Source: Synechococcus sp. PROS-7-1 | GTDB taxonomy: Bacteria > Cyanobacteriota > Cyanobacteriia > PCC-6307 > Cyanobiaceae | Reading direction: 5' to 3' | NCBI RefSeq assembly: GCF_014279795.1 | Contig: NZ_CP047945.1 | Location: 124,001 to 188,000 of the forward strand | DNA length: 64,000 nucleotides | Part shown: positions 1-64,000 of the stretch, piece after piece | Numbering within the stretch: the first letter of the stretch is position 1 | Layout of the letters: each line of letters starts with the position of its first letter | Program-made: the position numbers and the translations under genes | Notes under the pieces: generated by a model | What the model was told of the DNA's origin: nothing | The model's input: only the letters and a program-made list of their open reading frames with translations | The model's database searches: none

Positions 1-2618
1 TTGGCGGCATAGGTGATTTCTTCGCTGGTGGCCTCCGGCGCGGTGAGCGTGATGTTCTCGCGCACTGTGCCATCGAACAGAAGGCTGTCCTGGGGGACGA
101 TGCCGATCTGCCGGCGGATCGAGCTCAGCTCCAGCTTGTTGATGTCGTAGCCGTCGATCAGAATCCTGCCTGCTTCAGGCTCATACAACCGCGGCAGCAG
201 CTTCATGATCGTGCTCTTGCCGCTGCCGCTGCGGCCCACGATTCCAGCAAATGAACCGGCGGGAACGCTGAAACTCACATTTTTCACCACGTAGGGAGCC
301 CCTTCGTTGAAGCGGAAATCCACGCCTTGGAAGCTCACCTCTCCGGCCACAGGCGGCAGGGGCAATTGATCTCCCGACTCGGTTTCGCCTTCGGCCTTGG
401 CATCCACCACATCGCTGAGACGTTCAATCGAGAGCGCCACCCCTTGAAAGCTCTGCCATGAGGTGGCCAGGCGCAGCAGCGGGCCCACCACATAACCGGA
501 AATGATCCGGAAGGCGATCAGCTGGCCGATCGTCAGCTCGCCCTTGATCACCAGGAAGGCCCCCACCCAGAGGGTGAGCAGGCCGGTGAGTTCGTTGAGA
601 AAGCTGCCCGCGGTTCCTGTGCTCACCCCGATCAGCAGGGTGCGGAAGCTTTCGCTCATGAAGGCGGAGTAGTTGCGCTGCCAGCGCCAACGCATGTTCA
701 TCTCGGCGTTCTGCGCCTTGATCGTTTGCACACCATTGAGGGCTTCCACCAGCTGGCTCTGGGTGACGGCATTTTTTTCCGCCGCCTTGCGCAACTGGCT
801 GCGGATGATCGGTGAGGCCAGCAAGGTGAGTCCCAGAAATAACGGCACTACACCCAGCGACACCACGGTGAGCACGCCGCTGTAAGCCACCATCACGCCG
901 ATGTAGATCACGGAGAACACCGAATCCAGCAGCAGGGTGATGGCGGTGCCGGTGAGGAAGCCCCGGATGTTGGCGAGCTCACCGAGCCGCGTCTGCAGTT
1001 CACCCACCGGTCGCTTGTCGAAGTAGCGCAAGGGCAGCCGCAGCAGGTGCTGGATCACTTCGCCGCCGAGGGCGATGTCGATGCGATTGGTGGTGTCGGC
1101 GAAGAGATAGGTGCGCAGGGCACCAAGCAGTCCCTGAAACACAGATACAATCAGCAGAAGCATCCCCAGCACGTAGAGCGTGTCGAGGTTCTGCTGAGCG
1201 ATCACCTTGTCGATGATCTGCTGGATGATCAGTGGGTTGGCCAGGGTGAGCAGCTGCAGGATCAGCGAGGCCACCAGCACTTCGATCAGGCTGCGCCGGT
1301 ATTTGCGCAGTTGGGGGAGGAACCAGCCGAAACCCAACTTGCGGCGCTGGGAATCAGCTCCGGGTGTGACCACCAGCATCCTGAGGCCCTCATTCGGTGC
1401 TCCCAGTTCCGACACGGGAAAGCGCACCCGCCCGAACTCCGGGATCACGCCGAGAACTTCACCGGCCACCACCTTGTAAAGAACGGTGGGTTGGTTCTGA
1501 ACCAGGGCCACACAGGGCGTACTGGCACGGTGGATCTGATGCACGGCGATGTCCACCTGGTTCACCCGGAAGCTGGCGAAGCTGAGCAGCTCGCCCATGC
1601 TTTGCAAACTCGCGGGCCGGTCGCGCAGTTTTTCCTTGGTGATGCGTTCCAGCACATCGCGGCGGAACGGCATGCCGTGGAAGGCACACAGCATGTCGAT
1701 GCAGGCCAGGGCCTGGGCCACCGGACCAATGCCCGTGCGCACGGGCAGGCGATCGAGTTTGGGGCCCAGCCCGCTGCCATCAGCGGCGGATGGGGTGCTG
1801 GTGGTGATGGCGCCGGTGGGTTCAGGCGCGGCCATGTCGGCATAGCGATCGCCCTGCCAGAGGTTGGTGCTACTGATCTGATTCACTACATCCGGAGATT
1901 CCAGAGGAGGGCTCAACTCCCGCTCCCAGGCCTCCGCATCGATGCGCAGCAGACGCAGGGATTGGTTCTCGGCCAAGGCCGCCAGCTGCTTTGGATCCAC
2001 CGGCTCACCGATGCGGATGTCTGCGGCCTGGTCTGCGCAGGGGAGACTGTCCCAAAGCCAGATCGCTTCTGGCGTTTCAGCTGGCAACCGGCGAAGTCCT
2101 CGGGCCTGGATCACCTGCATGTGGGGCAACAGCCGCCGCAGCACCTCCCGTTCGTCGGGGTCAGCGTGAGGGCGCTTGCGTAGGGAGGGTTCGAGGGCCG
2201 TGATGATTTCGGCCGGAGAATTGTTGCGATCCACCCAGGCTCTCAGGGAGTCGGACGACTCAGCCAGGGCGAGGAAGGTGTCGGCGGGAATGCCGATCAG
2301 TTTCAAGGGCGTTGAGGCGGTCAGCCACTCACAGGGATGATTGCAGGCCAGGCCAGCCCAGCCCACCAGGTCACCGGGATGGCACAGCGCCAAGGTGAGC
2401 GGGCGGCGCACGCCCGGGTCGTTGTGCAGGAGTCGGCCCCGCCCCTCCACGATCGCGTACACCTGCTCGGGCATGCGATCGGCTTTGAGCAACTCCTGGC
2501 CGGTGCTGCAGGAGAACGGTTGGGCTTGCTCACTGAGCAGTTTGAGATCGCCCTCGCTCAGATGGGCGAAGGCTTCGAAACGACGAAGCAGGCCTTGGAG
2601 TGTTTCGACGGTGCTCAT
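1..2618 (-). CDS. Type I secretion ABC exporter, cNMP-binding-like + C39-like + ABC (partial)
   Basis: HlyB-class inner-membrane exporter; the C-terminal end lies beyond position 1. Visible order: cNMP-binding-like domain (residues about 1-150), linker, C39-like domain (about 295-430), six-helix membrane domain (about 440-720), then the start of the nucleotide-binding domain with Walker A GRSGSGKST near residue 795 and Q-loop IGIVPQDSLLFDG. The ABC signature and Walker B fall outside. The C39-like part reads AQALACIDMLCAFHG, with Gln where the catalytic Cys is expected; the His and Asp positions also appear replaced (QPTVLYKV, GVIPEFG). This matches RTX exporters, which use the fold to hold the substrate and do not cleave it. 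The cNMP cassette (CHPGDLVGWAGL) lacks the usual Glu and Arg. The ATG overlaps the stop of the upstream isomerase gene by 4 bases. A membrane-fusion partner probably lies past the edge. Confidence 0.9.
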   Translation of the reverse strand, partial: MSTVETLQGLLRRFEAFAHLSEGDLKLLSEQAQPFSCSTGQELLKADRMPEQVYAIVEGRGRLLHNDPGVRRPLTLALCHPGDLVGWAGLACNHPCEWLTASTPLKLIGIPADTFLALAESSDSLRAWVDRNNSPAEIITALEPSLRKRPHADPDEREVLRRLLPHMQVIQARGLRRLPAETPEAIWLWDSLPCADQAADIRIGEPVDPKQLAALAENQSLRLLRIDAEAWERELSPPLESPDVVNQISSTNLWQGDRYADMAAPEPTGAITTSTPSAADGSGLGPKLDRLPVRTGIGPVAQALACIDMLCAFHGMPFRRDVLERITKEKLRDRPASLQSMGELLSFASFRVNQVDIAVHQIHRASTPCVALVQNQPTVLYKVVAGEVLGVIPEFGRVRFPVSELGAPNEGLRMLVVTPGADSQRRKLGFGWFLPQLRKYRRSLIEVLVASLILQLLTLANPLIIQQIIDKVIAQQNLDTLYVLGMLLLIVSVFQGLLGALRTYLFADTTNRIDIALGGEVIQHLLRLPLRYFDKRPVGELQTRLGELANIRGFLTGTAITLLLDSVFSVIYIGVMVAYSGVLTVVSLGVVPLFLGLTLLASPIIRSQLRKAAEKNAVTQSQLVEALNGVQTIKAQNAEMNMRWRWQRNYSAFMSESFRTLLIGVSTGTAGSFLNELTGLLTLWVGAFLVIKGELTIGQLIAFRIISGYVVGPLLRLATSWQSFQGVALSIERLSDVVDAKAEGETESGDQLPLPPVAGEVSFQGVDFRFNEGAPYVVKNVSFSVPAGSFAGIVGRSGSGKSTIMKLLPRLYEPEAGRILIDGYDINKLELSSIRRQIGIVPQDSLLFDGTVRENITLTAPEATSEEITYAA

Positions 2619-3358
2619 GGGGATGGATCGTAATGCAACTCCTCGGGCTGCTCACCCTCGAGAACGGCCTGGCAGCGCGCCTGCAGCCACTGATCCAGCT
2701 GCTCCTGCAGCAGGCGTTGGCGCATGCCCTCATCCAGGCGTGCCGGGGTGAGTTTCTCCAGGCGCAGCAGCAGCACCCAGGGGCCGAGGGCTTCAGGGGG
2801 CCTGAGGTCTCCGGGTTGCATGTGGCGCAGTCGCTCAGCCAGTTCCGGTTGCAGATCACCCAGTGCCATGGGCCCCAGCAGGCCACGGCTGCTGGCTTCA
2901 GGACCATCGCTGTGCTGGGCAGCGGCATCGGCAAAGCTGATCTCCCCTTCACTGATCTGAATCCAGAGCTCCCTGGCCAGCCCGGGATCGCGCACGCGCA
3001 GCAGGGAATAGAGCGCGGTGTCGAGGTTGCTTTTGCGGGTGAGGAAATGCTCTTCCAGGCCCGGCCCGAAGCGCTGCTCCGAGAAGCATTTCAACGCTTC
3101 TGGACGGGCGAGATGGAGGAGCAGATCCTCCTGGCTCCAGTGTTTGCGTTCCAGCCAGGCCTGGAGATCCTCGTCGCTCTGCAGCGACTGCTGCTCACGG
3201 AACCGCTGTTCCAGATCGTCGAGGCAAGCATCGCTGAGGTTCACAAGCGCCGTGATCTCTTCTTCGATGCAGCGTTTGAGCAGGGTGGGGGCCAGCTCCT
3301 GACGGCGGATCAGGCCCTGCAGGGCTTCGTCCTCGATGGTCCAGTGTTGCCACTGCAT
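2615..3358 (-). CDS. Parvulin-type peptidyl-prolyl isomerase (SurA/PpiC-like)
   Basis: Protein of 247 residues. An N-terminal helical region rich in Glu and Leu is followed by a parvulin-like domain (about residues 135-225) with FADAAAQHSDGPEASSRGLL, LGPMALGDLQPEL and a final LGPWVLLLRLEKL strand. No signal peptide or lipobox is visible, so it probably acts in the cytoplasm or is exported without a classical signal. I chose ATG 3358 because it overlaps the TGA of the upstream TPR-glycosyltransferase gene (TGATG); an upstream in-frame extension is Arg/Pro-rich and looks non-coding. Its stop overlaps the exporter start (ATGA). Such isomerases accompany type I exporters in some cyanobacteria, so a role in keeping the exported repeat protein in a secretable form is a reasonable inference. 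Confidence 0.8.
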   Translation of the reverse strand: MQWQHWTIEDEALQGLIRRQELAPTLLKRCIEEEITALVNLSDACLDDLEQRFREQQSLQSDEDLQAWLERKHWSQEDLLLHLARPEALKCFSEQRFGPGLEEHFLTRKSNLDTALYSLLRVRDPGLARELWIQISEGEISFADAAAQHSDGPEASSRGLLGPMALGDLQPELAERLRHMQPGDLRPPEALGPWVLLLRLEKLTPARLDEGMRQRLLQEQLDQWLQARCQAVLEGEQPEELHYDPSP

Positions 3359-5082
3359 CAGCGCACCTCCTGGGCCAGGGCGTTGAGATCGAGGCCGAGC
3401 ACCTCGCCTAGGGCGTCCACCACCCCATCGATGGCGCTGCTCCAGTCGTGGCGTTTGGGTTGGCGGAACAGGCGCATGCTGCTGTACCAAGGGGAATCCG
3501 AGCGATCCCGCAACCAGCGGAAGTCGGCATTGTTGGGGAGTAACACCCAGGTGGGCAGATCCAGGGCTGCAGCCAGGTGGGCCACGGCGGTATCCACGCT
3601 GATCACCAGATCCAGCTGGCTCACCACATGGGCGGTGTCGCCGAAGTGATCCAGGCGTCCGTTCCAGTCTACGAGCCCCTCCAGGTGCTGGTAAGGAGCC
3701 AGTTCATCCGCATCGCTGCCCACCTGCAGGCTGTGCAATTCGATCAGGTCGTTGCTCAGAGCTGGCAACAGTCTGGGCAGGAGCAGTTTGAGGGGCAGGC
3801 TCTTTTGGCGATACATCGCCTTGTTGCCGGGATTGCTGGCCCACACCAGGCCCACGGCGATCCCCCCTGGGGGAGCTGGCACCAGCAGCTGGGCTGGAGG
3901 TGGGCCTGGCGGCCTTAGGTAGGGGGTTGCTGAAGGGATGGTGCTGAGCGTGGTGCGCAGGAGCCGGGGCAGGCTGAGCAGGGCCAGGTGCGGGGCTGTT
4001 TTCAGGTCTTCATCGAGGGCTGTGTCATCGCACACTGTGAGGCCTGGAGGTCCCCATTCCTGCACAAGCGGGATCAGGGTGCGGCGAGTGGCAAACACAA
4101 ACGACACCCCCAGCGCCTGCAGGATCGGCAGGTAACGCAGGAACTGAATCACGTCCCCCAGTCCCTGTTCGGTCCACACCAGGCAACGGCGCTGCTCACG
4201 GGCCAGCGCCTGCAGCTGCTCCATGGTCAACACCCAGGGCCCGCTGCAGGGGGGTTGTTTGCCGCTGAATTGTTTGGTGGTGAAGCGCGTTTCGTACAGC
4301 CGCCAACCTTCGTCGTAGTCGCCCAGCAAGAGCAGGGTGAGGGCCATGTTGAACACCGCTTCCGGTGAGCTTGGATCGAGGGCGCTGCCGCGTTGCAGAG
4401 CTTCGAGCGCTTCCTCCGGCTTCAGTTCCTCCAGCAGGGCCATGCCCACATTCACCCAGCCTTCGGCGTGGTGCTGGTCCACCTGGATCGATTGCAAATA
4501 ACAGCGTTTGGCCAGGTCGAAGTGTTCGCGTGCATGGGCAATCAGCCCGAAATTGCACCACACATCGGCGTTGCAGGGATCCAACTGCAGGCTGTTCTGC
4601 AGGGCCATTTCGGCTTCATCCAGCCGGTCCCGTTCGCGCAGGGCGATGCCGTAGTTGTGCCAAACCTGTGCTCCATTGGCATCGAGCGCGAGGCTGCGTT
4701 CATAGGCGAGCACGGCCTTGTCGTACTGATCCAGGTCGCTGTAGTGATTGCCCAGGTTGTAGTGGGCGTCGCTGCGCTCGGGCAGCAGGCTGGTGGCGCG
4801 CAGCAGGGCCTGTTCCGCTTCTTGGTGGTGGTTGGCCAGCTTGCGGGCGCAGAGGCCGGCGATGAGCCAGGCATTGCCGTCGTTCTGGAGATGGCTGCTG
4901 AAGCTGCGGTGCAGTTCGTAGCCCTCCTGGAAACGCTTCAGCATCCAGAGAGCGGCGGAGGCCACCACGGCCCATTCGGCCGATGCATGCTCCTGATCAA
5001 GCTCTGCACGGGCTTGGTTGAGGGCCGTCTCGGCCTTCAGGGAGCCTTCAGAAAGAGCAAGCAGGCAGTCTCCAGGCCCCAC
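3358..5082 (-). CDS. TPR protein with C-terminal GT9-like glycosyltransferase domain
   Basis: Protein of 574 residues. The N-terminal half has about eight tetratricopeptide repeats (for example AHYNLGNHYSDLDQYDKAVL and VWHNYGIALRERDRLDEAEM). The C-terminal half resembles heptosyltransferase-like GT9 folds: LVWTEQGLGDVIQFLRYLP near residue 295 and VISVDTAVAHLAAALDLPTW near residue 490. It is the first gene of a coupled three-gene run with the isomerase and the type I exporter. The start faces a plus-strand GT41 gene across 54 bases, so both promoters must lie in or beside that gap. The context suggests glycosylation of an exported protein; the TPR part would bind the acceptor. Sugar donor and acceptor are unknown. 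Confidence 0.85.
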   Translation of the reverse strand: MGPGDCLLALSEGSLKAETALNQARAELDQEHASAEWAVVASAALWMLKRFQEGYELHRSFSSHLQNDGNAWLIAGLCARKLANHHQEAEQALLRATSLLPERSDAHYNLGNHYSDLDQYDKAVLAYERSLALDANGAQVWHNYGIALRERDRLDEAEMALQNSLQLDPCNADVWCNFGLIAHAREHFDLAKRCYLQSIQVDQHHAEGWVNVGMALLEELKPEEALEALQRGSALDPSSPEAVFNMALTLLLLGDYDEGWRLYETRFTTKQFSGKQPPCSGPWVLTMEQLQALAREQRRCLVWTEQGLGDVIQFLRYLPILQALGVSFVFATRRTLIPLVQEWGPPGLTVCDDTALDEDLKTAPHLALLSLPRLLRTTLSTIPSATPYLRPPGPPPAQLLVPAPPGGIAVGLVWASNPGNKAMYRQKSLPLKLLLPRLLPALSNDLIELHSLQVGSDADELAPYQHLEGLVDWNGRLDHFGDTAHVVSQLDLVISVDTAVAHLAAALDLPTWVLLPNNADFRWLRDRSDSPWYSSMRLFRQPKRHDWSSAIDGVVDALGEVLGLDLNALAQEVR

Positions 5083-5136
5083 ATCCGTCGGTTCGATCGA
5101 ACGTAGACCTTAAGTTGAGCTGATCCGCTGAGTTGT

Positions 5137-7308
5137 ATGAACGCGGCCCAGCTGCGTCAGCAGGCTGTGGAAGCCCATCGGGCGGGCCACTGGCACGAGG
5201 CTGAGCAGGCTTATCTCCAGTTGATGGCCGAGGCGCCCGCCGCTGATCTCGCTGCCAATTACGGCAGCCTGCTGCGCTCCCAGGGCCGGCTGGATGCCGC
5301 GGAGGCTCATTACGGCAGGGCCTTGGCGGCCTTCCCCGATGATGTGCATCTGCTCTGTAATGCCTGCAATCTGCTGCGCGATCAGGGCAAGGCCGCCATC
5401 ACCGTTGATCTTTTGCAGCAGGCACTGCAACGCAGCAGCGGCAACCACGATCTGACCAAGGCACTGGCGCTGTCGTTGCATCACTGCGATCGCGTGGATG
5501 AGGCGTTGCAACTGCTGCCACGCTTGGTCTCCGCGCAGCCGGGCTGCTCGGAACTTCGCCTGGAATATGGCGCCTGCCTGGCCAAACGCGACGCACCCCG
5601 GGAGGCCATCGCCCAGTTCCGTGAAGCCTTGGCCATCGCTCCCAACGATCCCCGGGCGCTGGCGAATCTGATCATTCTGCTTGCGGAGCAGGGCGGCCTT
5701 CAGGAGGCCCGCACCGCGCTCGAACGCGGTGATGTGGATCAAGAGTCTCCGCGCATGCTCGGGGCCCGGGCTCAATTGTTGATGAGCGAAGGCGATGCGG
5801 AGGGTGCCCTGGCACTTCACCAACGCCTCACCGGCCTGGAGCCGGCGGTGGCGGACCACTGGCTGAATGTGGCGGCCTGCCACAAGGAGCTGCGGCGCAT
5901 GGTGGCGCCAACCCAGGCGCTGCGCCAGGCCGTGCGCCTGGCCCCGGAACGGCCGGACCTCCAGCTGGCGCTTGGCAGTTTGCTGGTGGAGCAGGGCCAC
6001 AGCGCCGAAGGCTTGCGCCTGTTGCAGGGCACCCTGGATCAGCCCGGGCTCAAGGATGAGCCGTTCACGGTGCATCAGTTCATCACGGCTGGCCATCGCC
6101 TGCTTCCCGCCGAGCAGTTGCGCCAGGAGGTGGAGCGCTGGGAACAGCGCAGGGCGCTGCCCTTGCAAGAGATCTGGCAAGACCGCATCCGCGATCCTGA
6201 TCCCCAGCGCCGCTTGCGAGTGGGATTTCTTTCGGCTGATTTCTCCAAGCATCCGGTGGGGCGCTTCATGGCGCCCCTGCTGGAGGCCCACGATCCTGAA
6301 CAGTTGGAGCTGGTGGGCCTCTCCTGCGGGCGCCTGCAGGATCACTTCACCGAGCGCATCCGGGCTGCCTGCTCCAGTTGGCATGAGCTGCGCTTCGGCA
6401 GGGATGAGGAAGTGGCGCGCTTGCTGGCCGATCTTCAGCTGGATGTGATCGTGGAGCTGGGGGGCTACACCGCCCAGCAGCGCCTGCGGCCGCTCACGGC
6501 CCGTCCGGCTCCGATTCAGCTCAGTTATCTGGGCTATCCCGCCAGCACCTACCTGCGCTGTATCGATGGTTGGATTGGTGACGCCGCCTGTTTTGGCCCT
6601 GCTCAGTTGCACGAGCGTGGTGTGAACGAGCAGTTGCTGGTTCTGCCCCGGGCCTACCTGGCCTATCCGCAGCCGGAGGAGGCTCCCCTGCCGGAGCGCA
6701 CCGCTGCCGATCAGCGCTTTCGCTTCGGCAGTTTCAACCACAGCCGCAAGCTCGGGGATGGCTGCCTCGATCGTTTCGTGGCTGTGTTGCAGGCTGTGCC
6801 TGACAGCGTGCTGGTGCTCAAGAGCACCACCTTTGAAGAACAGGCTGAACGGGACCGGATCCAGGGGCGGTTGATGCAGCGGGGTCTTGCTCCGGAACGC
6901 CTGGAGCTGCTGCCCCGCAGCGTTGATCAGTCCGCCCACCTGGCCAGCTACGGCCAGGTGGATGTGGCCCTCGACACCTGGCCCTACAGCGGCACCACCA
7001 CCAGCTGTGAGGCTCTGTGGATGGGGGTGCCGGTGTTGACTGTGATGGGTCAGGTGATGGTGGAACGGCAGACCGCCTCCGTGCTCGCTGCCGCTGGCCT
7101 GGGTTCGGCGATCAGCCGCAGCCTCGAGGAGATGGTGCAGAAAGCCCGTTTGGCGGCAGCCCAGGGTCCGCGCGATCAGCCGCAACGACTGGCTTTACGC
7201 GCACACGTGGCCGCGTCCGATCTGGCAGACAGTGCCTCCCTGGCCCGGGCCATGGAGGCGCTTTATCGCCAGCTCTGGCAGCGGCGGTCTTACGCCGCCA
7301 GGCTCTGA
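5137..7308 (+). CDS. TPR-containing GT41 glycosyltransferase (O-GlcNAc-transferase-like)
   Basis: Protein of 723 residues. TPR-type helical repeats fill residues 1 to about 340. The C-terminal GT41 catalytic region starts at RLRVGFLSADFSKHPVGRFM (about 356). It keeps the HPVG motif, the PIQLSYLGYPAS segment, GSFNHSRKLGDG with the Lys that contacts donor phosphate in characterised enzymes, and DTWPYSGTTTSCEALWMGVP. GT41 enzymes are soluble and modify Ser/Thr or Asn of proteins in the cytoplasm. No signal peptide is seen. The 3' end overlaps the end of a second, convergent GT41 gene by 19 bases. Its position between the exporter genes and the RTX gene makes the RTX protein a plausible acceptor (inference). 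Confidence 0.9.
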   Translation: MNAAQLRQQAVEAHRAGHWHEAEQAYLQLMAEAPAADLAANYGSLLRSQGRLDAAEAHYGRALAAFPDDVHLLCNACNLLRDQGKAAITVDLLQQALQRSSGNHDLTKALALSLHHCDRVDEALQLLPRLVSAQPGCSELRLEYGACLAKRDAPREAIAQFREALAIAPNDPRALANLIILLAEQGGLQEARTALERGDVDQESPRMLGARAQLLMSEGDAEGALALHQRLTGLEPAVADHWLNVAACHKELRRMVAPTQALRQAVRLAPERPDLQLALGSLLVEQGHSAEGLRLLQGTLDQPGLKDEPFTVHQFITAGHRLLPAEQLRQEVERWEQRRALPLQEIWQDRIRDPDPQRRLRVGFLSADFSKHPVGRFMAPLLEAHDPEQLELVGLSCGRLQDHFTERIRAACSSWHELRFGRDEEVARLLADLQLDVIVELGGYTAQQRLRPLTARPAPIQLSYLGYPASTYLRCIDGWIGDAACFGPAQLHERGVNEQLLVLPRAYLAYPQPEEAPLPERTAADQRFRFGSFNHSRKLGDGCLDRFVAVLQAVPDSVLVLKSTTFEEQAERDRIQGRLMQRGLAPERLELLPRSVDQSAHLASYGQVDVALDTWPYSGTTTSCEALWMGVPVLTVMGQVMVERQTASVLAAAGLGSAISRSLEEMVQKARLAAAQGPRDQPQRLALRAHVAASDLADSASLARAMEALYRQLWQRRSYAARL

Positions 7309-9464
7309 CGCAACGCTCCCCAGCAGCTCCACAGGGCTGTTGCGAGCCCTTCGGCATCGCCTAGGGCACTGGTTTGCACCCGCCTGCGCAACGCCCGGCG
7401 CCCCTGACGCAGGGCGTTCACTTGGGCGGCCGCGTCCACCGCAATGCGCAGATAGGCGTCTTCGCTGTTGGCGATGTACTGCGGCAGATCGGCCGCTGCC
7501 AACACGGCCGTCGACATGCGGCCCACGTAGTGACTGCCGCACAGCGTGATCACCGGCACCCCCATCCACAGAGCTTCGCACGTGGTGGTGCAGCCTCCAT
7601 TTGGGAAGGGATCCAGGGCAATGTCCATCAGGCCGTATTGGCGCAGGTGGTCGTCGGGCCGGGCCGTGGTGGGCAGCCAGATCACCCGCTCCAGGGGGAG
7701 GCCGCAGCGGCGCATGCGCCGTTGGATCAGCTCGGCCACCCCGGGATCATCGGAGGCGAACGCTTTCAAGGCCAGCTGGGCGGAGGGCACGGCGTTCAAC
7801 AGCTGGGCCCAAAGCGTGAGCGTGGCGGCGCTGAGCTTGCGAGCATGGTTGAAGCAACCGAAGGTCACGGGGCCGTCCGGCCCTGGCGGCACGTCCACCC
7901 TGCCTTCAGGCAGGTGCTCACTGGGCTTCCAGGCCAGAAATGCGCGGGGAAGGCGCACGATGCGCTCGCTGTGCCACTCCTGCATCGGTGTGGGGAACAG
8001 GGCCTGATCGCCGAGCCAGGCGTCCATCGCCGGCAGACCGCTGGAGGCGTAATACCCCAGGTAATTGATCTGCACGGGGGCGATCCGCGGCGCGAACAGG
8101 TGGGCGCTGTGGTTGGCGGTCCAACCCGTGAGATCCACGGCCACATCAAGCTGGAGATCGCGCATCCTCTGCAGTTGATCAGCCTCGCTGCGCTGGGAGA
8201 GATCGATCAGCTGGTTACCGGCCAGCTCCTGGGTGCGGGGCATGGGTGTGCCTTGTGTTGAGGCCAGAAACAGAGTTCCGCCCTGGCCGAGACCGGCTTC
8301 CAGCAGCATCTGCACGAACCGGCCAACGGGGTGGTAAGCGAAATCCGGGCCCACCAGGGCCACCCGCAGGGGTGTGCTGGCGGGGCCAGGGGTGGGGGCT
8401 GTAGGGACGGCGTAACGCTTTGCTAGCCGTTCGGTGGCCTCAACGGCCCGGGGGTGGGACTGGGAGGCCAGCTGCATCACCAGATTGGAGCAGAGCAGCG
8501 GTCGTTGCTCTAGGGCTTGCCAGGCGTTTGGATGCAGCCAGGGCATCAAATGGCTGCAACCGGTTTGGTCGTAGGCATTGAGCAGGTTGCCATCGCTCTC
8601 GCCGGGGTGGGCGTTCAGGCTGCCGAGGCTGTATTGCAGGCGCTCCTGAAAAGCACTGCGGCGGCCTTCAGCGGTTTGGCGACCGATCAGCTGCACGGCA
8701 TTGCGGATGTGGGCGATTTCGGGGTGGCGGGGATGCTGCCGGCTTGCCACGGTGATCGCCAGGCCGTTGTGAAGGCCGGCGGCATTGTTGAGCTGCAGGG
8801 TTTGCTGCCAGGCCAGGGCGCTGCCGTGGCCGCGCTGCAGCAGGTAATCGAGCGTCTGCATGGCTGCGTCCCGTTGTCCGAGGGCTCGCAGGGCCACAGC
8901 CTTGAGTTCGAGCGCTTCCGGGCTGTCGAGATTGCTCGGCCACTGGCAGAGGCTGAGGCTGAGGCCATCGAGTTCCTGGCGCAGGAATTGCTCCTGCAGC
9001 GCCTGCAGCCATTGCAGCGGCGAGTGTTTGGATGCATCGGGTGGCTCGCTGGCGCTGGCGAGGTCTTGGAGCTGGCGGCGCCGCAGCATCAGGCTGGCTT
9101 GCAGTGCCTGCCGGCGTGCTGCAGCCAAGGTCTCTCCTGCTTGGGCCAGCGCCGCTTCGGCTTGCTCGAGCAGTTGCAGGGCCCAGAGGCGCTGCTGACG
9201 GCGCTGCTGCTGGCCCACTAAGAGGTCTAGGGCCAGGCAGCGATCAGCTGGATCGCCGCCCTGCAGGGCGGCCAGCAGGGTTGCTTCGGCAGCGCTGAGC
9301 TCACCCAGGCGTTGCAAGAGCACGGCCCGGCGCAGGATGGCGTGGGGCGGGCAATCTTGTAGCTGGCGTTGCGCCTCCTGGGGCCAGCAGCAGCGCTCCT
9401 GCTCCAGGGGCAGGGCATAGGTGGCAGCAGGCATGGCGTGCAGATCAGGGCCAGGGGCGAGCAT
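7290..9464 (-). CDS. Second TPR/helical-repeat GT41 glycosyltransferase
   Basis: Protein of 724 residues. The N-terminal part is helical, rich in Ala, Leu and Gln, with degenerate TPR-like repeats. The catalytic part starts near residue 345 at LRVALVGPDFAYHPVGRFV and keeps PVQINYLGYYASSG, FGCFNHARKLSA and NGGCTTTCEALWMGVPVITL. It diverges clearly from the GT41 enzyme encoded at 5137-7308, so the pair is not a recent duplication. The start is ATG 9464, directly after the T-run of the terminator of the RTX gene; GGGGAG in the terminator's 3' arm sits 8 bases upstream and is the only Shine-Dalgarno-like sequence. An alternative start is ATG 9434, which has no visible ribosome site. Expression probably depends on read-through from the RTX gene. 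Confidence 0.88.
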   Translation of the reverse strand: MLAPGPDLHAMPAATYALPLEQERCCWPQEAQRQLQDCPPHAILRRAVLLQRLGELSAAEATLLAALQGGDPADRCLALDLLVGQQQRRQQRLWALQLLEQAEAALAQAGETLAAARRQALQASLMLRRRQLQDLASASEPPDASKHSPLQWLQALQEQFLRQELDGLSLSLCQWPSNLDSPEALELKAVALRALGQRDAAMQTLDYLLQRGHGSALAWQQTLQLNNAAGLHNGLAITVASRQHPRHPEIAHIRNAVQLIGRQTAEGRRSAFQERLQYSLGSLNAHPGESDGNLLNAYDQTGCSHLMPWLHPNAWQALEQRPLLCSNLVMQLASQSHPRAVEATERLAKRYAVPTAPTPGPASTPLRVALVGPDFAYHPVGRFVQMLLEAGLGQGGTLFLASTQGTPMPRTQELAGNQLIDLSQRSEADQLQRMRDLQLDVAVDLTGWTANHSAHLFAPRIAPVQINYLGYYASSGLPAMDAWLGDQALFPTPMQEWHSERIVRLPRAFLAWKPSEHLPEGRVDVPPGPDGPVTFGCFNHARKLSAATLTLWAQLLNAVPSAQLALKAFASDDPGVAELIQRRMRRCGLPLERVIWLPTTARPDDHLRQYGLMDIALDPFPNGGCTTTCEALWMGVPVITLCGSHYVGRMSTAVLAAADLPQYIANSEDAYLRIAVDAAAQVNALRQGRRALRRRVQTSALGDAEGLATALWSCWGALRQSLAA

Positions 9465-9488
9465 AAAAAAGGCTCCCCGAAGGGAGCC
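9465..9488 (-). terminator. Intrinsic terminator of the RTX gene
   Basis: On the minus strand GGCTCCC-TTCG-GGGAGCC forms a perfect 7-bp stem with a UUCG tetraloop, followed at once by six T (plus-strand A-run 9465-9470). It lies 27 bases after the RTX stop codon and touches the ATG of the next minus-strand gene. The 3' arm contains GGGGAG, which may also serve as that gene's ribosome binding site. Confidence 0.88.
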
Positions 9489-9515
9489 TGGAGCACACAG
9501 TGTGTGAAGGATCGA

Positions 9516-11180
9516 TCAGCCGAGGCTGGTGATCGAGGAAGCGCTCACGTTGGTGAAGGTAATGGAGAGATCGCCTACTGAAGCACTGGTTGAACCGAAC
9601 GAGGCCGCACCGGCGGTGAAGGTGACGGTGGTTGTGCCCAGAGTCAACGTTGCAGCGTTACTCGTGCCGCCCAAGGTGACGTAAGTTCCTGTGCCGTTGA
9701 AAGTTTCATCAATGGCAAAGGTGATGTTGCCGTTTGTGATTGTGCTGGTGAAGTCGATGGTGTCGTTGCCGCCACCAAAACCGAAGAAGTAGGTGCCAAG
9801 GTTTTGACCAGTTGTTCCTGAGGCTTCGCCCTCGACCACGTTGTACTTGATGGAGTCAGCGCCAGTTCCGCCAACCAAGGACACGCCACCTTGAGTTGCA
9901 ACGCCCAAGGAAATGGTGTCGTTGCCGTCACCACCAAGAATCTTGGAAGAGGAGATGTAGTTGGCACCGGAGAAGACGTCGTTGCCTTTGTCCAGATAGA
10001 CCTTGCCGGAGGTCATCACGATGCCTTCGACCGTAACTCCGTTGTCGGAGGAAGCAGCAACGGTGTCAGCGCCTTGGCCGCCGTAGATGGTGACTTTATT
10101 AGCAGTGAAGCTGCCGATGAAGTCATTACCGGCGTTGCCTTGGAGGTAGGCGCTGGAGAAGGAACCACCGATGACGTCGACGCCGTCGCCACCGAGCAGA
10201 GTGGCACTCATGGCTTTGCCGCTGACAACGTCGTTGCCCTTATCGAGGGAAACCACGCCGCCGGTGATGCCGAAGTTGGCGCTGGTATCTCCGGTCAGGA
10301 AGACTACATCGTTGCCCTGGCCGCCGTAGACGGTGGTACCGATCAGGCTGCCGCCCACGGAGAAGACGTCATTGCCGGCGTTGGCGTTGAAGCTGGAGGA
10401 AAGAAGTTCGCCAGCATAAAACTCGATGGTGTCAGCACCAGCACCACCCTCAACAGAAACAGATGAGAAAACGCTGGAGGAGTCGGTGTTGGTCAGCACG
10501 ATGCTGTCATCACCGCCATCACTGCTGCCGTTATCACCCAGGATGGTGGAGTTGATGAATTGTGCGGTATTTGCGAAGTTAATGACGTCGTCGCCCAGGT
10601 CGCCGCGCACGAGCGTTTTGCTCAGGCTGGACCCATCGTCAGTGATGGTGTCGTCGCCTTTGCCGCCGTAAAGGGTAGAACTAATCGCTTTTCCGTTGAA
10701 CTGAACAATGTCGTCACCGATGTCGGCAAGCACCACACCGTTGCTGATGGTGGTGAAGGTAATCTCGTCATTGCCTTCGTCGCCGGCCGAAACGCCGCCG
10801 TCACCGTTCAGTGTGGAGTTGACCACAACTTTGAAATCCAGAGTGTCAGCACCCTTGTCACCGCTGGCGTAGGCGTTGGTGAAGGTTTTGCCGAAGGTGA
10901 TGACGTCGTTGCCTTTGCCGCCGTAGAGGGTGGCCCCAGAAGCGGTCACCCCCAGGGTGATCACATCGTTGCCTTCGTCGCCCCTGATCTGGGTTTCGTT
11001 GGCTGTAGCGGATTGCACGAGCTCGTCGTTGCCTTTGCCGCCAAAGAGCAGGTCAGCGCCGCCCAGGCCGTTAACGAAGTCGCTGGCTTGAAGAGCAGAA
11101 ATTGAGTCAGCACCGGAAGTTCCGGAAATGTTGTCAACGGTGTCCGTGCCGAGGATGGAGTTGTAGACGGTGGATGTCAT
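9516..11180 (-). CDS. RTX-type calcium-binding repeat protein, probable type I secretion substrate
   Basis: Protein of 554 residues, rich in Gly, Asp, Ser, Thr and Asn, with no Cys and no Sec signal peptide. About 20 GxGxD motifs (GGKGND, GDEGND, GGQGND, LDKGND) run from residue 40 to about 480. They are usually 18-22 residues apart, not in the tandem 9-residue spacing of classical RTX toxins, so each unit looks like one canonical calcium row plus one degenerate Ser/Thr-rich row. The C-terminal 80 residues lack motifs and are Thr/Ser-rich beta-prone sequence, suitable for a type I secretion signal. About ten N-X-S/T sequons are present (NIS, NET, NST, NDT, NIT, NGT, NVS). It has its own promoter, long leader and strong terminator, which suggests high expression. 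Surface or S-layer-like glycoprotein is an inference. Confidence 0.88.
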   Translation of the reverse strand: MTSTVYNSILGTDTVDNISGTSGADSISALQASDFVNGLGGADLLFGGKGNDELVQSATANETQIRGDEGNDVITLGVTASGATLYGGKGNDVITFGKTFTNAYASGDKGADTLDFKVVVNSTLNGDGGVSAGDEGNDEITFTTISNGVVLADIGDDIVQFNGKAISSTLYGGKGDDTITDDGSSLSKTLVRGDLGDDVINFANTAQFINSTILGDNGSSDGGDDSIVLTNTDSSSVFSSVSVEGGAGADTIEFYAGELLSSSFNANAGNDVFSVGGSLIGTTVYGGQGNDVVFLTGDTSANFGITGGVVSLDKGNDVVSGKAMSATLLGGDGVDVIGGSFSSAYLQGNAGNDFIGSFTANKVTIYGGQGADTVAASSDNGVTVEGIVMTSGKVYLDKGNDVFSGANYISSSKILGGDGNDTISLGVATQGGVSLVGGTGADSIKYNVVEGEASGTTGQNLGTYFFGFGGGNDTIDFTSTITNGNITFAIDETFNGTGTYVTLGGTSNAATLTLGTTTVTFTAGAASFGSTSASVGDLSITFTNVSASSITSLG

Positions 11181-11281
11181 CGATCGATGGTGAGAGGTGG
11201 GGGGGGTGTGGACTCCTCACAACCGACCCACCCGGGGCCGGATTGAGCTTGTGTGACGGGTAATCCATCACAGCAGTGGCA

Positions 11282-11310
11282 TTTTTACTCATGCCTGAAT
11301 AATTGGTCAA
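11282..11310 (-). promoter_or_regulatory. Predicted sigma-70 promoter of the RTX gene
   Basis: On the minus strand TTGACC (11310-11305) is followed after 17 bases by TAAAAA (11287-11282). Transcription would start near 11275, giving a leader of about 95 bases. The leader has a run of eight C and no Shine-Dalgarno sequence next to ATG 11180; the nearest purine-rich stretch, GAGGAG, lies about 35 bases upstream of the start. Confidence 0.6.
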
Positions 11311-11337
11311 TCGGATTGTTCAGGTCCCAAGACCGTC

Positions 11338-12549
11338 TCACTGCAGGGTTGCCATCAGAGCAGCCCAACCTTCAAGTCCAGCTGCCGCGCTGTAGGGGGC
11401 AACTTTGGCTTGAGCGCGCTCTCCAAGGGCCTCGGCCAGAGCCGAATCGCCCAACAGCCGGTTGAGTTGGCTGGCGATCGCCTTGGGGTCCCAGAAGTCC
11501 GCCAACAGGCCTTCGCGTTCCGTGCTGATCAGTTCTTCAACGGGAGCCGTGGCACTGGCGGTGATTGCGCAACCGGCCGCCATCGCCTCCAGCAAGCTCC
11601 AGCTCAGCACGAAGGGGATCGTGAGGTACAGGTGGGCTTGGCTGTAAGCGAGCAGCCCGTGGTAGTCCTCAGTGCCGAGGGCGCCCAGCCAGTGGGTGCG
11701 GGCGGGGTCGAGGCCGCAGCAGTCCTTGGCCCATTGCCCCCAGCTGCGTCCATCGCTGCGCTCCTGCCCGTAGCAAACGCTGTCGTTCCCGGCGATGCAC
11801 ACATGTGCCATCGGGCGCTGCTGCTGCAGCAGTGCCAGGGCTTCCATCGCCTGGGGAAAACCGCGGTAGGCCTCGAAGCCCCGGCTCACGTAGCTCACCA
11901 CTTCTACGCCATTGCCTTGGGGCAGCCAGGGAGGAGGAGCCGGTTTGTGGATGCGCAAGGCCACCAAGCGTTCCACATCCACCCCTTCATGGATCAGGGT
12001 GAGCTGGGAGCGCAGGGCCTCGGGAAACTGCTGGCGTTGCCAATTGGTGGGCACCACGGCGGCGTCGCAATCCGCCAGTTCCAGCAGCAATTGGGCGTTC
12101 CAGGTGCGCAGGCGCAGTTGGCGATCGGCTTCCACCACCCCCTTCTGCAGGAAATCCACATCACTGCCGAAGGCGTTGTAGTACCACTCAAACAAGCTGA
12201 TGCGTTTGGCTTGGGGGAAGGCATCACCGAGGTAAAGCCCTGCGCCGAATCCGGCATGGCTGAGGATCACATCCGGCTGGAACCCCTCGTGATCCAGGGT
12301 TCTGGCGGCCCGATAGGCCGCCTGCCCCTGGCACACAGCGGTTTCCAAGCGCCGCAGGTAGGGGTGACAGTGCTCCGGATCTTTGCTTCTCGCAGCGGCG
12401 TAACCCACCAGCTTTACCCCTTGGGGATCCGGTGCGTGCCATTCCCGGCCTTGATGCAGGAACACCACCTCGTGGCCTGCGGCCACCAGGGCGGGGGCCA
12501 GCCTGCGGAACTGGGAGGGATAGGTGCTGTGGCTGATCAGGATGCGCAT
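11338..12549 (-). CDS. GT4 family glycosyltransferase
   Basis: Protein of 403 residues with the two-domain GT-B layout. The N-terminal domain starts MRILISHSTYPSQFRRLAPA; the C-terminal donor domain ends with LSWSLLEAMAAGCAITAS and PVEELI, a version of the GT4 E-x7-E region. It is a clear paralogue of the product of 15284-16492 (shared (Y/F)P(S/G)QFR(R/Q)L opening and WSLLEAMA core). It closes a run of five co-directional genes (16492 to 11338) and lies just upstream of the RTX promoter. Donor sugar unknown. Confidence 0.88.
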   Translation of the reverse strand: MRILISHSTYPSQFRRLAPALVAAGHEVVFLHQGREWHAPDPQGVKLVGYAAARSKDPEHCHPYLRRLETAVCQGQAAYRAARTLDHEGFQPDVILSHAGFGAGLYLGDAFPQAKRISLFEWYYNAFGSDVDFLQKGVVEADRQLRLRTWNAQLLLELADCDAAVVPTNWQRQQFPEALRSQLTLIHEGVDVERLVALRIHKPAPPPWLPQGNGVEVVSYVSRGFEAYRGFPQAMEALALLQQQRPMAHVCIAGNDSVCYGQERSDGRSWGQWAKDCCGLDPARTHWLGALGTEDYHGLLAYSQAHLYLTIPFVLSWSLLEAMAAGCAITASATAPVEELISTEREGLLADFWDPKAIASQLNRLLGDSALAEALGERAQAKVAPYSAAAGLEGWAALMATLQ

Positions 12550-12559
12550 CGGCGCTCCT

Positions 12560-13468
12560 TCAGCCCTTCAGGGCCTGGGCAAACACGTCGTGATACCCCT
12601 GCAGCAACCAGCGCGGCAGCTTCTGTTCCGGCTGGTCCACCTGCATGCTGCCGGGTTCGAACAGCGTCATGGCCACCAGGAAGGCATTCACCGCCCCCGG
12701 GGTCCCGAAGCCTCCACCTTGTGTGGGTTGCAGGCGTTGCGTCACCCGCTCACGCAGTTGCTCTTCCACCGGTTGCAGAACTTCTTTCTGCACACCAGAG
12801 CGCACCAGCGCCCAGTAGCGATCGCTGAAATCCCCCTGGAAATGCCCTTCCAGTTGTTGCTCGGGGCACTGCAGGATTAGTTGTGCGAGCTGCAGACGCA
12901 GCTGGCGCAATTCCTGTTGGATCTCTTGATCCTCAGGATCGATGTAATAGAGGTTGGAGAGCCCCAACAGGCGATTGAGCTGAATGCGGTTGGCCACGAA
13001 CGCCTCCAGGCTCGAGGGCATCGCCCCGAAATCCGGAGCGGTTGGCGCTTGGCTGGGGGTGGGCTGCGGCATTTGTGCAGGCACGGGTGGTTGCCCAGCA
13101 CCGCTGGCCCCGCCTTGTTCGTACAGCGCCAGATAGCCTGGAACCAGCCACCCGGGCAGGTTGGCCTGGGGGTTGGCGATCGTGAGCTTGCCGGGGGGTG
13201 AGAACAGGAAATTGGCGATTAAAGCCTTGACGGCACCGGGTTGCTGCAGCCCCTTTTGCAGCTGGGCTCCCAGGCGGTTGCGCAGCTCCACCTGCTCCGG
13301 CGGCAGGTAGGTGCTGGGGGTGAGCTGGGCCGTGAGCTGGCGGGTGGCTTCACCCACCTGGCTGTTCCAGAGGCTTTCCAGAATGTCCTCAGGTGCTGCC
13401 AACCAGAACTGGGCCAGTTCATCGCGCATGCTTCCAGCCACTGCGCTGGTCACGGTCCAGGCCTTCAT
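12560..13468 (-). CDS. Unrecognised protein with an internal duplication
   Basis: Protein of 302 residues that I do not recognise. Two copies of a module of about 90-100 residues are visible. Copy 1 (about 15-125) ends PGAVKALIANFLFSPPGKLT, then LPGWLVPGYLALYEQ. Copy 2 (about 205-300) ends PGAVNAFLVAMTLFEPGSMQ, then LPRWLLQGYHDVFAQ. A Pro/Gln-rich linker (about 125-150) and a segment with LNRLLGLSNLYYIDPEDQEI separate them. No signal peptide or membrane segment is seen. The start MKAWTV was chosen because the upstream extension is Arg/Cys-rich and atypical, and because it clears the stop of the upstream gene. It sits 10 bases before the downstream GT4 gene and belongs to the same run. An accessory or acceptor-binding role is only a guess. 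Confidence 0.75.
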   Translation of the reverse strand: MKAWTVTSAVAGSMRDELAQFWLAAPEDILESLWNSQVGEATRQLTAQLTPSTYLPPEQVELRNRLGAQLQKGLQQPGAVKALIANFLFSPPGKLTIANPQANLPGWLVPGYLALYEQGGASGAGQPPVPAQMPQPTPSQAPTAPDFGAMPSSLEAFVANRIQLNRLLGLSNLYYIDPEDQEIQQELRQLRLQLAQLILQCPEQQLEGHFQGDFSDRYWALVRSGVQKEVLQPVEEQLRERVTQRLQPTQGGGFGTPGAVNAFLVAMTLFEPGSMQVDQPEQKLPRWLLQGYHDVFAQALKG

Positions 13469-13499
13469 CGTTGTGATGGGGAGAATCGTTGCAACTTTC

Positions 13500-15053
13500 T
13501 CACAGATGCTTCTCGGGCAGGGCCTGCTGCAGGCGTGCTCGGCTGTCCTCATCCCGGCAGGCTCTAAGCACCTCATTCCAGAGCGGCAGGCGGCCCTGCC
13601 GCACCACGTCTGGGAGCGCATCAAGGCTGTTGGTGGCGTTAGGGCTGCTGGCTGCCGTTGGCAAGCTGGCATAACGGCTGAACAGGCGCACCGGGTTCAG
13701 GCCGATCGCAGCGGCCGGTGGCTCAGCTTGTGGTTGCGCTTGGGCCCGCCGTTCAGCGAGATCGGCGAAGAGGTCGTCGTAGCGGCGCATCACTTGCTGC
13801 CCTTCGCAGCGCTCCTGCATCTGCTGCCGTCCCTGGCGTCCCATGGCCCGGGCCATGCTGGGATCTTGGAGCAGGCTGAGCAGCATCGCCTCGGCTGCGT
13901 TGGTGTCGAGAGCCACCAGCTGGGCCAGGGCTCCTGCGATTCCCGGGTAGCTCTGCAAGCCGAGTTCCTGGGCCCAGGCCAGCCCTTCGGAGGCCAGGTG
14001 CGCATCGGTCAGCCAACGGCTGGGAACCAGAAAACCATCCACCCCCTGGCGCACCAGGTTGCGGTAGCCATCCCAGTCGGACACGAGCATCGGTAGCCCC
14101 GCCGCCATCGCCTCAACCAGCGACAGGCCGAAGGTTTCCTGGCAGTTGTCCACCAGGGAGATCGCCACATCAGCTGCAGCCAGAGCCTGGTGCTTCACCT
14201 CTTCCGGCACCGCCTCGCTGCCGCCGAGCCTGAGAAAGCGCACGTTCGGGCAGAGGGCCCGCAACTGGGCCAGGTGATCTCGTTGCGGCTCTGAATCATC
14301 CGGACCGCATTCGATCAGCCACAGCTCCTGCGGGAGCTGGCGGGCCACCGCCTCCAGCACCCGGTATTGCGCCCAGGGGTCGAGTTTGGTGAACAACGAC
14401 AGCCGGCCCAACCAGAGGCACACCGATGCCTCTGGCGGCAGGCCAAGTTGCTTGCGGGCTGCGTTGCGGTCCGGCAGGGCCTCGATTAGTGCGTTCACGG
14501 CCACCGGTAGGGGGATCACCGGCAACTGGGGCCGCTGGGGAGGCTGGTGCGGTCCGAAGCGACGCTGCATCCACGTTTCCCGGTCGTCCAGGATCGCGTT
14601 CACCACATCCCGGCCTGCGCAACTGCTGCAGATCAGGGCATCCCAGGGTTGGACGGGCTCGGTGACCAGGGATTCCATCATCCTCACCGCCGACGACGTG
14701 TTCAGGGTGTGGATCTGGCCGATTAATGAGAAGTGCTGGGAGCCGCAGCGCGCCCGCCAGCGGCTCCAGCGCCCCAGGTTGGGATCGGGAATGAACAAGC
14801 CCCCGATCGCTTGATACGGATGGGGATGCAGCAAGCCATGCCCATGCCGTTGTCCCCGGTGGCCGGCCTGAGCGAGCACATCGCTCAGTTGGGCGGGGTA
14901 CTGAGGATCAGCGCAGGCCAGGTGGAGGTCACGATTTCCCAAGAACTGAGCCCAGGCCTCCAGCAGTGCGCTGCCTGCCCAGCGCCGACCGTTGAGATTG
15001 GTGGTTTGCCGGAACATGTCCGGCGCCACCATCAAAGCGGGCCATTTAGCCAT
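13500..15053 (-). CDS. GT4 family glycosyltransferase
   Basis: Protein of 517 residues. The GT-B C-terminal domain carries VCLWLGRLSLFTKLDPWAQY (donor-domain opening), then NCQETFGLSLVEAMAAGLP and SDWDGYRNLVRQGVDGFLVP, typical of GT4. About 100 extra residues at the C-terminus are helical and of unknown role. The N-terminal domain begins MAKWPALMVAPDMFRQTTNL, near the expected Rossmann start. The ATG overlaps the stop of the small membrane protein gene by 8 bases, so the two are probably co-translated. Donor and acceptor unknown. Confidence 0.87.
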   Translation of the reverse strand: MAKWPALMVAPDMFRQTTNLNGRRWAGSALLEAWAQFLGNRDLHLACADPQYPAQLSDVLAQAGHRGQRHGHGLLHPHPYQAIGGLFIPDPNLGRWSRWRARCGSQHFSLIGQIHTLNTSSAVRMMESLVTEPVQPWDALICSSCAGRDVVNAILDDRETWMQRRFGPHQPPQRPQLPVIPLPVAVNALIEALPDRNAARKQLGLPPEASVCLWLGRLSLFTKLDPWAQYRVLEAVARQLPQELWLIECGPDDSEPQRDHLAQLRALCPNVRFLRLGGSEAVPEEVKHQALAAADVAISLVDNCQETFGLSLVEAMAAGLPMLVSDWDGYRNLVRQGVDGFLVPSRWLTDAHLASEGLAWAQELGLQSYPGIAGALAQLVALDTNAAEAMLLSLLQDPSMARAMGRQGRQQMQERCEGQQVMRRYDDLFADLAERRAQAQPQAEPPAAAIGLNPVRLFSRYASLPTAASSPNATNSLDALPDVVRQGRLPLWNEVLRACRDEDSRARLQQALPEKHL

Positions 15054-15273
15054 TCCAGCGGCCCTTGAATTCCAGTTGGGCCAGCAGCCAGGTGAGCCCG
15101 AGCAGGAGCGCCAGCACCAGCAAGGGAGAGAGCATCACCCCAGCAATCCAGGTCTGGCCTTTGAGCAGCAGCCACAGCAGAGAGCCCACGTAGGGCACGG
15201 CACACACACCGGGTGCGAGCCAACGGCTCACCCGCAGACGGATCAGCAGGTGCCGAAGCAAGGGGCGTTTCAT
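15046..15273 (-). CDS. Small membrane protein, two predicted helices
   Basis: Protein of 75 residues. A basic N-terminus (MKRPLLRHLLIRLRVSRWLA) is followed by two hydrophobic stretches, about residues 21-37 and 42-66, and a short charged tail. It sits between two GT4 genes, 10 bases after one and overlapping the next by 8, which argues for a real gene. It may anchor a cytoplasmic glycosyltransferase at the membrane, but nothing in the sequence shows a function. Confidence 0.6.
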   Translation of the reverse strand: MKRPLLRHLLIRLRVSRWLAPGVCAVPYVGSLLWLLLKGQTWIAGVMLSPLLVLALLLGLTWLLAQLEFKGRWNG

Positions 15274-15283
15274 GGGCGCAAGA

Positions 15284-16492
15284 TTACGTCGCTTGCTTGC
15301 TCCTTCCGCTCTGCTCGAGCAGTGCGGCCAGGGCGGGCAGCGTTAGGCGCTGGTCGTAGAGCAGGGCTCGTTGCCGGGCCGCTTTCCCCAGCCGTTGGCG
15401 CAACTCAGGATGGTTCAGCAGCTGATCCACAGCCTGCGCCAGGGCGTTGGCATCCCGGCCGGGCACCAGCAGGCCCTCCACGCCGTGCTCGATTACTTCG
15501 TTCACGGGAGCCCCTGTGCTGCCCACGATGCAGCAGCCGCAGGCCATCGCTTCCAGCAGGCTCCAGCCCAGGATGAACGGGGAGCTGAGGTACACGTGCA
15601 CGCTGCTCACCTGCAGCAGGCTGATCAGATGGGGATGGGGGATGCGGCCGAGAAAGTGAATGCGCCCCAGATCCAGTTGGCCGCTGAGCTCTTCGAGCAT
15701 CACCTCCTTGAGCGCGCGTCCACTGGGATGGCCAGGGCCATATCCCGACTCGTTGTCACCCACGATCAACACCCGCAGCCGTGGATGGCGCTTCTGGAGC
15801 TGGGGCAGTGAGTGCATGAACGTGTCGAAGCCTCGCAGCTGCTCCAGCTGGCGGTTCACCAGGGTGAGGGTGGGAACCGTGCGGTCGATGCGGCTGCCCC
15901 TCACTTCAAACGCCATCTGCGCATTGGGGATGGCTGTTGTTTTGGCATCAATGCCTTCATGGATCACATGCAGGCGCTGATCCTGAAAGCAGGGGGGGAG
16001 GCTCCGGGCCTGGTGTTGGGTGGGCAGCACCCAGGCCTTGGCCATGCTCAGGGCGGTGCGGGTGAGCAGGTTGCGCTCCAGATGGACCAGAGGATCCGTG
16101 GGTTGCAGCCCCAGATGCTCCGGGCGCATCCACAGCTCAGGCCACACGATTTGAGGAACGTCCGGCCAGATCTCCTGCAGCCCCAGAGATTCACCCCAGC
16201 CGCAATGCACGGCGATGCCGTCGGGGTGCCAGCCCTGCTGCTTGAGCTCAGTGCAGAGTCGGGCCACGGCCTCAGCCCGTGCCAGCGCTTCATGCCAAAG
16301 CCGCGAACGGCCTTGGAGCTCTGGAGGCGCTGGTGCTGGCTCCGGGTAGCGCAGCACCCGGGTGTTAGCAATCTCGGCGAGAGGGCGCTGATGGCTGCAG
16401 ATCCCGACCAGCTCATGGCCCCGTTGGCTCAGAAAGGGAACCAGCTGGCGGAACTGTCCGGGGAAGTTCTGGTGAATCAACAGAAACCGCAC
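15284..16492 (-). CDS. GT4 family glycosyltransferase
   Basis: Protein of 402 residues, GT-B fold. It starts MRFLLIHQNFPGQFRQLVPF, and the donor domain has LGWSLLEAMACGCCIVGSTG, PVNEVI and HGVEGLLVPGRDANALAQAV. Paralogue of the GT4 encoded at 11338-12549. First gene of the five-gene run 16492-11338. Its start faces the sulfotransferase gene at 16552 across 59 bases that hold a 7-bp inverted repeat. Probably cytoplasmic; substrate unknown. Confidence 0.88.
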   Translation of the reverse strand: MRFLLIHQNFPGQFRQLVPFLSQRGHELVGICSHQRPLAEIANTRVLRYPEPAPAPPELQGRSRLWHEALARAEAVARLCTELKQQGWHPDGIAVHCGWGESLGLQEIWPDVPQIVWPELWMRPEHLGLQPTDPLVHLERNLLTRTALSMAKAWVLPTQHQARSLPPCFQDQRLHVIHEGIDAKTTAIPNAQMAFEVRGSRIDRTVPTLTLVNRQLEQLRGFDTFMHSLPQLQKRHPRLRVLIVGDNESGYGPGHPSGRALKEVMLEELSGQLDLGRIHFLGRIPHPHLISLLQVSSVHVYLSSPFILGWSLLEAMACGCCIVGSTGAPVNEVIEHGVEGLLVPGRDANALAQAVDQLLNHPELRQRLGKAARQRALLYDQRLTLPALAALLEQSGRSKQAT

Positions 16493-16526
16493 CGGCTGTT
16501 CTGGCCATCCCTCTGTGCGAACGATA

Positions 16527-16543
16527 CGTTGAGCCCCTCAACG
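16527..16543. repeat. Inverted repeat in a divergent promoter gap
   Basis: CGTTGAG-CCC-CTCAACG is a perfect 7-bp inverted repeat with a 3-base loop. It is centred 16 bases upstream of ATG 16552 and within the 59-base gap between divergent genes. GGGG (16543-16546), the likely ribosome site for the plus gene, adjoins its 3' arm. It may be an operator or an mRNA hairpin. Confidence 0.4.
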
Positions 16544-16551
16544 GGGATTCC

Positions 16552-17481
16552 ATGACTGCAGACACCCTTCGGCTGATGCTGGTTCTGGGATTGCCCCAGG
16601 CTGGGGGCCAGCGTCTGCGTCGCTGCCTGGAACTCTGCGGCGCTCCCGCCATCAGCAGCGAGCCCCTCGCCAAGCTGCATGCAGCCAGTTTGGAAGCCGC
16701 TGGCACCGATGGTCTGTCGATCCGCAGCTTGCCAGCCCGTTGGTACGGCAGTGACGCCGCTGCCGGCTTGCAGCAGCAGCTGCTGGATGTGCTTCAAGGG
16801 TGCCTGCCCAACCAGGGCCTGCGGGTGCTTCAGCTCCCCGGCCAGGAACGGCTCTTGCCCCTTTGGAAGCAAACGCTCGCGGCGCTGCCGATCAGCACCA
16901 GTTTCGTGCTGGTGCTGCGCCATCCCCTCGAGGTGGCAGAGAGCTTGTCGAGGCAGTCTGGCTGCAGCCGGGATCGCGGCCTGTTGATCTGGTTGCAGAG
17001 CATGCTGGCGATGGAGGCCGCCACCCGTGGCGAGGAGCGCCTGGTGCTGGAGCAGGAACGCTTGAGCTGGGATCCCGACGGTGTGCTCGACCAGCTGGAG
17101 CGCCATTTCCACCTGCAGCTGCCAGAGCGCAGCCATGAACGCCTGCTGCTTTGGGAACAGGAGGAACAGGCGCAGCGCCACAACCCGTGGTCGGCGGAAC
17201 GGTCCGATGTCCCCCAGTCGGTGGAGGGATCACCCCTGCTGCAGATGGCATTGGAATTGCACCAGTGGTTGCAGGCCGAGGCCCGGGGCGAGACGCGCCA
17301 GCGCCTGATGCCCGATGTGATCTGCCAGCAGCTGGCCTGGGCGGAAGCGCTCTATGGCCGCACCCTGGCAGAAGAACTGCAGCAGCGCCGCCAGGCTGAA
17401 CGGGACCTGTCCCAGCTCAATCGCAGTCGTCTGCTGCGTCTGCGCCGTTGGCTGCGCCGGGATCTGTCCCAGGCGAGCTGA
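16552..17481 (+). CDS. Sulfotransferase-like protein
   Basis: Protein of 309 residues. The layout fits PAPS-dependent sulfotransferases: a P-loop-like LMLVLGLPQAGGQRLRRCLE at residues 8-27 (degenerate, no classical GTTS) and a 3'-phosphate-type segment TSFVLVLRHPLEVAESLSRQ near residue 117, followed by a helical C-terminus. The degenerate 5' motif means activity is uncertain. The first gene after a divergent promoter; its 3' end overlaps a convergent gene by 65 bases. In this context it would sulfate a sugar during glycan assembly (inference). Confidence 0.65.
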   Translation: MTADTLRLMLVLGLPQAGGQRLRRCLELCGAPAISSEPLAKLHAASLEAAGTDGLSIRSLPARWYGSDAAAGLQQQLLDVLQGCLPNQGLRVLQLPGQERLLPLWKQTLAALPISTSFVLVLRHPLEVAESLSRQSGCSRDRGLLIWLQSMLAMEAATRGEERLVLEQERLSWDPDGVLDQLERHFHLQLPERSHERLLLWEQEEQAQRHNPWSAERSDVPQSVEGSPLLQMALELHQWLQAEARGETRQRLMPDVICQQLAWAEALYGRTLAEELQQRRQAERDLSQLNRSRLLRLRRWLRRDLSQAS

Positions 17482-18337
17482 CCACGCCCCCGATCAAGCT
17501 GCGGAAGCTGGTTCCCCAGTGCTGCAGTTCCAGAAACGCGGCATTGGCCAGATGGGGCTTGAACAATCGGAAGGTTTTGCAGAGCCCCAAGGTGGCGGCA
17601 CTTTCCAGCGGTGAAATGAAGCTGCAGTCTCCGTCGAGAAACCAGTCCTGCTCGCTCCAATGCTGCATCTGAGCGTGGGTCAGCACGAAGCAGCCCGCAT
17701 GGGGATTCACCGGTGGGATGAACACGATGTCTCCCCCTGGTAGCGGAGCCCCCACAGGAGTACTGGTGTGCTTCAGGAAAGGCTCCAGGTAATCCCTCGG
17801 GATTGGGCCATCGATGTAAAACTTGTCCACGTTGGTATCGGCTTTCCAGAACAACTCCATGCGCTGGGGCAGGAGCACGGCGTCCTTGCCGATGTGGGCC
17901 TGGAACCAGGCGATCTTGTGAAAGAAGAACGGGTCGTGGATCAGCAGGTCGTCTTCGAAGTAGGCGTAGAGGTCATAGTGCTCATCGAGCCCCTCGGCCA
18001 GCAGGCGCTGGGCTTCGAAGCCGAGATGGCGCGGATCCTCCGGGCTAGTGGGCACGTGCTCAACCCAGTTTTGATAGAGCGGGTCAAGCCGTTCCGCCAG
18101 ATGGTGCTGGCCATCGGTCACCAGCCGCACGCTCAGTTTGTGGCGCAGGCTCTGGTTGGCGTTCTCGACGGTTTTGGTGTGGATATTCAGGGCTCCCTGG
18201 CGTCGATCCAGGCGCCGGAAGCTGAGCAGTTGATCTTGAAGGGCGTGCAGGCGGGGCTCGGGGTTGGGCCGCAAGGAGGCGTGATTGCCATTCCCTTTTG
18301 GATTCCAGTGATGCACGATCGTGATCAGGATGCGCAT
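17417..18337 (-). CDS. Putative GT-A-like glycosyltransferase
   Basis: Protein of 306 residues. It starts MRILITIVHHWNPKG; the middle carries YDLYAYFEDDLLIHDPFFFH, where EDD resembles the metal-binding DxD of GT-A transferases, and later PLPGGDIVFIPPVNPHAGCF. I do not know a firm family. The start was chosen at the MRIL strand; the upstream extension overlaps the previous gene and is not protein-like. It follows the 18360-19445 gene by 22 bases, so the two are probably one transcript. Its last 65 bases overlap the sulfotransferase-like gene on the other strand. Confidence 0.6.
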   Translation of the reverse strand: MRILITIVHHWNPKGNGNHASLRPNPEPRLHALQDQLLSFRRLDRRQGALNIHTKTVENANQSLRHKLSVRLVTDGQHHLAERLDPLYQNWVEHVPTSPEDPRHLGFEAQRLLAEGLDEHYDLYAYFEDDLLIHDPFFFHKIAWFQAHIGKDAVLLPQRMELFWKADTNVDKFYIDGPIPRDYLEPFLKHTSTPVGAPLPGGDIVFIPPVNPHAGCFVLTHAQMQHWSEQDWFLDGDCSFISPLESAATLGLCKTFRLFKPHLANAAFLELQHWGTSFRSLIGGVVSSPGTDPGAANGADAADDCD

Positions 18338-18359
18338 CGCGGTTAAGGGTGCTGCGGGA

Positions 18360-19445
18360 TCATTGCGGCCCAGTCTGCAGGCTGGGAAAGCGTTGCAGCA
18401 GGCGCTGATCCAGGGCACCGCGCACACGCCAGAGATGGCGGTAGAGCGCGCCGCGCCATTGACTTTGTTGCATCAGCCCATGGGCCTGGATCGCCTGGTG
18501 TGCTGCCGCCGCGATCGTGCGGCGTAGGTCTGGGTTGGCGGCCAGGCGCCGGGCGGCGGCCACGAGGTCAGGGCCATCGGCAGCCCAAAGCCCCAGGCGA
18601 TCGTTGGCGAGCCAGGGGCCATAGAGCTCCGGTCCGGCCACCACCACGGTGCTCTCCGCAGCAGCCTCCAGCCACTTGATCGGTGTTTTGCAGGCCTGGG
18701 GGATGCCTTCCTGTAGGGGCAATAGAGCGATGTGGCAACTTGCCAGCAGCTGCCGATAGCGCCTATAGGCCAGCAGCGGATGCTGCTCGATCTGGCCCGG
18801 TCGGGCCTGAAGCGGCAGGTCTTGGTGACCGGCGCAGACCAACTGCAGCTCCGGGGCCTCCTGCAGCCAGGCCTGCAAAGCTGGTTGCAGCTGCTGATGC
18901 TCCTGGGTGCGGTTGAGGTTGCCCAGAAACACACGTAGGGGTTCCCGAGCCTGATGTTTGCCCAGATTGAGAGGCGGGATCGGCGCCACGGCGTTCTCCA
19001 CCACCAGGCTGTGGGGGTTCAAGGGCGTCAGTGCCTGCGCCAGCTTCGGGCAGGACACCTGCAGGGCATGGGCGAGCCTGAGGTGGCAGCAGTGCGTTCG
19101 CCGTAGTTTCTGGCGGGTGCGCTCCGGGAATAGATCGGGGTGGTCATCCCACTCCACCAGCAGCAGCGATCCGCGGGAACGCACCCATTGCAGGGCATTC
19201 GCCCAGGAGGCGGTTTGTTCTGGCAGTGGCCGTTGCCAGATCACCAGGCTGGAGGCGCGCACCATGGCAAGGGGTTGGATCGGTGGGTGATGGATGCGCA
19301 CATCCCATCCCTGAGCCTTTAAGGCTTCAAACGGTTGCGCCACCCGCACCGTGTTCCAGCTGCCCGGGGCATTCACCAGCAGGTCGATGCGGGGGCCGGG
19401 AGTGGACAACGGGCGCTTGCAGGAACGGCAAGGCTGCCATGACAA
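18360..19445 (-). CDS. GT4-like glycosyltransferase (CgeB/YkvP-type)
   Basis: Protein of 361 residues. The N-terminal domain has IDLLVNAPGSWNTVRVAQPF and the LLVEWDDHPDLFPE motif seen in CgeB/YkvP-like glycosyltransferases. The C-terminal domain has LRVFLGNLNRTQEH and ACKTPIKWLEAAAESTVVVA, a shortened donor-binding region. The start faces the GT9 gene at 19471 across only 25 bases, so at least one promoter lies inside coding sequence. Substrate unknown. Confidence 0.72.
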   Translation of the reverse strand: MSWQPCRSCKRPLSTPGPRIDLLVNAPGSWNTVRVAQPFEALKAQGWDVRIHHPPIQPLAMVRASSLVIWQRPLPEQTASWANALQWVRSRGSLLLVEWDDHPDLFPERTRQKLRRTHCCHLRLAHALQVSCPKLAQALTPLNPHSLVVENAVAPIPPLNLGKHQAREPLRVFLGNLNRTQEHQQLQPALQAWLQEAPELQLVCAGHQDLPLQARPGQIEQHPLLAYRRYRQLLASCHIALLPLQEGIPQACKTPIKWLEAAAESTVVVAGPELYGPWLANDRLGLWAADGPDLVAAARRLAANPDLRRTIAAAAHQAIQAHGLMQQSQWRGALYRHLWRVRGALDQRLLQRFPSLQTGPQ

Positions 19446-19470
19446 TCAGAGCCGGATCGGAGCTGGGTTG

Positions 19471-20583
19471 ATGCAGCGCTACAGCGGAGAGGAGCTCGGA
19501 GCAGCGCCTCGCATCGTGGTGCTCGGCTCCTGCAAGGTGGGCAACTATGTGAAAAGCACGCCCCTGCTGCGCGGGCTGCGCCAGCGCTGGCCGTCGGCTT
19601 GCATTGATTTCATCGGTAGTGAGGTCACCGCTGACTTCGAGCAGGCCTGCCCCTGGATTACCTGGCGCAGCAGCTGGGATCAAGCCGGTCTCGAGGCGTC
19701 GGCGCAGCTGGCCCAGGCCCTGCAGGAGCGCTCTCACACGGTCGGCCCGGTGGATCTCGCCATCAACCTCGATGGCTTCAACCCCGTCACCCAGGTGCTC
19801 ACCGCCCAGCTCGCCCCCACCTGGGTGGCGGGCGGCAGTCTCAGCGCCAACCTGCGCCGTGATCTGCCCTGGGGAGAGGAGCCCCACCAACGCTTCCTGG
19901 CCGATCCCGACTGGGACCGTCCTGAGTTTCTGGATCGCTACCGCGACCACTTCAGCAGTAATTACATCGCTGAGCTGTTCTGCCGGCTGGCCTGCATCCG
20001 CACCGACTTCGCGGCGATCGAGCTGCCCTGGGAAGACCCGGGATTCCCGGTGCCGGAGGTATTGATTCATGCCACCACAGCGCGCCAAGCCAAGATCTGG
20101 CCCTTTGCCCATTGGCGCACCGTGGTGGAGCACTGCAGTGCCCGGGGCCTGCGCGTGGGCCTGGTGGGCAGTGCCCCCGCCACCCAGCGCAGCGAGTACC
20201 ACTCCGAAGGCGGGGAAGAGGCCCTGCTCGCCAGCACCGAGTTGATCGATCTGCGCGGCCAGACCAGCCTGATCCAGCTGGCGGGCGCCTGCCGGCAGGC
20301 GCGGGCTGTGGTGAGCGTGGATGCCGGGCCTCTGCACATCGCCGCCGCCGTCGGCACCCCCACCCTGGCGGTGGTCGGCAACGATGCCCAGGGCGATGGG
20401 GCCAGTCCGATTCGCCTGTGGTTGCCGCGGGTGGACAACCTTGATCGCACCGTGTCGGAGCATCGCTGCACCCTCTGCGCCGACAACCGCTTCCGCAACG
20501 ATGCCTGCCTCGTGGACGGCCACCCCTGCATGCAGCAGGTGGCGCCTGAGCAGGTGCTCAACTGGCTGGCCCGTCACGCGTGA
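19471..20583 (+). CDS. GT9 family glycosyltransferase (heptosyltransferase-like)
   Basis: Protein of 370 residues from ATG 19471. An in-frame extension to 19351 overlaps the divergent gene and is unlikely to be used. GT9 features: RIVVLGSCKVGNYVKSTPLL near residue 14, then AVVSVDAGPLHIAAAVGTPT near residue 282 and a Cys-containing tail (HRCTLCADNRFRNDACLVDG) that may bind metal. GT9 enzymes add heptose or related sugars to lipopolysaccharide. The stop overlaps the next start by 4 bases (GTGA), so the pair is coupled. Confidence 0.83.
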   Translation: MQRYSGEELGAAPRIVVLGSCKVGNYVKSTPLLRGLRQRWPSACIDFIGSEVTADFEQACPWITWRSSWDQAGLEASAQLAQALQERSHTVGPVDLAINLDGFNPVTQVLTAQLAPTWVAGGSLSANLRRDLPWGEEPHQRFLADPDWDRPEFLDRYRDHFSSNYIAELFCRLACIRTDFAAIELPWEDPGFPVPEVLIHATTARQAKIWPFAHWRTVVEHCSARGLRVGLVGSAPATQRSEYHSEGGEEALLASTELIDLRGQTSLIQLAGACRQARAVVSVDAGPLHIAAAVGTPTLAVVGNDAQGDGASPIRLWLPRVDNLDRTVSEHRCTLCADNRFRNDACLVDGHPCMQQVAPEQVLNWLARHA

Positions 20584-21614
20584 GAGACGCCATGCCGGTC
20601 TGGGACCCGCTCGGTCCAGACCGGTTCCTGCGGGAGCTGCAGGGGCTGTCCCGCCGGGAGGCGGCCGTGGCCTGCTGGCAGCGTGAGCACAACGCATTCG
20701 CCTCCGTGCTCTCGGGGCCTGACACCTGCCTGCAGCTGCAGCGCTGCGCTGATGGAGGGGTTCAGTTGCTGAAGCCGCCGGCGATGGCGGCCATGGCCCT
20801 GAGCCGCCGGCAACCGTTGCTGCAGCTGCTGGCCATGGCCGAGGCGCTGGGCTTGCCGGCACAGGGGCAAACCCTGGGGTTGCAGCTGCATGATGAACAG
20901 CCCCGCCACGCCCGCCTGCTGCATTTCGATGCGGCGTTCGCCCGCAGTGCTCCATCGTTCGGTGGGGTTCCCGATCCCTACTGCCTGGCAAGCCGCGGCT
21001 TTCTGCTCCTGCGCCAGGCCTGGCGGCACACACCCTTGCCTCCCTGGTCCCAGCGCCACGACCGGGTGATCTGGCGGGGCAGCAGCACCGGTCTGCCCGC
21101 GCTTGATCGCCACCGGCTGCTCCAGCTGCCGCGCTACCGGCTCTGCCGCCGCTTGCAGCAGCTCGAGGGCTGTGATGCCCGCTTCACCGCCGTGGTGCAG
21201 GCGGCCTCCAGCCAGGCCGATCACGACCTGCGCCAGGAGTTGCAAGCAGACGGTTTGCTGACGGAACGCCTGGCTCCTGAGCAGCTGGCCGCTCACCGCT
21301 GGCTGCTCGACATCGATGGCAATGTCAATTCCTGGGGTTTGCTCTGGAAGCTCCTCAGCGGCAGCTGTGTGCTGCGGGTGCAGAGCGCTCGCGGCCAGTG
21401 GTTTCATCACCGGCTTCGCGCCTATGAACATCTGGTGCCCATCCGCGCCGATCTCTCGGATCTCGAGGTCTGCATCGATTGGTGCCGCAGCCATCCCCGC
21501 GCTTGCGCCGCCATTGCCGCCGCCGGGCAGCGTCTGGCGATTCAGGTGCTGGAGGAGCTCGGTGCCGATCTGCTCACTGCCCTGCGTTGGGCGGCGGCGG
21601 CTCCAGCTGCTTGA
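20580..21614 (+). CDS. GT90 family glycosyltransferase (CAP10-like)
   Basis: Protein of 344 residues. RVIWRGSSTGLPALDRHRLL near residue 161 and LLDIDGNVNSWGLLWKLLSG near residue 242 are hallmark segments of the CAP10/GT90 family, followed by HLVPIRADLSDLE. Known members transfer xylose or glucose in fungal capsule and animal protein glycosylation; bacterial members occur in polysaccharide loci. The start is GTG 20580, overlapping the GT9 stop; ATG 20592 (MPVWDPL) is an alternative. The 3' end overlaps the convergent GT4 gene by 41 bases. Confidence 0.8.
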   Translation: MRDAMPVWDPLGPDRFLRELQGLSRREAAVACWQREHNAFASVLSGPDTCLQLQRCADGGVQLLKPPAMAAMALSRRQPLLQLLAMAEALGLPAQGQTLGLQLHDEQPRHARLLHFDAAFARSAPSFGGVPDPYCLASRGFLLLRQAWRHTPLPPWSQRHDRVIWRGSSTGLPALDRHRLLQLPRYRLCRRLQQLEGCDARFTAVVQAASSQADHDLRQELQADGLLTERLAPEQLAAHRWLLDIDGNVNSWGLLWKLLSGSCVLRVQSARGQWFHHRLRAYEHLVPIRADLSDLEVCIDWCRSHPRACAAIAAAGQRLAIQVLEELGADLLTALRWAAAAPAA

Positions 21615-22755
21615 GACGGTGGAGCAGCTCCTGGGCCACGTCGGACCAGCTGCGGAAATGGCGTTGCTCCAGCTCGTGCTCCAGCTGGCCGCGGCGCTGC
21701 GGATCCGTGAGTAACCGCATCAGGCCGGCGGCCAGGGATGGCCACTGCTGGGGATCAACCGTTTCGCACCCTCCGCCTGCAGCCCGCTCCCCCAGGGCTC
21801 CGCTGCCGCTGCAGACACACGGTCGCCGATGCCAGAGGCTCTCGGCAACGGGCAGTCCGAACCCTTCCTCCAAGGAGGGGAAGACGGTGAAGTCACAGTG
21901 TTCATAGAGCGCCAGCAGCTGGGCGTCCGTCACCCGATCGAACCAGCGCAGGGGCAGGCCGCGTTGCAGGCTGCGATCGAGCAGGCGCTGAATCGCCGGT
22001 TCTGCCGGCCAGCCCACCAAGGTGAGCCTCCAATGCCGCACTCCTTGGCTGTGTAGCCAGGCCAGGGCTTTCAGCAGGCCTGCATGATTCTTGCGGGGCT
22101 CCAGGGTGCTCACACAGAGAAGCTCCAGGGGCGCTGAGGCCGGTTTGCGGGTGATCGGCGCCGAACGTTCCGCTCCAAACCGTTCTGCCAGCACCAGGGT
22201 GTGCAGATGGCTGGCAGGTTTCCCCCCGTTCTGCTCTAGGAAATCGCTGAGCTCGTGGTGGCTTTGCTGCGAATTGCAGAACACCACCCGAGCCTGTCCC
22301 AGTTGGTGCATGAAGGCCCCATGCTCGGCCGCGACCCGTTGGGCTGCTGGCCCGTAAAGCTGCGACTGCCGGAGGGGAATGGCGTCGTGAAACAGCCAGG
22401 CGTCTGCCAGCGGCAAGGGCCGGCAGGCCTTCAGCAAGGCCTCGCGGCTGGGGTTGTTCGCGCCCCGTACCAGTTCTGTCACCAGCAGCCACTGTGGCGG
22501 TGGCGTCTCGGTGGTCCAGCGGCTCCAGCTGGTCACCTCCGGGCCGTTCCAGGCGGCCAGATGCTTCAGAGCAGCGGGTCCGGGTTCCGCCAGCCGTTGG
22601 CTGTTGCGGTTCCAGATCACCGGAATCAGCGGCTGGCCAGCATGGATCAAAGCCCTGGCGATCGAGCGCACGCAGCGTTGGATGCCGCTGTTGTGGGGAA
22701 ACCGGCAGGTGTGATCCACGTAGTAGAGGATCGGCCTCACGCTTGCGGCCCTCAT
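21574..22755 (-). CDS. GT4 family glycosyltransferase
   Basis: Protein of 393 residues starting MRAASVRPILYYVDHTCRFP. The donor domain has LELLCVSTLEPRKNHAGLLK and FPSLEEGFGLPVAESLWHRR, clear GT4 signatures. ATG 22755 was chosen because it overlaps the TGA of the upstream GT25 gene by 4 bases (ATGA); the long upstream extension is a frame shadow. The C-terminus overlaps the GT90 gene on the other strand. Confidence 0.87.
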   Translation of the reverse strand: MRAASVRPILYYVDHTCRFPHNSGIQRCVRSIARALIHAGQPLIPVIWNRNSQRLAEPGPAALKHLAAWNGPEVTSWSRWTTETPPPQWLLVTELVRGANNPSREALLKACRPLPLADAWLFHDAIPLRQSQLYGPAAQRVAAEHGAFMHQLGQARVVFCNSQQSHHELSDFLEQNGGKPASHLHTLVLAERFGAERSAPITRKPASAPLELLCVSTLEPRKNHAGLLKALAWLHSQGVRHWRLTLVGWPAEPAIQRLLDRSLQRGLPLRWFDRVTDAQLLALYEHCDFTVFPSLEEGFGLPVAESLWHRRPCVCSGSGALGERAAGGGCETVDPQQWPSLAAGLMRLLTDPQRRGQLEHELEQRHFRSWSDVAQELLHRLKQLEPPPPNAGQ

Positions 22756-23471
22756 CGGCTGGTGAGTGAACGGGGCTTGTCGTTGGCGCCCAGCACCAGG
22801 GGGGGCACGCACACGTGGGCGGCGATCTGCGGGTAAAGGCTGTTCAGCTGCCCGTCGAGGCTGAAGCATGGGCGCGACGGCAGGTCTGGAGCCTCGATGG
22901 GCAGGGTGCGCAGGGGCAGACTCCAGCTGAGCAGGCGAGCGGCTCCGGCGGCACTGAGCACGTACCCCGCCAGCCCCAGGGCCTTGTGCAGCGGAAACCA
23001 GAGATGCCCCTGGCTGCTGTTCAAACTGCTCTCCAGCGCGTCTGCTGCCGGGAAGCGCGGTTGAAAGAGTGCCGTGGCCGTGATCGCCGGGCCCCAGCCC
23101 ACGTGCAGGCAGCTGTCCATGTTCCACCCCAGGAGCAGCAGATCCCAACCGCCAGGCGCCTGATCCATCAAGTGGCGGAGGCGTTGCGTCCAGTTTGCGG
23201 CGAACAGGGCATCGTCTTCAAAGATCAGCAGGGGCTGCCCGCTGCGGCGGCAGTGCATCCATGCCTTGAGATGGCTCAGGGCGCATCCCAGCTGCCCTTT
23301 CGGCCAGCTCTGCACGCTCGCGTCGATCAGTCCGCGCGCCATCAGCGTCTCAGCCTGGAGAGCTCGGCCATCGATGGCTTGCAGGCGCGGGATCAGCGCC
23401 GCCGGCACCCCACTGCGTTGCCGGAATTGCTCCAGCCTCGTTTGGCTGCGCCCCAGATTGATCACCACCAT
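22752..23471 (-). CDS. GT25 family glycosyltransferase
   Basis: Protein of 239 residues. MVVINLGRSQTRLEQFRQR at the start, QLGCALSHLKAW near residue 61 and LLIFEDDALF near residue 80 are the three hallmark elements of GT25 (lipooligosaccharide beta-galactosyltransferase type). I chose ATG 23471 because GT25 proteins begin right at the INL strand. ATG 23495 or 23501 would add 8 or 10 residues and would overlap the start of the divergent GT4 gene. It is coupled to the downstream GT4 gene by an ATGA overlap. Confidence 0.83.
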   Translation of the reverse strand: MVVINLGRSQTRLEQFRQRSGVPAALIPRLQAIDGRALQAETLMARGLIDASVQSWPKGQLGCALSHLKAWMHCRRSGQPLLIFEDDALFAANWTQRLRHLMDQAPGGWDLLLLGWNMDSCLHVGWGPAITATALFQPRFPAADALESSLNSSQGHLWFPLHKALGLAGYVLSAAGAARLLSWSLPLRTLPIEAPDLPSRPCFSLDGQLNSLYPQIAAHVCVPPLVLGANDKPRSLTSR

Positions 23472-23493
23472 CGCCGGCAGAGGCGCTGAGGCC

Positions 23494-24879
23494 ATGACCA
23501 TCCGTTCGCTGCCAGGCAAGCTACAAGCGGCTCTGCCCTTGGCTGTGGATCGCGAACAACCGCTCAGTTGTGCTGCCAATCTCGGAGAGGGGAGGCCAGT
23601 GGCGGAGGTGCTGCGCTGCTGGCATGGCCAGGGGCTGGAGGCAGCCCGTTCACACTGGGCAAGCCACCGCCCCAGTAGCCGGCCGCTGAAGCCCCTGGAG
23701 CAGGAGCTCGAGCTGAGGCTTGCCGGTGCTCCCGGGCCCAGGCTGCTGCTCGATGGCCTCTGGTTCTGCCGGCCCCTGGGCGGCATCGGCCGGGTGTGGC
23801 AGCAGATTCTTGGTTGTTGGTCCCTGCCCGGGCTGATCACGCCCCAGGCACCCCTGTGCCTGATCGATCGTGACAGCCATATGGCTCTCACCAGTCGCTT
23901 CGAGGTGATCCAGGCGGCCCCTGCCGATCCCCTGGATTGGGATGGAGTGGCTGAAATCACAACGGCCAATGCGGATCTAGCTCGCCGCTGGCGGGCGCAG
24001 GTGTTTCTCTCCAGCTGGATCTCCAGTTGCGGTGATCAACCACTGCCGGCGATTCCTGAGCTGGCCTTGGTGCACGACTGCATCCCGGAGCGCAGCCAGG
24101 TGCCGGAGGCTCTTACTGCTCTGCGCCGCCGCTGGTTGCTGGGCGCGCAGGCGCAGCTTGCGGTCTCCGCGGCCACAGCCAATGACATCGAGCAGCTTCT
24201 GCAATTGCCCAGGGGTGCAGTGCCCTGGTGTCACCCCGCAGCTGACCCTCTTTTTGCCGCCACGGTGGCTGCGCCAGGCGCCGACCGACTCTGGCACTCT
24301 CTGCAGAGCCGCCTTGGCCTGTGGGACGCGTTTGTGCTGCTGCCAGGAACGAGCCGCCTCGGCAGTTATAAAAACCCTGAGTTGGTCGCTCGGGCTGTCG
24401 GGGCCCTTCCCACGCTCCAGCTGGTGCTTTGCGGGAAAAGCGCCAAATCCGTCCGTGAGGAGTTGGAACAGGCGAGTCCCGAATTGGTAGGCCGCTGTGT
24501 TGATGTGCACTTCACCGAGCCGGAGCTTGCCCTGGCCTACCGCCAGGCTTTGGCCGTGGTGGTGCCCAGTCGTGTGGAGGGATTCGGCCTGCCGGCTCTG
24601 GAGGCAGCCGCGGCCGGGGGTGTGGTGATCGTTGCCGATAGCCGCGGCCTGAGGGAGGCGGCCGCTGAGGCTGCACTGCGCGTTCAGGTGGACCAACCCC
24701 ATCAGCTGGTCAGCCTGCTGCAGGCCTTGCTCGATCCGTCTACGCGCAGCTGGTTGAAGCAGCGTCTGCAGCCACGCTCTCGGCGCCGGCTGCAGCGCTC
24801 CAGTCCGGATTTGCTCGGGTTGTCCCTCTTGGCGGCAGCCAGGGCCCTTGCCGCCCGTCGCCAGGGCCTTACCAGCTGA
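23494..24879 (+). CDS. GT4 family glycosyltransferase
   Basis: Protein of 461 residues from ATG 23494. The N-terminal 70 residues are Leu/Gln-rich without clear homology. The acceptor domain includes LLLDGLWFCRPLGGIGRVWQ and PELALVHDCIPERS; the donor domain has LLPGTSRLGSYKNPELVARA and VPSRVEGFGLPALEAAAAGG. The last two fit GT4 mannosyl- or rhamnosyltransferase-like enzymes. Start separation from the divergent GT25 gene is at most 22 bases. The 3' end overlaps the sulfotransferase gene by 11 bases. Confidence 0.85.
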   Translation: MTIRSLPGKLQAALPLAVDREQPLSCAANLGEGRPVAEVLRCWHGQGLEAARSHWASHRPSSRPLKPLEQELELRLAGAPGPRLLLDGLWFCRPLGGIGRVWQQILGCWSLPGLITPQAPLCLIDRDSHMALTSRFEVIQAAPADPLDWDGVAEITTANADLARRWRAQVFLSSWISSCGDQPLPAIPELALVHDCIPERSQVPEALTALRRRWLLGAQAQLAVSAATANDIEQLLQLPRGAVPWCHPAADPLFAATVAAPGADRLWHSLQSRLGLWDAFVLLPGTSRLGSYKNPELVARAVGALPTLQLVLCGKSAKSVREELEQASPELVGRCVDVHFTEPELALAYRQALAVVVPSRVEGFGLPALEAAAAGGVVIVADSRGLREAAAEAALRVQVDQPHQLVSLLQALLDPSTRSWLKQRLQPRSRRRLQRSSPDLLGLSLLAAARALAARRQGLTS

Positions 24880-25711
24880 TCCCCAGCACCCGATCGAGCC
24901 AGTCGAAGGTGGGGGCCAGTTCGGCCTCAAGGCGCCGCTTCACCTCGGCAGGCACCTGCTTGGCTTCGCCTTCGCCGCTGTTGGCTTTGGGCACGGGCGT
25001 GGACGCTGCAAAAGAGTCGATGTTCAGGAACGCACTGAGCCGATCGAGGGTGGCCCGGTCACCCGCAAACAGATCGTCGCTGCGCAACACCAGCACCCTC
25101 TGCTCCCCAAAGAGGCGGAAATAACGCGTGAGCTGCTGCTCGTAGCGGCTGCGGGCCAGATAACTGTGCTCCTGGTAGCTCAGATGGGTTCCACCGGGTT
25201 GACGGATCACCTCCAGAGCTCCCTGGAGCCGTTCAGGCTCTGCTGCCAGGGCGTCCTCCAGCGGCAGGGTCTCGAGATTCCACCGGCAGGAATGAAAATA
25301 TTGCGAGAGCGTTCGTTCCACCGGATGGCGCAGCAGCGCAATGATCTTCATGTCGGGCCTGAGGGCATGGATGCGTGAAGGCACGGCCTCATGGAACAGG
25401 TAATAAGGCGTGATCTCCCCCCTCAGCAGTCCGGCTGGTGCGTTGGCGAACTGCTGCCGGTACCAGGCCTCTCCACGGTCGTAGAACTTGGTGAAGTAGT
25501 GAATTTCTTTGTTCTCAGGGAGATAGATCTCCGGGTGGCTTTTCAGCAGCTGATAAAGGGTGGTGGTTCCCCCTTTCTGCGTTCCCACCCCCAGGAAGTG
25601 AGGCCTTGGTTCACGCTCTCGCAGGCCCAGTTGTCCCCGGGTTCGCCGCCACTGCCGCAAGCCCGCGCTGGAGAGCCGCTGCAAGCTCGACGGGGAGGAG
25701 GACGGGTCCAT
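24869..25711 (-). CDS. PAPS-dependent sulfotransferase
   Basis: Protein of 280 residues. The 5'-phosphosulfate loop FLGVGTQKGGTTTLYQLL (residues 39-56) and 3'-phosphate motif KIIALLRHPVERTLSQYFHS (122-141) are both intact and fit the heparan-sulfate/NodH-type family, which sulfates carbohydrates. The start ATG 25711 overlaps the stop of the fused sulfotransferase-GT4 gene by one base (TGATG), indicating coupled translation. This is the best-preserved sulfotransferase of the window and the strongest sign that the local glycan is sulfated. Confidence 0.9.
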   Translation of the reverse strand: MDPSSSPSSLQRLSSAGLRQWRRTRGQLGLREREPRPHFLGVGTQKGGTTTLYQLLKSHPEIYLPENKEIHYFTKFYDRGEAWYRQQFANAPAGLLRGEITPYYLFHEAVPSRIHALRPDMKIIALLRHPVERTLSQYFHSCRWNLETLPLEDALAAEPERLQGALEVIRQPGGTHLSYQEHSYLARSRYEQQLTRYFRLFGEQRVLVLRSDDLFAGDRATLDRLSAFLNIDSFAASTPVPKANSGEGEAKQVPAEVKRRLEAELAPTFDWLDRVLGISW

Positions 25712-27981
25712 CAGGATCCAAGGCCAACCAAGGCCTTCAGTTTGCGCTTCACTTTGCCGCCCAAACGCTTGGCTTTGCCGGCGGCGCGTCGCCAAAGTGG
25801 TGGTCGTGGCTCCGCTGCTGCAAGCGGCTCAGCGACGGCCTCAGCAGCGGGTTCCTGAGAGGGGAGCGGCGACAGCCGCCGGGGCAAGCGCTCATGGAAG
25901 GCTTGCCAGCTCTGTTGAATGCGCCAGCTCTCCACCGCACTGGCGAGCTGATAGTCCTCAGACCCGGTTTGTCTGGCCATCAGCGCGGCCTGCAGATGGC
26001 CGCGCAGGCTGGGGGCGTCTGCGGCGCTGAGCCAGCGACGATCCTGCGCTCGCACCAGCTCGGCACTGCCACCCACGTCGGTCACCACCATCGTCAGTCC
26101 ACTGTCCAGCAACTCCTCCACCACGCAGGGACTGTTCTCGATCAGCGAGGGGATCACCACCACGGCCTGCAGCTCCATCAGGCGCTGCAGTGCCGCATCA
26201 CGCAGCAGACCCTGCTCATGTTGTGTGGCGATCCCGATGCCCTGCAGCTGGTCTCGCACCAGCTGGCTTCCCCATAACGGCTCTCCGTTGGCTTGCAATC
26301 CCACCACGCAATCCGTGCCGAGGAAGAGAACGCGCTCGGGTGCAGGCTCCAAGCCTTGCAAGGCAGCGAGAAACAATGTCAGCCCTTTGCGCTGCTCCAT
26401 CCGGCCGAAATACACGCAATCCACCCGTTCACCCTTAGGCGTCTGCTTGGCGTCGGTGGCTTGCAGCCGTTGCGGTAGAGGGCAATTGCGATTCACCACC
26501 AGGTGTGCTGGCCTGGCGCCGTGGAGCAGATGCTCACTCACCCAGTGAGCCATCGCCTGAGACGGGGAAACGAGCCAATCGGCTTGCTGCAGCCCGTCTA
26601 CTTCCAGGGCGCGCACAAGCCCCTCATCAAACAGCTGGCTTTCGTCCGCCAGCAACGCGCCGGCGTCGTCTCGGGGCCAGGGATTCCCGCTCCTGGCCCA
26701 GGCACTGGGGCCATGCAGCCCAACCACCAACTGCGGTGGATGGGGCTGGAGAGCCTCTTTCAGCCCGCTCGCGAGTCCCAACCAGTCATGCAGGTGCACC
26801 ACATCACTGTTGTGATTCCTGAGCCAAGCGGCCACCTGTCTCACCAGCTCCAGGCGGCTGCAGCCGCTGCTGTCCAGTCGATGCACGCCAACACCTTTGA
26901 GTTCTGGCCCGTCGACGCTGCTGCCCGGTTGCACCAGCAACACATCAACCCGATGACCGGCTGCACGCAAGGTCTCGGCCAGTTCGCGCAGGGCTGAGCC
27001 AATCCCACCTCCACCGCCCCAGCCCTGCAGCTCACTGGTCACGATGGTGACGTCCACTTTGGGCAGGAGCGTCTGCTCTCCTTGAAGCACGCTGTTCAGT
27101 TCCAGAGGCGCCGTGCCCTGAGCTGCTGCTTGGCTCAGGCTGTCGGCGAGGAGGGGAGGGAGGTTGTGGCTGCCCCCGCCTTGGTGTTCGAGGCATTGAC
27201 GCAGGGCCTGAGTGGCCGGATGCAGGTCGGCCTGAGGCGCTCCAGGATCGTTCGGGCGATCGCAGGCCATGCCCAGGGGCTCTGTGGGCAGTGATCGGTC
27301 CACGCGTTGCGCCAGTGCGCTTTGCAAGGTCTCGGCGAGGGGCCACTGCAGCCAAGTGCAAAGCCGGCCGATTTCCTCAGCAGGCTGGCTCATCAGCCGC
27401 TCGAAGCTGGTGAAGGCGCTGGCTCCATCTGGCACCTGCTGCACTGCAGCAAGACACTGGGCATAGGTGCGTTGCCAGAGCGCTTCGGCCCAGAGAGGCG
27501 GCACCTGCCCCTTGCTGCTGAAGGAACGGATGTTGCTGGTCGGATCGCGGTGCACCACCAGAGGACAGGGTTGGATGCTGAGAGCCTGCAGAACTTCAAG
27601 CCAGTCCTCCACCAGAATGGCGCTGCGAGGATCTTTCACCAGCCAGAGCGGGCTGTGTTGGAACCGCGAAGGCAGCAGCGATGCCAGGGCGTTCCGGAAG
27701 TGCTCCCGCGCAGGATGCTCCCGTTCCGGCAGCTGGAAGGCACTGCGGTAACTACTCCAGTGCCGTTGCAGGTCGAGCAGGCAGCGGTCTTGGAGCTGCA
27801 CGATCGAATCGTCTTCGAAATAGTCGTAACGGGGGCGGCGGTCTTCAGGAATGCGATCGCGCAGCAGCAAATCCGGCCCCAGGGGCAGCCCAGCGGCGTG
27901 CATCAGATTGCCGAGCAGGCTGGTGCCGCTGTTGTGCATGCCCAGAACCAGCACACAGCGTTTCTCGGTTGCTTGCAGCAC
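25711..27981 (-). CDS. Fusion: sulfotransferase-like domain + GT4 glycosyltransferase
   Basis: Protein of 756 residues. N-terminal part (about 1-230): CVLVLGMHNSGTSLLGNLMH, KDPR and LVVHRDPTSNIRSFSSK, a sulfotransferase-type nucleotide fold. Middle linker about 230-310. C-terminal part (about 312-715): VTIVTSELQGWGGGGGIGSA, VVHLHDWLG, VYFGRMEQRKGLTLFLAALQ and IPSLIENSPCVVEELLDSGL, a complete GT4. The tail is Lys/Arg-rich (KAKRLGGKVKRKLKAL), which may bind membrane lipid. One chain could add a sugar and sulfate it, or use the N-terminal fold only for binding. It starts 100 bases from a divergent gene of similar architecture. Confidence 0.85.
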   Translation of the reverse strand: MLQATEKRCVLVLGMHNSGTSLLGNLMHAAGLPLGPDLLLRDRIPEDRRPRYDYFEDDSIVQLQDRCLLDLQRHWSSYRSAFQLPEREHPAREHFRNALASLLPSRFQHSPLWLVKDPRSAILVEDWLEVLQALSIQPCPLVVHRDPTSNIRSFSSKGQVPPLWAEALWQRTYAQCLAAVQQVPDGASAFTSFERLMSQPAEEIGRLCTWLQWPLAETLQSALAQRVDRSLPTEPLGMACDRPNDPGAPQADLHPATQALRQCLEHQGGGSHNLPPLLADSLSQAAAQGTAPLELNSVLQGEQTLLPKVDVTIVTSELQGWGGGGGIGSALRELAETLRAAGHRVDVLLVQPGSSVDGPELKGVGVHRLDSSGCSRLELVRQVAAWLRNHNSDVVHLHDWLGLASGLKEALQPHPPQLVVGLHGPSAWARSGNPWPRDDAGALLADESQLFDEGLVRALEVDGLQQADWLVSPSQAMAHWVSEHLLHGARPAHLVVNRNCPLPQRLQATDAKQTPKGERVDCVYFGRMEQRKGLTLFLAALQGLEPAPERVLFLGTDCVVGLQANGEPLWGSQLVRDQLQGIGIATQHEQGLLRDAALQRLMELQAVVVIPSLIENSPCVVEELLDSGLTMVVTDVGGSAELVRAQDRRWLSAADAPSLRGHLQAALMARQTGSEDYQLASAVESWRIQQSWQAFHERLPRRLSPLPSQEPAAEAVAEPLAAAEPRPPLWRRAAGKAKRLGGKVKRKLKALVGLGS

Positions 27982-28081
27982 GCCAGTTAGAACCGCATTA
28001 TTCGCCGCTGCATGCTGGCATCAGACTGCGGCTCAGCGGTCATGCGCGATAACGTCGCGCCGACCTCGGTTGGCTGGGCCT

Positions 28082-30421
28082 GTGTCCGATCCTGCGCTGC
28101 TGCTGCTCGTGGGCATGCCGCAATGGACGCGCTTGCCACTCCTCCCCCTGCTGGGGAGTCTCGACTCCGTTGGCATGGTGCGCAACGGTGTTGCCGAAGC
28201 CGAGTCGCGCCTCCTGGCGGATCTGGAGCTGCGTTGGCCGGCATCAGGCCACAGCAGTGCCTTGCCTCCAGGCTGGAGGGAGCACCCTGCCACCTCGGCG
28301 GCGCGCCTTGATCTGCAAACAGAGTTGGCAGCGGCGTTGGCAGCACCGACGCAAGTTCTGGTGATCGACCATCTCTGCGATGGACGTTTGGTTCCGTTCT
28401 GGAGGGACCTGGCCCAAGAGCTCGGTGTTGCGCTGCACCTGCAGATTTGTCTGAGCGATCCGGCGACAATCGCCTCATCCCAGGCCCAGCAGCTCTGGTG
28501 GCGGCACAACCTCGAGGCCATTCACGCCGCGCGCAGCGCTGCCCTCCCGCTCTCGCTCATCGATGCAACGTCGGTGGGCGATCGTCCTGTGGCCTGGCTG
28601 GAGCGTTGGCTTCAGGCCTTGCCAGGGGTCTCCCCGGGGGCCGTTCAGCGCCAAGGGCTGCTGGCCCTCCTGAACCAGACTTTGAACCGTGATGGCGAGG
28701 CCTCCGAGCTCCCGGCCACGCACCCCCAACTGAAACAGCTCCATCAACGGCTGCTGCGCCAGCCCTTGCCCCATCGCCTTCCGGCTTCAGACCTGCCCAG
28801 CAGGCTGGCGGAGGCTCTGGCTCTGGGCATCGAGCGGCCGTCAGCAGCAGACCCTCGGGCCTGGAGCGACTGGTTGGACTGTTATCGCTCCTGTTCGGCG
28901 CCACGGGCCCATGCCGTGCCCCCGTTAGCCCCGGATCCTGTGCTGCACGTGTGTGGTCCTGCATGGCAGGAGCTCGAGCCCCATCAATGGCTGCAACGCG
29001 CCCCGCTGCAGGATCTCGGAGGCAGGCGCATCGATCCGCAGCGTTGTGGGCTCCACAGGATCAGCCTCTGCCCCGATCCCGCTGCGAAGGGGCCCCTGGA
29101 GCGAATCGCCCTCAACTTGGAGTTGCCGCCGCCGGAGCGGGCCCAGCACTGGTTGGAGCACCTGCGCGCCCAGCAGCTGATTCTTGATCCCGAACCAGCC
29201 CGGGTGCTGCTACTCCGCAATCTGGGACTGCCGGCTTGGTGGCTGGATCCACACGCACCGACCAATGGCTGGTTGCAGCAGCCGTTGGCATCCATGGCGT
29301 CTGCCTGGGCCCAGCAACTGGGCATGGCCCCACCGGAGCCGGGAGCTTTGGTCGTGCTGGGTGCCGCAGGCCGGGAGTTCGAGCAGGCCCTCACCCAGGA
29401 ATCCAGAACTGGCACCTTGCTGTTGCCACGCATTCAGTACTGGCCGGGTTGGCCAGAGCTGGTGGTGTCCGATGCGGTGGCTGGCCTGGCTCGGGCCGGC
29501 TGGCTCAGCGCTGCATCCCAGGAGGCAGCCCAGGTGCTGCAGGCCGGGGATCTTTCCGCGTCTGTGACGCCTGCTGATCTGCGGGCACTCCAGGCTGGAC
29601 GTCCGTTGCGGGTGTTGGCCGAAGACCGCCCCTCTCCACCCACGCAGGAGTTGTTTGCCTGGGGCAATGGCACCAGCCCAACCGCCGCGGTGGTGGTGAG
29701 CTTGTTTAATTACGCCGATCGCATCAGTGAGGCGCTTGACAGCGTCGTTGCGCAAACGGCTGCAGGGCTCGAACTGATCGTGGTGGATGACGCCTCCAGC
29801 GATGCCGGAGCCGAACAGGTGAAGGGCTGGATGGAGCGCTGTTTGGCCCACGCGGATCACCCGTTTGTGCGCCTGCTGCTGCTGAGCCATACCCGCAATG
29901 CCGGCCTGGCAGCGGCCCGTAATACGGCCTTTGCAGCGGCTCAGAGCCCCTGGTGCTTCGTGCTGGATGCCGACAATGCCCTCTATCCCCGGGCCGTGGA
30001 GGCCTGTCTGCAGCTGGCAGGCACGGGTGATGGGCAGCTGGCGGTGGTGCATCCGTTGCTGGCCGTGGAGGTTGAAGCTGGCCGGCCGGATGATCAGCGC
30101 AGCTTGGTAAGCACAGCCAGCTGGCAGCGATCCCGCCTGCTTGGCGGCAATGTGGTGGATGCGATGGCTCTGGTGCGCCGCACGGCCTGGCTTGCCGTCG
30201 GTGGCTACACCCACATCCAGGGTGGTTGGGAGGATTTCGACTTCTGGTGCAAGTTGCTGGATGCCTGTTTTTATGGACTTCAGTGCCCTGAAGTGTTGGC
30301 GGTGTACCGCAGCCACGCCGACTCCATGAGCCACACCGCCACCAACCGCTCCTGGAGAGCGCTCTCGCGCACGCTCCAGGATCGACATCCCTGGCTGGAT
30401 TTGCCGCTGGCGACGCCTTGA
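28082..30421 (+). CDS. Large protein: degenerate sulfotransferase-like N-terminus + GT2 glycosyltransferase
   Basis: Protein of 779 residues from GTG 28082. The first strand PALLLLVGMPQWTRLPLLPL resembles the start of the sulfotransferase-like domain of the divergent fusion protein but lacks the phosphate-binding Gly/Ser/Thr. Residues about 300-530 are of unknown fold. The C-terminal 240 residues are GT2: AAVVVSLFNYADRISEALDS, LIVVDDASSD, CFVLDADNALYPRAVEACLQ (DxD) and GGWEDFDFWCKLL. The start is uncertain; an extension to 27851 overlaps the opposite gene and reads poorly. First gene of a six-gene plus run ending at 35099. Confidence 0.78.
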   Translation: MSDPALLLLVGMPQWTRLPLLPLLGSLDSVGMVRNGVAEAESRLLADLELRWPASGHSSALPPGWREHPATSAARLDLQTELAAALAAPTQVLVIDHLCDGRLVPFWRDLAQELGVALHLQICLSDPATIASSQAQQLWWRHNLEAIHAARSAALPLSLIDATSVGDRPVAWLERWLQALPGVSPGAVQRQGLLALLNQTLNRDGEASELPATHPQLKQLHQRLLRQPLPHRLPASDLPSRLAEALALGIERPSAADPRAWSDWLDCYRSCSAPRAHAVPPLAPDPVLHVCGPAWQELEPHQWLQRAPLQDLGGRRIDPQRCGLHRISLCPDPAAKGPLERIALNLELPPPERAQHWLEHLRAQQLILDPEPARVLLLRNLGLPAWWLDPHAPTNGWLQQPLASMASAWAQQLGMAPPEPGALVVLGAAGREFEQALTQESRTGTLLLPRIQYWPGWPELVVSDAVAGLARAGWLSAASQEAAQVLQAGDLSASVTPADLRALQAGRPLRVLAEDRPSPPTQELFAWGNGTSPTAAVVVSLFNYADRISEALDSVVAQTAAGLELIVVDDASSDAGAEQVKGWMERCLAHADHPFVRLLLLSHTRNAGLAAARNTAFAAAQSPWCFVLDADNALYPRAVEACLQLAGTGDGQLAVVHPLLAVEVEAGRPDDQRSLVSTASWQRSRLLGGNVVDAMALVRRTAWLAVGGYTHIQGGWEDFDFWCKLLDACFYGLQCPEVLAVYRSHADSMSHTATNRSWRALSRTLQDRHPWLDLPLATP

Positions 30422-30428
30422 CCCGGCC

Positions 30429-31256
30429 ATGAACGATGTGCTGTTCATCAGCCTCGATTCCTGTCGCTACGACACGTTTCGAGCGTCGTATCGCAGGGGT
30501 GCGCTCCCCCACCTGGCGTCTCTGGGGCCGCTGCACAAGGCGATGGCTCCGAGTCATTTCACCTACGGCAGTCATGCGGCGTTCTGGATGGGCTTCACCC
30601 CAGGCGTTCAAGGGAGTTCAGCGCCTCTGCTCAATCCCAAGGTGCTCAAGTTGTTTCGCCTGGGCCATGGGCAGCGCCAGCAGGATCAGGGTGACGACGC
30701 CCTGGGCTTTGCACTGGAAGGCGCCAATGTGATCGATGGGTTCCGGCGCAAGGGGTACAGCACGATCGGCAGTGGTGCGGTGGGCTGGTTCGACACCGCA
30801 ACAGCCACCGGTTCCGTGTTGGCCCAACCGTTTGACCGGTTTCAGTTCGCCGGTGACTGCTGGAGTCTGCACAGGCAATTGGCTTGGATCAATGATCGCT
30901 TGCAGGAGCTGCCGCCAGACCAGCCCTGTTTTCTGTTTCTCAACGTTGGTGAAACCCATCTGCCCTACTGGCATGAGGGTGCGGACTGGCCACGCTGGCC
31001 CAGCCCCTGTGAGCCCTTTGGTGGGTCTTCCTGCAGTGCACGGCAGAGTCGGCGCCGGCAGCGGGCGTGCCTGGAATGGGTCGATCAGCAGTTGGCACCA
31101 CTGCTGCAACGATTCAGCGCTGGCACGGTGATGGTGTGTGCCGACCATGGCGACTGCTGGGGGGAGAATGGTCTCTGGGCCCACGGCATCAGCCACCCTG
31201 CAACCCTCACGGTGCCCTTGATCCTGCGCGTGCGTGGCGAGCCTGTTCATGCCTGA
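30429..31256 (+). CDS. Sulfatase / alkaline-phosphatase superfamily protein
   Basis: Protein of 275 residues. VLFISLDSCRYDTFRASYRR at the start and VMVCADHGDCWGENGLWAHG near residue 235 match the metal-binding ends of the alkaline phosphatase/sulfatase fold. The nucleophile region reads SLDSCRYD; the CxPxR formylglycine signature of true sulfatases is absent. It may therefore be a phosphodiesterase, a phospho-group transferase acting on the glycan, or an inactive relative. It is short for the superfamily. No signal peptide or membrane helix, so cytoplasmic. It overlaps the next gene by 8 bases. Confidence 0.72.
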   Translation: MNDVLFISLDSCRYDTFRASYRRGALPHLASLGPLHKAMAPSHFTYGSHAAFWMGFTPGVQGSSAPLLNPKVLKLFRLGHGQRQQDQGDDALGFALEGANVIDGFRRKGYSTIGSGAVGWFDTATATGSVLAQPFDRFQFAGDCWSLHRQLAWINDRLQELPPDQPCFLFLNVGETHLPYWHEGADWPRWPSPCEPFGGSSCSARQSRRRQRACLEWVDQQLAPLLQRFSAGTVMVCADHGDCWGENGLWAHGISHPATLTVPLILRVRGEPVHA

Positions 31257-32364
31257 CCAGTTGCTGCGGGAATGGCCGCCCGGTTACGGCGGCGTTGAGC
31301 GGGTGGCCCACGAGTTGGCCGCCGTGTGGGGCGGCACCGTGTGGAGCTTTGATGTCCAGGGCTTGCGCGCCAGCGAGCTGGATGCCCTGGCGGTGACCTA
31401 CCCGCGCCGCTGCCTGCCTTGCACGCCGGCCTTGGGACGGCTGCGGTTGCCCCTGCCGTCGCGAGCTCTCTGGCAGCTGCTGCGCTCTTCGCGGCCTCTG
31501 CATGGTCATCTGCCCTCTCCGGGGGTGTTGCTGCTGCTGGTGCTGGCCCGCGTGCTGCGGCCGCGCCGCCGGGTCACGGCCCACTGGCATTGCTTTCTGG
31601 AGCCCGAGGCTGGCCTGAATGGCCGTTTGTATGCGCTCTACCAGCGGCTGGCGTTGCTGGTGGTGCCCCGGCTGGGCGGTGTGATCACCACCTCGCCGCT
31701 GTTGCGCGAGGAGTTGTTGCGTTGCGGCTGCCATCAGGACCGGGTGGCGGTGCTCTCGTGCTGCCTCAGTGCTGAGCAGGAGGCCGGCGCTCTCGCCCTG
31801 CCGCAACGGCTGGCCGAGCCTGAACGGCCCCTGCAGCTGCTGTTCATCGGCCGCCTCGACAGCTACAAGCGGCTCGACTGGTTGCTAGAGGCTCTGGCCA
31901 CCCTCTCCCAACCCTGGCGCCTGGTGGTGGTGGGTGATGGGCCGCGGCGCTCGCTGTTCGAATCCCTCAGCCGCGATCTCTTCTCAGGTCAGGTTGAGCG
32001 ATCGGTGCAGTTCCTTGGCCGCTTGGATGAGAGCGCCAAGCTCGCCCAGCTAGCTGCGGCGGATGTGCTGGTGTTGCCATCGGATCGCAGCAATGAAGCC
32101 TTCGGGATCGTGCAACTGGAGGCCATGGCGGCCGGCATTCCCGCACTGGCGTTTCAACGCCGCCGCTCTGGCATGGGCTGGGTTGGGCAGTTGCCCGGCC
32201 TGCGCTGGGCGCAGACCCCGGACACGCTTGCCGAGGTGCTGCAGAGGCTGGCGGCTGATCCTGCGTTGCGCCGTCGTTTGGGGCAGCAGGCCCGAGAGCG
32301 CTACCGAGCGATGTTTGCTCGCGGCGTCTGGCTGACGAATCTCAGCGCCTGGGATCAGCGGTAG
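31249..32364 (+). CDS. GT4 family glycosyltransferase
   Basis: Protein of 371 residues from ATG 31249. Acceptor domain with LREWPPGYGGVERVAHELAA near the start; donor domain with LLFIGRLDSYKRLDWLLEAL and AFGIVQLEAMAAGIPALAF. The start overlaps the upstream stop by 8 bases; GTG 31234 is possible and would add five residues. It ends 10 bases before the ABC ATPase gene. Confidence 0.86.
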   Translation: MPDQLLREWPPGYGGVERVAHELAAVWGGTVWSFDVQGLRASELDALAVTYPRRCLPCTPALGRLRLPLPSRALWQLLRSSRPLHGHLPSPGVLLLLVLARVLRPRRRVTAHWHCFLEPEAGLNGRLYALYQRLALLVVPRLGGVITTSPLLREELLRCGCHQDRVAVLSCCLSAEQEAGALALPQRLAEPERPLQLLFIGRLDSYKRLDWLLEALATLSQPWRLVVVGDGPRRSLFESLSRDLFSGQVERSVQFLGRLDESAKLAQLAAADVLVLPSDRSNEAFGIVQLEAMAAGIPALAFQRRRSGMGWVGQLPGLRWAQTPDTLAEVLQRLAADPALRRRLGQQARERYRAMFARGVWLTNLSAWDQR

Positions 32365-32374
32365 TCTGCCCGCG

Positions 32375-33175
32375 ATGCCTAAGGACGTTCTCACAACCAA
32401 GCCCCAGGTTCAGGTCGCCGCTGAACAGCCTGTGGCTTTGCATTTAGAGAACGTGCGTCTGGATATTCCGGTGGCGACCACCGAAACCCGCAGCCTTAAG
32501 GCCACCCTGATCCGCTCGGTGACGGGCGGACGCCTCAATCGCAGCCGTGGCGGTGCGGTAATCACGGCCCTGGAAAACGTGAACTGCACCGTGCATGAAG
32601 GTGAGCGGGTGGCCCTGATCGGCCACAACGGCGCTGGCAAGTCCACATTTCTGCGCCTGATCTCCGGGGTGTATCAACACTCAGCCGGGGTGTTTCAGGC
32701 CCATGTACCCGTGCATCCGATGATCCACAAGAGCTTCATCACCAGCCCTGAGCTCAGTGGACAACAAGCGATCAAGGCTCATTACCTGATGATGCACGGC
32801 AACCTGCGAGGCTTCGAGGCCTTCTGCAGCGATGTGGTGACCTTTTCCGGGCTTGGCGATTTCGTGCATCTGCCGGTGAAGACCTACAGCCAGGGCATGG
32901 CGGCGCGCCTGATCTTTGCTGTGCTCACCGGATCCCGGCATGAATGTCTGGCTATGGATGAGGGCTTTGGCGCTGGAGACAGCAGCTTTTACGAGAAGGC
33001 GAAGAATCGCCTTGAGGCCTTTCTGGCGTCGGCGGGCACCTTGTTGCTGGCGTCCCATTCCGACGATCTCTTGAAGCGTTTCTGCAGCCGCGGGCTGGTG
33101 TTCAGCGAGGGCAGCATCGTGTTCGATGGGCCACTTGAGCAGGCTCTCAGCCATTACCACGCGTCCCAGGGTTGA
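32375..33175 (+). CDS. ABC-2 polysaccharide exporter, ATPase subunit (Wzt/KpsT-like)
   Basis: Protein of 266 residues. Walker A GHNGAGKSTFLRL near residue 83, signature-like TYSQGMAARLIFAV, Walker B CLAMDEGFGAGD and switch His in LLLASHSDDL. This TYSQGM form of the signature is characteristic of ATPases that export O-antigen, capsule or teichoic acid with an ABC-2 permease. It lacks the C-terminal carbohydrate-binding domain of long Wzt proteins, so chain-end recognition is not expected in this subunit. The stop overlaps the permease start (TGATG). Confidence 0.92.
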   Translation: MPKDVLTTKPQVQVAAEQPVALHLENVRLDIPVATTETRSLKATLIRSVTGGRLNRSRGGAVITALENVNCTVHEGERVALIGHNGAGKSTFLRLISGVYQHSAGVFQAHVPVHPMIHKSFITSPELSGQQAIKAHYLMMHGNLRGFEAFCSDVVTFSGLGDFVHLPVKTYSQGMAARLIFAVLTGSRHECLAMDEGFGAGDSSFYEKAKNRLEAFLASAGTLLLASHSDDLLKRFCSRGLVFSEGSIVFDGPLEQALSHYHASQG

Positions 33176-33999
33176 TGAGCGTGTCTGCTTCCACTGCTTC
33201 TGGTCGTCCCCGGCGCGAGTCTGTGCGTCGCACCCTGCGCGATGCCTGGCGCAGCCGCCGGGTGTGGTGGTTCACCGCCACGGCCCGCACCCGTGCCCGA
33301 TTCGCGCGCACCACCCTGGGGAGCTTCTGGCTCGGACTCTCCAATCTGTTTTCAATCGCCGTGCTGGCGGCGGTGTACGGCACCGTGTTCAAGGTGCAGA
33401 ACTTCACCGTGTATGTGGTGTATCTCGGCTTGGGCCTGGTGGTGTGGAACACCATCAGCGCGGCCGTGAGTGGTGCGCCGAATCTCTTTGAGCACAACCG
33501 CGATCACCTCCACAACATCAATCTGCATCCGATTTTTTACACCCTGGAGGAATGGGCGTTTCAGTTGCAAACCTTCCTGCAATCCTTCCTGATGGTGTTG
33601 CTGGCGCTCAGTTTCTTCCAGCACAATCTGCTAATCAATCTGCTGCTTTGGGGTTGGCTGCCACTGCTGAATCTATTTCTGTTTTTGTATTGGTTTCCGA
33701 TGCTCACCTGCCTGCTCGGGGCTCGCTTTCGTGATCTCTACCAGCTCGTTCCGATCGTGCTGCAGTTGGTGTTTCTGCTCTCGCCGATTCTGTATGAAAA
33801 GAAGAATCTCGGGGCCATGGCCTGGACGGCCAACATCAATCCTCTTTACCGGATTCTGTCGCCGATCCGTCACACCTTGATGGCGGGTGAGGTGCAGTGG
33901 GGTGTGGGCCTGGTGCTGCTGGCGGCCAATGCCCTGGGCATCTGGATTGCGATCAGGCTGCTCAACAGCGAACGTCGCAACATCCCCTTCCTGATCTGA
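33175..33999 (+). CDS. ABC-2 polysaccharide exporter, permease subunit (Wzm/KpsM-like)
   Basis: Protein of 274 residues. A basic cytoplasmic N-terminus (RRTLRDAWRSRRVWWFTATA) precedes about six hydrophobic segments. FARTTLGSFWLGLSNL and LLSPILYEKKNLGAMAWTAN with INPLYRI are typical of the ABC-2 polysaccharide permease family. It forms a transporter with the preceding ATPase and would move an undecaprenyl-linked glycan across the inner membrane. The start ATG 33175 overlaps the ATPase stop; TTG 33172 is unlikely. The stop overlaps the next start (TGATG). Confidence 0.92.
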   Translation: MSVSASTASGRPRRESVRRTLRDAWRSRRVWWFTATARTRARFARTTLGSFWLGLSNLFSIAVLAAVYGTVFKVQNFTVYVVYLGLGLVVWNTISAAVSGAPNLFEHNRDHLHNINLHPIFYTLEEWAFQLQTFLQSFLMVLLALSFFQHNLLINLLLWGWLPLLNLFLFLYWFPMLTCLLGARFRDLYQLVPIVLQLVFLLSPILYEKKNLGAMAWTANINPLYRILSPIRHTLMAGEVQWGVGLVLLAANALGIWIAIRLLNSERRNIPFLI

Positions 34000-35099
34000 T
34001 GCAGTTGATCAACCTGCTCTCCTGGCTGCCCGGCCATTCCGGTTTCGGCAGCTACGTGCAGCGGGTGGTGCCCGGACTCGATGGTCTGCGCCTGCAGCTC
34101 GGGATTGATGGTCAAGGCGCCTTGCTGACGCCTGGGCAGTGGTTGCCTCAGCCTCCGGCCTGGGCGCCGGGGCGGCGTATGCGCGTTCTGCAGCGCTACA
34201 GCCTGGTGCAGCACGGCCTCAACCTGCCGGCTCTGCTGCAAAGCCATGGGATCCAGCTGGATCAGTTCGAGGCGATCTACTCGCCCTTTTTTGATGCCCT
34301 GCTCTGCTGGCCAGACGTTCCCCAGCTGATCACCTGCCACGACCTCACCCCCCTGGTGGCCTCCAACAGCCGCAAAGCTTGGTTGCGCTATCGCCTCTGG
34401 CAACCGCGCCATTGCCAGGCCGCCACGCGCTTGATCGCCATCAGTCGTTATGTGGCGGATCAACTGGTGGCATTCGGTGTGGAATCGGATCGCATCGAGG
34501 TGATTCCCAATGGCATCCGTATCCAGCGCCCGCCACTCCTCGCGCCGTCCAGCCAAGACCTGGTGGCTTTAGCCCGGCACGACGTGAACAAGAATCTGCC
34601 GGCTCTGTTCCGGGGCATCGACCAGTTGCAGCGCCAGTGGCCCCAGTGGAGTGGAACGCTGCGCATCATCGGCCGCGGCGGTCGCCAGACCCCTCTGGTG
34701 CAGCGCTTGCGTCAAAGCTTGCCCCGGCCAGAGCAGGTTGAGTTGATCGATGCCCTGCCCCAGGCTGAGCTGATGGCCCTGGTGCGCGCCGCGATGGCCC
34801 TGCTCTCCGCCAGCACAGAAGAAGGCTTCGATTACCCGGTGTTGGAGGCGAAGGCCGAAGGCCTTCCCACCCTGATCAGCGACATCCCTGTGCACCGGGA
34901 ATTCCATGAGGGTTCATCGCTGTTTTTCCCCACAGACGACGACGGCACGGCCATGGCCGGCCAGGTGCGCGCGTTGCTGGGGGATGGAGCTCTGTGGAGC
35001 CATCTCTCCTCTGCCGGTCTGGACCTGGCCCGATCCCTCTCTGTGGACCGGCAGATCGCCCAGATCAGAGATCAGTTGGCTGCTCTTGGCGCCAGCTGA
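33999..35099 (+). CDS. GT4 family glycosyltransferase
   Basis: Protein of 366 residues starting MQLINLLSWLPGHSGFGSYV. Acceptor domain with CHDLTPLVASNSRKAWLRYR; donor domain with ARHDVNKNLPALFRGIDQLQ and ASTEEGFDYPVLEAKAEGLP. Fits GT4 mannosyltransferase-like enzymes of polysaccharide loci. ATG 33999 overlaps the permease stop by one base, so it belongs to the exporter transcript. The 3' end overlaps the convergent gene by 28 bases. Confidence 0.86.
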   Translation: MQLINLLSWLPGHSGFGSYVQRVVPGLDGLRLQLGIDGQGALLTPGQWLPQPPAWAPGRRMRVLQRYSLVQHGLNLPALLQSHGIQLDQFEAIYSPFFDALLCWPDVPQLITCHDLTPLVASNSRKAWLRYRLWQPRHCQAATRLIAISRYVADQLVAFGVESDRIEVIPNGIRIQRPPLLAPSSQDLVALARHDVNKNLPALFRGIDQLQRQWPQWSGTLRIIGRGGRQTPLVQRLRQSLPRPEQVELIDALPQAELMALVRAAMALLSASTEEGFDYPVLEAKAEGLPTLISDIPVHREFHEGSSLFFPTDDDGTAMAGQVRALLGDGALWSHLSSAGLDLARSLSVDRQIAQIRDQLAALGAS

Positions 35100-36667
35100 C
35101 GTGCCCTGGTGGTGTGCGAGAGGGTGGCCGCCCCGGATTCGGCTTGAACCAGTTCGCAGATGGTGGTGTCGAAGCTCTGGTCAACCAAGCGCTGGTAACG
35201 GCGGTAGCGGAGGATTCTTTCGCTGCGCAGACGGTTGAGGTGCCGGCGAAGGGCTTGGGGGTCCAGATCGGTCTGCTCCTGTTCCTGCTTGAGGGTCACC
35301 AGGCGCATGGCACTGGCCCAGTCACTGGTTTGCAGGGTGGAGCAGAGCAGCACGTGCTGATCGAAATCATGCAGGGCCTGGATTTCCTGGTGCGACGCTG
35401 ATGGGCTGGCAAGGGCCATGAGGCCAAGGCAGGCGGCATCGAGCACGGGGATGCCGAAACCTTCCACCAGTGAAGGGCTCACCAGGGCCAGGGCGTTGAG
35501 GTACAGGTGGCGTTTGGTGGCTTCATCCACGTAGCCGGTGAGCAGGATGCTCTTGTGACCGCTCACGAGGCGGCTCACCGAGGCGCTGTAGGCATCGTCT
35601 TTGAGCATGCCAGTGATACAGAAGCGGATGCCATGCCGTTCGATGCCCGATTCCACGTAGGCCCGGAGCGCAAACAGCAGGTTTTTGCGCGGTTCCACCG
35701 ATGAATTGAACAGGAGATAACCACCGGGTTGCAGCGTCTGCAGCCGCTCTTTGCCTTCGGCGTTGATCTTCAACGACGGCATTTGTGCTTCCCAGTCGAG
35801 TGCGTCGCCTGGAAATTGCAGGGAGGGTGATTGGATCAGAACCCTGCTGTGGTGTGCAGCTCCCTCCATGGCCGTTGGCAGAATGGAGGCATTGAATTTG
35901 CGTTGGGTTGCGCTGGAAACGAACAGCCGACCTGCCGGGGCGCAACTGCGCAGGCGTCGGGCAAAACCAGGCACGTGGTCACTCGTTTGCACGTACTCGA
36001 GTGGGATCAGGTCATGCACGGTCTGGATGAATACGGTTGGATTCGTGGGCCTGATCTGCAACGGGCAGGTGGTGATCAGCCCATCGAATCCCTGCAGGTC
36101 GAGTTCCAGCATCTCGCCGGGTTTCTGATTGGCCAGGCGGAAGCTGTTCACAAAAATGTCATCGGCGCAGATCAGCCCATCCACATTCAGGAGATAGTCG
36201 AGCCGTTCGGTTTGCAGGTAGGGGTTGTCGAACAGTTCGCGAATGGGCAGGCATTTGAGAGACCGACTGGGGTAGCGGCGCTGGGGAAAGAGGGTGCTGA
36301 GTTTGCTCCGGGCCCTCAGCACTGGCGGCACCCATTGATTCACGATCGGCAAGGCCCGCAGCACGCGCTGCCGCAGGCTCATCTGTGCCAGATGGCGATG
36401 ACCGGTGTTCAGGCCCTCGAGCACCCTGGCATAGAACACGGTGTCTGCCGTGGTTTTGGGGATGCGCCGCGAGCGCAGATCGTTCATCGGTGGATCAAAT
36501 TGGGTGAGCAGCCATACCTCAGCGCCGGCTCGTTTCAGGGCGCGAAGCACACCTTTGCTGTACACGGCAATGCCGCGGTGCTCGCTCTGCTCGAGATCGA
36601 TGGCTGTCACAACCAGCCGAAGACCATGCAGGGAATGGGATGACGGCATGGGGGATGTACTGGTCAT
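35072..36667 (-). CDS. GT4 family glycosyltransferase, long form
   Basis: Protein of 531 residues. LRLVVTAIDLEQSEHRGIAV near the start is the acceptor-domain opening; VFIQTVHDLIPLEYVQTSDH follows; the donor domain has GGYLLFNSSVEPRKNLLFAL and VSPSLVEGFGIPVLDAACLG. About 130 residues are inserted in the N-terminal domain. An internal start at MPSSHSLHGL would shorten it by 6. The ATG overlaps the stop of the upstream GT2 gene by 4 bases. Substrate unknown. Confidence 0.85.
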   Translation of the reverse strand: MTSTSPMPSSHSLHGLRLVVTAIDLEQSEHRGIAVYSKGVLRALKRAGAEVWLLTQFDPPMNDLRSRRIPKTTADTVFYARVLEGLNTGHRHLAQMSLRQRVLRALPIVNQWVPPVLRARSKLSTLFPQRRYPSRSLKCLPIRELFDNPYLQTERLDYLLNVDGLICADDIFVNSFRLANQKPGEMLELDLQGFDGLITTCPLQIRPTNPTVFIQTVHDLIPLEYVQTSDHVPGFARRLRSCAPAGRLFVSSATQRKFNASILPTAMEGAAHHSRVLIQSPSLQFPGDALDWEAQMPSLKINAEGKERLQTLQPGGYLLFNSSVEPRKNLLFALRAYVESGIERHGIRFCITGMLKDDAYSASVSRLVSGHKSILLTGYVDEATKRHLYLNALALVSPSLVEGFGIPVLDAACLGLMALASPSASHQEIQALHDFDQHVLLCSTLQTSDWASAMRLVTLKQEQEQTDLDPQALRRHLNRLRSERILRYRRYQRLVDQSFDTTICELVQAESGAATLSHTTRARQLAPRAAN

Positions 36668-37665
36668 CGCGACACAGCCTCGTTGCGTTGCTTAAGGCGC
36701 AGCCGTTCTTCCCTGAGATCCATCAGCACCAGGTCTCGACCACGCAATTCCTCCTCAAGATCCTTGATCTGGTCTTCGATGCTGCGAAGACGGTCTACTT
36801 CGGCCTGGAGGGGTTCCAGCTCATGCACCCTGGCCAGAAGTTCGGGAAGTTGATGGATCACGATCTCCCGCAGTTGATGTGACTCCCATTGCTGCTGCTG
36901 CAGAAACAGCTGCAGCTGCGCTGGGGTGGCTTGGTTCAGGAACGCGCGCACGCGCGCTCGCAAACGGGTGAGGTCTTCACTATTGCCGGCCTGTCCTTCC
37001 TGGGTGCTGCGGGTGCTCTCGGATTCATGGATCGCACACGACCCTCCACTCAGCCAGACCTGCTGGCCGAGGGTCTGCTGCACATCCAGACAAAGCTCCA
37101 CGTCCTCCCCGCACACCTTGTAGTGCTCATTCAGCCGCACCCTTTGGAAGTCATCGCGACGGATCCACTGCAGGGCGCCGGTGACGGCCGCCACCGGTCC
37201 TGTGGGCGTGACCTCGGGTCGATCGGCGGGAATCAAGCGATCGAGCAGGTGATAGGCAGAACCCCTGGAGTCGAAATTGATGCCCGCGTGCGTCAGCCGC
37301 CCCTGTTGATCGCGCAGCACGGCTCCCACCAGACTTACCTCTGGCTGTTGCTTGAGAACGCTCAGAGCAGCGTCAACACAATCGCGATCGAGAATCAGAT
37401 CATCATTGGCGAGCATCAACACCTCGCCGCCGGCGCGCGCCGCCAACCCATTCATGTTGCCGGCGAAGTGATAAGGCACTCTGCGGGCAATGTGAAAGTC
37501 GTAACGGCTGCTGTTGCGGATCTGCGCTTCCTCAGCATCGCTGCCGTTCCAGGAGCAGAGGATTTCAACGTCGAGAGGTGCCAGGCTGCAGGCAGCATCC
37601 AGGCTGTCGCAAAGGCGATTGATCAGCGCTGCTGTCCTTGAAACCACCAGGATGGACAGCCGCAT
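36664..37665 (-). CDS. GT2 glycosyltransferase with C-terminal coiled coil
   Basis: Protein of 333 residues. MRLSILVVSRTAALINRLCD, VLMLANDDLILDRDCVDAAL (DD metal site), TGALQWIRRDDF and CGEDVELCLDV form a rhamnosyltransferase-type GT2 domain (1 to about 230). The last 100 residues are a heptad-rich coiled coil (LPELLARVHELEPLQAEVDR onward), which may mediate oligomerisation or chain-length control; that role is a guess. Part of the 38956-35072 run with RgpF-like and GT4 genes. Confidence 0.86.
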   Translation of the reverse strand: MRLSILVVSRTAALINRLCDSLDAACSLAPLDVEILCSWNGSDAEEAQIRNSSRYDFHIARRVPYHFAGNMNGLAARAGGEVLMLANDDLILDRDCVDAALSVLKQQPEVSLVGAVLRDQQGRLTHAGINFDSRGSAYHLLDRLIPADRPEVTPTGPVAAVTGALQWIRRDDFQRVRLNEHYKVCGEDVELCLDVQQTLGQQVWLSGGSCAIHESESTRSTQEGQAGNSEDLTRLRARVRAFLNQATPAQLQLFLQQQQWESHQLREIVIHQLPELLARVHELEPLQAEVDRLRSIEDQIKDLEEELRGRDLVLMDLREERLRLKQRNEAVSR

Positions 37666-37693
37666 TAAGAAGGATCGTTTGAAGGCGACTTTA

Positions 37694-38956
37694 TCAAGGG
37701 TTCAAGTAGCGGGACCGCAGCAGGTCTTCGAGGTCTGCGCGCAGGCCGTCGTCGTCAGGCCCGAGATAAGGCTTCAGTTCGCTAAGGGGAAGTGGGAGCG
37801 TTTGACGCAGGGGCAGGTTGAAGAGCACCTGCTTTTTGAGCAAGGGACAGCCCTGCTTCAGCAGTGACTGCCAGGCGAACAGGCTCAGGTTGACCTCGCG
37901 AGGTTCGCGCACCTCGAAACGGGCCAGTTCCCCATGGGTGGTGGATTCATCCAGCAACATATGAATCAGAGAAAAGCGGGCTTTCACCGTGAATCCCGCC
38001 TGCAACAACGCCTGGCTGAGTCCCAGCTCGCCTTGGTTGATCAGATCATCCTTGCTGCCGTTGATCGGGAACTCTCTCCAGAACTGTTCCCAGGCGGGCG
38101 CTTGAATCAGCCGTGCATTGCCCATCAATAGATAGGACTGCACGTGGTAACGATCCCGTTCAACGGAATCGGTGATCCCGCTCAGTTGACCGAGCGCTGG
38201 ATCCTGTTCATCCGCCATCAAGCTGAGCGTGCGCAGGAAGGCGTTGGCCCCTCCTACCGGCAGGGTGCTGTCGTTGGCCAGCACCAGCGTGGCTCGTGCT
38301 CTGGTCAGGTCGCTGCTTTCGTTCAGCAGGCAGCAGAAGTCCCGGTAGGCCCCGAGGCAGAGCCCGATGTTGTTTCGCAGCAGCACTGGAATCCCTTGGT
38401 GTTGCAAGGCGTCCAGAGCCTCTGCAGCCAGCTCGGAGCTGGACACGACCACGCACCAGCCCGCGGCCTTCAGCCCTTGGAACACCGCCATCCAACTGCG
38501 AGGCAGCAGCCCTCGTCGGTCGTAGTGGTGCCAGAAAAACAGGGGGGCCTGGGGGTGCTGCCGCAGGTGCGCCAGCACGGCGTCTGCATGCTTCAGGCGG
38601 CCCCGGTGGTTCCACAGCTGCAGGCGACGGTTGGCGGCTTCTCGCCTAAGGGTCTCGCCCGCCTGATGCCAGGCCTCGGTGCTCTGAAGCATTTGCAGGA
38701 GCTCAAGAGCGTCGCCACATCCGGCCTTCGGGTGGCCGGCAGCGGCCGACCACAAACGCAGCTTGGGATGGTGACTACTGAGGTCGAGGCCAACACGACC
38801 ACCGGCCCGCAATCCCTTGAGAAGCCGCGGGCGTCCGGCTCCCAGGCCTCGCAACGCCTTCATCACCCGACGTGCAGGTACGTCAGGGTCGTTGCTGCAG
38901 ATGCTCAGTGACCGGCTGAGCCGGCGCAGCTGCAGGGCCTGCTCCAGGCGTGCCAT
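37694..38956 (-). CDS. RgpF-like rhamnan synthesis family protein
   Basis: Protein of 420 residues. APLFFWHHYDRRGLLPRSWM, VLLRNNIGLCLGAYRDFCCL and ATLVLANDSTLPVGG are characteristic of the rhamnan synthesis F / polysaccharide-modifying GT family found in streptococcal and cyanobacterial polysaccharide loci. I chose ATG 38956 (MARLEQALQL): the longer extension to 39076 crosses the secA start and its promoter. First gene of a three-gene minus run. It suggests rhamnose in the glycan, though no dTDP-rhamnose genes are in the window. Confidence 0.82.
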   Translation of the reverse strand: MARLEQALQLRRLSRSLSICSNDPDVPARRVMKALRGLGAGRPRLLKGLRAGGRVGLDLSSHHPKLRLWSAAAGHPKAGCGDALELLQMLQSTEAWHQAGETLRREAANRRLQLWNHRGRLKHADAVLAHLRQHPQAPLFFWHHYDRRGLLPRSWMAVFQGLKAAGWCVVVSSSELAAEALDALQHQGIPVLLRNNIGLCLGAYRDFCCLLNESSDLTRARATLVLANDSTLPVGGANAFLRTLSLMADEQDPALGQLSGITDSVERDRYHVQSYLLMGNARLIQAPAWEQFWREFPINGSKDDLINQGELGLSQALLQAGFTVKARFSLIHMLLDESTTHGELARFEVREPREVNLSLFAWQSLLKQGCPLLKKQVLFNLPLRQTLPLPLSELKPYLGPDDDGLRADLEDLLRSRYLNP

Positions 38957-39038
38957 GAACGTTGTGCGGTACGGATGGCCGCAGTATCCCTGCTGAGAGA
39001 CCTCAGTAGGCTGGCGCGCAGACGATTTAGCGCCTTCC

Positions 39039-41906
39039 ATGCTCAAGCTGCTGCTGGGTGATCCCAATGCCCGCAAGCTGAAGCGCTATCAGCCGATCGT
39101 GTCCGACATCAATCTCCTCGAGGAGGAGGTGGCGCCCCTCAGCGACGACGACCTGCGCCGGCGCACCGCTGAGTTCCGTCAGCGCCTCGACAACGCCGGC
39201 AGCCTCGACCAGCAGCGGCCTGTGCTTGATGAGCTGCTGCCGGAGGCGTTTGCCGTGGTGCGTGAGGCCGGCAAGCGCGTGCTGGGCATGCGCCATTTCG
39301 ACGTGCAGCTGATCGGCGGCATGGTGCTGCATGAGGGCCAGATCGCGGAGATGAAAACCGGCGAGGGCAAAACCCTCGTGGCCACCCTGCCCAGCTTCCT
39401 CAATGCCCTCACCGGCCGCGGCGTGCACGTGGTCACCGTGAACGACTACTTGGCCCGCCGTGATGCCGAGTGGATGGGGCAGGTGCACCGTTTCCTGGGC
39501 CTCTCGGTGGGGTTGATCCAGCAGGACATGACCCCTGCTGAGCGCCGCCGCAACTACGGCTGCGACATCACCTACGCCACTAACTCCGAGCTCGGGTTCG
39601 ACTACCTGCGCGACAACATGGCCGCCGACATCAACGAGGTGGTGCAGCGGGAGTTCCAGTACTGCGTGATCGATGAAGTCGACTCGATCCTGATCGATGA
39701 GGCGCGCACCCCCCTGATCATTTCCGGCCAGGTGGAGCGGCCCCAGGAGAAGTATCAGAAGGCGGCGGAAGTGGCCGCAGCCCTCACCAGGGCCGCCGAG
39801 ATGGGCAAGGACGGGATCGATCCCGAGGGCGACTACGAAGTGGATGAGAAGCAGCGCAGCTGCACCCTCACCGATGAGGGCTTTGCCAAGGCGGAGCAGA
39901 TGATCGGCGTGGCCGACCTCTACGACCCCCAGGATCCCTGGGCCCACTACATCACCAACGCCCTCAAGGCCAAGGATCTGTTCACCCGCGATGTGAATTA
40001 CATCGTGCGCGACGGCGAAGCGGTGATCGTGGATGAATTCACCGGCCGGGTGATGCCGGGGCGTCGCTGGAGCGACGGCCAGCACCAGGCGATCGAAGCC
40101 AAGGAAGCCCTGCCGATCCAGCCGGAAACCCAGACCCTGGCCTCGATCACCTACCAGAACTTCTTCCTGCTCTACCCCCGCCTGGCTGGGATGACCGGCA
40201 CGGCCAAAACCGAGGAAACCGAGTTCGAGAAGACCTACAAGCTCGAAACCACCATCGTGCCCACCAACCGGGTGCGGGCCCGCCAGGACTGGGTGGACCA
40301 GGTGTACAAAACCGAAGAGGCCAAGTGGCGGGCCGTGGCCAAGGAAACCGCGGAGGTGCACCAACAGGGCCGTCCGGTGCTGGTGGGCACCACCAGTGTG
40401 GAAAAGAGTGAGCTGCTCAGTGCCCTGCTGGCGGAAGAGGACATTCCCCACAACCTGCTCAATGCCAAACCCGAGAACGTGGAGCGGGAAGCCGAGATCG
40501 TGGCCCAGGCCGGACGCTCCGGGGCGGTGACCATCGCCACCAACATGGCCGGCCGTGGCACCGACATCATTCTTGGCGGCAACAGCGATTACATGGCCCG
40601 CCTCAAGCTGCGGGAGGTGCTGCTCTCCAGGCTTGTGCGTCCCGAAGAAGGCCACCGGCCGCCCGTGCCCCTGCAGCGCAGTGGCGCTGAGGGTGGCGGC
40701 GGTTTTGCTGCCAAGGCAGCTCCCGCCAGCGGCCCCCATGGCCATGCCCCCAGTGAGGCCCGGGCCATCGGCAGCCTCTATCCCTGTCAGCTCACGGAAG
40801 ACACCGATCAGGCTCTGGCCGATCTGGCCAAGGATCTGGTCAAGGCCTGGGGCGACCGGGCGCTCACGGTGATCGAACTGGAAGACCACATCGCCACCGC
40901 GGCAGAGAAAGCCCCCACCGACGACCCCGCCATTGCCGCCCTGCGTGCGGCCATCGCCCGGGTGAAGGGGGAATACGACGACGTGGTGAAGCAGGAAGAG
41001 CAGCGGGTGCGTGAGGCCGGTGGTTTGCACGTGATCGGCACCGAGCGCCATGAATCCCGCCGGGTGGACAACCAGTTGCGCGGCCGGGCGGGCCGTCAGG
41101 GTGACCCGGGCTCCACCCGTTTCTTCCTCTCCCTCGGCGACAACCTGCTGCGCATCTTCGGGGGCGACCGGGTGGCTGGATTGATGAATGCCTTCCGGGT
41201 GGAGGAAGACATGCCGATCGAATCGGGCATGCTCACCCGCTCCCTTGAGGGGGCCCAGAAAAAGGTGGAGACGTACTACTACGACATCCGCAAGCAGGTG
41301 TTCGAGTACGACGAGGTGATGAACAACCAGCGCAAGGCGGTGTATTCCGAGCGACGCCGGGTGCTGGAGGGCCGTGAGCTCAAAAAGCAGGTGGTGGGTT
41401 ATGGCGAGCGCACCATGAACGAGATCGTGGAGGCCTACGTGAATCCGGATCTGCCGCCGGAAGAATGGGACGTGAGCCAGCTGGTGAGCAAGGTGCAGGA
41501 GTTTGTGTATCTGCTCGACGACCTCCAGCCCGATCAGCTCCAGGGCCTGTCGATGGAGGAGCTCAAGGCCTTTCTCCAGGAGCAACTGCGCAATGCCTAC
41601 GACCTCAAGGAGGGCCAGATCGAAGACCAGCGTCCGGGCCTGATGCGCGAAGCAGAGCGCTTCTTCATTCTTCAGCAGATCGACACCCTCTGGCGCGAAC
41701 ATTTGCAGTCGATGGATGCCCTGCGCGAGTCGGTGGGTCTACGCGGCTACGGCCAGAAGGACCCCCTGATCGAATACAAGAACGAGGGCTACGACATGTT
41801 CCTGGACATGATGACCAACATGCGCCGCAACGTGATCTATTCCATGTTCATGTTCCAGCCCGCACCGCCTGCAGGGCAGTCGGCGAGCCAGCGAACAACG
41901 GCCTGA
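39039..41906 (+). CDS. secA: Protein translocase ATPase SecA
   Basis: Protein of 955 residues; drives Sec-dependent export and thylakoid insertion in cyanobacteria. [14 protein letters not shown] (Walker A, near residue 105), [20 protein letters not shown] (DEAD-like Walker B), [15 protein letters not shown] and [18 protein letters not shown] are intact. About 110 residues inserted between these last two (from about residue 530, Pro/Gly-rich then acidic) are usual for cyanobacterial SecA. The C-terminus lacks the zinc-binding SEC-C motif. It marks the return from the glycan island to core genome. Confidence 0.98.
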
Positions 41907-41924
41907 GGCCAGGGAGCCTCTTTT
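41905..41924 (+). terminator. Probable secA terminator
   Basis: GAGGC-CAGGGA-GCCTC followed by TTTT. The 5-bp stem begins inside the secA stop codon and the T-run overlaps the cysE stop codon from the other strand. The stem is short, so efficiency may be modest. Confidence 0.55.
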
Positions 41925-42666
41925 AATCCCCCAGGAACTCGAGGATCTCCCGGTCCTTGAGATTCTGGGCTTTGCCGGTGCGCACTTCTCGCAGGGGGCG
42001 ACCGCTGGCGGCGGCCATGGTGCGGAGATTGTCCTGCAGGCTTCGCACTTGCCCCTCGAGCTGATCGATCCGCTCCATCAGGTTGCGGATCACATTCGCT
42101 TCCGCATCCGGAAGCGCGGAGTGGGCGAGAGGGTTGATGCGCACGCCGCTTTGGTGGATTACGCGTCCGGGAATTCCCACCACCGTGCAATCGGCTTCCA
42201 CGTCGCGCACCACCACCGATCCAGCGCCGATTCGGGTGTTGGCGCCCACTTTGATCGCGCCTAGCACCTTGGCACCGGCGCCGATCACCACGTTGTTGGC
42301 CAGGGTGGGATGGCGTTTGCCGTGGTCTTTGCCCGTGCCCCCCAGGGTCACCCCTTGGTACAGAAGGCAGCGGTCACCCACTTCGGCGGTTTCGCCGATC
42401 ACCACGCCCATGCCGTGGTCGATGAACACGCCATGGCCGATCCTGGCGCCGGGATGGATCTCCACACCGGTGAGATTGCGGCCGAGTTGGCTGAGCAGGC
42501 GGGCTGCCAGCTTCAAGGGGAGCCTGGAGCGCCAGAGCCGATGGCTGAGCCGGTGCAGGCTCAGGGCTTGAAAGCCCGGGTAACACAGCAAAATTTCCAG
42601 CGGGCCACGGGCCGCTGGATCCCGCTCGCGGATGATCGCCAGGTCGGCGCGGATGTGCTTCAACAT
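41923..42666 (-). CDS. cysE: Serine O-acetyltransferase
   Basis: Protein of 247 residues; makes O-acetylserine from serine and acetyl-CoA, the first step of cysteine synthesis. The left-handed beta-helix is visible as hexapeptide repeats: [60 protein letters not shown] and [16 protein letters not shown] holds the catalytic-type His. The acidic, helical C-terminus ends EILEFLGD. Convergent with secA. Confidence 0.95.
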
Positions 42667-42721
42667 GCCTGTCCGCCGCGCCCTCAGCGCTAGTCGGCGC
42701 CATTGTGGCAGTTGAACGCCA

Positions 42722-43711
42722 TCAGGCGGTTTGCAGGCCGATTTCCTTGCGCAGCAGTTCGATGGTGTCGGCGCTCAGGTAGCTCTCGGCGCAGTGCACC
42801 TGGGGCATGCGCATCAGTTGTGAGCGGTTCTGACGCAGGCTCTGTTCCACCAGCGGCAGGCTGGGACGGTCGCAGAGCACATGGCTGGAGGCCCGCAGTA
42901 GGGCGAGCAAGCGGCTGTTCACATCGGGGGTGGCGGTCATCAGCAGCAGCTCGTTGCCGCGCATGCTGTGCAGGATCACCTCAGCCGCCCGCAGGATGCC
43001 GGGGCTGATGCTTACCAGACCCACCACGCTGCCGCCCCGCAGCTCCTTGAGCATGGCCAGTTCAGCGCGGAAGTCGTTGAGGTCCACCGCCACGGCCCGC
43101 ACTCCGTGCTGTTTGGCGAGTTCCTCCACCGGCTGCAGGAAATAGCGGCTGGTCACCACCGTGCCGTTGCTGGCGCTCTCCAGCACGCTTTCAAGTTCCT
43201 CCATTGGCACCACTTCCACCGGCACGTCCAGGCAGGGTTCCAGTTCCTCGGCGATCAGCATCGAGGCGCCGATGTCTTCTCGGGGGGTGCTGACCAGCAC
43301 CCGGGCACCGCAGCGCAGGCGCCAGTCGATTTCCCGGGTGAGCAGATCACGGGTTTGTTGAAGAGTGCAGCCGGCGTTCAGCAATCCGTCCACGCATTTG
43401 CGCACTTCCCGGTCGAGGTCGGTCACCCCCCGGTTGCGCGGGCTCATCGGTGTGCGGATCTCCCGGGGCTTCTGCTGGTCGCGCACGTAGATGCCCGAGC
43501 CGGCCATGGCTTCCACCACACCATCGGTTTCCAGCTGGCGGTACACCTTGCTGATGGTGTTGCGGTGCAGGCCGGTCTGCATGGCCAGCTGCCGGGTGCT
43601 GGGCAGGCGATGCCCAGGGGGGTAGTGCCGGGCCGCGATCGCGAAGCAGATCTGGTTGTAGAGCTGGGTCGACGCCGGGATGTCGCTTTCCTGCTGAATG
43701 TGGAATCGCAC
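42722..43711 (-). CDS. GntR-family transcriptional regulator
   Basis: Protein of 329 residues. The N-terminal winged helix (about 10-80) reads [40 protein letters not shown] and [20 protein letters not shown], typical of GntR (YtrA/MocR-like start). The C-terminal 240 residues are not an aminotransferase domain but a periplasmic-binding-like alpha/beta region ([38 protein letters not shown]) that may bind a small effector. It is a form I recall as conserved in picocyanobacteria. A perfect inverted repeat and a direct repeat lie 90-165 bases upstream. Confidence 0.85.
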
Positions 43712-43801
43712 GCCGGTGGGCCAGGTCGGAATGCGGCCACCCTAAGGACAGGAAGGCTTGGTGACAATTGCCTGGGTGGTCTGTGTCCCTATGCCAGTTT
43801 T

Positions 43802-43823
43802 TCCGGATGTGCATTCATCCGGA
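43802..43823. promoter_or_regulatory. Perfect 8-bp inverted repeat upstream of the GntR gene
   Basis: TCCGGATG-TGCATT-CATCCGGA is a perfect 8-bp inverted repeat with a 6-base spacer, 91 bases upstream of the GntR start in the 286-base gap. Half-site centres are 14 bases apart. It is not followed by a T-run, so it is more likely a protein-binding site than a terminator. Autoregulation is possible but unproven. Confidence 0.45.
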
Positions 43824-43847
43824 GATGCAACATTATTGACGCGTTTC

Positions 43848-43877
43848 CGTAACGATTTTGCGGCTGTAGCGTAACGA
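43848..43877. promoter_or_regulatory. Direct repeat CGTAACGA, 22-base period
   Basis: CGTAACGA occurs at 43848-43855 and 43870-43877, exactly 22 bases apart (about two helix turns), next to the inverted repeat. On the minus strand the copies lie upstream of AT-rich AATAAT near 43831-43836, a possible -10 of the GntR gene. Confidence 0.4.
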
Positions 43878-43997
43878 ATACGTTCTAGACTGGTTTTGCT
43901 TCTGTTTGTGCGCACGGCTCCTGGGCTCGATATGAGCTGTAGCGAGATGCAACTGGCCCAAGTTCTTGGCCGTGATTCTTCGGGTTGGAGTTTGCTT

Positions 43998-45503
43998 TTA
44001 CGCCGTTCCGCGCTGCCTGAGAAGGGCGATCAAGTGGGAACGGGCAGCCTCGAGCATGGGTTTCCAGGCCCCTGGTGATGGGCAGCGCACTAGCCTCATC
44101 GCGCTGTAGAGAAATGTCGCGTCCCCATCAGCTCCCCAGCGCCAGTCACAGGGATCGCCCAGCATCAGCAGGGTTGGCACTCCCATGGCACCGGCCAGAT
44201 GGGCGATGGAGGTGTCCACGCAGATCACCGCATCCAGGTTGTCCATCACCCGTGCCGTTTGCAGCCAGCAGGGTGATGCCAGGGGCCAGGCCATCGCCCC
44301 CCCTGTGCATTGGTCCACGGCATCACGGTTGTCCTGGTCCAGTTGCAGGCTCACCAGATCGAGGTTGTCTGCGTTGAGTAGGTCCCCCAAGTCAGACCAG
44401 AGTTGATCGAAAGGAACATCCCTGATCCGTGCGTTGCGTTCTGCTCTTGGCGTGCGGTGTCGCCCGGCGTTCCAGAGCAGCCCGATGCGAGGCCGCTTGC
44501 TGTGATCAGTGCGCAAGCGCTTGAGATAGCCCAGCCGCGGGGGGGAGGCCGGCGTCCATCGCTTGAGAACAAAGGGCAGATAAAACAGTGCCAGTTGTCT
44601 GCTGTCGGCGGCCCCCCAGGGAGGTTGTGCCCCGTTCAAGGGGCTGATGGTCACGTTCTGCTCGCGATGCAGTCGTTGCTCGAGCAAAGGGATCAGAGCA
44701 GGGCGCACCTGCAGCTCCAGGTGCTGGCAACGCTGGGCCGCAGCAGACACCCAGCCCACGCTTTGCAAGGCGTCACCGAAACCCTGGTCATCCCAGAGGA
44801 TCAGCCGCTGGCAGAGCTCTCCCTTCCACAACGTCGCTTGACGCCGATGGTCGAGAAACGCGGCTCGCTCGTTGCTGAGGCCTGCGAGCAGAAGCGTCTG
44901 TGCCGCTTGGTCGAAGCCGTCCGCCTGCAGGCGGTAGATGCCCAGATTGAGCAATTGCCGTTGCAGCTGAATCGAAGCCTCCAGATCCCGGCAGGGCGTT
45001 CCCACCAGCTGCTCGAAGGGTTGTGAGGCAAGTTCGGGTGCCTGAAGCTGCAGATGCAGCCGCAGGGCCTGCTCCTGGCTGTGAATGGCCTCAGGTTTGC
45101 GGCCGAGCTGCTGGAGGCACAGGGCACGGTTGGCTAAGGCTGTCACCGAAGGCTGTCGTTGTAGCTGCCGGTTGCAGAGATCCAGAGCTTCTGATGGACG
45201 GCGCTGAAACAGGCGCAGGTCGCATCCCGCTGCATGCAGCAGTTCGGCATCGGCATCATTCAGGTCTGGTAACGCCAGACCCCGTTGCAGCCAATGATTG
45301 GCCGCATCCGCCTGGAGCGCATCCAGTTCCAGCAGCACCAGGTTGCTGAAGGTGCGTGGACGTTGGGGCTCGAGCTCCAGGACCCGTTGGTAAGCCCGTC
45401 GCGCTTGCGCTTGACGGCCAAGACGCTGCAGCAAGCGTCCGGCCTGATGCCAGTGATCGGCCGTGCAACATCCCTTGGCTAGCCATTGCTGCTTGAGCAG
45501 CAA
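43998..45503 (-). CDS. TPR protein with GT9-like domain, paralogue of the 3358-5082 product
   Basis: Protein of 501 residues. TPR-like repeats fill the first 200 residues (QAGRLLQRLGRQAQARRAYQ). The C-terminal domain has RLILWDDQGFGDALQSVGWV and VICVDTSIAHLAGAMGVPTL, then FLYSAMRLVRCPSPGAW, matching the TPR-GT9 protein beside the exporter (there SSMRLFRQP). The start is doubtful: TTG 45503 is the first standard start, but upstream in-frame codons back to the infC stop read SIQDLEQQGQWEQAWLLLK, which looks like a TPR helix; no ATG or GTG exists there. It lies 50 bases downstream of infC on the same strand. Confidence 0.8.
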   Translation of the reverse strand: MLLKQQWLAKGCCTADHWHQAGRLLQRLGRQAQARRAYQRVLELEPQRPRTFSNLVLLELDALQADAANHWLQRGLALPDLNDADAELLHAAGCDLRLFQRRPSEALDLCNRQLQRQPSVTALANRALCLQQLGRKPEAIHSQEQALRLHLQLQAPELASQPFEQLVGTPCRDLEASIQLQRQLLNLGIYRLQADGFDQAAQTLLLAGLSNERAAFLDHRRQATLWKGELCQRLILWDDQGFGDALQSVGWVSAAAQRCQHLELQVRPALIPLLEQRLHREQNVTISPLNGAQPPWGAADSRQLALFYLPFVLKRWTPASPPRLGYLKRLRTDHSKRPRIGLLWNAGRHRTPRAERNARIRDVPFDQLWSDLGDLLNADNLDLVSLQLDQDNRDAVDQCTGGAMAWPLASPCWLQTARVMDNLDAVICVDTSIAHLAGAMGVPTLLMLGDPCDWRWGADGDATFLYSAMRLVRCPSPGAWKPMLEAARSHLIALLRQRGTA

Positions 45504-45553
45504 CCAGGCCTGTTCCCACTGGCCTTGCTGTTCGAGATCCTGTATCGACAGGG

Positions 45554-46216
45554 TTAGCCGTTGCCCGCGGGCTTGCTCGCAAGCCGGGCGGCGGTGGGCC
45601 GGGGCGGCGCCGTGATCGTGCGCACGGCCCGAGTGGCGCTCTCCTCCTTGTCGTCCTTTTTCACCAGCGGCGTCTTCCGCGGTGTCAGGAACATGATCAT
45701 GTTGCGGCCTTCCCGTTTCGGGGGCTGCTGGATCTCAGCCGGCTCTTCAAGATCCTTGGCCATCCGGCGCAGCAGGGTTTCCGCCAGCGCTGTGTGCTGA
45801 ATCTCCCGGCCGCGGAAGATCACGGTGCACTTCACCTTGTCGCCCGCTTTGAGGAAACGCTGGGCCTGACCGATCCGCACGTCGTAATCGTGTTGATCGA
45901 TCTTGTAACGCATCTTGACCTCTTTGACTTCGGTCTGGTGCGATTTCTTCTTGGCCTCCTTGGCCTTTTTCTCCTGTTCGAACTTGTATTTGCCGTAATC
46001 CATGATCCGGCACACCGGCGGATCGGCCTTTTCGCTGACCAGCACCAGATCGAGCTCCCGTTCCTGCGCCACCTCCAGCGCTTTCTCCCGGTCGATGACC
46101 CCTAACTGGGTGCCGTCGGCATCCACCACCCGAAGCTGGGGGTAGCTGATGCGGTCGTTGATGTTGGGGAGCTCCCGGACGGGAGCACGGCGGTCAAAAC
46201 GGGGACGTGGTGGCAT
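45554..46216 (-). CDS. infC: Translation initiation factor IF-3
   Basis: Protein of 220 residues. [40 protein letters not shown] and [20 protein letters not shown] are the N-domain, linker and C-domain hallmarks; ends with a basic/Pro-rich tail of about 40 residues beyond the usual end, as in other cyanobacteria. It starts with ATG, unlike the AUU start of Escherichia coli infC. Binds the 30S subunit and checks start-codon pairing. Downstream of miaA by 57 bases. Confidence 0.97.
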
Positions 46217-46273
46217 TCAGTGAGGAAAGGGGCCGCGGGCCGTTGGAAAGAGAACCCGCCGCGGTTGCATTCT

Positions 46274-47206
46274 TCACCCTAGACCCGCCTCGATCAGGCG
46301 TCCGGCTTCACTCAGGGGATTGTCATCGGGCAACCACTGGGGCTGGTGCTGGCGCCGGAACCAGGTGCGTTGGCGTTTGGCGAATTGCTGGGTGCGCCGG
46401 GTGGTTTGGGCGATCGCTGCTTGAAGGCTGAGCGTGCCGTCGAGCACGTGCAGGGCCTCGCCATAGCCAATGGTCTGCAGAAGGGGCAGGTCTGCGCCGT
46501 AGCGCTCGCGCAGATGGCGGGTTTCTTCCACCAATCCCTGGTTGTACAGCGCCTGGGTGCGTTCACTGATGCGCTGGCGCAGGTTGGCGGGATTGAGTCC
46601 CAGCTCCAGCACGCGCCAGGGCGGCGGGCTGGCACTGGTCTGGCCGCTCATCGGCGCTCCCGTGGCATAGAGCACCTCCAGGGCGCGTTGGGTGCGCACC
46701 GCATCAGCGCTGGCAATGCGCACGGCCGCCTCAGGATCAGCGCGCGTTAGCAGCTGGTGGCACAGCGGTTGCCCCAGGTGTGCCAATTGCCGGCGCAGCG
46801 CCGGCTGGGGCGCCACGGCGGGGGGACGCAGGCCGCCGGTGAGCGCTTTGAGATAAAGGCCGCTGCCGCCCACCAGAAAGGCGGCGCCGCGGGTGGCCAG
46901 GCTGTGGTTCACGGCCTGCAGCGCTTCCTGCTGAAATTCCTGCAAAGTGATCGGTTGGTCGGGATCGCGCAGGTCGAGCAGATGGTGGCAGATGCGGGCC
47001 TGTTGCTCCGGGCTGGGCTTGGCGGTGCCAATGCTCATCTCCCGGTAGAGCTGCCTGGAATCCACATTGATGATGTCCAGGGCGAAGCGCTCGGCCAGCT
47101 CTAGAGCGAGGGCGGTTTTGCCGCTGGCGGTGGGGCCGAGCAGCACCACCACGAGGGGGGCATTGCTGTTGTTTCGGGCCTCCGTCTCAGGGCTGGTGTG
47201 AGGCAT
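46274..47206 (-). CDS. miaA: tRNA dimethylallyltransferase
   Basis: Protein of 310 residues; adds the dimethylallyl group to A37 of tRNAs reading UNN codons. [20 protein letters not shown] (P-loop), [34 protein letters not shown] and the C-terminal [12 protein letters not shown] are all family hallmarks. Its start lies 117 bases from gyrB on the other strand, a gap with two perfect palindromes. Confidence 0.97.
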
Positions 47207-47217
47207 CGCACATCAAA

Positions 47218-47231
47218 GGGGGTGCACCCCC
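47218..47231. promoter_or_regulatory. Perfect 14-bp palindrome between miaA and gyrB
   Basis: GGGGGTGCACCCCC, self-complementary over 14 bases, lies 11 bases upstream of the miaA start. In RNA it would form a very short-looped hairpin; in DNA it could be a dimer site. Confidence 0.4.
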
Positions 47232-47242
47232 AGGAAAAATGA

Positions 47243-49290
<2,048 letters not shown>

Positions 49291-49291
<1 letters not shown>

Positions 49292-49629
49292 TGCCCCGTT
49301 CCGCTACCTCCGTGCTCCGCTGGGGCTGGCTGCTGGGTGTGGCCTTGCTGGGTCCTGCGGCCTTACCGGCCGGTGGAGCCGAACGGCGTCTGCCCCAGAT
49401 CCGCCGTCAGGATGGCGAAGGGCCCTTACTCAGTGGCAGTGATTGTCTGCTTCAAGCCGGGCCTGGCTTATCGGCTCCAGCCCTGCGTCGTCTGGAGATT
49501 GGCACCCCATTGCAATTGTTGCGTCACTGGCGCAGCGCCGATGGTCGCGATTGGATTCAAGTGCAGGTGGCGTCCCATCCGGCCTTCCCTGGAGGGACTG
49601 ACCGGCAACGCGGTTGGATTCATGGCTGA
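49291..49629 (+). CDS. Secreted SH3-like small protein
   Basis: Protein of 112 residues. Signal peptide [20 protein letters not shown] with cleavage near AGG-AER; mature part has [35 protein letters not shown] and a final RGWIHG, resembling bacterial SH3 domains that bind peptidoglycan. The start overlaps the gyrB stop and the end overlaps crcB by 8 bases, so the four genes gyrB to crcB2 look co-translated. Confidence 0.72.
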
Positions 49630-50023
49630 CATCGTTCCCTCCCAGGCGCTCCTTGTGGGTTTAGGTGCCGTCCCCGGGGCCTGGTTGCGCCTGCGGGTGG
49701 TGAATCACTTCGAGCCGATGGTGCCGCGCAAGCACTGGGGCACCTTCCTGGTGAATCTGGTGGCGGCCTTCGCCTTGGGGCTGGTGCTCGGTTTGCAGAC
49801 GTCCGGCCGCTGCGAACCTCCTGGCTCGACGTCGTCGTTGATTCTGCTGATCGGCGTTGGTTTCTTTGGCAGCCTCAGCACCTTCTCCACCTTTGCTGTG
49901 GAGGTGCTGGTCACCCTGCGCGCTCGCCAGTGGGGAGAAGCGCTGTTGCTCACGGCCGGGTCGGTGCTGGCCGGTCTGTTGGTGGCCTCTGGTGGCTACG
50001 GCCTGGGTTTGGCTGATGGCTGA
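49622..50023 (+). CDS. crcB: Fluoride channel CrcB (first copy)
   Basis: Protein of 133 residues, four hydrophobic segments. [40 protein letters not shown] and [20 protein letters not shown] carry the Fluc/CrcB signature, including the Asn in TM2 and the [10 protein letters not shown] break in TM3. Exports fluoride passively. Overlaps the second copy by 8 bases; the pair probably forms an antiparallel heterodimer. Confidence 0.9.
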
Positions 50024-50432
50024 ACAATTCCAGCCCACGGCACGGCAGGAGATTCAGGAATTGCTGCTGGTGGCCTTGGGTGCCATTCCCGGTGCTCTCT
50101 TGCGCTGGCAGCTGTCTGTGCTGGCACCCGATCGCAACCTGCTGGCCAATGTGCTCGGATCTCTGGTGCTGGGGTTACTGCTTGGGCTTCCCTACCGGCC
50201 GCGGCTGCAGCTGCTGATCGGGATTGGCTTCTGTGGATCGCTCACCACCTTCAGCAGCTGGATGGTGGATTGCGTCAGTCTGATCGCAGCGGGGCAGCCC
50301 ACAGCCGCGATCGGTCTGATCGGCGCCACCCTCGGGCTGGGCCTGGGTGGCGCAGCCCTTGGGCTTGGGCTTGGCCGCAGCGTCAGCGTCCGCTGGCTCA
50401 GGCCTGCAGAGCCGCCTCAATCGCAGCGCTGA
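50016..50432 (+). CDS. crcB: Fluoride channel CrcB (second copy)
   Basis: Protein of 138 residues. [40 protein letters not shown] and [20 protein letters not shown] match CrcB. Translation is coupled to the first copy. No fluoride riboswitch is visible before the pair; they sit downstream of gyrB. The 3' end overlaps the glutathione peroxidase gene by 35 bases. Confidence 0.9.
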
Positions 50433-50877
50433 GTTCGGCGTCCTCAGGGGCCACACCGCTCTTGAAGCGGGCCAGCACCGTGCCGTCCTTGCCCACTAGG
50501 AACTTTTCGAAATTCCAAGCCACATCACCGGCCGGCTCGGTTTGGTTGAGGGTGGTGTAAGGCTCGGTGGTGCTGCCGGTGGCGTGCACCTTGTCGAACA
50601 GCTCGAAGCTGGCGCCGTAGGTGGTGGAACAGAAGCTCTTGATCTCATCCAGGGTGCCGGGCTCCTGGGCGCCGAAATCGTTGCAGGGGAAGCCCAGCAC
50701 TCGCAGGCCGCGGGGTCCGAAGGTGTCCTGCAGGGTCTGCAGACCGGCGTACTGCTTGGTGAATCCGCATCGGCTGGCCACATTCACGATCAGCAGCACT
50801 TGGCCTGCATAGCTGCCGAGGGATTTTTCACTGCCGTCGGGGGTACGGACGGACACGTTGCTGACGCTGGGAGCCAT
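50398..50877 (-). CDS. Glutathione peroxidase family protein
   Basis: Protein of 159 residues. LLIVNVASRCGFTKQYAGLQ holds the peroxidatic Cys (no selenocysteine), with LGFPCNDFGAQEPG and AWNFEKFLVGKDG completing the Cys-Gln-Trp/Asn active site. Such Cys-GPx enzymes usually use thioredoxin. The start MAPSVSNVSVRTPDG was chosen by homology; longer forms would run toward the mgtE start. Divergent from mgtE across 74 bases. Confidence 0.93.
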   Translation of the reverse strand: MAPSVSNVSVRTPDGSEKSLGSYAGQVLLIVNVASRCGFTKQYAGLQTLQDTFGPRGLRVLGFPCNDFGAQEPGTLDEIKSFCSTTYGASFELFDKVHATGSTTEPYTTLNQTEPAGDVAWNFEKFLVGKDGTVLARFKSGVAPEDAELSAAIEAALQA

Positions 50878-50951
50878 GGCGGAACGAAGCATTCGGCGCA
50901 GACGATAACCCTCCGGAACCGACATACACTTGGGATTGCTGGGCACGGGGC

Positions 50952-52376
50952 ATGGATCAAGCACCGGTGCTAGCGGAGGTGGTGACCCGCCAGTTGGAAT
51001 CCATGCTCAGCGTGGGCAATTACGACGGCGTCAAGATGCTGTTGGCGCCCGTGCAGCCCGTGGACGTCGCCGAAGCGATCGGCAGCCTGCCGCGCACCCT
51101 TCAGGCTTTGGCTTTTCGGTTGCTCAGCAAAGATGAAGCGATCGAGGTGTACGAGTATCTCGATCCAGCGGTGCAGCAGAGCCTGTTGGAACGGCTGCGC
51201 TCCGGCGAGGTGTTGGAGCTGGTCGAGGAGATGTCTCCGGACGACCGGGTTCGGTTGTTCGATGAACTCCCCGCCAAGGTGGTGCGCCGTCTGCTGGCGG
51301 AGCTCAGCCCGGCGGAGCGCAAAGTCACGGCTCAGCTGCTGGGGTACGCCCCGGAGACCGCCGGCCGTCTGATGACGACGGAATACATCGATCTCAAGGA
51401 GTTTCACAGTGCGGCCCAGGCGCTCACGATCGTGCGCCGGCGGGCGCGTCAGACCGAAACGATCTACAGCCTCTACGTCACTGATGGAGAGCGACATCTC
51501 ACGGGCATCCTGTCCCTGCGTGATCTGGTCACAGCCGACCCTGAAGACCGGATCGGTGATGTGATGACCCGGGAGGTGGTGAGCGTGGGCACCGATACAG
51601 ATCAGGAAGACGTGGCCAGGGCGATTCAGCGCTACGACTTTCTGGCGGTGCCGGTGGTGGATCGGGAGCGACGCTTGGTGGGGATCGTCACCGTGGATGA
51701 CGTGATCGATGTGATCGAACAGGAGGCCACCCGCGACCTCTACGCCGCCGGCGCTGTGGAAGCCGGCGACGAAGACGATTATTTCCAGAGCAATCTGTTC
51801 ACCGTGGCCCGCCGCCGGGTGGTGTGGCTCTCGGTGCTCGTGGTGGCCAGCTTCTTCACATCGGAAGTGATTGCTCTCAACGAGCAGGTGCTCAAGGAGG
51901 TGGTGCTACTGGCGGCATTCATTCCCTTGCTGGCGGGCACCGGCGGCAATGTGGGCGCTCAGAGCTCCACTGTGGTGATCCGCGGTCTGAGCACCCAGAG
52001 CATCGCCTCCCTCGGGCGCATCAAGGCTGTGGTGCGTGAGGCCACGGCAGGATTCTTGCTGGGAGTGCTGATGATGATCCTGGTGGTGCCCTTTGCCTGG
52101 TGGCGAGGGGAGAGTCCGCTGGTGGGTCTGTCTGTGGGCACCAGCCTTCTGGCCATTACCACCCTGGCGGCCACGGCCGGAGCCGGTTTCCCACTGCTGT
52201 TCGATCGGATGGGGCTGGATCCGGCCTTGATGTCCACGCCCTTCATCACCACCTGCACCGATGTGGTGGGGACTCTGATCTATCTGCAAACAGCGCAGTG
52301 GTTGCTCGTGCATATGCCCCAGCTGCTTCAGTCCACAGGTATTTCTGCTCATTTCTTGGCTGCAGCTCTTTTCTGA
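50952..52376 (+). CDS. mgtE: Magnesium transporter MgtE
   Basis: Protein of 474 residues. N-terminal superhelical domain (LLAPVQPVDVAEAIGSLPRT onward), two CBS domains (about 135-260: VMTREVVSVGTDTDQEDVAR, VVDRERRLVGIVTVDDVIDV), then five membrane segments with PLLAGTGGNVGAQSSTVVIR, the MgtE pore motif, and FDRMGLDPALMSTPFITTCT. The cytoplasmic part senses magnesium and gates the channel. No obvious magnesium riboswitch in the 74-base upstream gap. Confidence 0.95.
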   Translation: MDQAPVLAEVVTRQLESMLSVGNYDGVKMLLAPVQPVDVAEAIGSLPRTLQALAFRLLSKDEAIEVYEYLDPAVQQSLLERLRSGEVLELVEEMSPDDRVRLFDELPAKVVRRLLAELSPAERKVTAQLLGYAPETAGRLMTTEYIDLKEFHSAAQALTIVRRRARQTETIYSLYVTDGERHLTGILSLRDLVTADPEDRIGDVMTREVVSVGTDTDQEDVARAIQRYDFLAVPVVDRERRLVGIVTVDDVIDVIEQEATRDLYAAGAVEAGDEDDYFQSNLFTVARRRVVWLSVLVVASFFTSEVIALNEQVLKEVVLLAAFIPLLAGTGGNVGAQSSTVVIRGLSTQSIASLGRIKAVVREATAGFLLGVLMMILVVPFAWWRGESPLVGLSVGTSLLAITTLAATAGAGFPLLFDRMGLDPALMSTPFITTCTDVVGTLIYLQTAQWLLVHMPQLLQSTGISAHFLAAALF

Positions 52377-52428
52377 GAGCTCGTTTACGTTTCTTAGGAG
52401 TACGCTTCACACAACTCAAAGAAGCGAT

Positions 52429-53496
52429 ATGGCTCCCCCCCTCGCCGCAGCTTCAATCACCATTCCTGCGCTGTCCGTTAAGTCGGCTTCCAGTAGTCAG
52501 CAGCCCACCAAGAGTGCTCCGACCAAGTCGATGGCCTCTCGTTCATCCAGCACGGATGTCGACCTGGTGCGTTCCTATCTGCGCGACATCGGCCGGGTGC
52601 CGTTGCTGAGCCATCAGCAGGAGATCACCTTGGGCCGTCAGGTGCAGGAGCTGATGGAGCTTGAGGCCACAGAAGCAGAGCTGCAGGAGAAGCGCGGTGG
52701 AGAAGCCGTGCCTGCAGCGGAGCTGGCCAAAGCAGCGGGATTGAGCGCGGTGCAACTGAAGCGCAAGCTGCAGGCGGGCCGCCGCGCTAAAGAGCGGATG
52801 GTGGCGGCGAATCTGCGCCTGGTGGTGAGCGTGGCCAAGAAATACACCAAGCGGAACATGGAGCTGCTGGATCTGATCCAGGAGGGAACGATTGGTTTGG
52901 TGCGTGGTGTGGAGAAGTTCGACCCAACACGGGGCTACAAATTCAGCACCTATGCGTACTGGTGGATCCGCCAGGGAATCACGCGGGCGATTGCGGAGAA
53001 GAGCCGGACGATCCGGCTGCCGATCCACATCACCGAGATGCTGAACAAACTGAAGAAAGGGCAGCGTGAACTGAGCCAGGACTTAGGGCGGACGCCATCA
53101 GTGACGGAGCTGGCGGCATTTGTGGAGCTTCCCGAGGACGAGGTGAAGGAGCTGATGTGCCGTGCCCGTCAGCCGGTGAGCCTGGAGATGAAGGTGGGCG
53201 ATGGGGATGACACGGAGCTGCTGGACTTATTGGCCGGTGATGGAGAGCTGCCGAGTGAGCAGGTGGAAGGTGAGTGCCTGAAGGGTGACCTGAGAGATCT
53301 GCTGGGCCAGCTGCCAGAACTGCAGGAGCGTGTGCTGCGGATGCGTTACGGGATGGACGGCGAGGAGCCGATGAGCCTCACAGGCATCGGTCGCGTGATC
53401 GGCATCAGCCGGGATCGGGTTCGCAACCTGGAGCGTGACGGACTTGCCGGTCTGCGTCGCCTCAGTGATCAGGTGGAGGCTTACGTCGCCTGCTGA
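52429..53496 (+). CDS. Group 2 sigma-70 factor
   Basis: Protein of 355 residues. Regions: 1.2 [20 protein letters not shown], 2 [20 protein letters not shown] and [20 protein letters not shown], 3 [20 protein letters not shown], 4 [20 protein letters not shown] and [20 protein letters not shown]. The long acidic region 1.1 of the primary sigma is missing; a Ser/Lys-rich 40-residue N-terminus replaces it. Non-essential alternative sigma of the RpoD-like group, abundant in cyanobacteria. Gap to mgtE is 52 bases. Confidence 0.93.
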
Positions 53497-53529
53497 TCGA
53501 GGTCGCCAAATCAATAATCTATAATTTTA

Positions 53530-55242
53530 TTATCGCCTATAAACAATAATTGTTTTCCAGGCACCTGAATCACCTTGAGGGAAATTAAATTTGCTGTAAT
53601 TTAAAGCCACGATGTTCCTGGGAGCTGAAAATACAATTTCTTTTTCTGTGGATTCTGGGAGACTCTCTCGGTAGCGTTCAGATGTAATAACAAAGTCAAA
53701 CTCTTGGACAAGCTCTTCTATTGTTTTGTGAGATTTTGAGCTGTAAACAGGCTGCGGAAAGCATTCACAATGAATAAGATGTTTCGAGGGATTGTCATTG
53801 ATCCAGTCATAAGGTGAATTTGAGCAGATTCTTCGGATGATTCCATTCTCTGCAGCAATAAAAGCTTGATAGCGCTGGCGGTTGAATCTTGGAAACGCAC
53901 CTGCTGCATCTTGAGAATCCTTAGGATGTAAAAAAAGAATCGTTTGAACGGTAGATGTTTCTTGAGATTTTAGCCATGCTTCTGCATTGCGAGTGGAGCC
54001 ATTTTGTACTCTCAGTTGATGAATGGCCCAGGTTTTTTTGGCCTGGGAGGTGGCGATAGCCGCAATTGTGATCAAGGAAACTATTCTTAAAGCCCGCTTG
54101 GATTTGGTTGCTGTTGAGTCAACCCCGATTTTCAGAATGCCTGTGATGCAAGCTGATACGAAGGGGAGTGCAGGTGTCAGCCATGTTGAGTTGTAAGTAC
54201 TCGCCGCAAAGCCGATGCCTATGAAGGGCGCATAAATGATTGCAATCCCTATGAAGCGATGTGGATTCAGTGATCTGCGTACAGCTTGTTGGAAGTTGCT
54301 GCGCTGCAGAGCGAGCAACATGAGGGCGAGTCCAAGGAGAAGAAGAATCCCGGTCACGGAGTAGCCATAAGCATTAATAAGTAGAAATTTTTTCAATGCG
54401 GCAAGTGGGGCCCAGTTTGATTTTTTGTTGACCTCTCCAGAGAAATGAAGGTAGGCAGTCTGCCAGCGCAGATATAAGTAGGGTGATGTGAGAAGAATTG
54501 TGCTAGCGAATATTGATACGCTTTTGAGACTATTGACTAGCTTTTGCTTTCGAGTCAGTGATGAGCTTAGGCCAATGAGAAGCTGGGTGGAGGCAAAAAC
54601 TGAAGCGGCTAGGTATTTAAATGTCAGCCCGAGGCCAGAGAGGATGGAGAGTGGGATTAGCTTTTGTTTGATCGATGCTTTTGAGGCTGTGATCAGCCCT
54701 GAGCTGAGAAGGATGAGAGTGAGCAGGTGGTCAGATCTGGCGCGATGAGAATGCGTGATAAAAAGGGGATTAAAAATGGTCATGGCTGTTGCCAGAAGCG
54801 CCCAGCGAATTGGAAAAATTGTTCGGCTCATCAGATAAATCATTGGGGCGCATAATGCTGCAATGATTCGAGAGATTAAGCGGCCAAGCGTCACGAGCTG
54901 CTCGTGATCCTTGATGTATGTTTCTCGTGTAAAAGCTTGCCCGTCTAATGCGTAGCTAGCTTTGTAGATCAGTGCGAGTAAATAATTAATCAGTGTTGCT
55001 GGATGGCCATACCAGTAAGGATCTAGATTTCCTGTTGAAGCGATTTGAGCGGCGATGGATACGCGGGTGCTTTCCTCTCCGATTAACCCAGCTGCCTGGT
55101 TAAGTCCTGGCCAAGTGAGTGCCAGGGTGATGAAGAAAAGAACAACACAGAGGATAATCTCAATCGTCTGTTGAGGAATGTGCCGGATTGATTTTGGATT
55201 GTGTTCTTCCATGGCTCTTGGGATCGGTCCTTGCGTCAACAA
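53530..55242 (-). CDS. GT-C-type membrane glycosyltransferase, AT-rich
   Basis: Protein of 570 residues with about ten hydrophobic segments in the first 400 (TIEIILCVVLFFITLALTW, LLTLILLSSGLITA, GILLLLGLALMLLAL). EESTRVSIAAQIASTGNLDP with GHPATLINYLLALIYK fits the first periplasmic loop of PMT/ArnT-like GT-C enzymes, where an acidic residue is catalytic. Such enzymes use lipid-linked sugars. The soluble C-terminal 170 residues are unassigned. Base composition is far lower in GC than all neighbours, and codon use is different, which suggests recent transfer. Start at 55242; MEEHNPKS (55212) is an alternative. Confidence 0.72.
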   Translation of the reverse strand: MLTQGPIPRAMEEHNPKSIRHIPQQTIEIILCVVLFFITLALTWPGLNQAAGLIGEESTRVSIAAQIASTGNLDPYWYGHPATLINYLLALIYKASYALDGQAFTRETYIKDHEQLVTLGRLISRIIAALCAPMIYLMSRTIFPIRWALLATAMTIFNPLFITHSHRARSDHLLTLILLSSGLITASKASIKQKLIPLSILSGLGLTFKYLAASVFASTQLLIGLSSSLTRKQKLVNSLKSVSIFASTILLTSPYLYLRWQTAYLHFSGEVNKKSNWAPLAALKKFLLINAYGYSVTGILLLLGLALMLLALQRSNFQQAVRRSLNPHRFIGIAIIYAPFIGIGFAASTYNSTWLTPALPFVSACITGILKIGVDSTATKSKRALRIVSLITIAAIATSQAKKTWAIHQLRVQNGSTRNAEAWLKSQETSTVQTILFLHPKDSQDAAGAFPRFNRQRYQAFIAAENGIIRRICSNSPYDWINDNPSKHLIHCECFPQPVYSSKSHKTIEELVQEFDFVITSERYRESLPESTEKEIVFSAPRNIVALNYSKFNFPQGDSGAWKTIIVYRR

Positions 55243-55260
55243 TGCTTCTGTTGAATCAGC

Positions 55261-56244
55261 TCACCTGAGATAGGAGATGGCCTGCGGGTTGTCGATGTCG
55301 TAATCGATGATTGGTGCAGGCAATCCAACGAGAGTCTTGCTGTCGTAGGCGGTGAAGTCCTCCACCCGTTTGAACAGGGGGAGCAGCACTCGCGCCAGGG
55401 CATTGGGTGCGCCATAGAAGAACGAGTGGTGACCCAATAGAAACTCGGTGGTGCCTGATCCTTCCTTTTGCTGTTGCTTTCGCAGGAAGTGCTGCAGAGC
55501 CAGCCGTTCCTCTTGGCTGAGACCCGGATGGGCGGTCACGGGAAAGTCTTTTTGGGCGGCCAGCAAGCCGCAATCGTTCCAGTTGAGCTGGGCCAGGGCG
55601 GTGATCAGACGCTCCCGTTCTCCGGAGAAATCGATGCAGGCCAGCTCTTGCTCTTCGATTGCCATCACATCGCGGAAGCAGCGATGTTGCAGCAATGTCC
55701 ATTTCTGCCGGGCATCATCGTGTACCACGATTGCCCCCAACCGCACCTTGGCGTAGCGCTTCAGCAGGTTGAGATGGGCCGGTTGCCGGGCCAGGAAATG
55801 AAACAGAAACTGCGATCCGGTGCCGATGTAGTCATCCAGCACCACCAGGGCTCGACGGTCCTGGTCGGCCGGCGGATCGGCCAGCAGTGCGTCCATGCTG
55901 CGAAAACAGGTCACCGGCAAGCGGTTGGCCTTGCGGTAGGCGTAGGCAATCAGATCACCGCTTTTGCACACGAAGGCGCGGGTGATGTCGATGTCTCGGA
56001 AGCTGGCCACATCAAAGCCATCGCCGGCCAGGTCTCGGCAGAGCCGTTGGTGCAGCAGCCGGCATTCACGCAGCAGCCTGGCCCAGCTGTGCATCTCGAT
56101 GCACTCCAGCAGCCGCAGGGCGATGCTGTGGTCGTCGGCTTCAAACTGGGCGAGCCAACGGTCGAGAGAGGGCCGGGGGATCTCCGCTTCGTTCCAGTGG
56201 ACGGCCAGTTGATCCAGGCGGGCCTGCGTGCTGGTGTCGCTCAT
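55261..56244 (-). CDS. Phosphoribosyltransferase-like protein (PRTase-CE type)
   Basis: Protein of 327 residues. CKSGDLIAYAYRKANRLP near residue 91 and ALVVLDDYIGTGSQFLFHFL near residue 131 are a PRPP-loop-type motif (hydrophobics, DD, then GTGS) as in phosphoribosyltransferases. TTEFLLGHHSFFYGAPNALA near residue 265 recalls the conserved C-terminal element of the PRTase-CE group, which has been proposed to act in RNA processing or defence. No hypoxanthine/uracil-type base-binding motif is evident. Its ATG overlaps the hydrolase stop by 4 bases; the AT-rich GT-C gene follows after 18 bases. Biological role unknown. Confidence 0.65.
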   Translation of the reverse strand: MSDTSTQARLDQLAVHWNEAEIPRPSLDRWLAQFEADDHSIALRLLECIEMHSWARLLRECRLLHQRLCRDLAGDGFDVASFRDIDITRAFVCKSGDLIAYAYRKANRLPVTCFRSMDALLADPPADQDRRALVVLDDYIGTGSQFLFHFLARQPAHLNLLKRYAKVRLGAIVVHDDARQKWTLLQHRCFRDVMAIEEQELACIDFSGERERLITALAQLNWNDCGLLAAQKDFPVTAHPGLSQEERLALQHFLRKQQQKEGSGTTEFLLGHHSFFYGAPNALARVLLPLFKRVEDFTAYDSKTLVGLPAPIIDYDIDNPQAISYLR

Positions 56245-57206
56245 GCTCCCTGCGCCGTGAGAATCTCCAGCAACCGGGCGTTCACCGCCTCCGGTGCTTC
56301 GTCGTGGGGACAGTGTCCCACCAAGGGCAGCACTGTGAGCGATTGAATGCAGGCAAAGCGCTCAGCCCAATCCTGGGCTTCCGCCACCGGCTCCCAGGGA
56401 TCCTGTTCGCCCCAGATCAGGTGCACCGGCTGCTCCAGGTTGGCCAGCAGCTCCGGAGCCAGGTGGTCATCAAAGAGGTTGATGAAGCCCCGGAAGGCTT
56501 CGGCGGCTCCGGATCGCTGCGTCGGTCGGTACAGCAGGTCAACCAAGTCGTCGTCCACATTGGCTCCGCTGGGGTAGGCCTGGCCGAGCACGCTGCGGAT
56601 CACCCTGGGCCTGGCGGCGTTGCGGAACAGGGCCGTGCTCAGCCAGCGCTGGCTCACCAGGGTTTTCAGAAACGGCCGGATCCAGGCCATCCAGGCCGGT
56701 TGGCTGGCCAGCTGCTTGTCATCCATCAGGCGCTGGGCGCAGTCGATCAGCACCACGCCCTTGCAGTGCGCCCCCAGCCGTTGGGCGGCGCGAAGTACCA
56801 CCACACCGCCAATGGAATTGCCCACCAGCAGCACAGGGCGTTGCACGATCTGCCTGCAAAAGGCCTCAACCTGCTGAGCCCAGAGATCAAACCCATACAC
56901 AAGCGCTTCATCACTTGGCGCCTGGCGCTGGGCATCGGGATCGCTGGGAAGCACGGCCCTTGGCTGGCTGCTGCCGCCGAAGCCGATCAGATCAAGGGCG
57001 AAGGTGGGGGTTCGTTCGGCCAGCGACGGCATGGTGTGACGCCAGTGGCCGCTGCTGGCACCGAAGCCATGCACCAGCACCACAGCCGGCGATGCACTGG
57101 TGTCTTGGCCTTGGCCCTGCCGGCGCCAGGCCACATCAAGGCCGCATCCATCGGGCTGCTCCCAGGTCCAGTGCGCCGCGTCAGCTGGCACTGGCGAGGG
57201 ATCCAT
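56241..57206 (-). CDS. Alpha/beta hydrolase
   Basis: Protein of 321 residues. VVLVHGFGASSGHWRHT (oxyanion-hole HGFG), LLVGNSIGGVVVLRAAQ (nucleophile Ser in G-N-S-I-G-G), LIWGEQDPWEP (acid) and LPLVGHCPHDEAPEAVN (catalytic His). Cytoplasmic, substrate unknown; close relatives in cyanobacteria are annotated only as hydrolases. MDPSPVPADAAHW (57206) was taken as start; MVMMMDPS at 57218 is possible. Either overlaps the 3' end of the RND pump gene, so expression is likely from the pump transcript. Confidence 0.88.
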   Translation of the reverse strand: MDPSPVPADAAHWTWEQPDGCGLDVAWRRQGQGQDTSASPAVVLVHGFGASSGHWRHTMPSLAERTPTFALDLIGFGGSSQPRAVLPSDPDAQRQAPSDEALVYGFDLWAQQVEAFCRQIVQRPVLLVGNSIGGVVVLRAAQRLGAHCKGVVLIDCAQRLMDDKQLASQPAWMAWIRPFLKTLVSQRWLSTALFRNAARPRVIRSVLGQAYPSGANVDDDLVDLLYRPTQRSGAAEAFRGFINLFDDHLAPELLANLEQPVHLIWGEQDPWEPVAEAQDWAERFACIQSLTVLPLVGHCPHDEAPEAVNARLLEILTAQGA

Positions 57207-60200
57207 CATCATCACCATCCGTTGGCTTGCTGCCGAAGAGGCGTTCTTCTAGTCCCTTAATCACCACGTAGAAAGGCGGCACCACGCCGAGGGAGAGCAC
57301 GGTGGCGACCACCAGTCCGCCGAAGATCACCGTGCCCAGGGATTGCTGACTTTGGGCACCGGCGCCGTTGGCGACCACCAGCGGCAGAAAGCCAGCAAGG
57401 GCCGCGATCGCCGTCATCAGAATCGGCCGCAGTCTCGATTCAGCTGAGGCGATCACCGCATCGGTGGCACTCATGCCCTCTTCGAGGTGTTGTTCCGCCA
57501 CTTCAACAATCAAGATGCCGTTTTTGGCCGCCAGACCGATCAGGGTCACCAGACCCACCTGGGCGTAAATGTTGAGGTCGATGGAGCGGATCGCCAGAAA
57601 CGCTAGGGCCCCAAGCATCGCTAGGGGCACGGTCATCAGAATGATCACCGGAGTGACATAGCTCTCGTACTGGGCCGACAGCACCAGATACACGATCAGA
57701 ATGCCGAAGCCGAACACGAGCACACTGGCGCTGCCGGCGGAGAGTTGCAGGGCGGCAAGGCCGGTGAAGGCATAGCCGATGTTGTTGAAGTTCTCCTTCT
57801 TGAACAGCGCCTGAATCGAACTCAGGGCCTGCCCGGAGCTCTTGCCCACCGCTTGGGCTCCCTGGATCAGCACTGTGCGATAGAGGTTGTAGTGGCTGAT
57901 GATCGGAGGAGCGCTCGACAGTTCCGATGACGCGAACTGCGACACCTGGATCATGTCGCCATCGCGATTTTTCACGTAGTAGCTGAGGATGTTTTCAATG
58001 TCGTCGCGTTGTTCGGCTTCGGCCTGCACGTACACATTGCGCACCTGGCCGTCCTCATAGGTGAGGCCTGTGTAGGAGCCACCGGCCAGCACGGCGATGG
58101 TGTTCATCGCCTCCTCGTAATCCACATTCAGGGCTCCCATCACGGCGCGATCCACCGTCAGGCCGAAGGCTGGAGCACTGGGAATGAACTGGGTGTAAAG
58201 GTTGGAGAAGTTGCCACTGGCTTTTCCGGCCTTGATCAGCGTCTGCGCCTGATCATCGAGCTGATTGAAGCTGTAATTACCGCTGAGATCGTTGAACTGG
58301 AAGTAGAAGCCACCCTGGGCTGAGAACCCTGGAACCGCTGGCGGTTGTCCCACCACCGCCAAGCCGCTGTTCAGGGCCGAGAGCTTGGCATTAAGTCGAT
58401 CAGCGATGGCGAAGGAACTGTTCACCGCGCCCGGCCGTTCACTCAGCGGTTTCAGACCAATCAGGATCGTGCCCTGGTCGGGACTGGAGCCGTTGAAGCC
58501 GTAACCACTGATCACGCTGGTGTTCAGAACATCGCCCTCCTCGTTCACGACCGCTGCAATCTCCTTGGCCAAGCTTTGGGTCTCGCTGAGCGATGCGCCG
58601 TTCTGCAATTGGAAAAAGCCCGCCAGGTAACCCTGGTCTTCATCGGGGATGAACGCCGAGGGCAGGGCTGTGAAGGCCAAAAGCGTGAGCACAATGCCGC
58701 CAGCCAGAGTCACCATCACCCAGCGTCTGGCCTTGATCAGCGTGCGAATCAGTCGGGAGTAGCCGTTCTGCAGCCGGGAGAAGTTGGTGTTGAACACCCT
58801 GAAAATCAAGGAGAGATTCGCCCCTGCCAATCCGCCCACCACCACGCCGAGCACGTAGGTCCAGTTGCCGAAGGCTGCTGAGCTGAAACGCCCGAAGGCC
58901 AGACCCACAATCACGCCGGCCACTGGCCAGATCCAGCCTTTCGGTGGTGCGGTCTGTCCCGGTTTGAGAATCAGGCCCGACAACATGGGCGAGAACGTGA
59001 GCGCGTTAAACGCGGAGATGGCGATTGAGAAAGCGATCGTCAGTGCGAACTGCTGATAGATGATGCCGATGCTTCCTGGGTAGAACGCCACAGGAACAAA
59101 CACCGCCATCAGCACCAGCGCTGTGGCCACAAGGGCACCGAACAGCTCTCCCATACAGGCCAGGGCGGCCTGCCTTGGCTTCATGCCGGATTCGATGTTC
59201 TTCGACACCGCTTCAATCACCACGATGGCGTCATCCACCACCAGACCGGTGGCCAGCACGAGGCCAAGCAGGGTGAGTTGGTTGATGGAGAATCCGAACA
59301 CCTTGATGAAGGCGAAGGTGCCCACCAGGGAAATAGGGATCGCCAGGCTGGGCACCACCGTGGCGCGCCAGTTCTGCAGAAAGAGGAAAAGGATCAGCAG
59401 CACCAGCACGATCGCCAGGCCGAGGGCATCGACGACGCCCTCCACGGACGATTCGATGAATTGACCAATGTTGTACACCTGCGACACGGTCACACCAGGT
59501 GGAGCCGTCGCTGCAAAGGCGTCAATTTGTTTCACCACGGCATCCGCCACATCCAGGGCGTTGCTTTCCGGGGTCTGAAACACCGCCACAGAGACTGCAT
59601 CGTGGCTCGAGCGATCCACGGCCGCTGATGTGTAGTTGTTGAAGCCGTATTGCACCTCACCCACGTCTTTGAGCAGAAGAAGATTCCCCGTTTCCGTGCG
59701 GCTGATGATCAGATTCTCGAAGTCTTCCAGGCTGAGCAGATTGCCGTTGTTCTGCACCAACAACGGGTAGGTGTAGGCCTGATCGCCGGCTGCGGGTGGC
59801 CCACCCACAAGACCACCGATCGCCGTTGTGTTCTGAGCCTTGACTGCATCCACCACCTGGTTGGCGGTGAGATTGTTCGCTGCCAATTTGTCGGGGTCGA
59901 TGAACAGCCAGTAGGCGGGATTGGTTCCCCCCAGGATGTTCACGTTGGCGACGCCCGGAACCCGTTCCAGGGGGTAATAGAGCTGTTGGTACACCAGGCC
60001 GTTGAGATAGGCCGAGTCGAATTGTCCTTCGGTTGAGGACACCTCATAGGCCAGCAGGATGGAGGGGGTCGACTGCTGCACGGAGACACCCGTGGCTGAT
60101 ACCTGGCTGGGCAGTTGGGGCATCGCCAGGGACACGCGGTTCTGCACGTTCACCTGGTCGATGTCGATGTCAGTGGTCTCGTCGAAGTAGACCTGGATGA

Positions 60201-60471
60201 TGCTCTGCCCCTCCATGTTGCTGGTGGAGTAGATGTAAGAGGCTCCGGGTGCACCGTTGATCTGCTGCTCGAGCGGATTGGTGACTGCCTGTTCCGTGAC
60301 CAGGGAATTGGCGCCGCTGTAGTTGGCGGTGACCTGGATCAGGGGCGGGGCGATGTTGGGGAGATTGGCGATCGGCAGAGTCGGGATCGCGATCACGCCC
60401 ATCAGCACAATCAGGATGCTGCAGACCGTGGTGAGTACCGGCCGCTTAATGAAGTTGTCGGAGAAGGCCAT
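57181..60471 (-). CDS. RND efflux pump, inner-membrane subunit (HAE1/AcrB family)
   Basis: Protein of 1096 residues. Typical N-terminus FSDNFIKRPVLTTVCSILIV, periplasmic porter domains, LGLVLATGLVVDDAIVVIEA (two Asp of the proton relay, near 407) and the second-half repeat YLVLSAQYESYVTPVIILMT. About 50 extra hydrophobic residues (WIWPVAGVIVGLAFGRFSSA and WTYVLGVVVGGLAGANLSLI, near 513-560) lie between TM6 and TM7. Exports hydrophobic compounds with the membrane-fusion lipoprotein encoded 7 bases upstream; no TolC-type gene is in the window. Confidence 0.95.
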   Translation of the reverse strand: MAFSDNFIKRPVLTTVCSILIVLMGVIAIPTLPIANLPNIAPPLIQVTANYSGANSLVTEQAVTNPLEQQINGAPGASYIYSTSNMEGQSIIQVYFDETTDIDIDQVNVQNRVSLAMPQLPSQVSATGVSVQQSTPSILLAYEVSSTEGQFDSAYLNGLVYQQLYYPLERVPGVANVNILGGTNPAYWLFIDPDKLAANNLTANQVVDAVKAQNTTAIGGLVGGPPAAGDQAYTYPLLVQNNGNLLSLEDFENLIISRTETGNLLLLKDVGEVQYGFNNYTSAAVDRSSHDAVSVAVFQTPESNALDVADAVVKQIDAFAATAPPGVTVSQVYNIGQFIESSVEGVVDALGLAIVLVLLILFLFLQNWRATVVPSLAIPISLVGTFAFIKVFGFSINQLTLLGLVLATGLVVDDAIVVIEAVSKNIESGMKPRQAALACMGELFGALVATALVLMAVFVPVAFYPGSIGIIYQQFALTIAFSIAISAFNALTFSPMLSGLILKPGQTAPPKGWIWPVAGVIVGLAFGRFSSAAFGNWTYVLGVVVGGLAGANLSLIFRVFNTNFSRLQNGYSRLIRTLIKARRWVMVTLAGGIVLTLLAFTALPSAFIPDEDQGYLAGFFQLQNGASLSETQSLAKEIAAVVNEEGDVLNTSVISGYGFNGSSPDQGTILIGLKPLSERPGAVNSSFAIADRLNAKLSALNSGLAVVGQPPAVPGFSAQGGFYFQFNDLSGNYSFNQLDDQAQTLIKAGKASGNFSNLYTQFIPSAPAFGLTVDRAVMGALNVDYEEAMNTIAVLAGGSYTGLTYEDGQVRNVYVQAEAEQRDDIENILSYYVKNRDGDMIQVSQFASSELSSAPPIISHYNLYRTVLIQGAQAVGKSSGQALSSIQALFKKENFNNIGYAFTGLAALQLSAGSASVLVFGFGILIVYLVLSAQYESYVTPVIILMTVPLAMLGALAFLAIRSIDLNIYAQVGLVTLIGLAAKNGILIVEVAEQHLEEGMSATDAVIASAESRLRPILMTAIAALAGFLPLVVANGAGAQSQQSLGTVIFGGLVVATVLSLGVVPPFYVVIKGLEERLFGSKPTDGDDDGSLASAS

Positions 60472-60478
60472 GGGACGG

Positions 60479-61597
60479 TCAGTTCGTGGTCTTCACAGGA
60501 ATGCCGTTGCTGAGCAGGGCTGTTTTGCTCACAACGACGGTGTCACCCTTGTTCAGGCCTGACTTCAGTGGATAGAAATTGTTCTGCAATTCACCAAGTT
60601 CCACTGCTTTTTGCACCACGATTTGAGTGCTGGGGGGAAGGCTCTCGAGCTTTTTCTTCTGCTTCTCTGGCACGGAGGCGGAGGCCTTGATCTTCGGCAG
60701 GGCCTTGCTCACCGGAACCGTGACGTAAACGAAGGGTTGCTGCGCCTGCATGAACACGGCCTGCACCGGCACGGCCAGGGCTTGTTTGTTCCCCACGATG
60801 ATTTGGCTCTTCACAAACTGGCCGGTCTTGAGTTGGTTGGTGAGATTGGGGAAGGTGGCCTTCACCATCAAAGCGTTGGGAGAGCTGGTGCTGCCGCTGA
60901 TGCCGAAGTAGGGGGAGATGAAGCTCACCGTTCCTTCGCCTGTGACCGGCGGATTGGTCTGCGACGCCACCTTCACCTTTTGACCGATTTTCACGGCACC
61001 TGATTGCGTGGCGGGGATCTGCATCAGGGTCCAGAGGGTGGAGTTGTTCACGATGCCGGTGATCGCCTGGCCGGTCTGCACGTAATCCCCCAGCTTCACG
61101 CTGTCCAGGTCGCCCACCACCCCGTCGATCGGCGAACGCACGAACTTGTAGCCGAGGGTGGCGGCGTCGGAGAGGGCCTGGTCGCGTGATGCGATCGCCT
61201 GGGTGACGTATTGGTCGCGCTGTTTCGCTGAGGCGGCACCGTTTTGGTAGAGGAATTCGTAGCGCTCAGCGTTGAGCTTGTCGGTGCGTGCTTGGGCTTT
61301 TGCTGAGTCGAGCGCAGCACTCTGCTGCACGTTGTCGAGCTCGAGGATTGGCTGCCCTGCCTTCACGCGCTCACCGTCGCTGGCCAGCACTTTCACCACA
61401 CGCCCATCGGTTTCAGGCCTCAGCGACACCGTGGTCGTGGACTCCAGCACACTGATCGCTTCAATGCTCGGCTGGAACGTGGCCTCAGCGATGCGGGCCG
61501 TCTTCACGGTGAGCAGCTTCTTCGCCTGGGTTTTCGGCTTGCCACAACCAGCGAGCAACGTCGCAGCCGTGAGGGTCAGCGCCAGGGTTCGCCGCAC
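60479..61597 (-). CDS. RND efflux membrane-fusion lipoprotein (AcrA/MexA family)
   Basis: Protein of 372 residues from GTG 61597. Lipoprotein signal RRTLALTLTAATLLAGCGKP with lipobox LAGC. Barrel-sandwich hybrid TVSLRPETDGRVVKVLASDG and VRSPIDGVVGDLDSVKLGDY, flanking a helical hairpin, then a beta-barrel (VKIGQKVKVAS). A longer open frame upstream reads as non-coding. No clear Shine-Dalgarno sequence. First gene of a five-gene minus run to 53530. Confidence 0.9.
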   Translation of the reverse strand: MRRTLALTLTAATLLAGCGKPKTQAKKLLTVKTARIAEATFQPSIEAISVLESTTTVSLRPETDGRVVKVLASDGERVKAGQPILELDNVQQSAALDSAKAQARTDKLNAERYEFLYQNGAASAKQRDQYVTQAIASRDQALSDAATLGYKFVRSPIDGVVGDLDSVKLGDYVQTGQAITGIVNNSTLWTLMQIPATQSGAVKIGQKVKVASQTNPPVTGEGTVSFISPYFGISGSTSSPNALMVKATFPNLTNQLKTGQFVKSQIIVGNKQALAVPVQAVFMQAQQPFVYVTVPVSKALPKIKASASVPEKQKKKLESLPPSTQIVVQKAVELGELQNNFYPLKSGLNKGDTVVVSKTALLSNGIPVKTTN

Positions 61598-61768
61598 AGT
61601 GAATTGGTTTTGCTTCGCGGAACCTACTTGTTTTTTTGGGGGACGTCGGTGGTTGTGTGTGAGCGTTGGCAGGCGGTGGGTGAGTGGTGGGTGATGGGAC
61701 TTGCTCGTGGGTTGTGCTGCATTGATCAGGAGCGGTGAACAGACGGCAACTCCACGCCAACCCGAACG

Positions 61769-61788
61769 TTTTTCACAGCTTTTCCACA
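61769..61788 (+). promoter_or_regulatory. Pair of DnaA-box-like sequences
   Basis: TTTTTCACA (61769-61777) and TTTTCCACA (61780-61788) both match the consensus TTWTNCACA and start 11 bases apart, one helix turn. They lie about 170 bases upstream of the efflux lipoprotein gene. Confidence 0.45.
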
Positions 61789-61837
61789 GGCCTGTTCGCG
61801 CGGATCGTGGACCAGGGGAGGCCTTGGTCTGGCGGCA

Positions 61838-61857
61838 GGGGAAAAGCAGCTTTCCCC
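61838..61857. repeat. Inverted repeat upstream of the efflux operon
   Basis: GGGGAAA-AGCAGC-TTTCCCC, a perfect 7-bp inverted repeat with a 6-base spacer, 241 bases upstream of the lipoprotein start. No T-run follows on either strand. Possible operator. Confidence 0.4.
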
Positions 61858-62068
61858 TTGACGGGAAGAGCAAAAACGATTGTGTGCTGTGTTCGTTGAC
61901 ACTGATGCTGCGGCTGAAGCCAGTGCTGGACAGCCTTTGTCTGGTTTCAGAGCGAGCAAGTCGAAGTGAGTCCGGTTTTTTGACATCACTGCAGGTTCCG
62001 TGTCGTGATGGTGTCGTTGACAACGAAGGTCTGAGTTGCACGAGACGCCTGATGCGATACCGGCCCAT

Positions 62069-62284
62069 GTGAGTGTGGAAAACCAGATGCCCGAGGATTT
62101 GCATCGCGCCATGGGGGTGTTCATCGAGGAGCACCCCCAATGGGATCAGTACCGGCTGGTGCAGTCCGCCATCGCCGGCTTCCTGTTTCAGCAGGGTTGC
62201 AAGGATCGTGCCGTGGTTCAGCACTATCTGAGCGGCCTGTTCCACCGCGACGCCGGTTCCCATCGGGTTGAGCCCTCCTGCTGA
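62069..62284 (+). CDS. Small conserved protein (DUF2811 type)
   Basis: Protein of 71 residues. QMPEDLHRAMGVFIEEHPQW followed by DQYRLVQSAIAGFLFQQGCK and HYLSGLF is the pattern I associate with the cyanobacterial DUF2811 family. No membrane segment or signal; probably a helical cytoplasmic protein. The start is taken as GTG 62069; TTG 62036 would add 11 unlike residues. Function unknown. Confidence 0.78.
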   Translation: MSVENQMPEDLHRAMGVFIEEHPQWDQYRLVQSAIAGFLFQQGCKDRAVVQHYLSGLFHRDAGSHRVEPSC

Positions 62285-62342
62285 ATGAGAGCAAGCGCGG
62301 GGGAGGGAATGGGGGCAAAATGCTGCTGTTTTGGGGCATCCC

Positions 62343-63056
62343 ATGGGTCGTCGTCTGGTTCTGCTGCTGGTCGTCCTCTGGATCACGTTCGTGCCAAGCC
62401 TGCCGGCATTAGCCATGGGGTCCAGTGATCTGGAGCGCCAGCTTGCGAGCAAGCAGGGCATCGCTGACCTGATGCCTGCTTTTCGCGATGGGCAGGGTCA
62501 GTTCCGAGTGCCGGATCCCACCAAAGATCCCCAGGCTTTTCTGAAAGCCCAACAGACGCTCACGATCCTGATTGATCAGGCAGAAAGCCAGGCACTCAAT
62601 CGCCTCAGCCCCAAGGAGCTGCAGCGCCGAATGAGCGGGTCGCCTACCCGCTTGCCCCCTGTGTGGAGGCGCTCGGAAATCGCTGTGCGCACGGATGGCC
62701 AAGCGGCGGATTGCGCCGATTCGGGCCCCAAGTGCTCCGCCTACGGCTCGGCGTCTTTTCTCAACACGCTGGAGCCAGTCAAAGGGTTGGAGCGAAGTTT
62801 TTATCGCAGCGTTTCCAGTGATGGCTCCGTTCCAGCGCTTGTTTACTTGCAGCCCACGGCCGTGCCCAGCGTGAGCAGGATTCTTTTGGCAGCGGCCAAT
62901 TCAGCTGGTGTTTGGATTCCTGCGGCCTATGCCCTCGGGCCACCAGGAGGCGATGCCTTCCTGATCGTGAACAACTGCCTCGACCTCGCCCAGGAAGAGA
63001 ACGGAGCTCTTAAGCCGGCAGCGATGCTGGTGGCTGCTCTGCAGTGGGTGGACTGA
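62343..63056 (+). CDS. Secreted protein of unknown function
   Basis: Protein of 237 residues from ATG 62343. Signal peptide MGRRLVLLLVVLWITFVPSL with a likely cut after ALA. The mature part has KAQQTLTILIDQAESQALNR and a pair of Cys in ADCADSGPKCSAYGSASFLN that could form a disulfide; AYALGPPGGDAFLIVNNCLD follows. I do not recognise the family. It probably acts in the periplasm or thylakoid lumen. 58 bases after the DUF2811-type gene, same strand. Confidence 0.75.
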   Translation: MGRRLVLLLVVLWITFVPSLPALAMGSSDLERQLASKQGIADLMPAFRDGQGQFRVPDPTKDPQAFLKAQQTLTILIDQAESQALNRLSPKELQRRMSGSPTRLPPVWRRSEIAVRTDGQAADCADSGPKCSAYGSASFLNTLEPVKGLERSFYRSVSSDGSVPALVYLQPTAVPSVSRILLAAANSAGVWIPAAYALGPPGGDAFLIVNNCLDLAQEENGALKPAAMLVAALQWVD

Positions 63057-63119
63057 CAACGGTCAGTTTCACTGGCACGCTTGAGTTCGATCGCGCTGGG
63101 ATTGCCCCGGTCCATCGTC

Positions 63120-63764
63120 ATGGCATCAGATCAACGCCCAGGGCAGAAAGCCACGCCCAACCCGCAGCTCATTCATCGTCTTCTCGAGGTGATGGAGCAT
63201 GAAATTGTTCCCCTCACAGCACGGGAGGTCGTCAAAGGCAACAAGCTCTTTGGCGCAGCGATGCTGAATAAGCATGATTTATCCACGATCATCGCTGACA
63301 CCAATCAGGAAACATTGAATCCTTTGTTTCATGCTGAAGTGCAGACGATTAACCACTATTACGCCTCTCCAAGGGAACAGCACGTCGCGCCCAGTGATGT
63401 GTTGTTCCTTGCCACTCACGAGCCGTGCCCGCTCTGCTCGTCGGCGATCACCTGGGCTGGCTTCGACAACTTCTATTACTTTTTCAGCCACGAAGACTCG
63501 CGAGACTCCTTCAAAATCGGGCACGATCTCAACATTTTAAAGGAAGTGTTCAAACATGAGCCTGGTGGTTATGCCCGCGAGAACAGTTACTGGACGGGCT
63601 ATGGCATCTGCGATCTGATTGAGAATTGCGCTCCAAGTGATCGCACCGCGTTCGAACAGCGCGCCTCGGCTTTAAGGGATACCTACCAACAATTGTCTGA
63701 CCTCTACCAGCAAGGCAAGGGCAAGGGCCAATCCGACGATCCAGCTTTCATCCCTCTTGGATGA
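63120..63764 (+). CDS. CDA-fold nucleoside/tRNA deaminase-like protein
   Basis: Protein of 214 residues. FHAEVQTINHYYAS (HAE zinc and proton-shuttle motif) and THEPCPLCSSAITWAGFDNF (PCxxC zinc ligands) define the cytidine-deaminase fold; Pro-Cys-Pro-Leu-Cys is intact, so activity is likely. The long C-terminus (HDLNILKEVFKHEPGGYARE onward) is unlike TadA or Cdd. Start ATG 63120; TTG 63081 is unlikely. GC content appears somewhat lower than in the neighbours. Substrate unknown. Confidence 0.8.
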   Translation: MASDQRPGQKATPNPQLIHRLLEVMEHEIVPLTAREVVKGNKLFGAAMLNKHDLSTIIADTNQETLNPLFHAEVQTINHYYASPREQHVAPSDVLFLATHEPCPLCSSAITWAGFDNFYYFFSHEDSRDSFKIGHDLNILKEVFKHEPGGYARENSYWTGYGICDLIENCAPSDRTAFEQRASALRDTYQQLSDLYQQGKGKGQSDDPAFIPLG

Positions 63765-63785
63765 TTCAGGGCGTTGTTCCTGAAT
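63764..63785. terminator. Possible stem-loop between convergent genes
   Basis: ATTCAGG-GCGTTGTT-CCTGAAT, a 7-bp stem starting at the last base of the deaminase stop codon and covering the stop of the convergent gene. No T-run on either strand, so it may be a weak or factor-dependent terminator. Confidence 0.3.
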
Positions 63786-64000
63786 GGGATGGGGACCGGA
63801 TCCGACAGCCAAGACCCACTGCAATCGCCACTGGAACGATGAAGGCTGTCATCGCTTCTTGGTAGAGGCTGAACGAGAGCACGGAGTCATCCGCAAGCTC
63901 CTGTCCCACCCCTGCCATCAAGGCCCCAGCCCCCATGAAGACAACGGTGAGCAGCAGCGGAGATGCCACCAACGCAGCGCGCTCGGAGAGCTGCTGTCGC
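63766..64000 (-). CDS. Membrane protein, C-terminal part (cut by window edge)
   Basis: The reading frame is open from the right edge to the TGA at 63768-63766, giving at least 78 residues. Two hydrophobic stretches are visible (VASPLLLTVVFMGAGALMAG and AMTAFIVPVAIAVGL), with a short polar C-terminus. A TTG at 63972 could start a 68-residue protein, but the frame continues upstream with QQLSERAA, so a longer protein is more likely. Family not recognised. Confidence 0.5.
   Translation of the reverse strand, partial: RQQLSERAALVASPLLLTVVFMGAGALMAGVGQELADDSVLSFSLYQEAMTAFIVPVAIAVGLGCRIRSPSHSGTTP

Follow-up and report, generated by a model that had tools for sequence, protein, structure and literature searches.

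The window, as we call the whole 64-kb stretch of Synechococcus sp. PROS-7-1 DNA analysed here, encodes a 302-residue protein built from two copies of a predicted all-helical module which, to judge from sequence comparisons, belongs to a so far undescribed domain family that occurs widely in cyanobacteria. We propose, and would give the proposal an even chance of being right, that the GT4 glycosyltransferase whose gene comes immediately downstream (11338-12549) has this protein as its dedicated non-catalytic partner, and that the two belong to a cytosolic system for glycosylating a protein of the cell surface, with the RTX protein of the same gene cluster as the most likely target. The module is linked to sugar transfer because it is fused to glycosyltransferases in other cyanobacteria and is strictly paired with this GT4 in picocyanobacteria. 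Few photosynthetic cells are as abundant as picocyanobacteria. Their surface coats, which are important to grazers and phages, are made by glycosyltransferase islands for which we know of no established targets. With a partner strictly paired with one transferase and a module fused to many, finding the ligand of the module may reveal the substrate of the enzyme, and the unnamed domain family would allow many unannotated cyanobacterial proteins to be labelled as glycosylation machinery. The gene, its parts and the paired GT4 gene are as follows.

12560..13468, minus strand: gene of the two-module protein, 302 aa from ATG to TGA, all-helical, a predicted cytosolic and non-catalytic glycosyltransferase partner
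13115..13432, minus strand: module 1, protein residues about 13-118, carrying LPGWLVPGY
13007..13114, minus strand: Pro/Gln/Ala-rich linker, residues about 119-154, with a pLDDT of about 50 over much of its length
12911..13006, minus strand: conserved inter-module stretch 'FVANRIQLNRLLGLSNLYYIDPEDQEIQQEL', residues about 155-186
12566..12910, minus strand: module 2, protein residues about 187-301, carrying LPRWLLQGY
11338..12549, minus strand: GT4 glycosyltransferase (PF12000 Glyco_trans_4_3 and PF00534), the obligate neighbour of the module gene

Each copy of the module spans about 105 residues, and the two are about 30-31% identical. When the N-terminal half of the protein was compared with the C-terminal half, BLASTP aligned 109 columns at 30% identity with E = 1e-14, and the Smith-Waterman score was 128, whereas 2000 shuffles gave 31 +- 5.7 and never exceeded 68, so that the similarity of the two halves is far above chance. 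A first-pass annotation of the window, made from the letters and open reading frames alone, had described a duplicated module with a linker between the halves; the duplication is borne out by these comparisons, and the linker is present, rich in Pro, Gln and Ala and of low confidence in the AlphaFold2 model. The recurring motifs read from the sequence were exact for PGAVKAL/PGAVNAF and LPGWLVPGY/LPRWLLQGY, but the proposed F(S/E)PG is FSPPG in copy 1 and FEPG in copy 2. The stretch that follows the linker also occurs between tandem modules of multidomain relatives (alignment columns 200-227), and elsewhere in the 64-kb window no further copy of the module scored above chance. Against its Vulcanococcus relative the gene has a dN of 0.20 and a dS of 1.32, and the resulting dN/dS of about 0.15 indicates that the open frame is a real gene under purifying selection. 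Retention of the duplication in homologues had been set beforehand as a test of this architecture, and all 41 two-copy relatives examined retain both modules. In a tree of the modules, the N-terminal copies from these 41 proteins formed one clade with a support of 0.88, which suggests that the duplication is old and was retained, predating both the close homologues and a more divergent group of stand-alone forms, group II.

A contig search with the single window protein as query returned no relative, an alignment of five relatives returned 16 loci, and a profile of six modules found the family in 36 of the 291 genomes of the class, representing 25 of 130 genera. Outside the family of the window organism, the module is mostly part of long open reading frames, the longest encoding 2747 aa. 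In 18 distinct proteins one module lies ahead of a GT41/SPINDLY-like catalytic domain, with the interval between them constant at 93-96 residues, the minimal form being a 634-aa protein (L057) with a module and then the GT41 domain. In these GT41 relatives the module sits outside the catalytic domain; their C-terminal part strongly matches SPINDLY and OGT, and their N-terminal part gave no TPR or HMW1C sequence match. Other arrangements place three tandem modules behind a GT4 domain (L050 and its close relative L055) or three or four behind a GT41 domain (L046-L049). Giant polypeptides of 2747 and 2243 aa are encoded by open frames at L046:739-8979 (+) and L047:5570-12298 (-), and the former, which is reminiscent of an assembly line that makes a single glycan, holds an FkbM methyltransferase, a GT4, two GT2 and a GT41 domain followed by three tandem modules. 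That module and GT4 form a single chain in L050 and are adjacent genes in the window provides a fusion-type argument for their physical association, although not proof of it.

The fused relatives invite comparison with the known GT41 enzymes. The TPRs of OGT and SPINDLY help to bind acceptor proteins, and the module shares with the TPR array its position ahead of the GT41 domain. A TPR repeat, however, is a 34-residue helix-turn-helix whereas the module has about 105 residues, LPxWL is not a TPR signature, and TPR profiles were absent from the matches of the window protein at E up to 1 and of 41 modules at E up to 10. The all-alpha domain (AAD) of HMW1C/NGT enzymes resembles the module of the fused relatives in being helical and in preceding the GT-B domain of GT41, and in AaNGT it binds the acceptor sequon through Arg177 and Asp215, the R177A and D215A mutants being inactive (PMC10507012). 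The window protein differs from these enzymes in holding two modules and no GT-B domain; all-helical and 302 aa long, it lacks the PF13844 domain of GT41 and falls outside that family. Searches of the PDB with profiles built from the 41 modules and from 11 N-terminal regions retrieved no HMW1C chain, and Pfam scans of modules and N-terminal regions found no HMW1C N-terminal family. A structural model of the minimal fused form L057 (pLDDT 82.1, pTM 0.76) overlaid ApNGT (8j30_A) over 510 residues with an rmsd of 4.8 and a Z of 30.0, a score dominated by the GT-B domain, and aligned model residues 6-611 with residues 1-619. The overlay on 3q3e_B, whose Z is likewise driven by GT-B, started at model residue 1 with an rmsd of 6.8. 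Most overlays of OGT and SPY structures began at about residues 100-140 of L057, past the main body of the module, with a few starting near 40-80. These models hint that the module occupies the place of the NGT AAD in the fused relatives, with the caveat that the overlay score is dominated by the GT-B domain. In the best-known GT41 relatives the part that precedes the catalytic domain, be it TPRs or AAD, helps to read the acceptor, and by analogy the twin-module protein may serve the GT4 as a trans-acting subunit for recognition of the acceptor or the enzyme.

The main rival to this reading is a connector among several enzymes, in which the two modules would join several glycosyltransferases (GT4 and GT41) for sequential addition of sugars and leave the acceptor untouched, the window protein then being a split counterpart of the multi-enzyme chains of larger cyanobacteria. 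The presence of modules, often in tandem and C-terminal, in single polypeptides together with FkbM, GT4, two GT2 and GT41 domains (L046) agrees with such an assembly line, and two modules on a flexible linker would suit a bridge. In the GT41 fusions, however, the one copy is built in at a fixed distance from the catalytic domain, which fits a working part of the enzyme better than a connector, and we regard the scaffold as a serious but minority possibility. The first-pass annotation had suggested a scaffold or an acceptor-recognition protein without choosing between them; the fusions to GT41, GT4 and GT2 and the strict pairing with one GT4 gene strengthen that suggestion, while the role as such is still one that we infer.

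The pairing itself is close. In the window the TGA of the module gene is followed by AGGAG and, 10 nt after the stop, by the ATG of the GT4 gene, an arrangement from which the two genes are probably co-translated. We took a census of 400 genomes of the (picocyanobacterial) family, drawn from a larger group, with cut-offs of >180 bits for a module homologue and >300 bits for a GT4 orthologue. All 21 close stand-alone homologues were followed at once, on the same strand, by the GT4 orthologue, at a distance of 15-51 nt from the end of the alignment. Elsewhere a GT4 orthologue above 300 bits occurred only in G241, where the module gene is split into two ORFs, and in G331, where the contig starts inside the GT4 gene; the best paralogue scored 257 bits. 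In G241 (L045:8140-9035, minus strand) the two ORFs overlap, encode one module each and are still accompanied by the GT4 orthologue together with an RTX protein, and they represent either a frameshift or a natural division into two chains. Distribution was patchy in the window's own genus, with the protein in 2 of 31 genomes (the window genome and Synechococcus WH7803, whose orthologous cluster is in CT971583.1), and close forms were found in further genera including Prochlorococcus and Vulcanococcus. The stand-alone protein and its GT4 occur together in cyanobacteria of both oceans and lakes. Many members of group II came from one genus, including Cyanobium-like genomes; at 14 of 20 group II loci another GT4_3 gene lay alongside the module gene, and a TPR-GT9-like gene did so at 19 of 20. 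Two contigs labelled Crocinitomicaceae and Deltaproteobacteria (L069 and L071) carried module, GT4 and RTX genes of cyanobacterial type and were probably misbinned, transfer being the less likely alternative.

A one-to-one pairing of this kind has a precedent in GtfA-GtfB, a two-component glycosyltransferase with a non-catalytic partner for O-glycosylation of serine-rich streptococcal adhesins. The likeness lies in a transferase paired one-to-one with a non-catalytic protein near the gene of a surface protein; the difference is that GtfB is a relative with a GT fold, whereas the window protein is all-helical and belongs to another family. The module protein could likewise serve the GT4 alone, as a stabiliser or as an obligatory regulatory subunit, needed for the enzyme's folding or activation and reading no acceptor, as the tight linkage to a single GT4 orthologue would suggest. 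We think this unlikely, given that members of the module family work with GT41 enzymes too and are encoded beside other GT4 and TPR-GT9 genes, so that the family is not tailored to one enzyme.

The first-pass annotation placed the gene within a run of glycosyltransferase genes, and its neighbours agree. In addition to the two genes described above, the cluster contains the following.

3358..5082, minus strand: TPR protein with weak GT9 similarity, whose homologues lie at the end of the cluster and beside group II module genes
5137..7308, plus strand: second GT41 glycosyltransferase, with TPRs, convergent and conserved in the cluster
7290..9464, minus strand: GT41 (OGT/SPINDLY-like) glycosyltransferase, conserved in the cluster
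9516..11180, minus strand: RTX-type protein with Ca-binding repeats, 554 aa, the candidate acceptor
13500..15053, minus strand: GT4 glycosyltransferase whose gene immediately precedes that of the module protein, also in several relatives
15284..16492, minus strand: GT4 (Glyco_trans_4_3) glycosyltransferase, a cluster member in several relatives
17417..18427, minus strand: uncharacterised 336-aa protein, a cluster member in several relatives

A minus-strand ORF at 5110-7185 was rejected as the shadow of the plus-strand GT41 gene at 5137-7308. With neighbours in relatives labelled by BLAST against the window's own proteins, the order module, GT4, RTX and GT41 with the convergent second GT41 was kept in WH7803, G294, G288, G168, Synechococcus MU1642 and several Prochlorococcus single-cell genomes. 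The RTX protein and the GT41 enzymes were present in every intact core locus. The module and GT4 genes remain together also at three loci where the RTX gene is divergent (L068, L069 and L071). The RTX region of WH7803 (L038:10541-15426, plus strand) consists of two overlapping ORFs in different frames, of 544 and 1183 codons, where most loci have one. Because it is retained in the cluster, the RTX protein is the leading candidate for the acceptor.

The same constancy, together with the nearness of the RTX gene even where the arrangement is altered (L068-L070), could be taken to mean that the module protein is an export chaperone or folding factor for the RTX protein, independent of sugar transfer. 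This we consider very improbable, given the fusion of the module to transferases and the fetched regions of L042-L044 and of the multidomain relatives L046-L057, in which glycosyltransferases were present yet no RTX-repeat ORF was detected.

The module can also be defined as a family in its own right. Its members share a helical unit of about 105 residues, an Arg near the start, a central Gly, LPxWL near the end, and linkage or fusion to glycosyltransferases. Across 131 aligned modules the Pro (99%) and Trp (98%) of the LPxWL motif, an Arg (95%) and a Gly (95%) were the conserved positions, and the best acidic position was a Glu at 66%; the lack of conserved Asp, Glu or His favours a binding or structural unit over an enzyme, and on sequence grounds catalysis by the module protein is unlikely. 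That it might be an enzyme in its own right, for example a small glycosidase or transferase with a new fold, is hardly credible, for strong conservation of Arg, Gly, Pro, Trp and Tyr is offset by the 131 modules having no Asp, Glu, His, Cys or Lys position with conservation above 66% and by the lack of any match to an enzyme family or fold.

The protein had been noted as uncharacterised and outside known enzyme families, a description that holds after Pfam and NCBIfam searches. A Pfam scan of the window protein with E up to 1 gave zero matches, and nothing consistent in Pfam, NCBIfam or PHROGs covered the module in the window protein, its relatives or the 41 modules. We rejected an identity with EAD2, for which the match in L050 was weak and below the cut-off and recurred in just 2 of 41 modules, and a phage origin, for which there was no matching phage record. 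Profile searches of the PDB gave chance matches alone, such as designed repeat proteins, and our literature search found no paper on the module or on HMW1C-like enzymes in Synechococcus. An AlphaFold2 model of the window protein from 26 aligned sequences (mean pLDDT 88.9, pTM 0.58) consisted of two all-helical domains and the low-confidence linker, a pTM of this size being expected where two domains move relative to each other. The helices of module 1 were at residues 8-24, 27-34, 37-47, 57-71, 79-87 and 109-117. Foldseek searches with this model gave a best E of 0.85 and no convincing fold; importin/exportin and other solenoids were rejected, with VIA-align Z values of at most 5.8, the noise level for helical models. 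HMW1C was absent among the fold-search rows of the model, an absence that excludes nothing. No hydrophobic segment was evident in the translation, and the protein is probably cytosolic.

In the partnership that we favour, the GT4 at 11338-12549 and the twin-module protein would act in the cytosol, so that the acceptor would be glycosylated before export. As a separate polypeptide, the twin modules would do in trans what the fused enzymes have built in; their task would be to hold on to the acceptor protein, or to dock the GT4 either to it or to the GT41 enzymes, with contact made through the conserved R...G...LPxWLxxxY framework. Enzyme binding, acceptor binding, the RTX protein as acceptor and the order of sugar transfer are all points that we infer. 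Because the cluster is embedded in a long run of glycosyltransferase genes, the RTX protein may be a neighbour and not the acceptor. The GT4 could instead act on a lipid-linked glycan. More tentatively, and with less than even confidence, we suggest that the module family as a whole is a plug-in part for acceptor recognition, which some lineages have built into GT41 and GT4 enzymes and which picocyanobacteria supply in trans, as a twin-module protein that would steer the GT4 to the RTX surface protein.

Two further features of the window were recorded. Overlapping antisense ORFs of 891 and 955 aa occupy 39027-41702 (minus strand, without a Pfam match) and 39039-41906 (plus strand). Positions 22752-37665 hold a large surface-glycan island with a GT25, sulfotransferases, a sulfatase-like protein and many glycosyltransferases, one of them a GT4 that follows a sulfotransferase-like domain in the same fused chain (25711-27981), together with an ABC-2 exporter pair (32375-33999).

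Follow-up and report, generated by a model that had tools for sequence, protein, structure and literature searches.

The window, that is, the whole 64,000-nucleotide stretch of Synechococcus sp. PROS-7-1 DNA analysed here, encodes a 327-aa protein, residues 27–181 of which belong, by sequence, to the PRTase-CE family (PF24390). We regard this protein, with a probability of about 40%, as a stand-alone, probably PRPP-using, divergent PRTase-CE with an accessory metabolic or stress role. This reading is based on the PF24390 score, the invariant loop, the low dN/dS, the host-like GC content and the lack of any phage, plasmid or IMG/VR match. It is also based on the counts among the 31 genomes of the genus, in which reverse transcriptase is absent, NADAR occurs in a single, PRTase-negative genome and the PRTase itself in eight, and on the co-occurrence with a glutamine-synthetase-like gene.

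Family assignment and conserved blocks

An ORF check confirmed the reading frame as real, and the gene is present as a single copy in the 2.57 Mb genome. PF24390 was matched in Pfam at 42.3 bits against a gathering cut-off of 27 (E 1.1e-10), over profile positions 1–154 of 253, and was the sole match at E ≤ 1. This result agrees with the family call of an earlier note, which had been made from the letters of this DNA. Four PRTase_III-A models of PADLOC also matched the protein, with a best E of 9e-11. No match was found in NCBIfam at E ≤ 1, in PHROGs, or in the PDB by sequence, either by phmmer with the protein or with a profile from its alignment, and the literature search found no paper under the family names PRTase-CE or PF24390. 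The nearest named relative was the copy of Synechococcus WH7803, with 94% identity.

Conservation was read from an alignment of 13 sequences, consisting of the window protein and 12 relatives (60–94% identity). Three motif blocks, namely SGDLIAYAYRKAN at residues 95–107, LVVLDDYIGTGSQ, and GHHSFFYGAPN at residues 271–281, were mostly invariant, and the variable positions were 98–100, 102, 133, 135, 136 and 274. All of the blocks quoted in the earlier note, including its PRPP-loop pattern, were found in the ORF. W30, Q33 and F34 were invariant in the 13 sequences, and the W-x-x-Q-F start was also seen in distant PRTase-CE proteins. K94-S95-G96-D97, likewise invariant in 13 of 13, aligned near KSG/KGSS of the distant members; we propose it as the pyrophosphate-side loop. 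LVVLDDYIGTGSQ is presumably the PRPP loop. Within it, D137-D138 and I140-G141-T142-G143-S144 were invariant, and this acidic D-D...G-x-G loop aligned with the loop of distant PRTase-CE members. When the clade profile was compared with nine distant members, 150 columns were aligned over residues 21–180, with a probability of 89.7 and an E of 1.9e-6.

The C-terminal half was matched by none of the profiles tried. A profile made from 21 further PRTase-CE proteins gave 28.8 bits with the window protein over residues 27–147, and the same profile against residues 182–327 alone gave an E of 370, a weaker score than the best one among 2000 shuffles. The HMM search thus gave a negative result for C-terminal homology to the rest of the family, and the C-terminal half is therefore clade-specific at the sequence level. 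Its block GTTEFLLGHHSFFYGAPNALARVLLPLFKR was invariant at 28 of 30 positions in the 13 sequences (position 274 varies and 289 is near-invariant). The P-N and LF-K-R in this block resemble, by eye only, the PNN...LF-R ending of the PRTase-CE family. The AlphaFold2 model of the protein, made from 7 sequences, had a mean pLDDT of 39.2 and was unusable.

Table 1. Coordinates of the PRTase-CE gene, its conserved segments and the neighbouring genes in the window, and of the remnant in another genome
Feature	Position	Strand	Remark
PRTase-CE family gene	55261..56244	(-)	327 aa, ATG start, single copy in genome
WLAQF, residues 30-34	56143..56157	(-)	N-terminal W-x-x-Q-F signature, common to other PRTase-CE proteins
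KSGD, residues 94-97	55954..55965	(-)	proposed pyrophosphate-side loop
LVVLDDYIGTGSQ, residues 133-145	55810..55848	(-)	PRPP-loop pattern with acidic pair D137-D138
C-terminal half, residues 182-327	55264..55701	(-)	outside the PF24390 match
GTTEFLLGHHSFFYGAPNALARVLLPLFKR, residues 264-293	55366..55455	(-)	longest conserved block of the clade
PMT_2-like glycosyltransferase	53530..55242	(-)	nearest profile PMT_2, 26.0 bits (cut-off 26.1); GC 45.5%
Alpha/beta hydrolase	56241..57218	(-)	genus-conserved; ATGA overlap with PRTase; clade-specific neighbour
RND pump	57181-60471		identity by eye; upstream of hydrolase
HlyD-type partner	60479-62461		identity by eye; upstream, beside RND pump gene
Truncated PRTase remnant	L125 (G091), about 1500-1600		about the first 30 residues kept

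Genomic setting, distribution and selection

The neighbouring genes described here were named by eye, except the hydrolase, the PRTase and the PMT_2-like gene. The recurrent order in the genus loci read was HlyD-type gene, RND pump and hydrolase, which ends this efflux cassette, and then a convergent sigma factor and an MgtE-type gene (the hydrolase of locus L111 was located by tblastn). Five genomes, G000, G002, G004, G011 and G021, have the PRTase gene between the hydrolase and the sigma factor (the G021 locus is split over two contigs). The five form one clade with an SH-aLRT of 100, or 92 with fewer genes, and in each of them the stop codon of the hydrolase gene and the start codon of the PRTase gene overlap in an ATGA. 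The weight that the earlier note implies for this efflux home is not supported, as the cassette lacked the PRTase at its site in all 15 of the other loci examined (the G028 locus ends at a contig edge). The coupling to a hydrolase, proposed in the same note, is real as an overlap but limited to this clade. Hydrolase matches were obtained in all 31 genus genomes at E ≤ 0.001 and were close (E ≤ 1e-128) in 28; G015, G026 and G030, which are 58–80% complete, gave weaker matches only, probably to paralogues. Because the hydrolase is genus-wide and the pairing, when sought elsewhere, was confined to five of the 31 genomes, a fixed hydrolase-PRTase module was rejected. The hydrolase is a clade-specific neighbour of the PRTase, not a fixed partner.

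On the other side lies the gene that had been described as transferred-looking, and its GC content is indeed 45.5%, against 62.8% for the window. However, among the loci compared, this PMT_2-like gene was seen at the PRTase site in the window genome only, and at the same site G008 and G022 have low-GC genes for a methyltransferase or a glycosyltransferase instead. The efflux-cassette site thus takes up sugar-related genes, and the PMT_2-like neighbour says nothing about the PRTase and is not part of its system. A recent joint transfer of the two genes was rejected by GC and synteny; the GC content of the PRTase gene is 60.9%, which is host-like. About 7 kb from the PRTase gene, at 63081–63764 of the window, a cytidine/dCMP-deaminase-family protein (PF00383) is encoded.

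Outside this clade the surroundings of the gene differ. In G006, G007 and G022, the PRTase gene lies about 50 bp downstream of the glutamine-synthetase-like gene. In G039, an inward-rectifier-type K+ channel gene, itself behind a katG-like gene, precedes the PRTase, and at the MAG loci L012 and L097 an apparent ATP-dependent DNA ligase gene is close by. The neighbours on other MAG contigs differ again, and no neighbour was common to all of the PRTase loci read.

The PRTase was present in 8 of the 31 genus genomes; of the 24 with a completeness of 90% or more, 7 have it. In the family sample, 10 of 201 genomes were matched, and 8 copies were intact after setting aside G207, with a weak match (33% identity over 67 residues), and G091, with a partial one (26 residues). 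The G091 remnant points to gene loss. The clade profile matched 7 of 388 class genomes, the remnant included, and relatives of the window protein were met only in picocyanobacteria in the searches run. The PF24390 family is broader, with matches over the cut-off in 50 of 291 phylum genomes.

No relative of the window protein was found in phage records, in plasmid records, or in IMG/VR (scanned with two short motifs only), and phage or plasmid carriage of the gene was rejected on this basis. With other PRTase-CE proteins or a mixed alignment as the query, again no match was obtained in IMG/VR or in phage records, and the plasmid search with other PRTase-CE queries found seven rhizobial plasmids, of which the contexts of two were read. 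On one of these, the Sinorhizobium meliloti plasmid pCpl (L132), positions 2113–5378 hold thyX and a DNA methyltransferase gene and, after them, a hypothetical gene that the PRTase-CE query matched; this stretch is possibly a base-modification cassette.

The dN/dS values of the PRTase were 0.117–0.152 (six pairs, four genomes), and those of the RND pump were 0.060–0.089 (three pairs). The PRTase is under purifying selection, although in these terms it evolves about twice as fast as the pump, and its presence in its clade predates the split of the compared genomes.

Possible roles of the protein

The contexts of related proteins were read at the seven highest-scoring class loci, out of the 50 phylum genomes over the PF24390 cut-off. 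A NADAR gene (PF08719) lay directly downstream of the PRTase-CE gene at five of the seven; of the other two PRTase-CE proteins, one is part of a fusion with an AAA-type ATPase and the other is encoded among ATPase genes. The order of PRTase-CE gene and then NADAR gene was seen in other cyanobacteria at L099, L100, L101, L102 and L103 (about 8–12 kb each). NADAR is presumably an ADP-ribose-type enzyme, and the pairing could be a clue to the family's chemistry. At L032, from another lineage of the phylum, a reverse transcriptase gene (PF00078) comes next after the PRTase-CE gene. Within the genus, PF00078 was found in 0 of 31 genomes, the window genome included. NADAR was found in one, the PRTase-negative G016, where it has four in-frame stops, and it was absent from the window genome.

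The main rival of the metabolic or stress reading, which we consider rather unlikely, is a solo anti-phage gene, in which the PRTase would be the effector and the conserved C-terminal half a built-in sensor, so that no reverse transcriptase, NADAR or ATPase partner would be needed. The relatives beside a reverse transcriptase, in an ATPase fusion and in NADAR pairs are consistent with such a gene, as are the PADLOC retron III-A matches, the patchy presence and the different sites in different clades. In the literature, PRTase and winged-helix genes are given as typical of type III-A1 retrons (PMC12548924), a 2022 paper reports a DprA-PRTase defence pair and states that it is unknown how retron PRTases act (PMC9122126), a legend of validated defence systems names PRTase (PMC13092281), and PRTases of selfish elements are discussed (PMC5512222). 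On the other hand, no defence gene was recognised by eye beside the PRTase (PADLOC covered the window's three genes only), its GC content is host-like, it keeps to a single, stable site within the WH7803 clade, and phage and plasmid records hold no relative. The conflict role suggested in the earlier note gained no direct support here: the genome has neither reverse transcriptase nor NADAR, and phage records, plasmid records and IMG/VR yielded no relative.

Another possibility, which we hold to be improbable, is that the PRTase and the glutamine-synthetase-like enzyme share one nitrogen or polyamine route. The gene of this enzyme was found in 10 of the 31 genus genomes (E ≤ 1e-60), namely in 8 of 8 PRTase-positive and 2 of 23 PRTase-negative ones (G001 and G016; Fisher 5.7e-6). 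In the family sample, it was present in 5 of 8 genomes with the PRTase against 33 of 193 without (Fisher 0.007). Its product is gamma-glutamyl-amine ligase-like, the best NCBIfam match being gamma-glutamylputrescine synthetase, with a score of 217 bits (cut-off 650). An arginine decarboxylase-like gene, recognised by eye, lies near it in the window genome's clade. The short spacing in G006, G007 and G022 fits such a route; in the window genome, 2.2 Mb of sequence lies between the two genes by coordinates (or, should the contig be circular, about 0.4 Mb in the opposite direction), and therefore adjacency alone is no explanation of the co-occurrence. The ligase-like gene was, however, absent at E ≤ 1e-40 from G039 (one contig), G076 and G183 (80% complete), which argues against a shared route, as does its presence in G001 and G016 without the PRTase. 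Beside the ligase-like gene of G001 lies an ORF that looks by eye like a PfkB-type kinase gene, and neither this place nor the gap in G016 yielded a PRTase remnant (best E 0.049). An adjacent symporter gene, used as the control, was present in 5 of 8 PRTase-positive and 5 of 23 PRTase-negative genus genomes (Fisher 0.048). In a tree of 20 of the 31 genomes, from which G028 was then dropped and in which G016 was not included, there were three independent contrasts, of which the ligase-like gene follows 2.5 and the control gene 2.0 on average. Phylogeny cannot separate the co-occurrence from chance, and this lead is not established.

A drifted ordinary purine or pyrimidine salvage PRTase, the kind of best match that the earlier note had set against its own call, is very improbable, as the PRPP-loop pattern is kept but neither PF00156 nor NCBIfam was matched at E ≤ 1, and PF00156 has four matches over its cut-off elsewhere in the genome.

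In the favoured metabolic or stress reading, DDYIGTGS would be the binding site for PRPP or a similar ribosyl donor, and the protein would move the phosphoribosyl group onto a small acceptor, which the clade-specific C-terminal half may choose. It would work as an accessory metabolic or stress enzyme, not as a partner-controlled toxin, and in several genomes its gene is probably read through from a metabolic gene ahead. We count in its favour that the neighbouring genes, most of them identified by eye, look metabolic and vary from clade to clade. Counted against it are the patchy presence, which also fits defence genes, the PADLOC matches, which are retron effectors, the fold, an unconfirmed model with a pLDDT of 39.2, the dN/dS of about twice that of the RND pump, and the glutamine-synthetase link, with its three contrasts and its gene missing from G039, G076 and G183. 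A further version, speculative and with a small chance of being right, is that a defence-type PRTase was tamed in picocyanobacteria to a free-standing enzyme, with a new acceptor domain, a tie to the gamma-glutamyl-amine ligase and an undescribed PRPP-dependent reaction.

Comparison with known PRTase systems

Among the known systems, the type III-A retron effector (PADLOC PRTase_III-A) resembles the window protein in its PRTase domain, but it has a reverse transcriptase alongside, which the genus lacks, and no winged-helix gene was recognised beside the window gene. The cyanobacterial PRTase-CE and NADAR pairs share the same Pfam domain and the same class with the window gene, but differ by the NADAR itself. 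With PF24390 PRTase-CE, the protein shares the W-x-x-Q-F start, the D-D...G-x-G loop and a score above the curated cut-off; the C-terminal half is unrecognised there, and the identity to distant members is about 20% in the alignment. As a solo, chromosomal and conserved member, with a copy in WH7803, the gene offers a simple place to ask what a PRTase does without a reverse transcriptase or ATPase partner. If its role is metabolic, it would suggest the chemistry performed by the defence versions.
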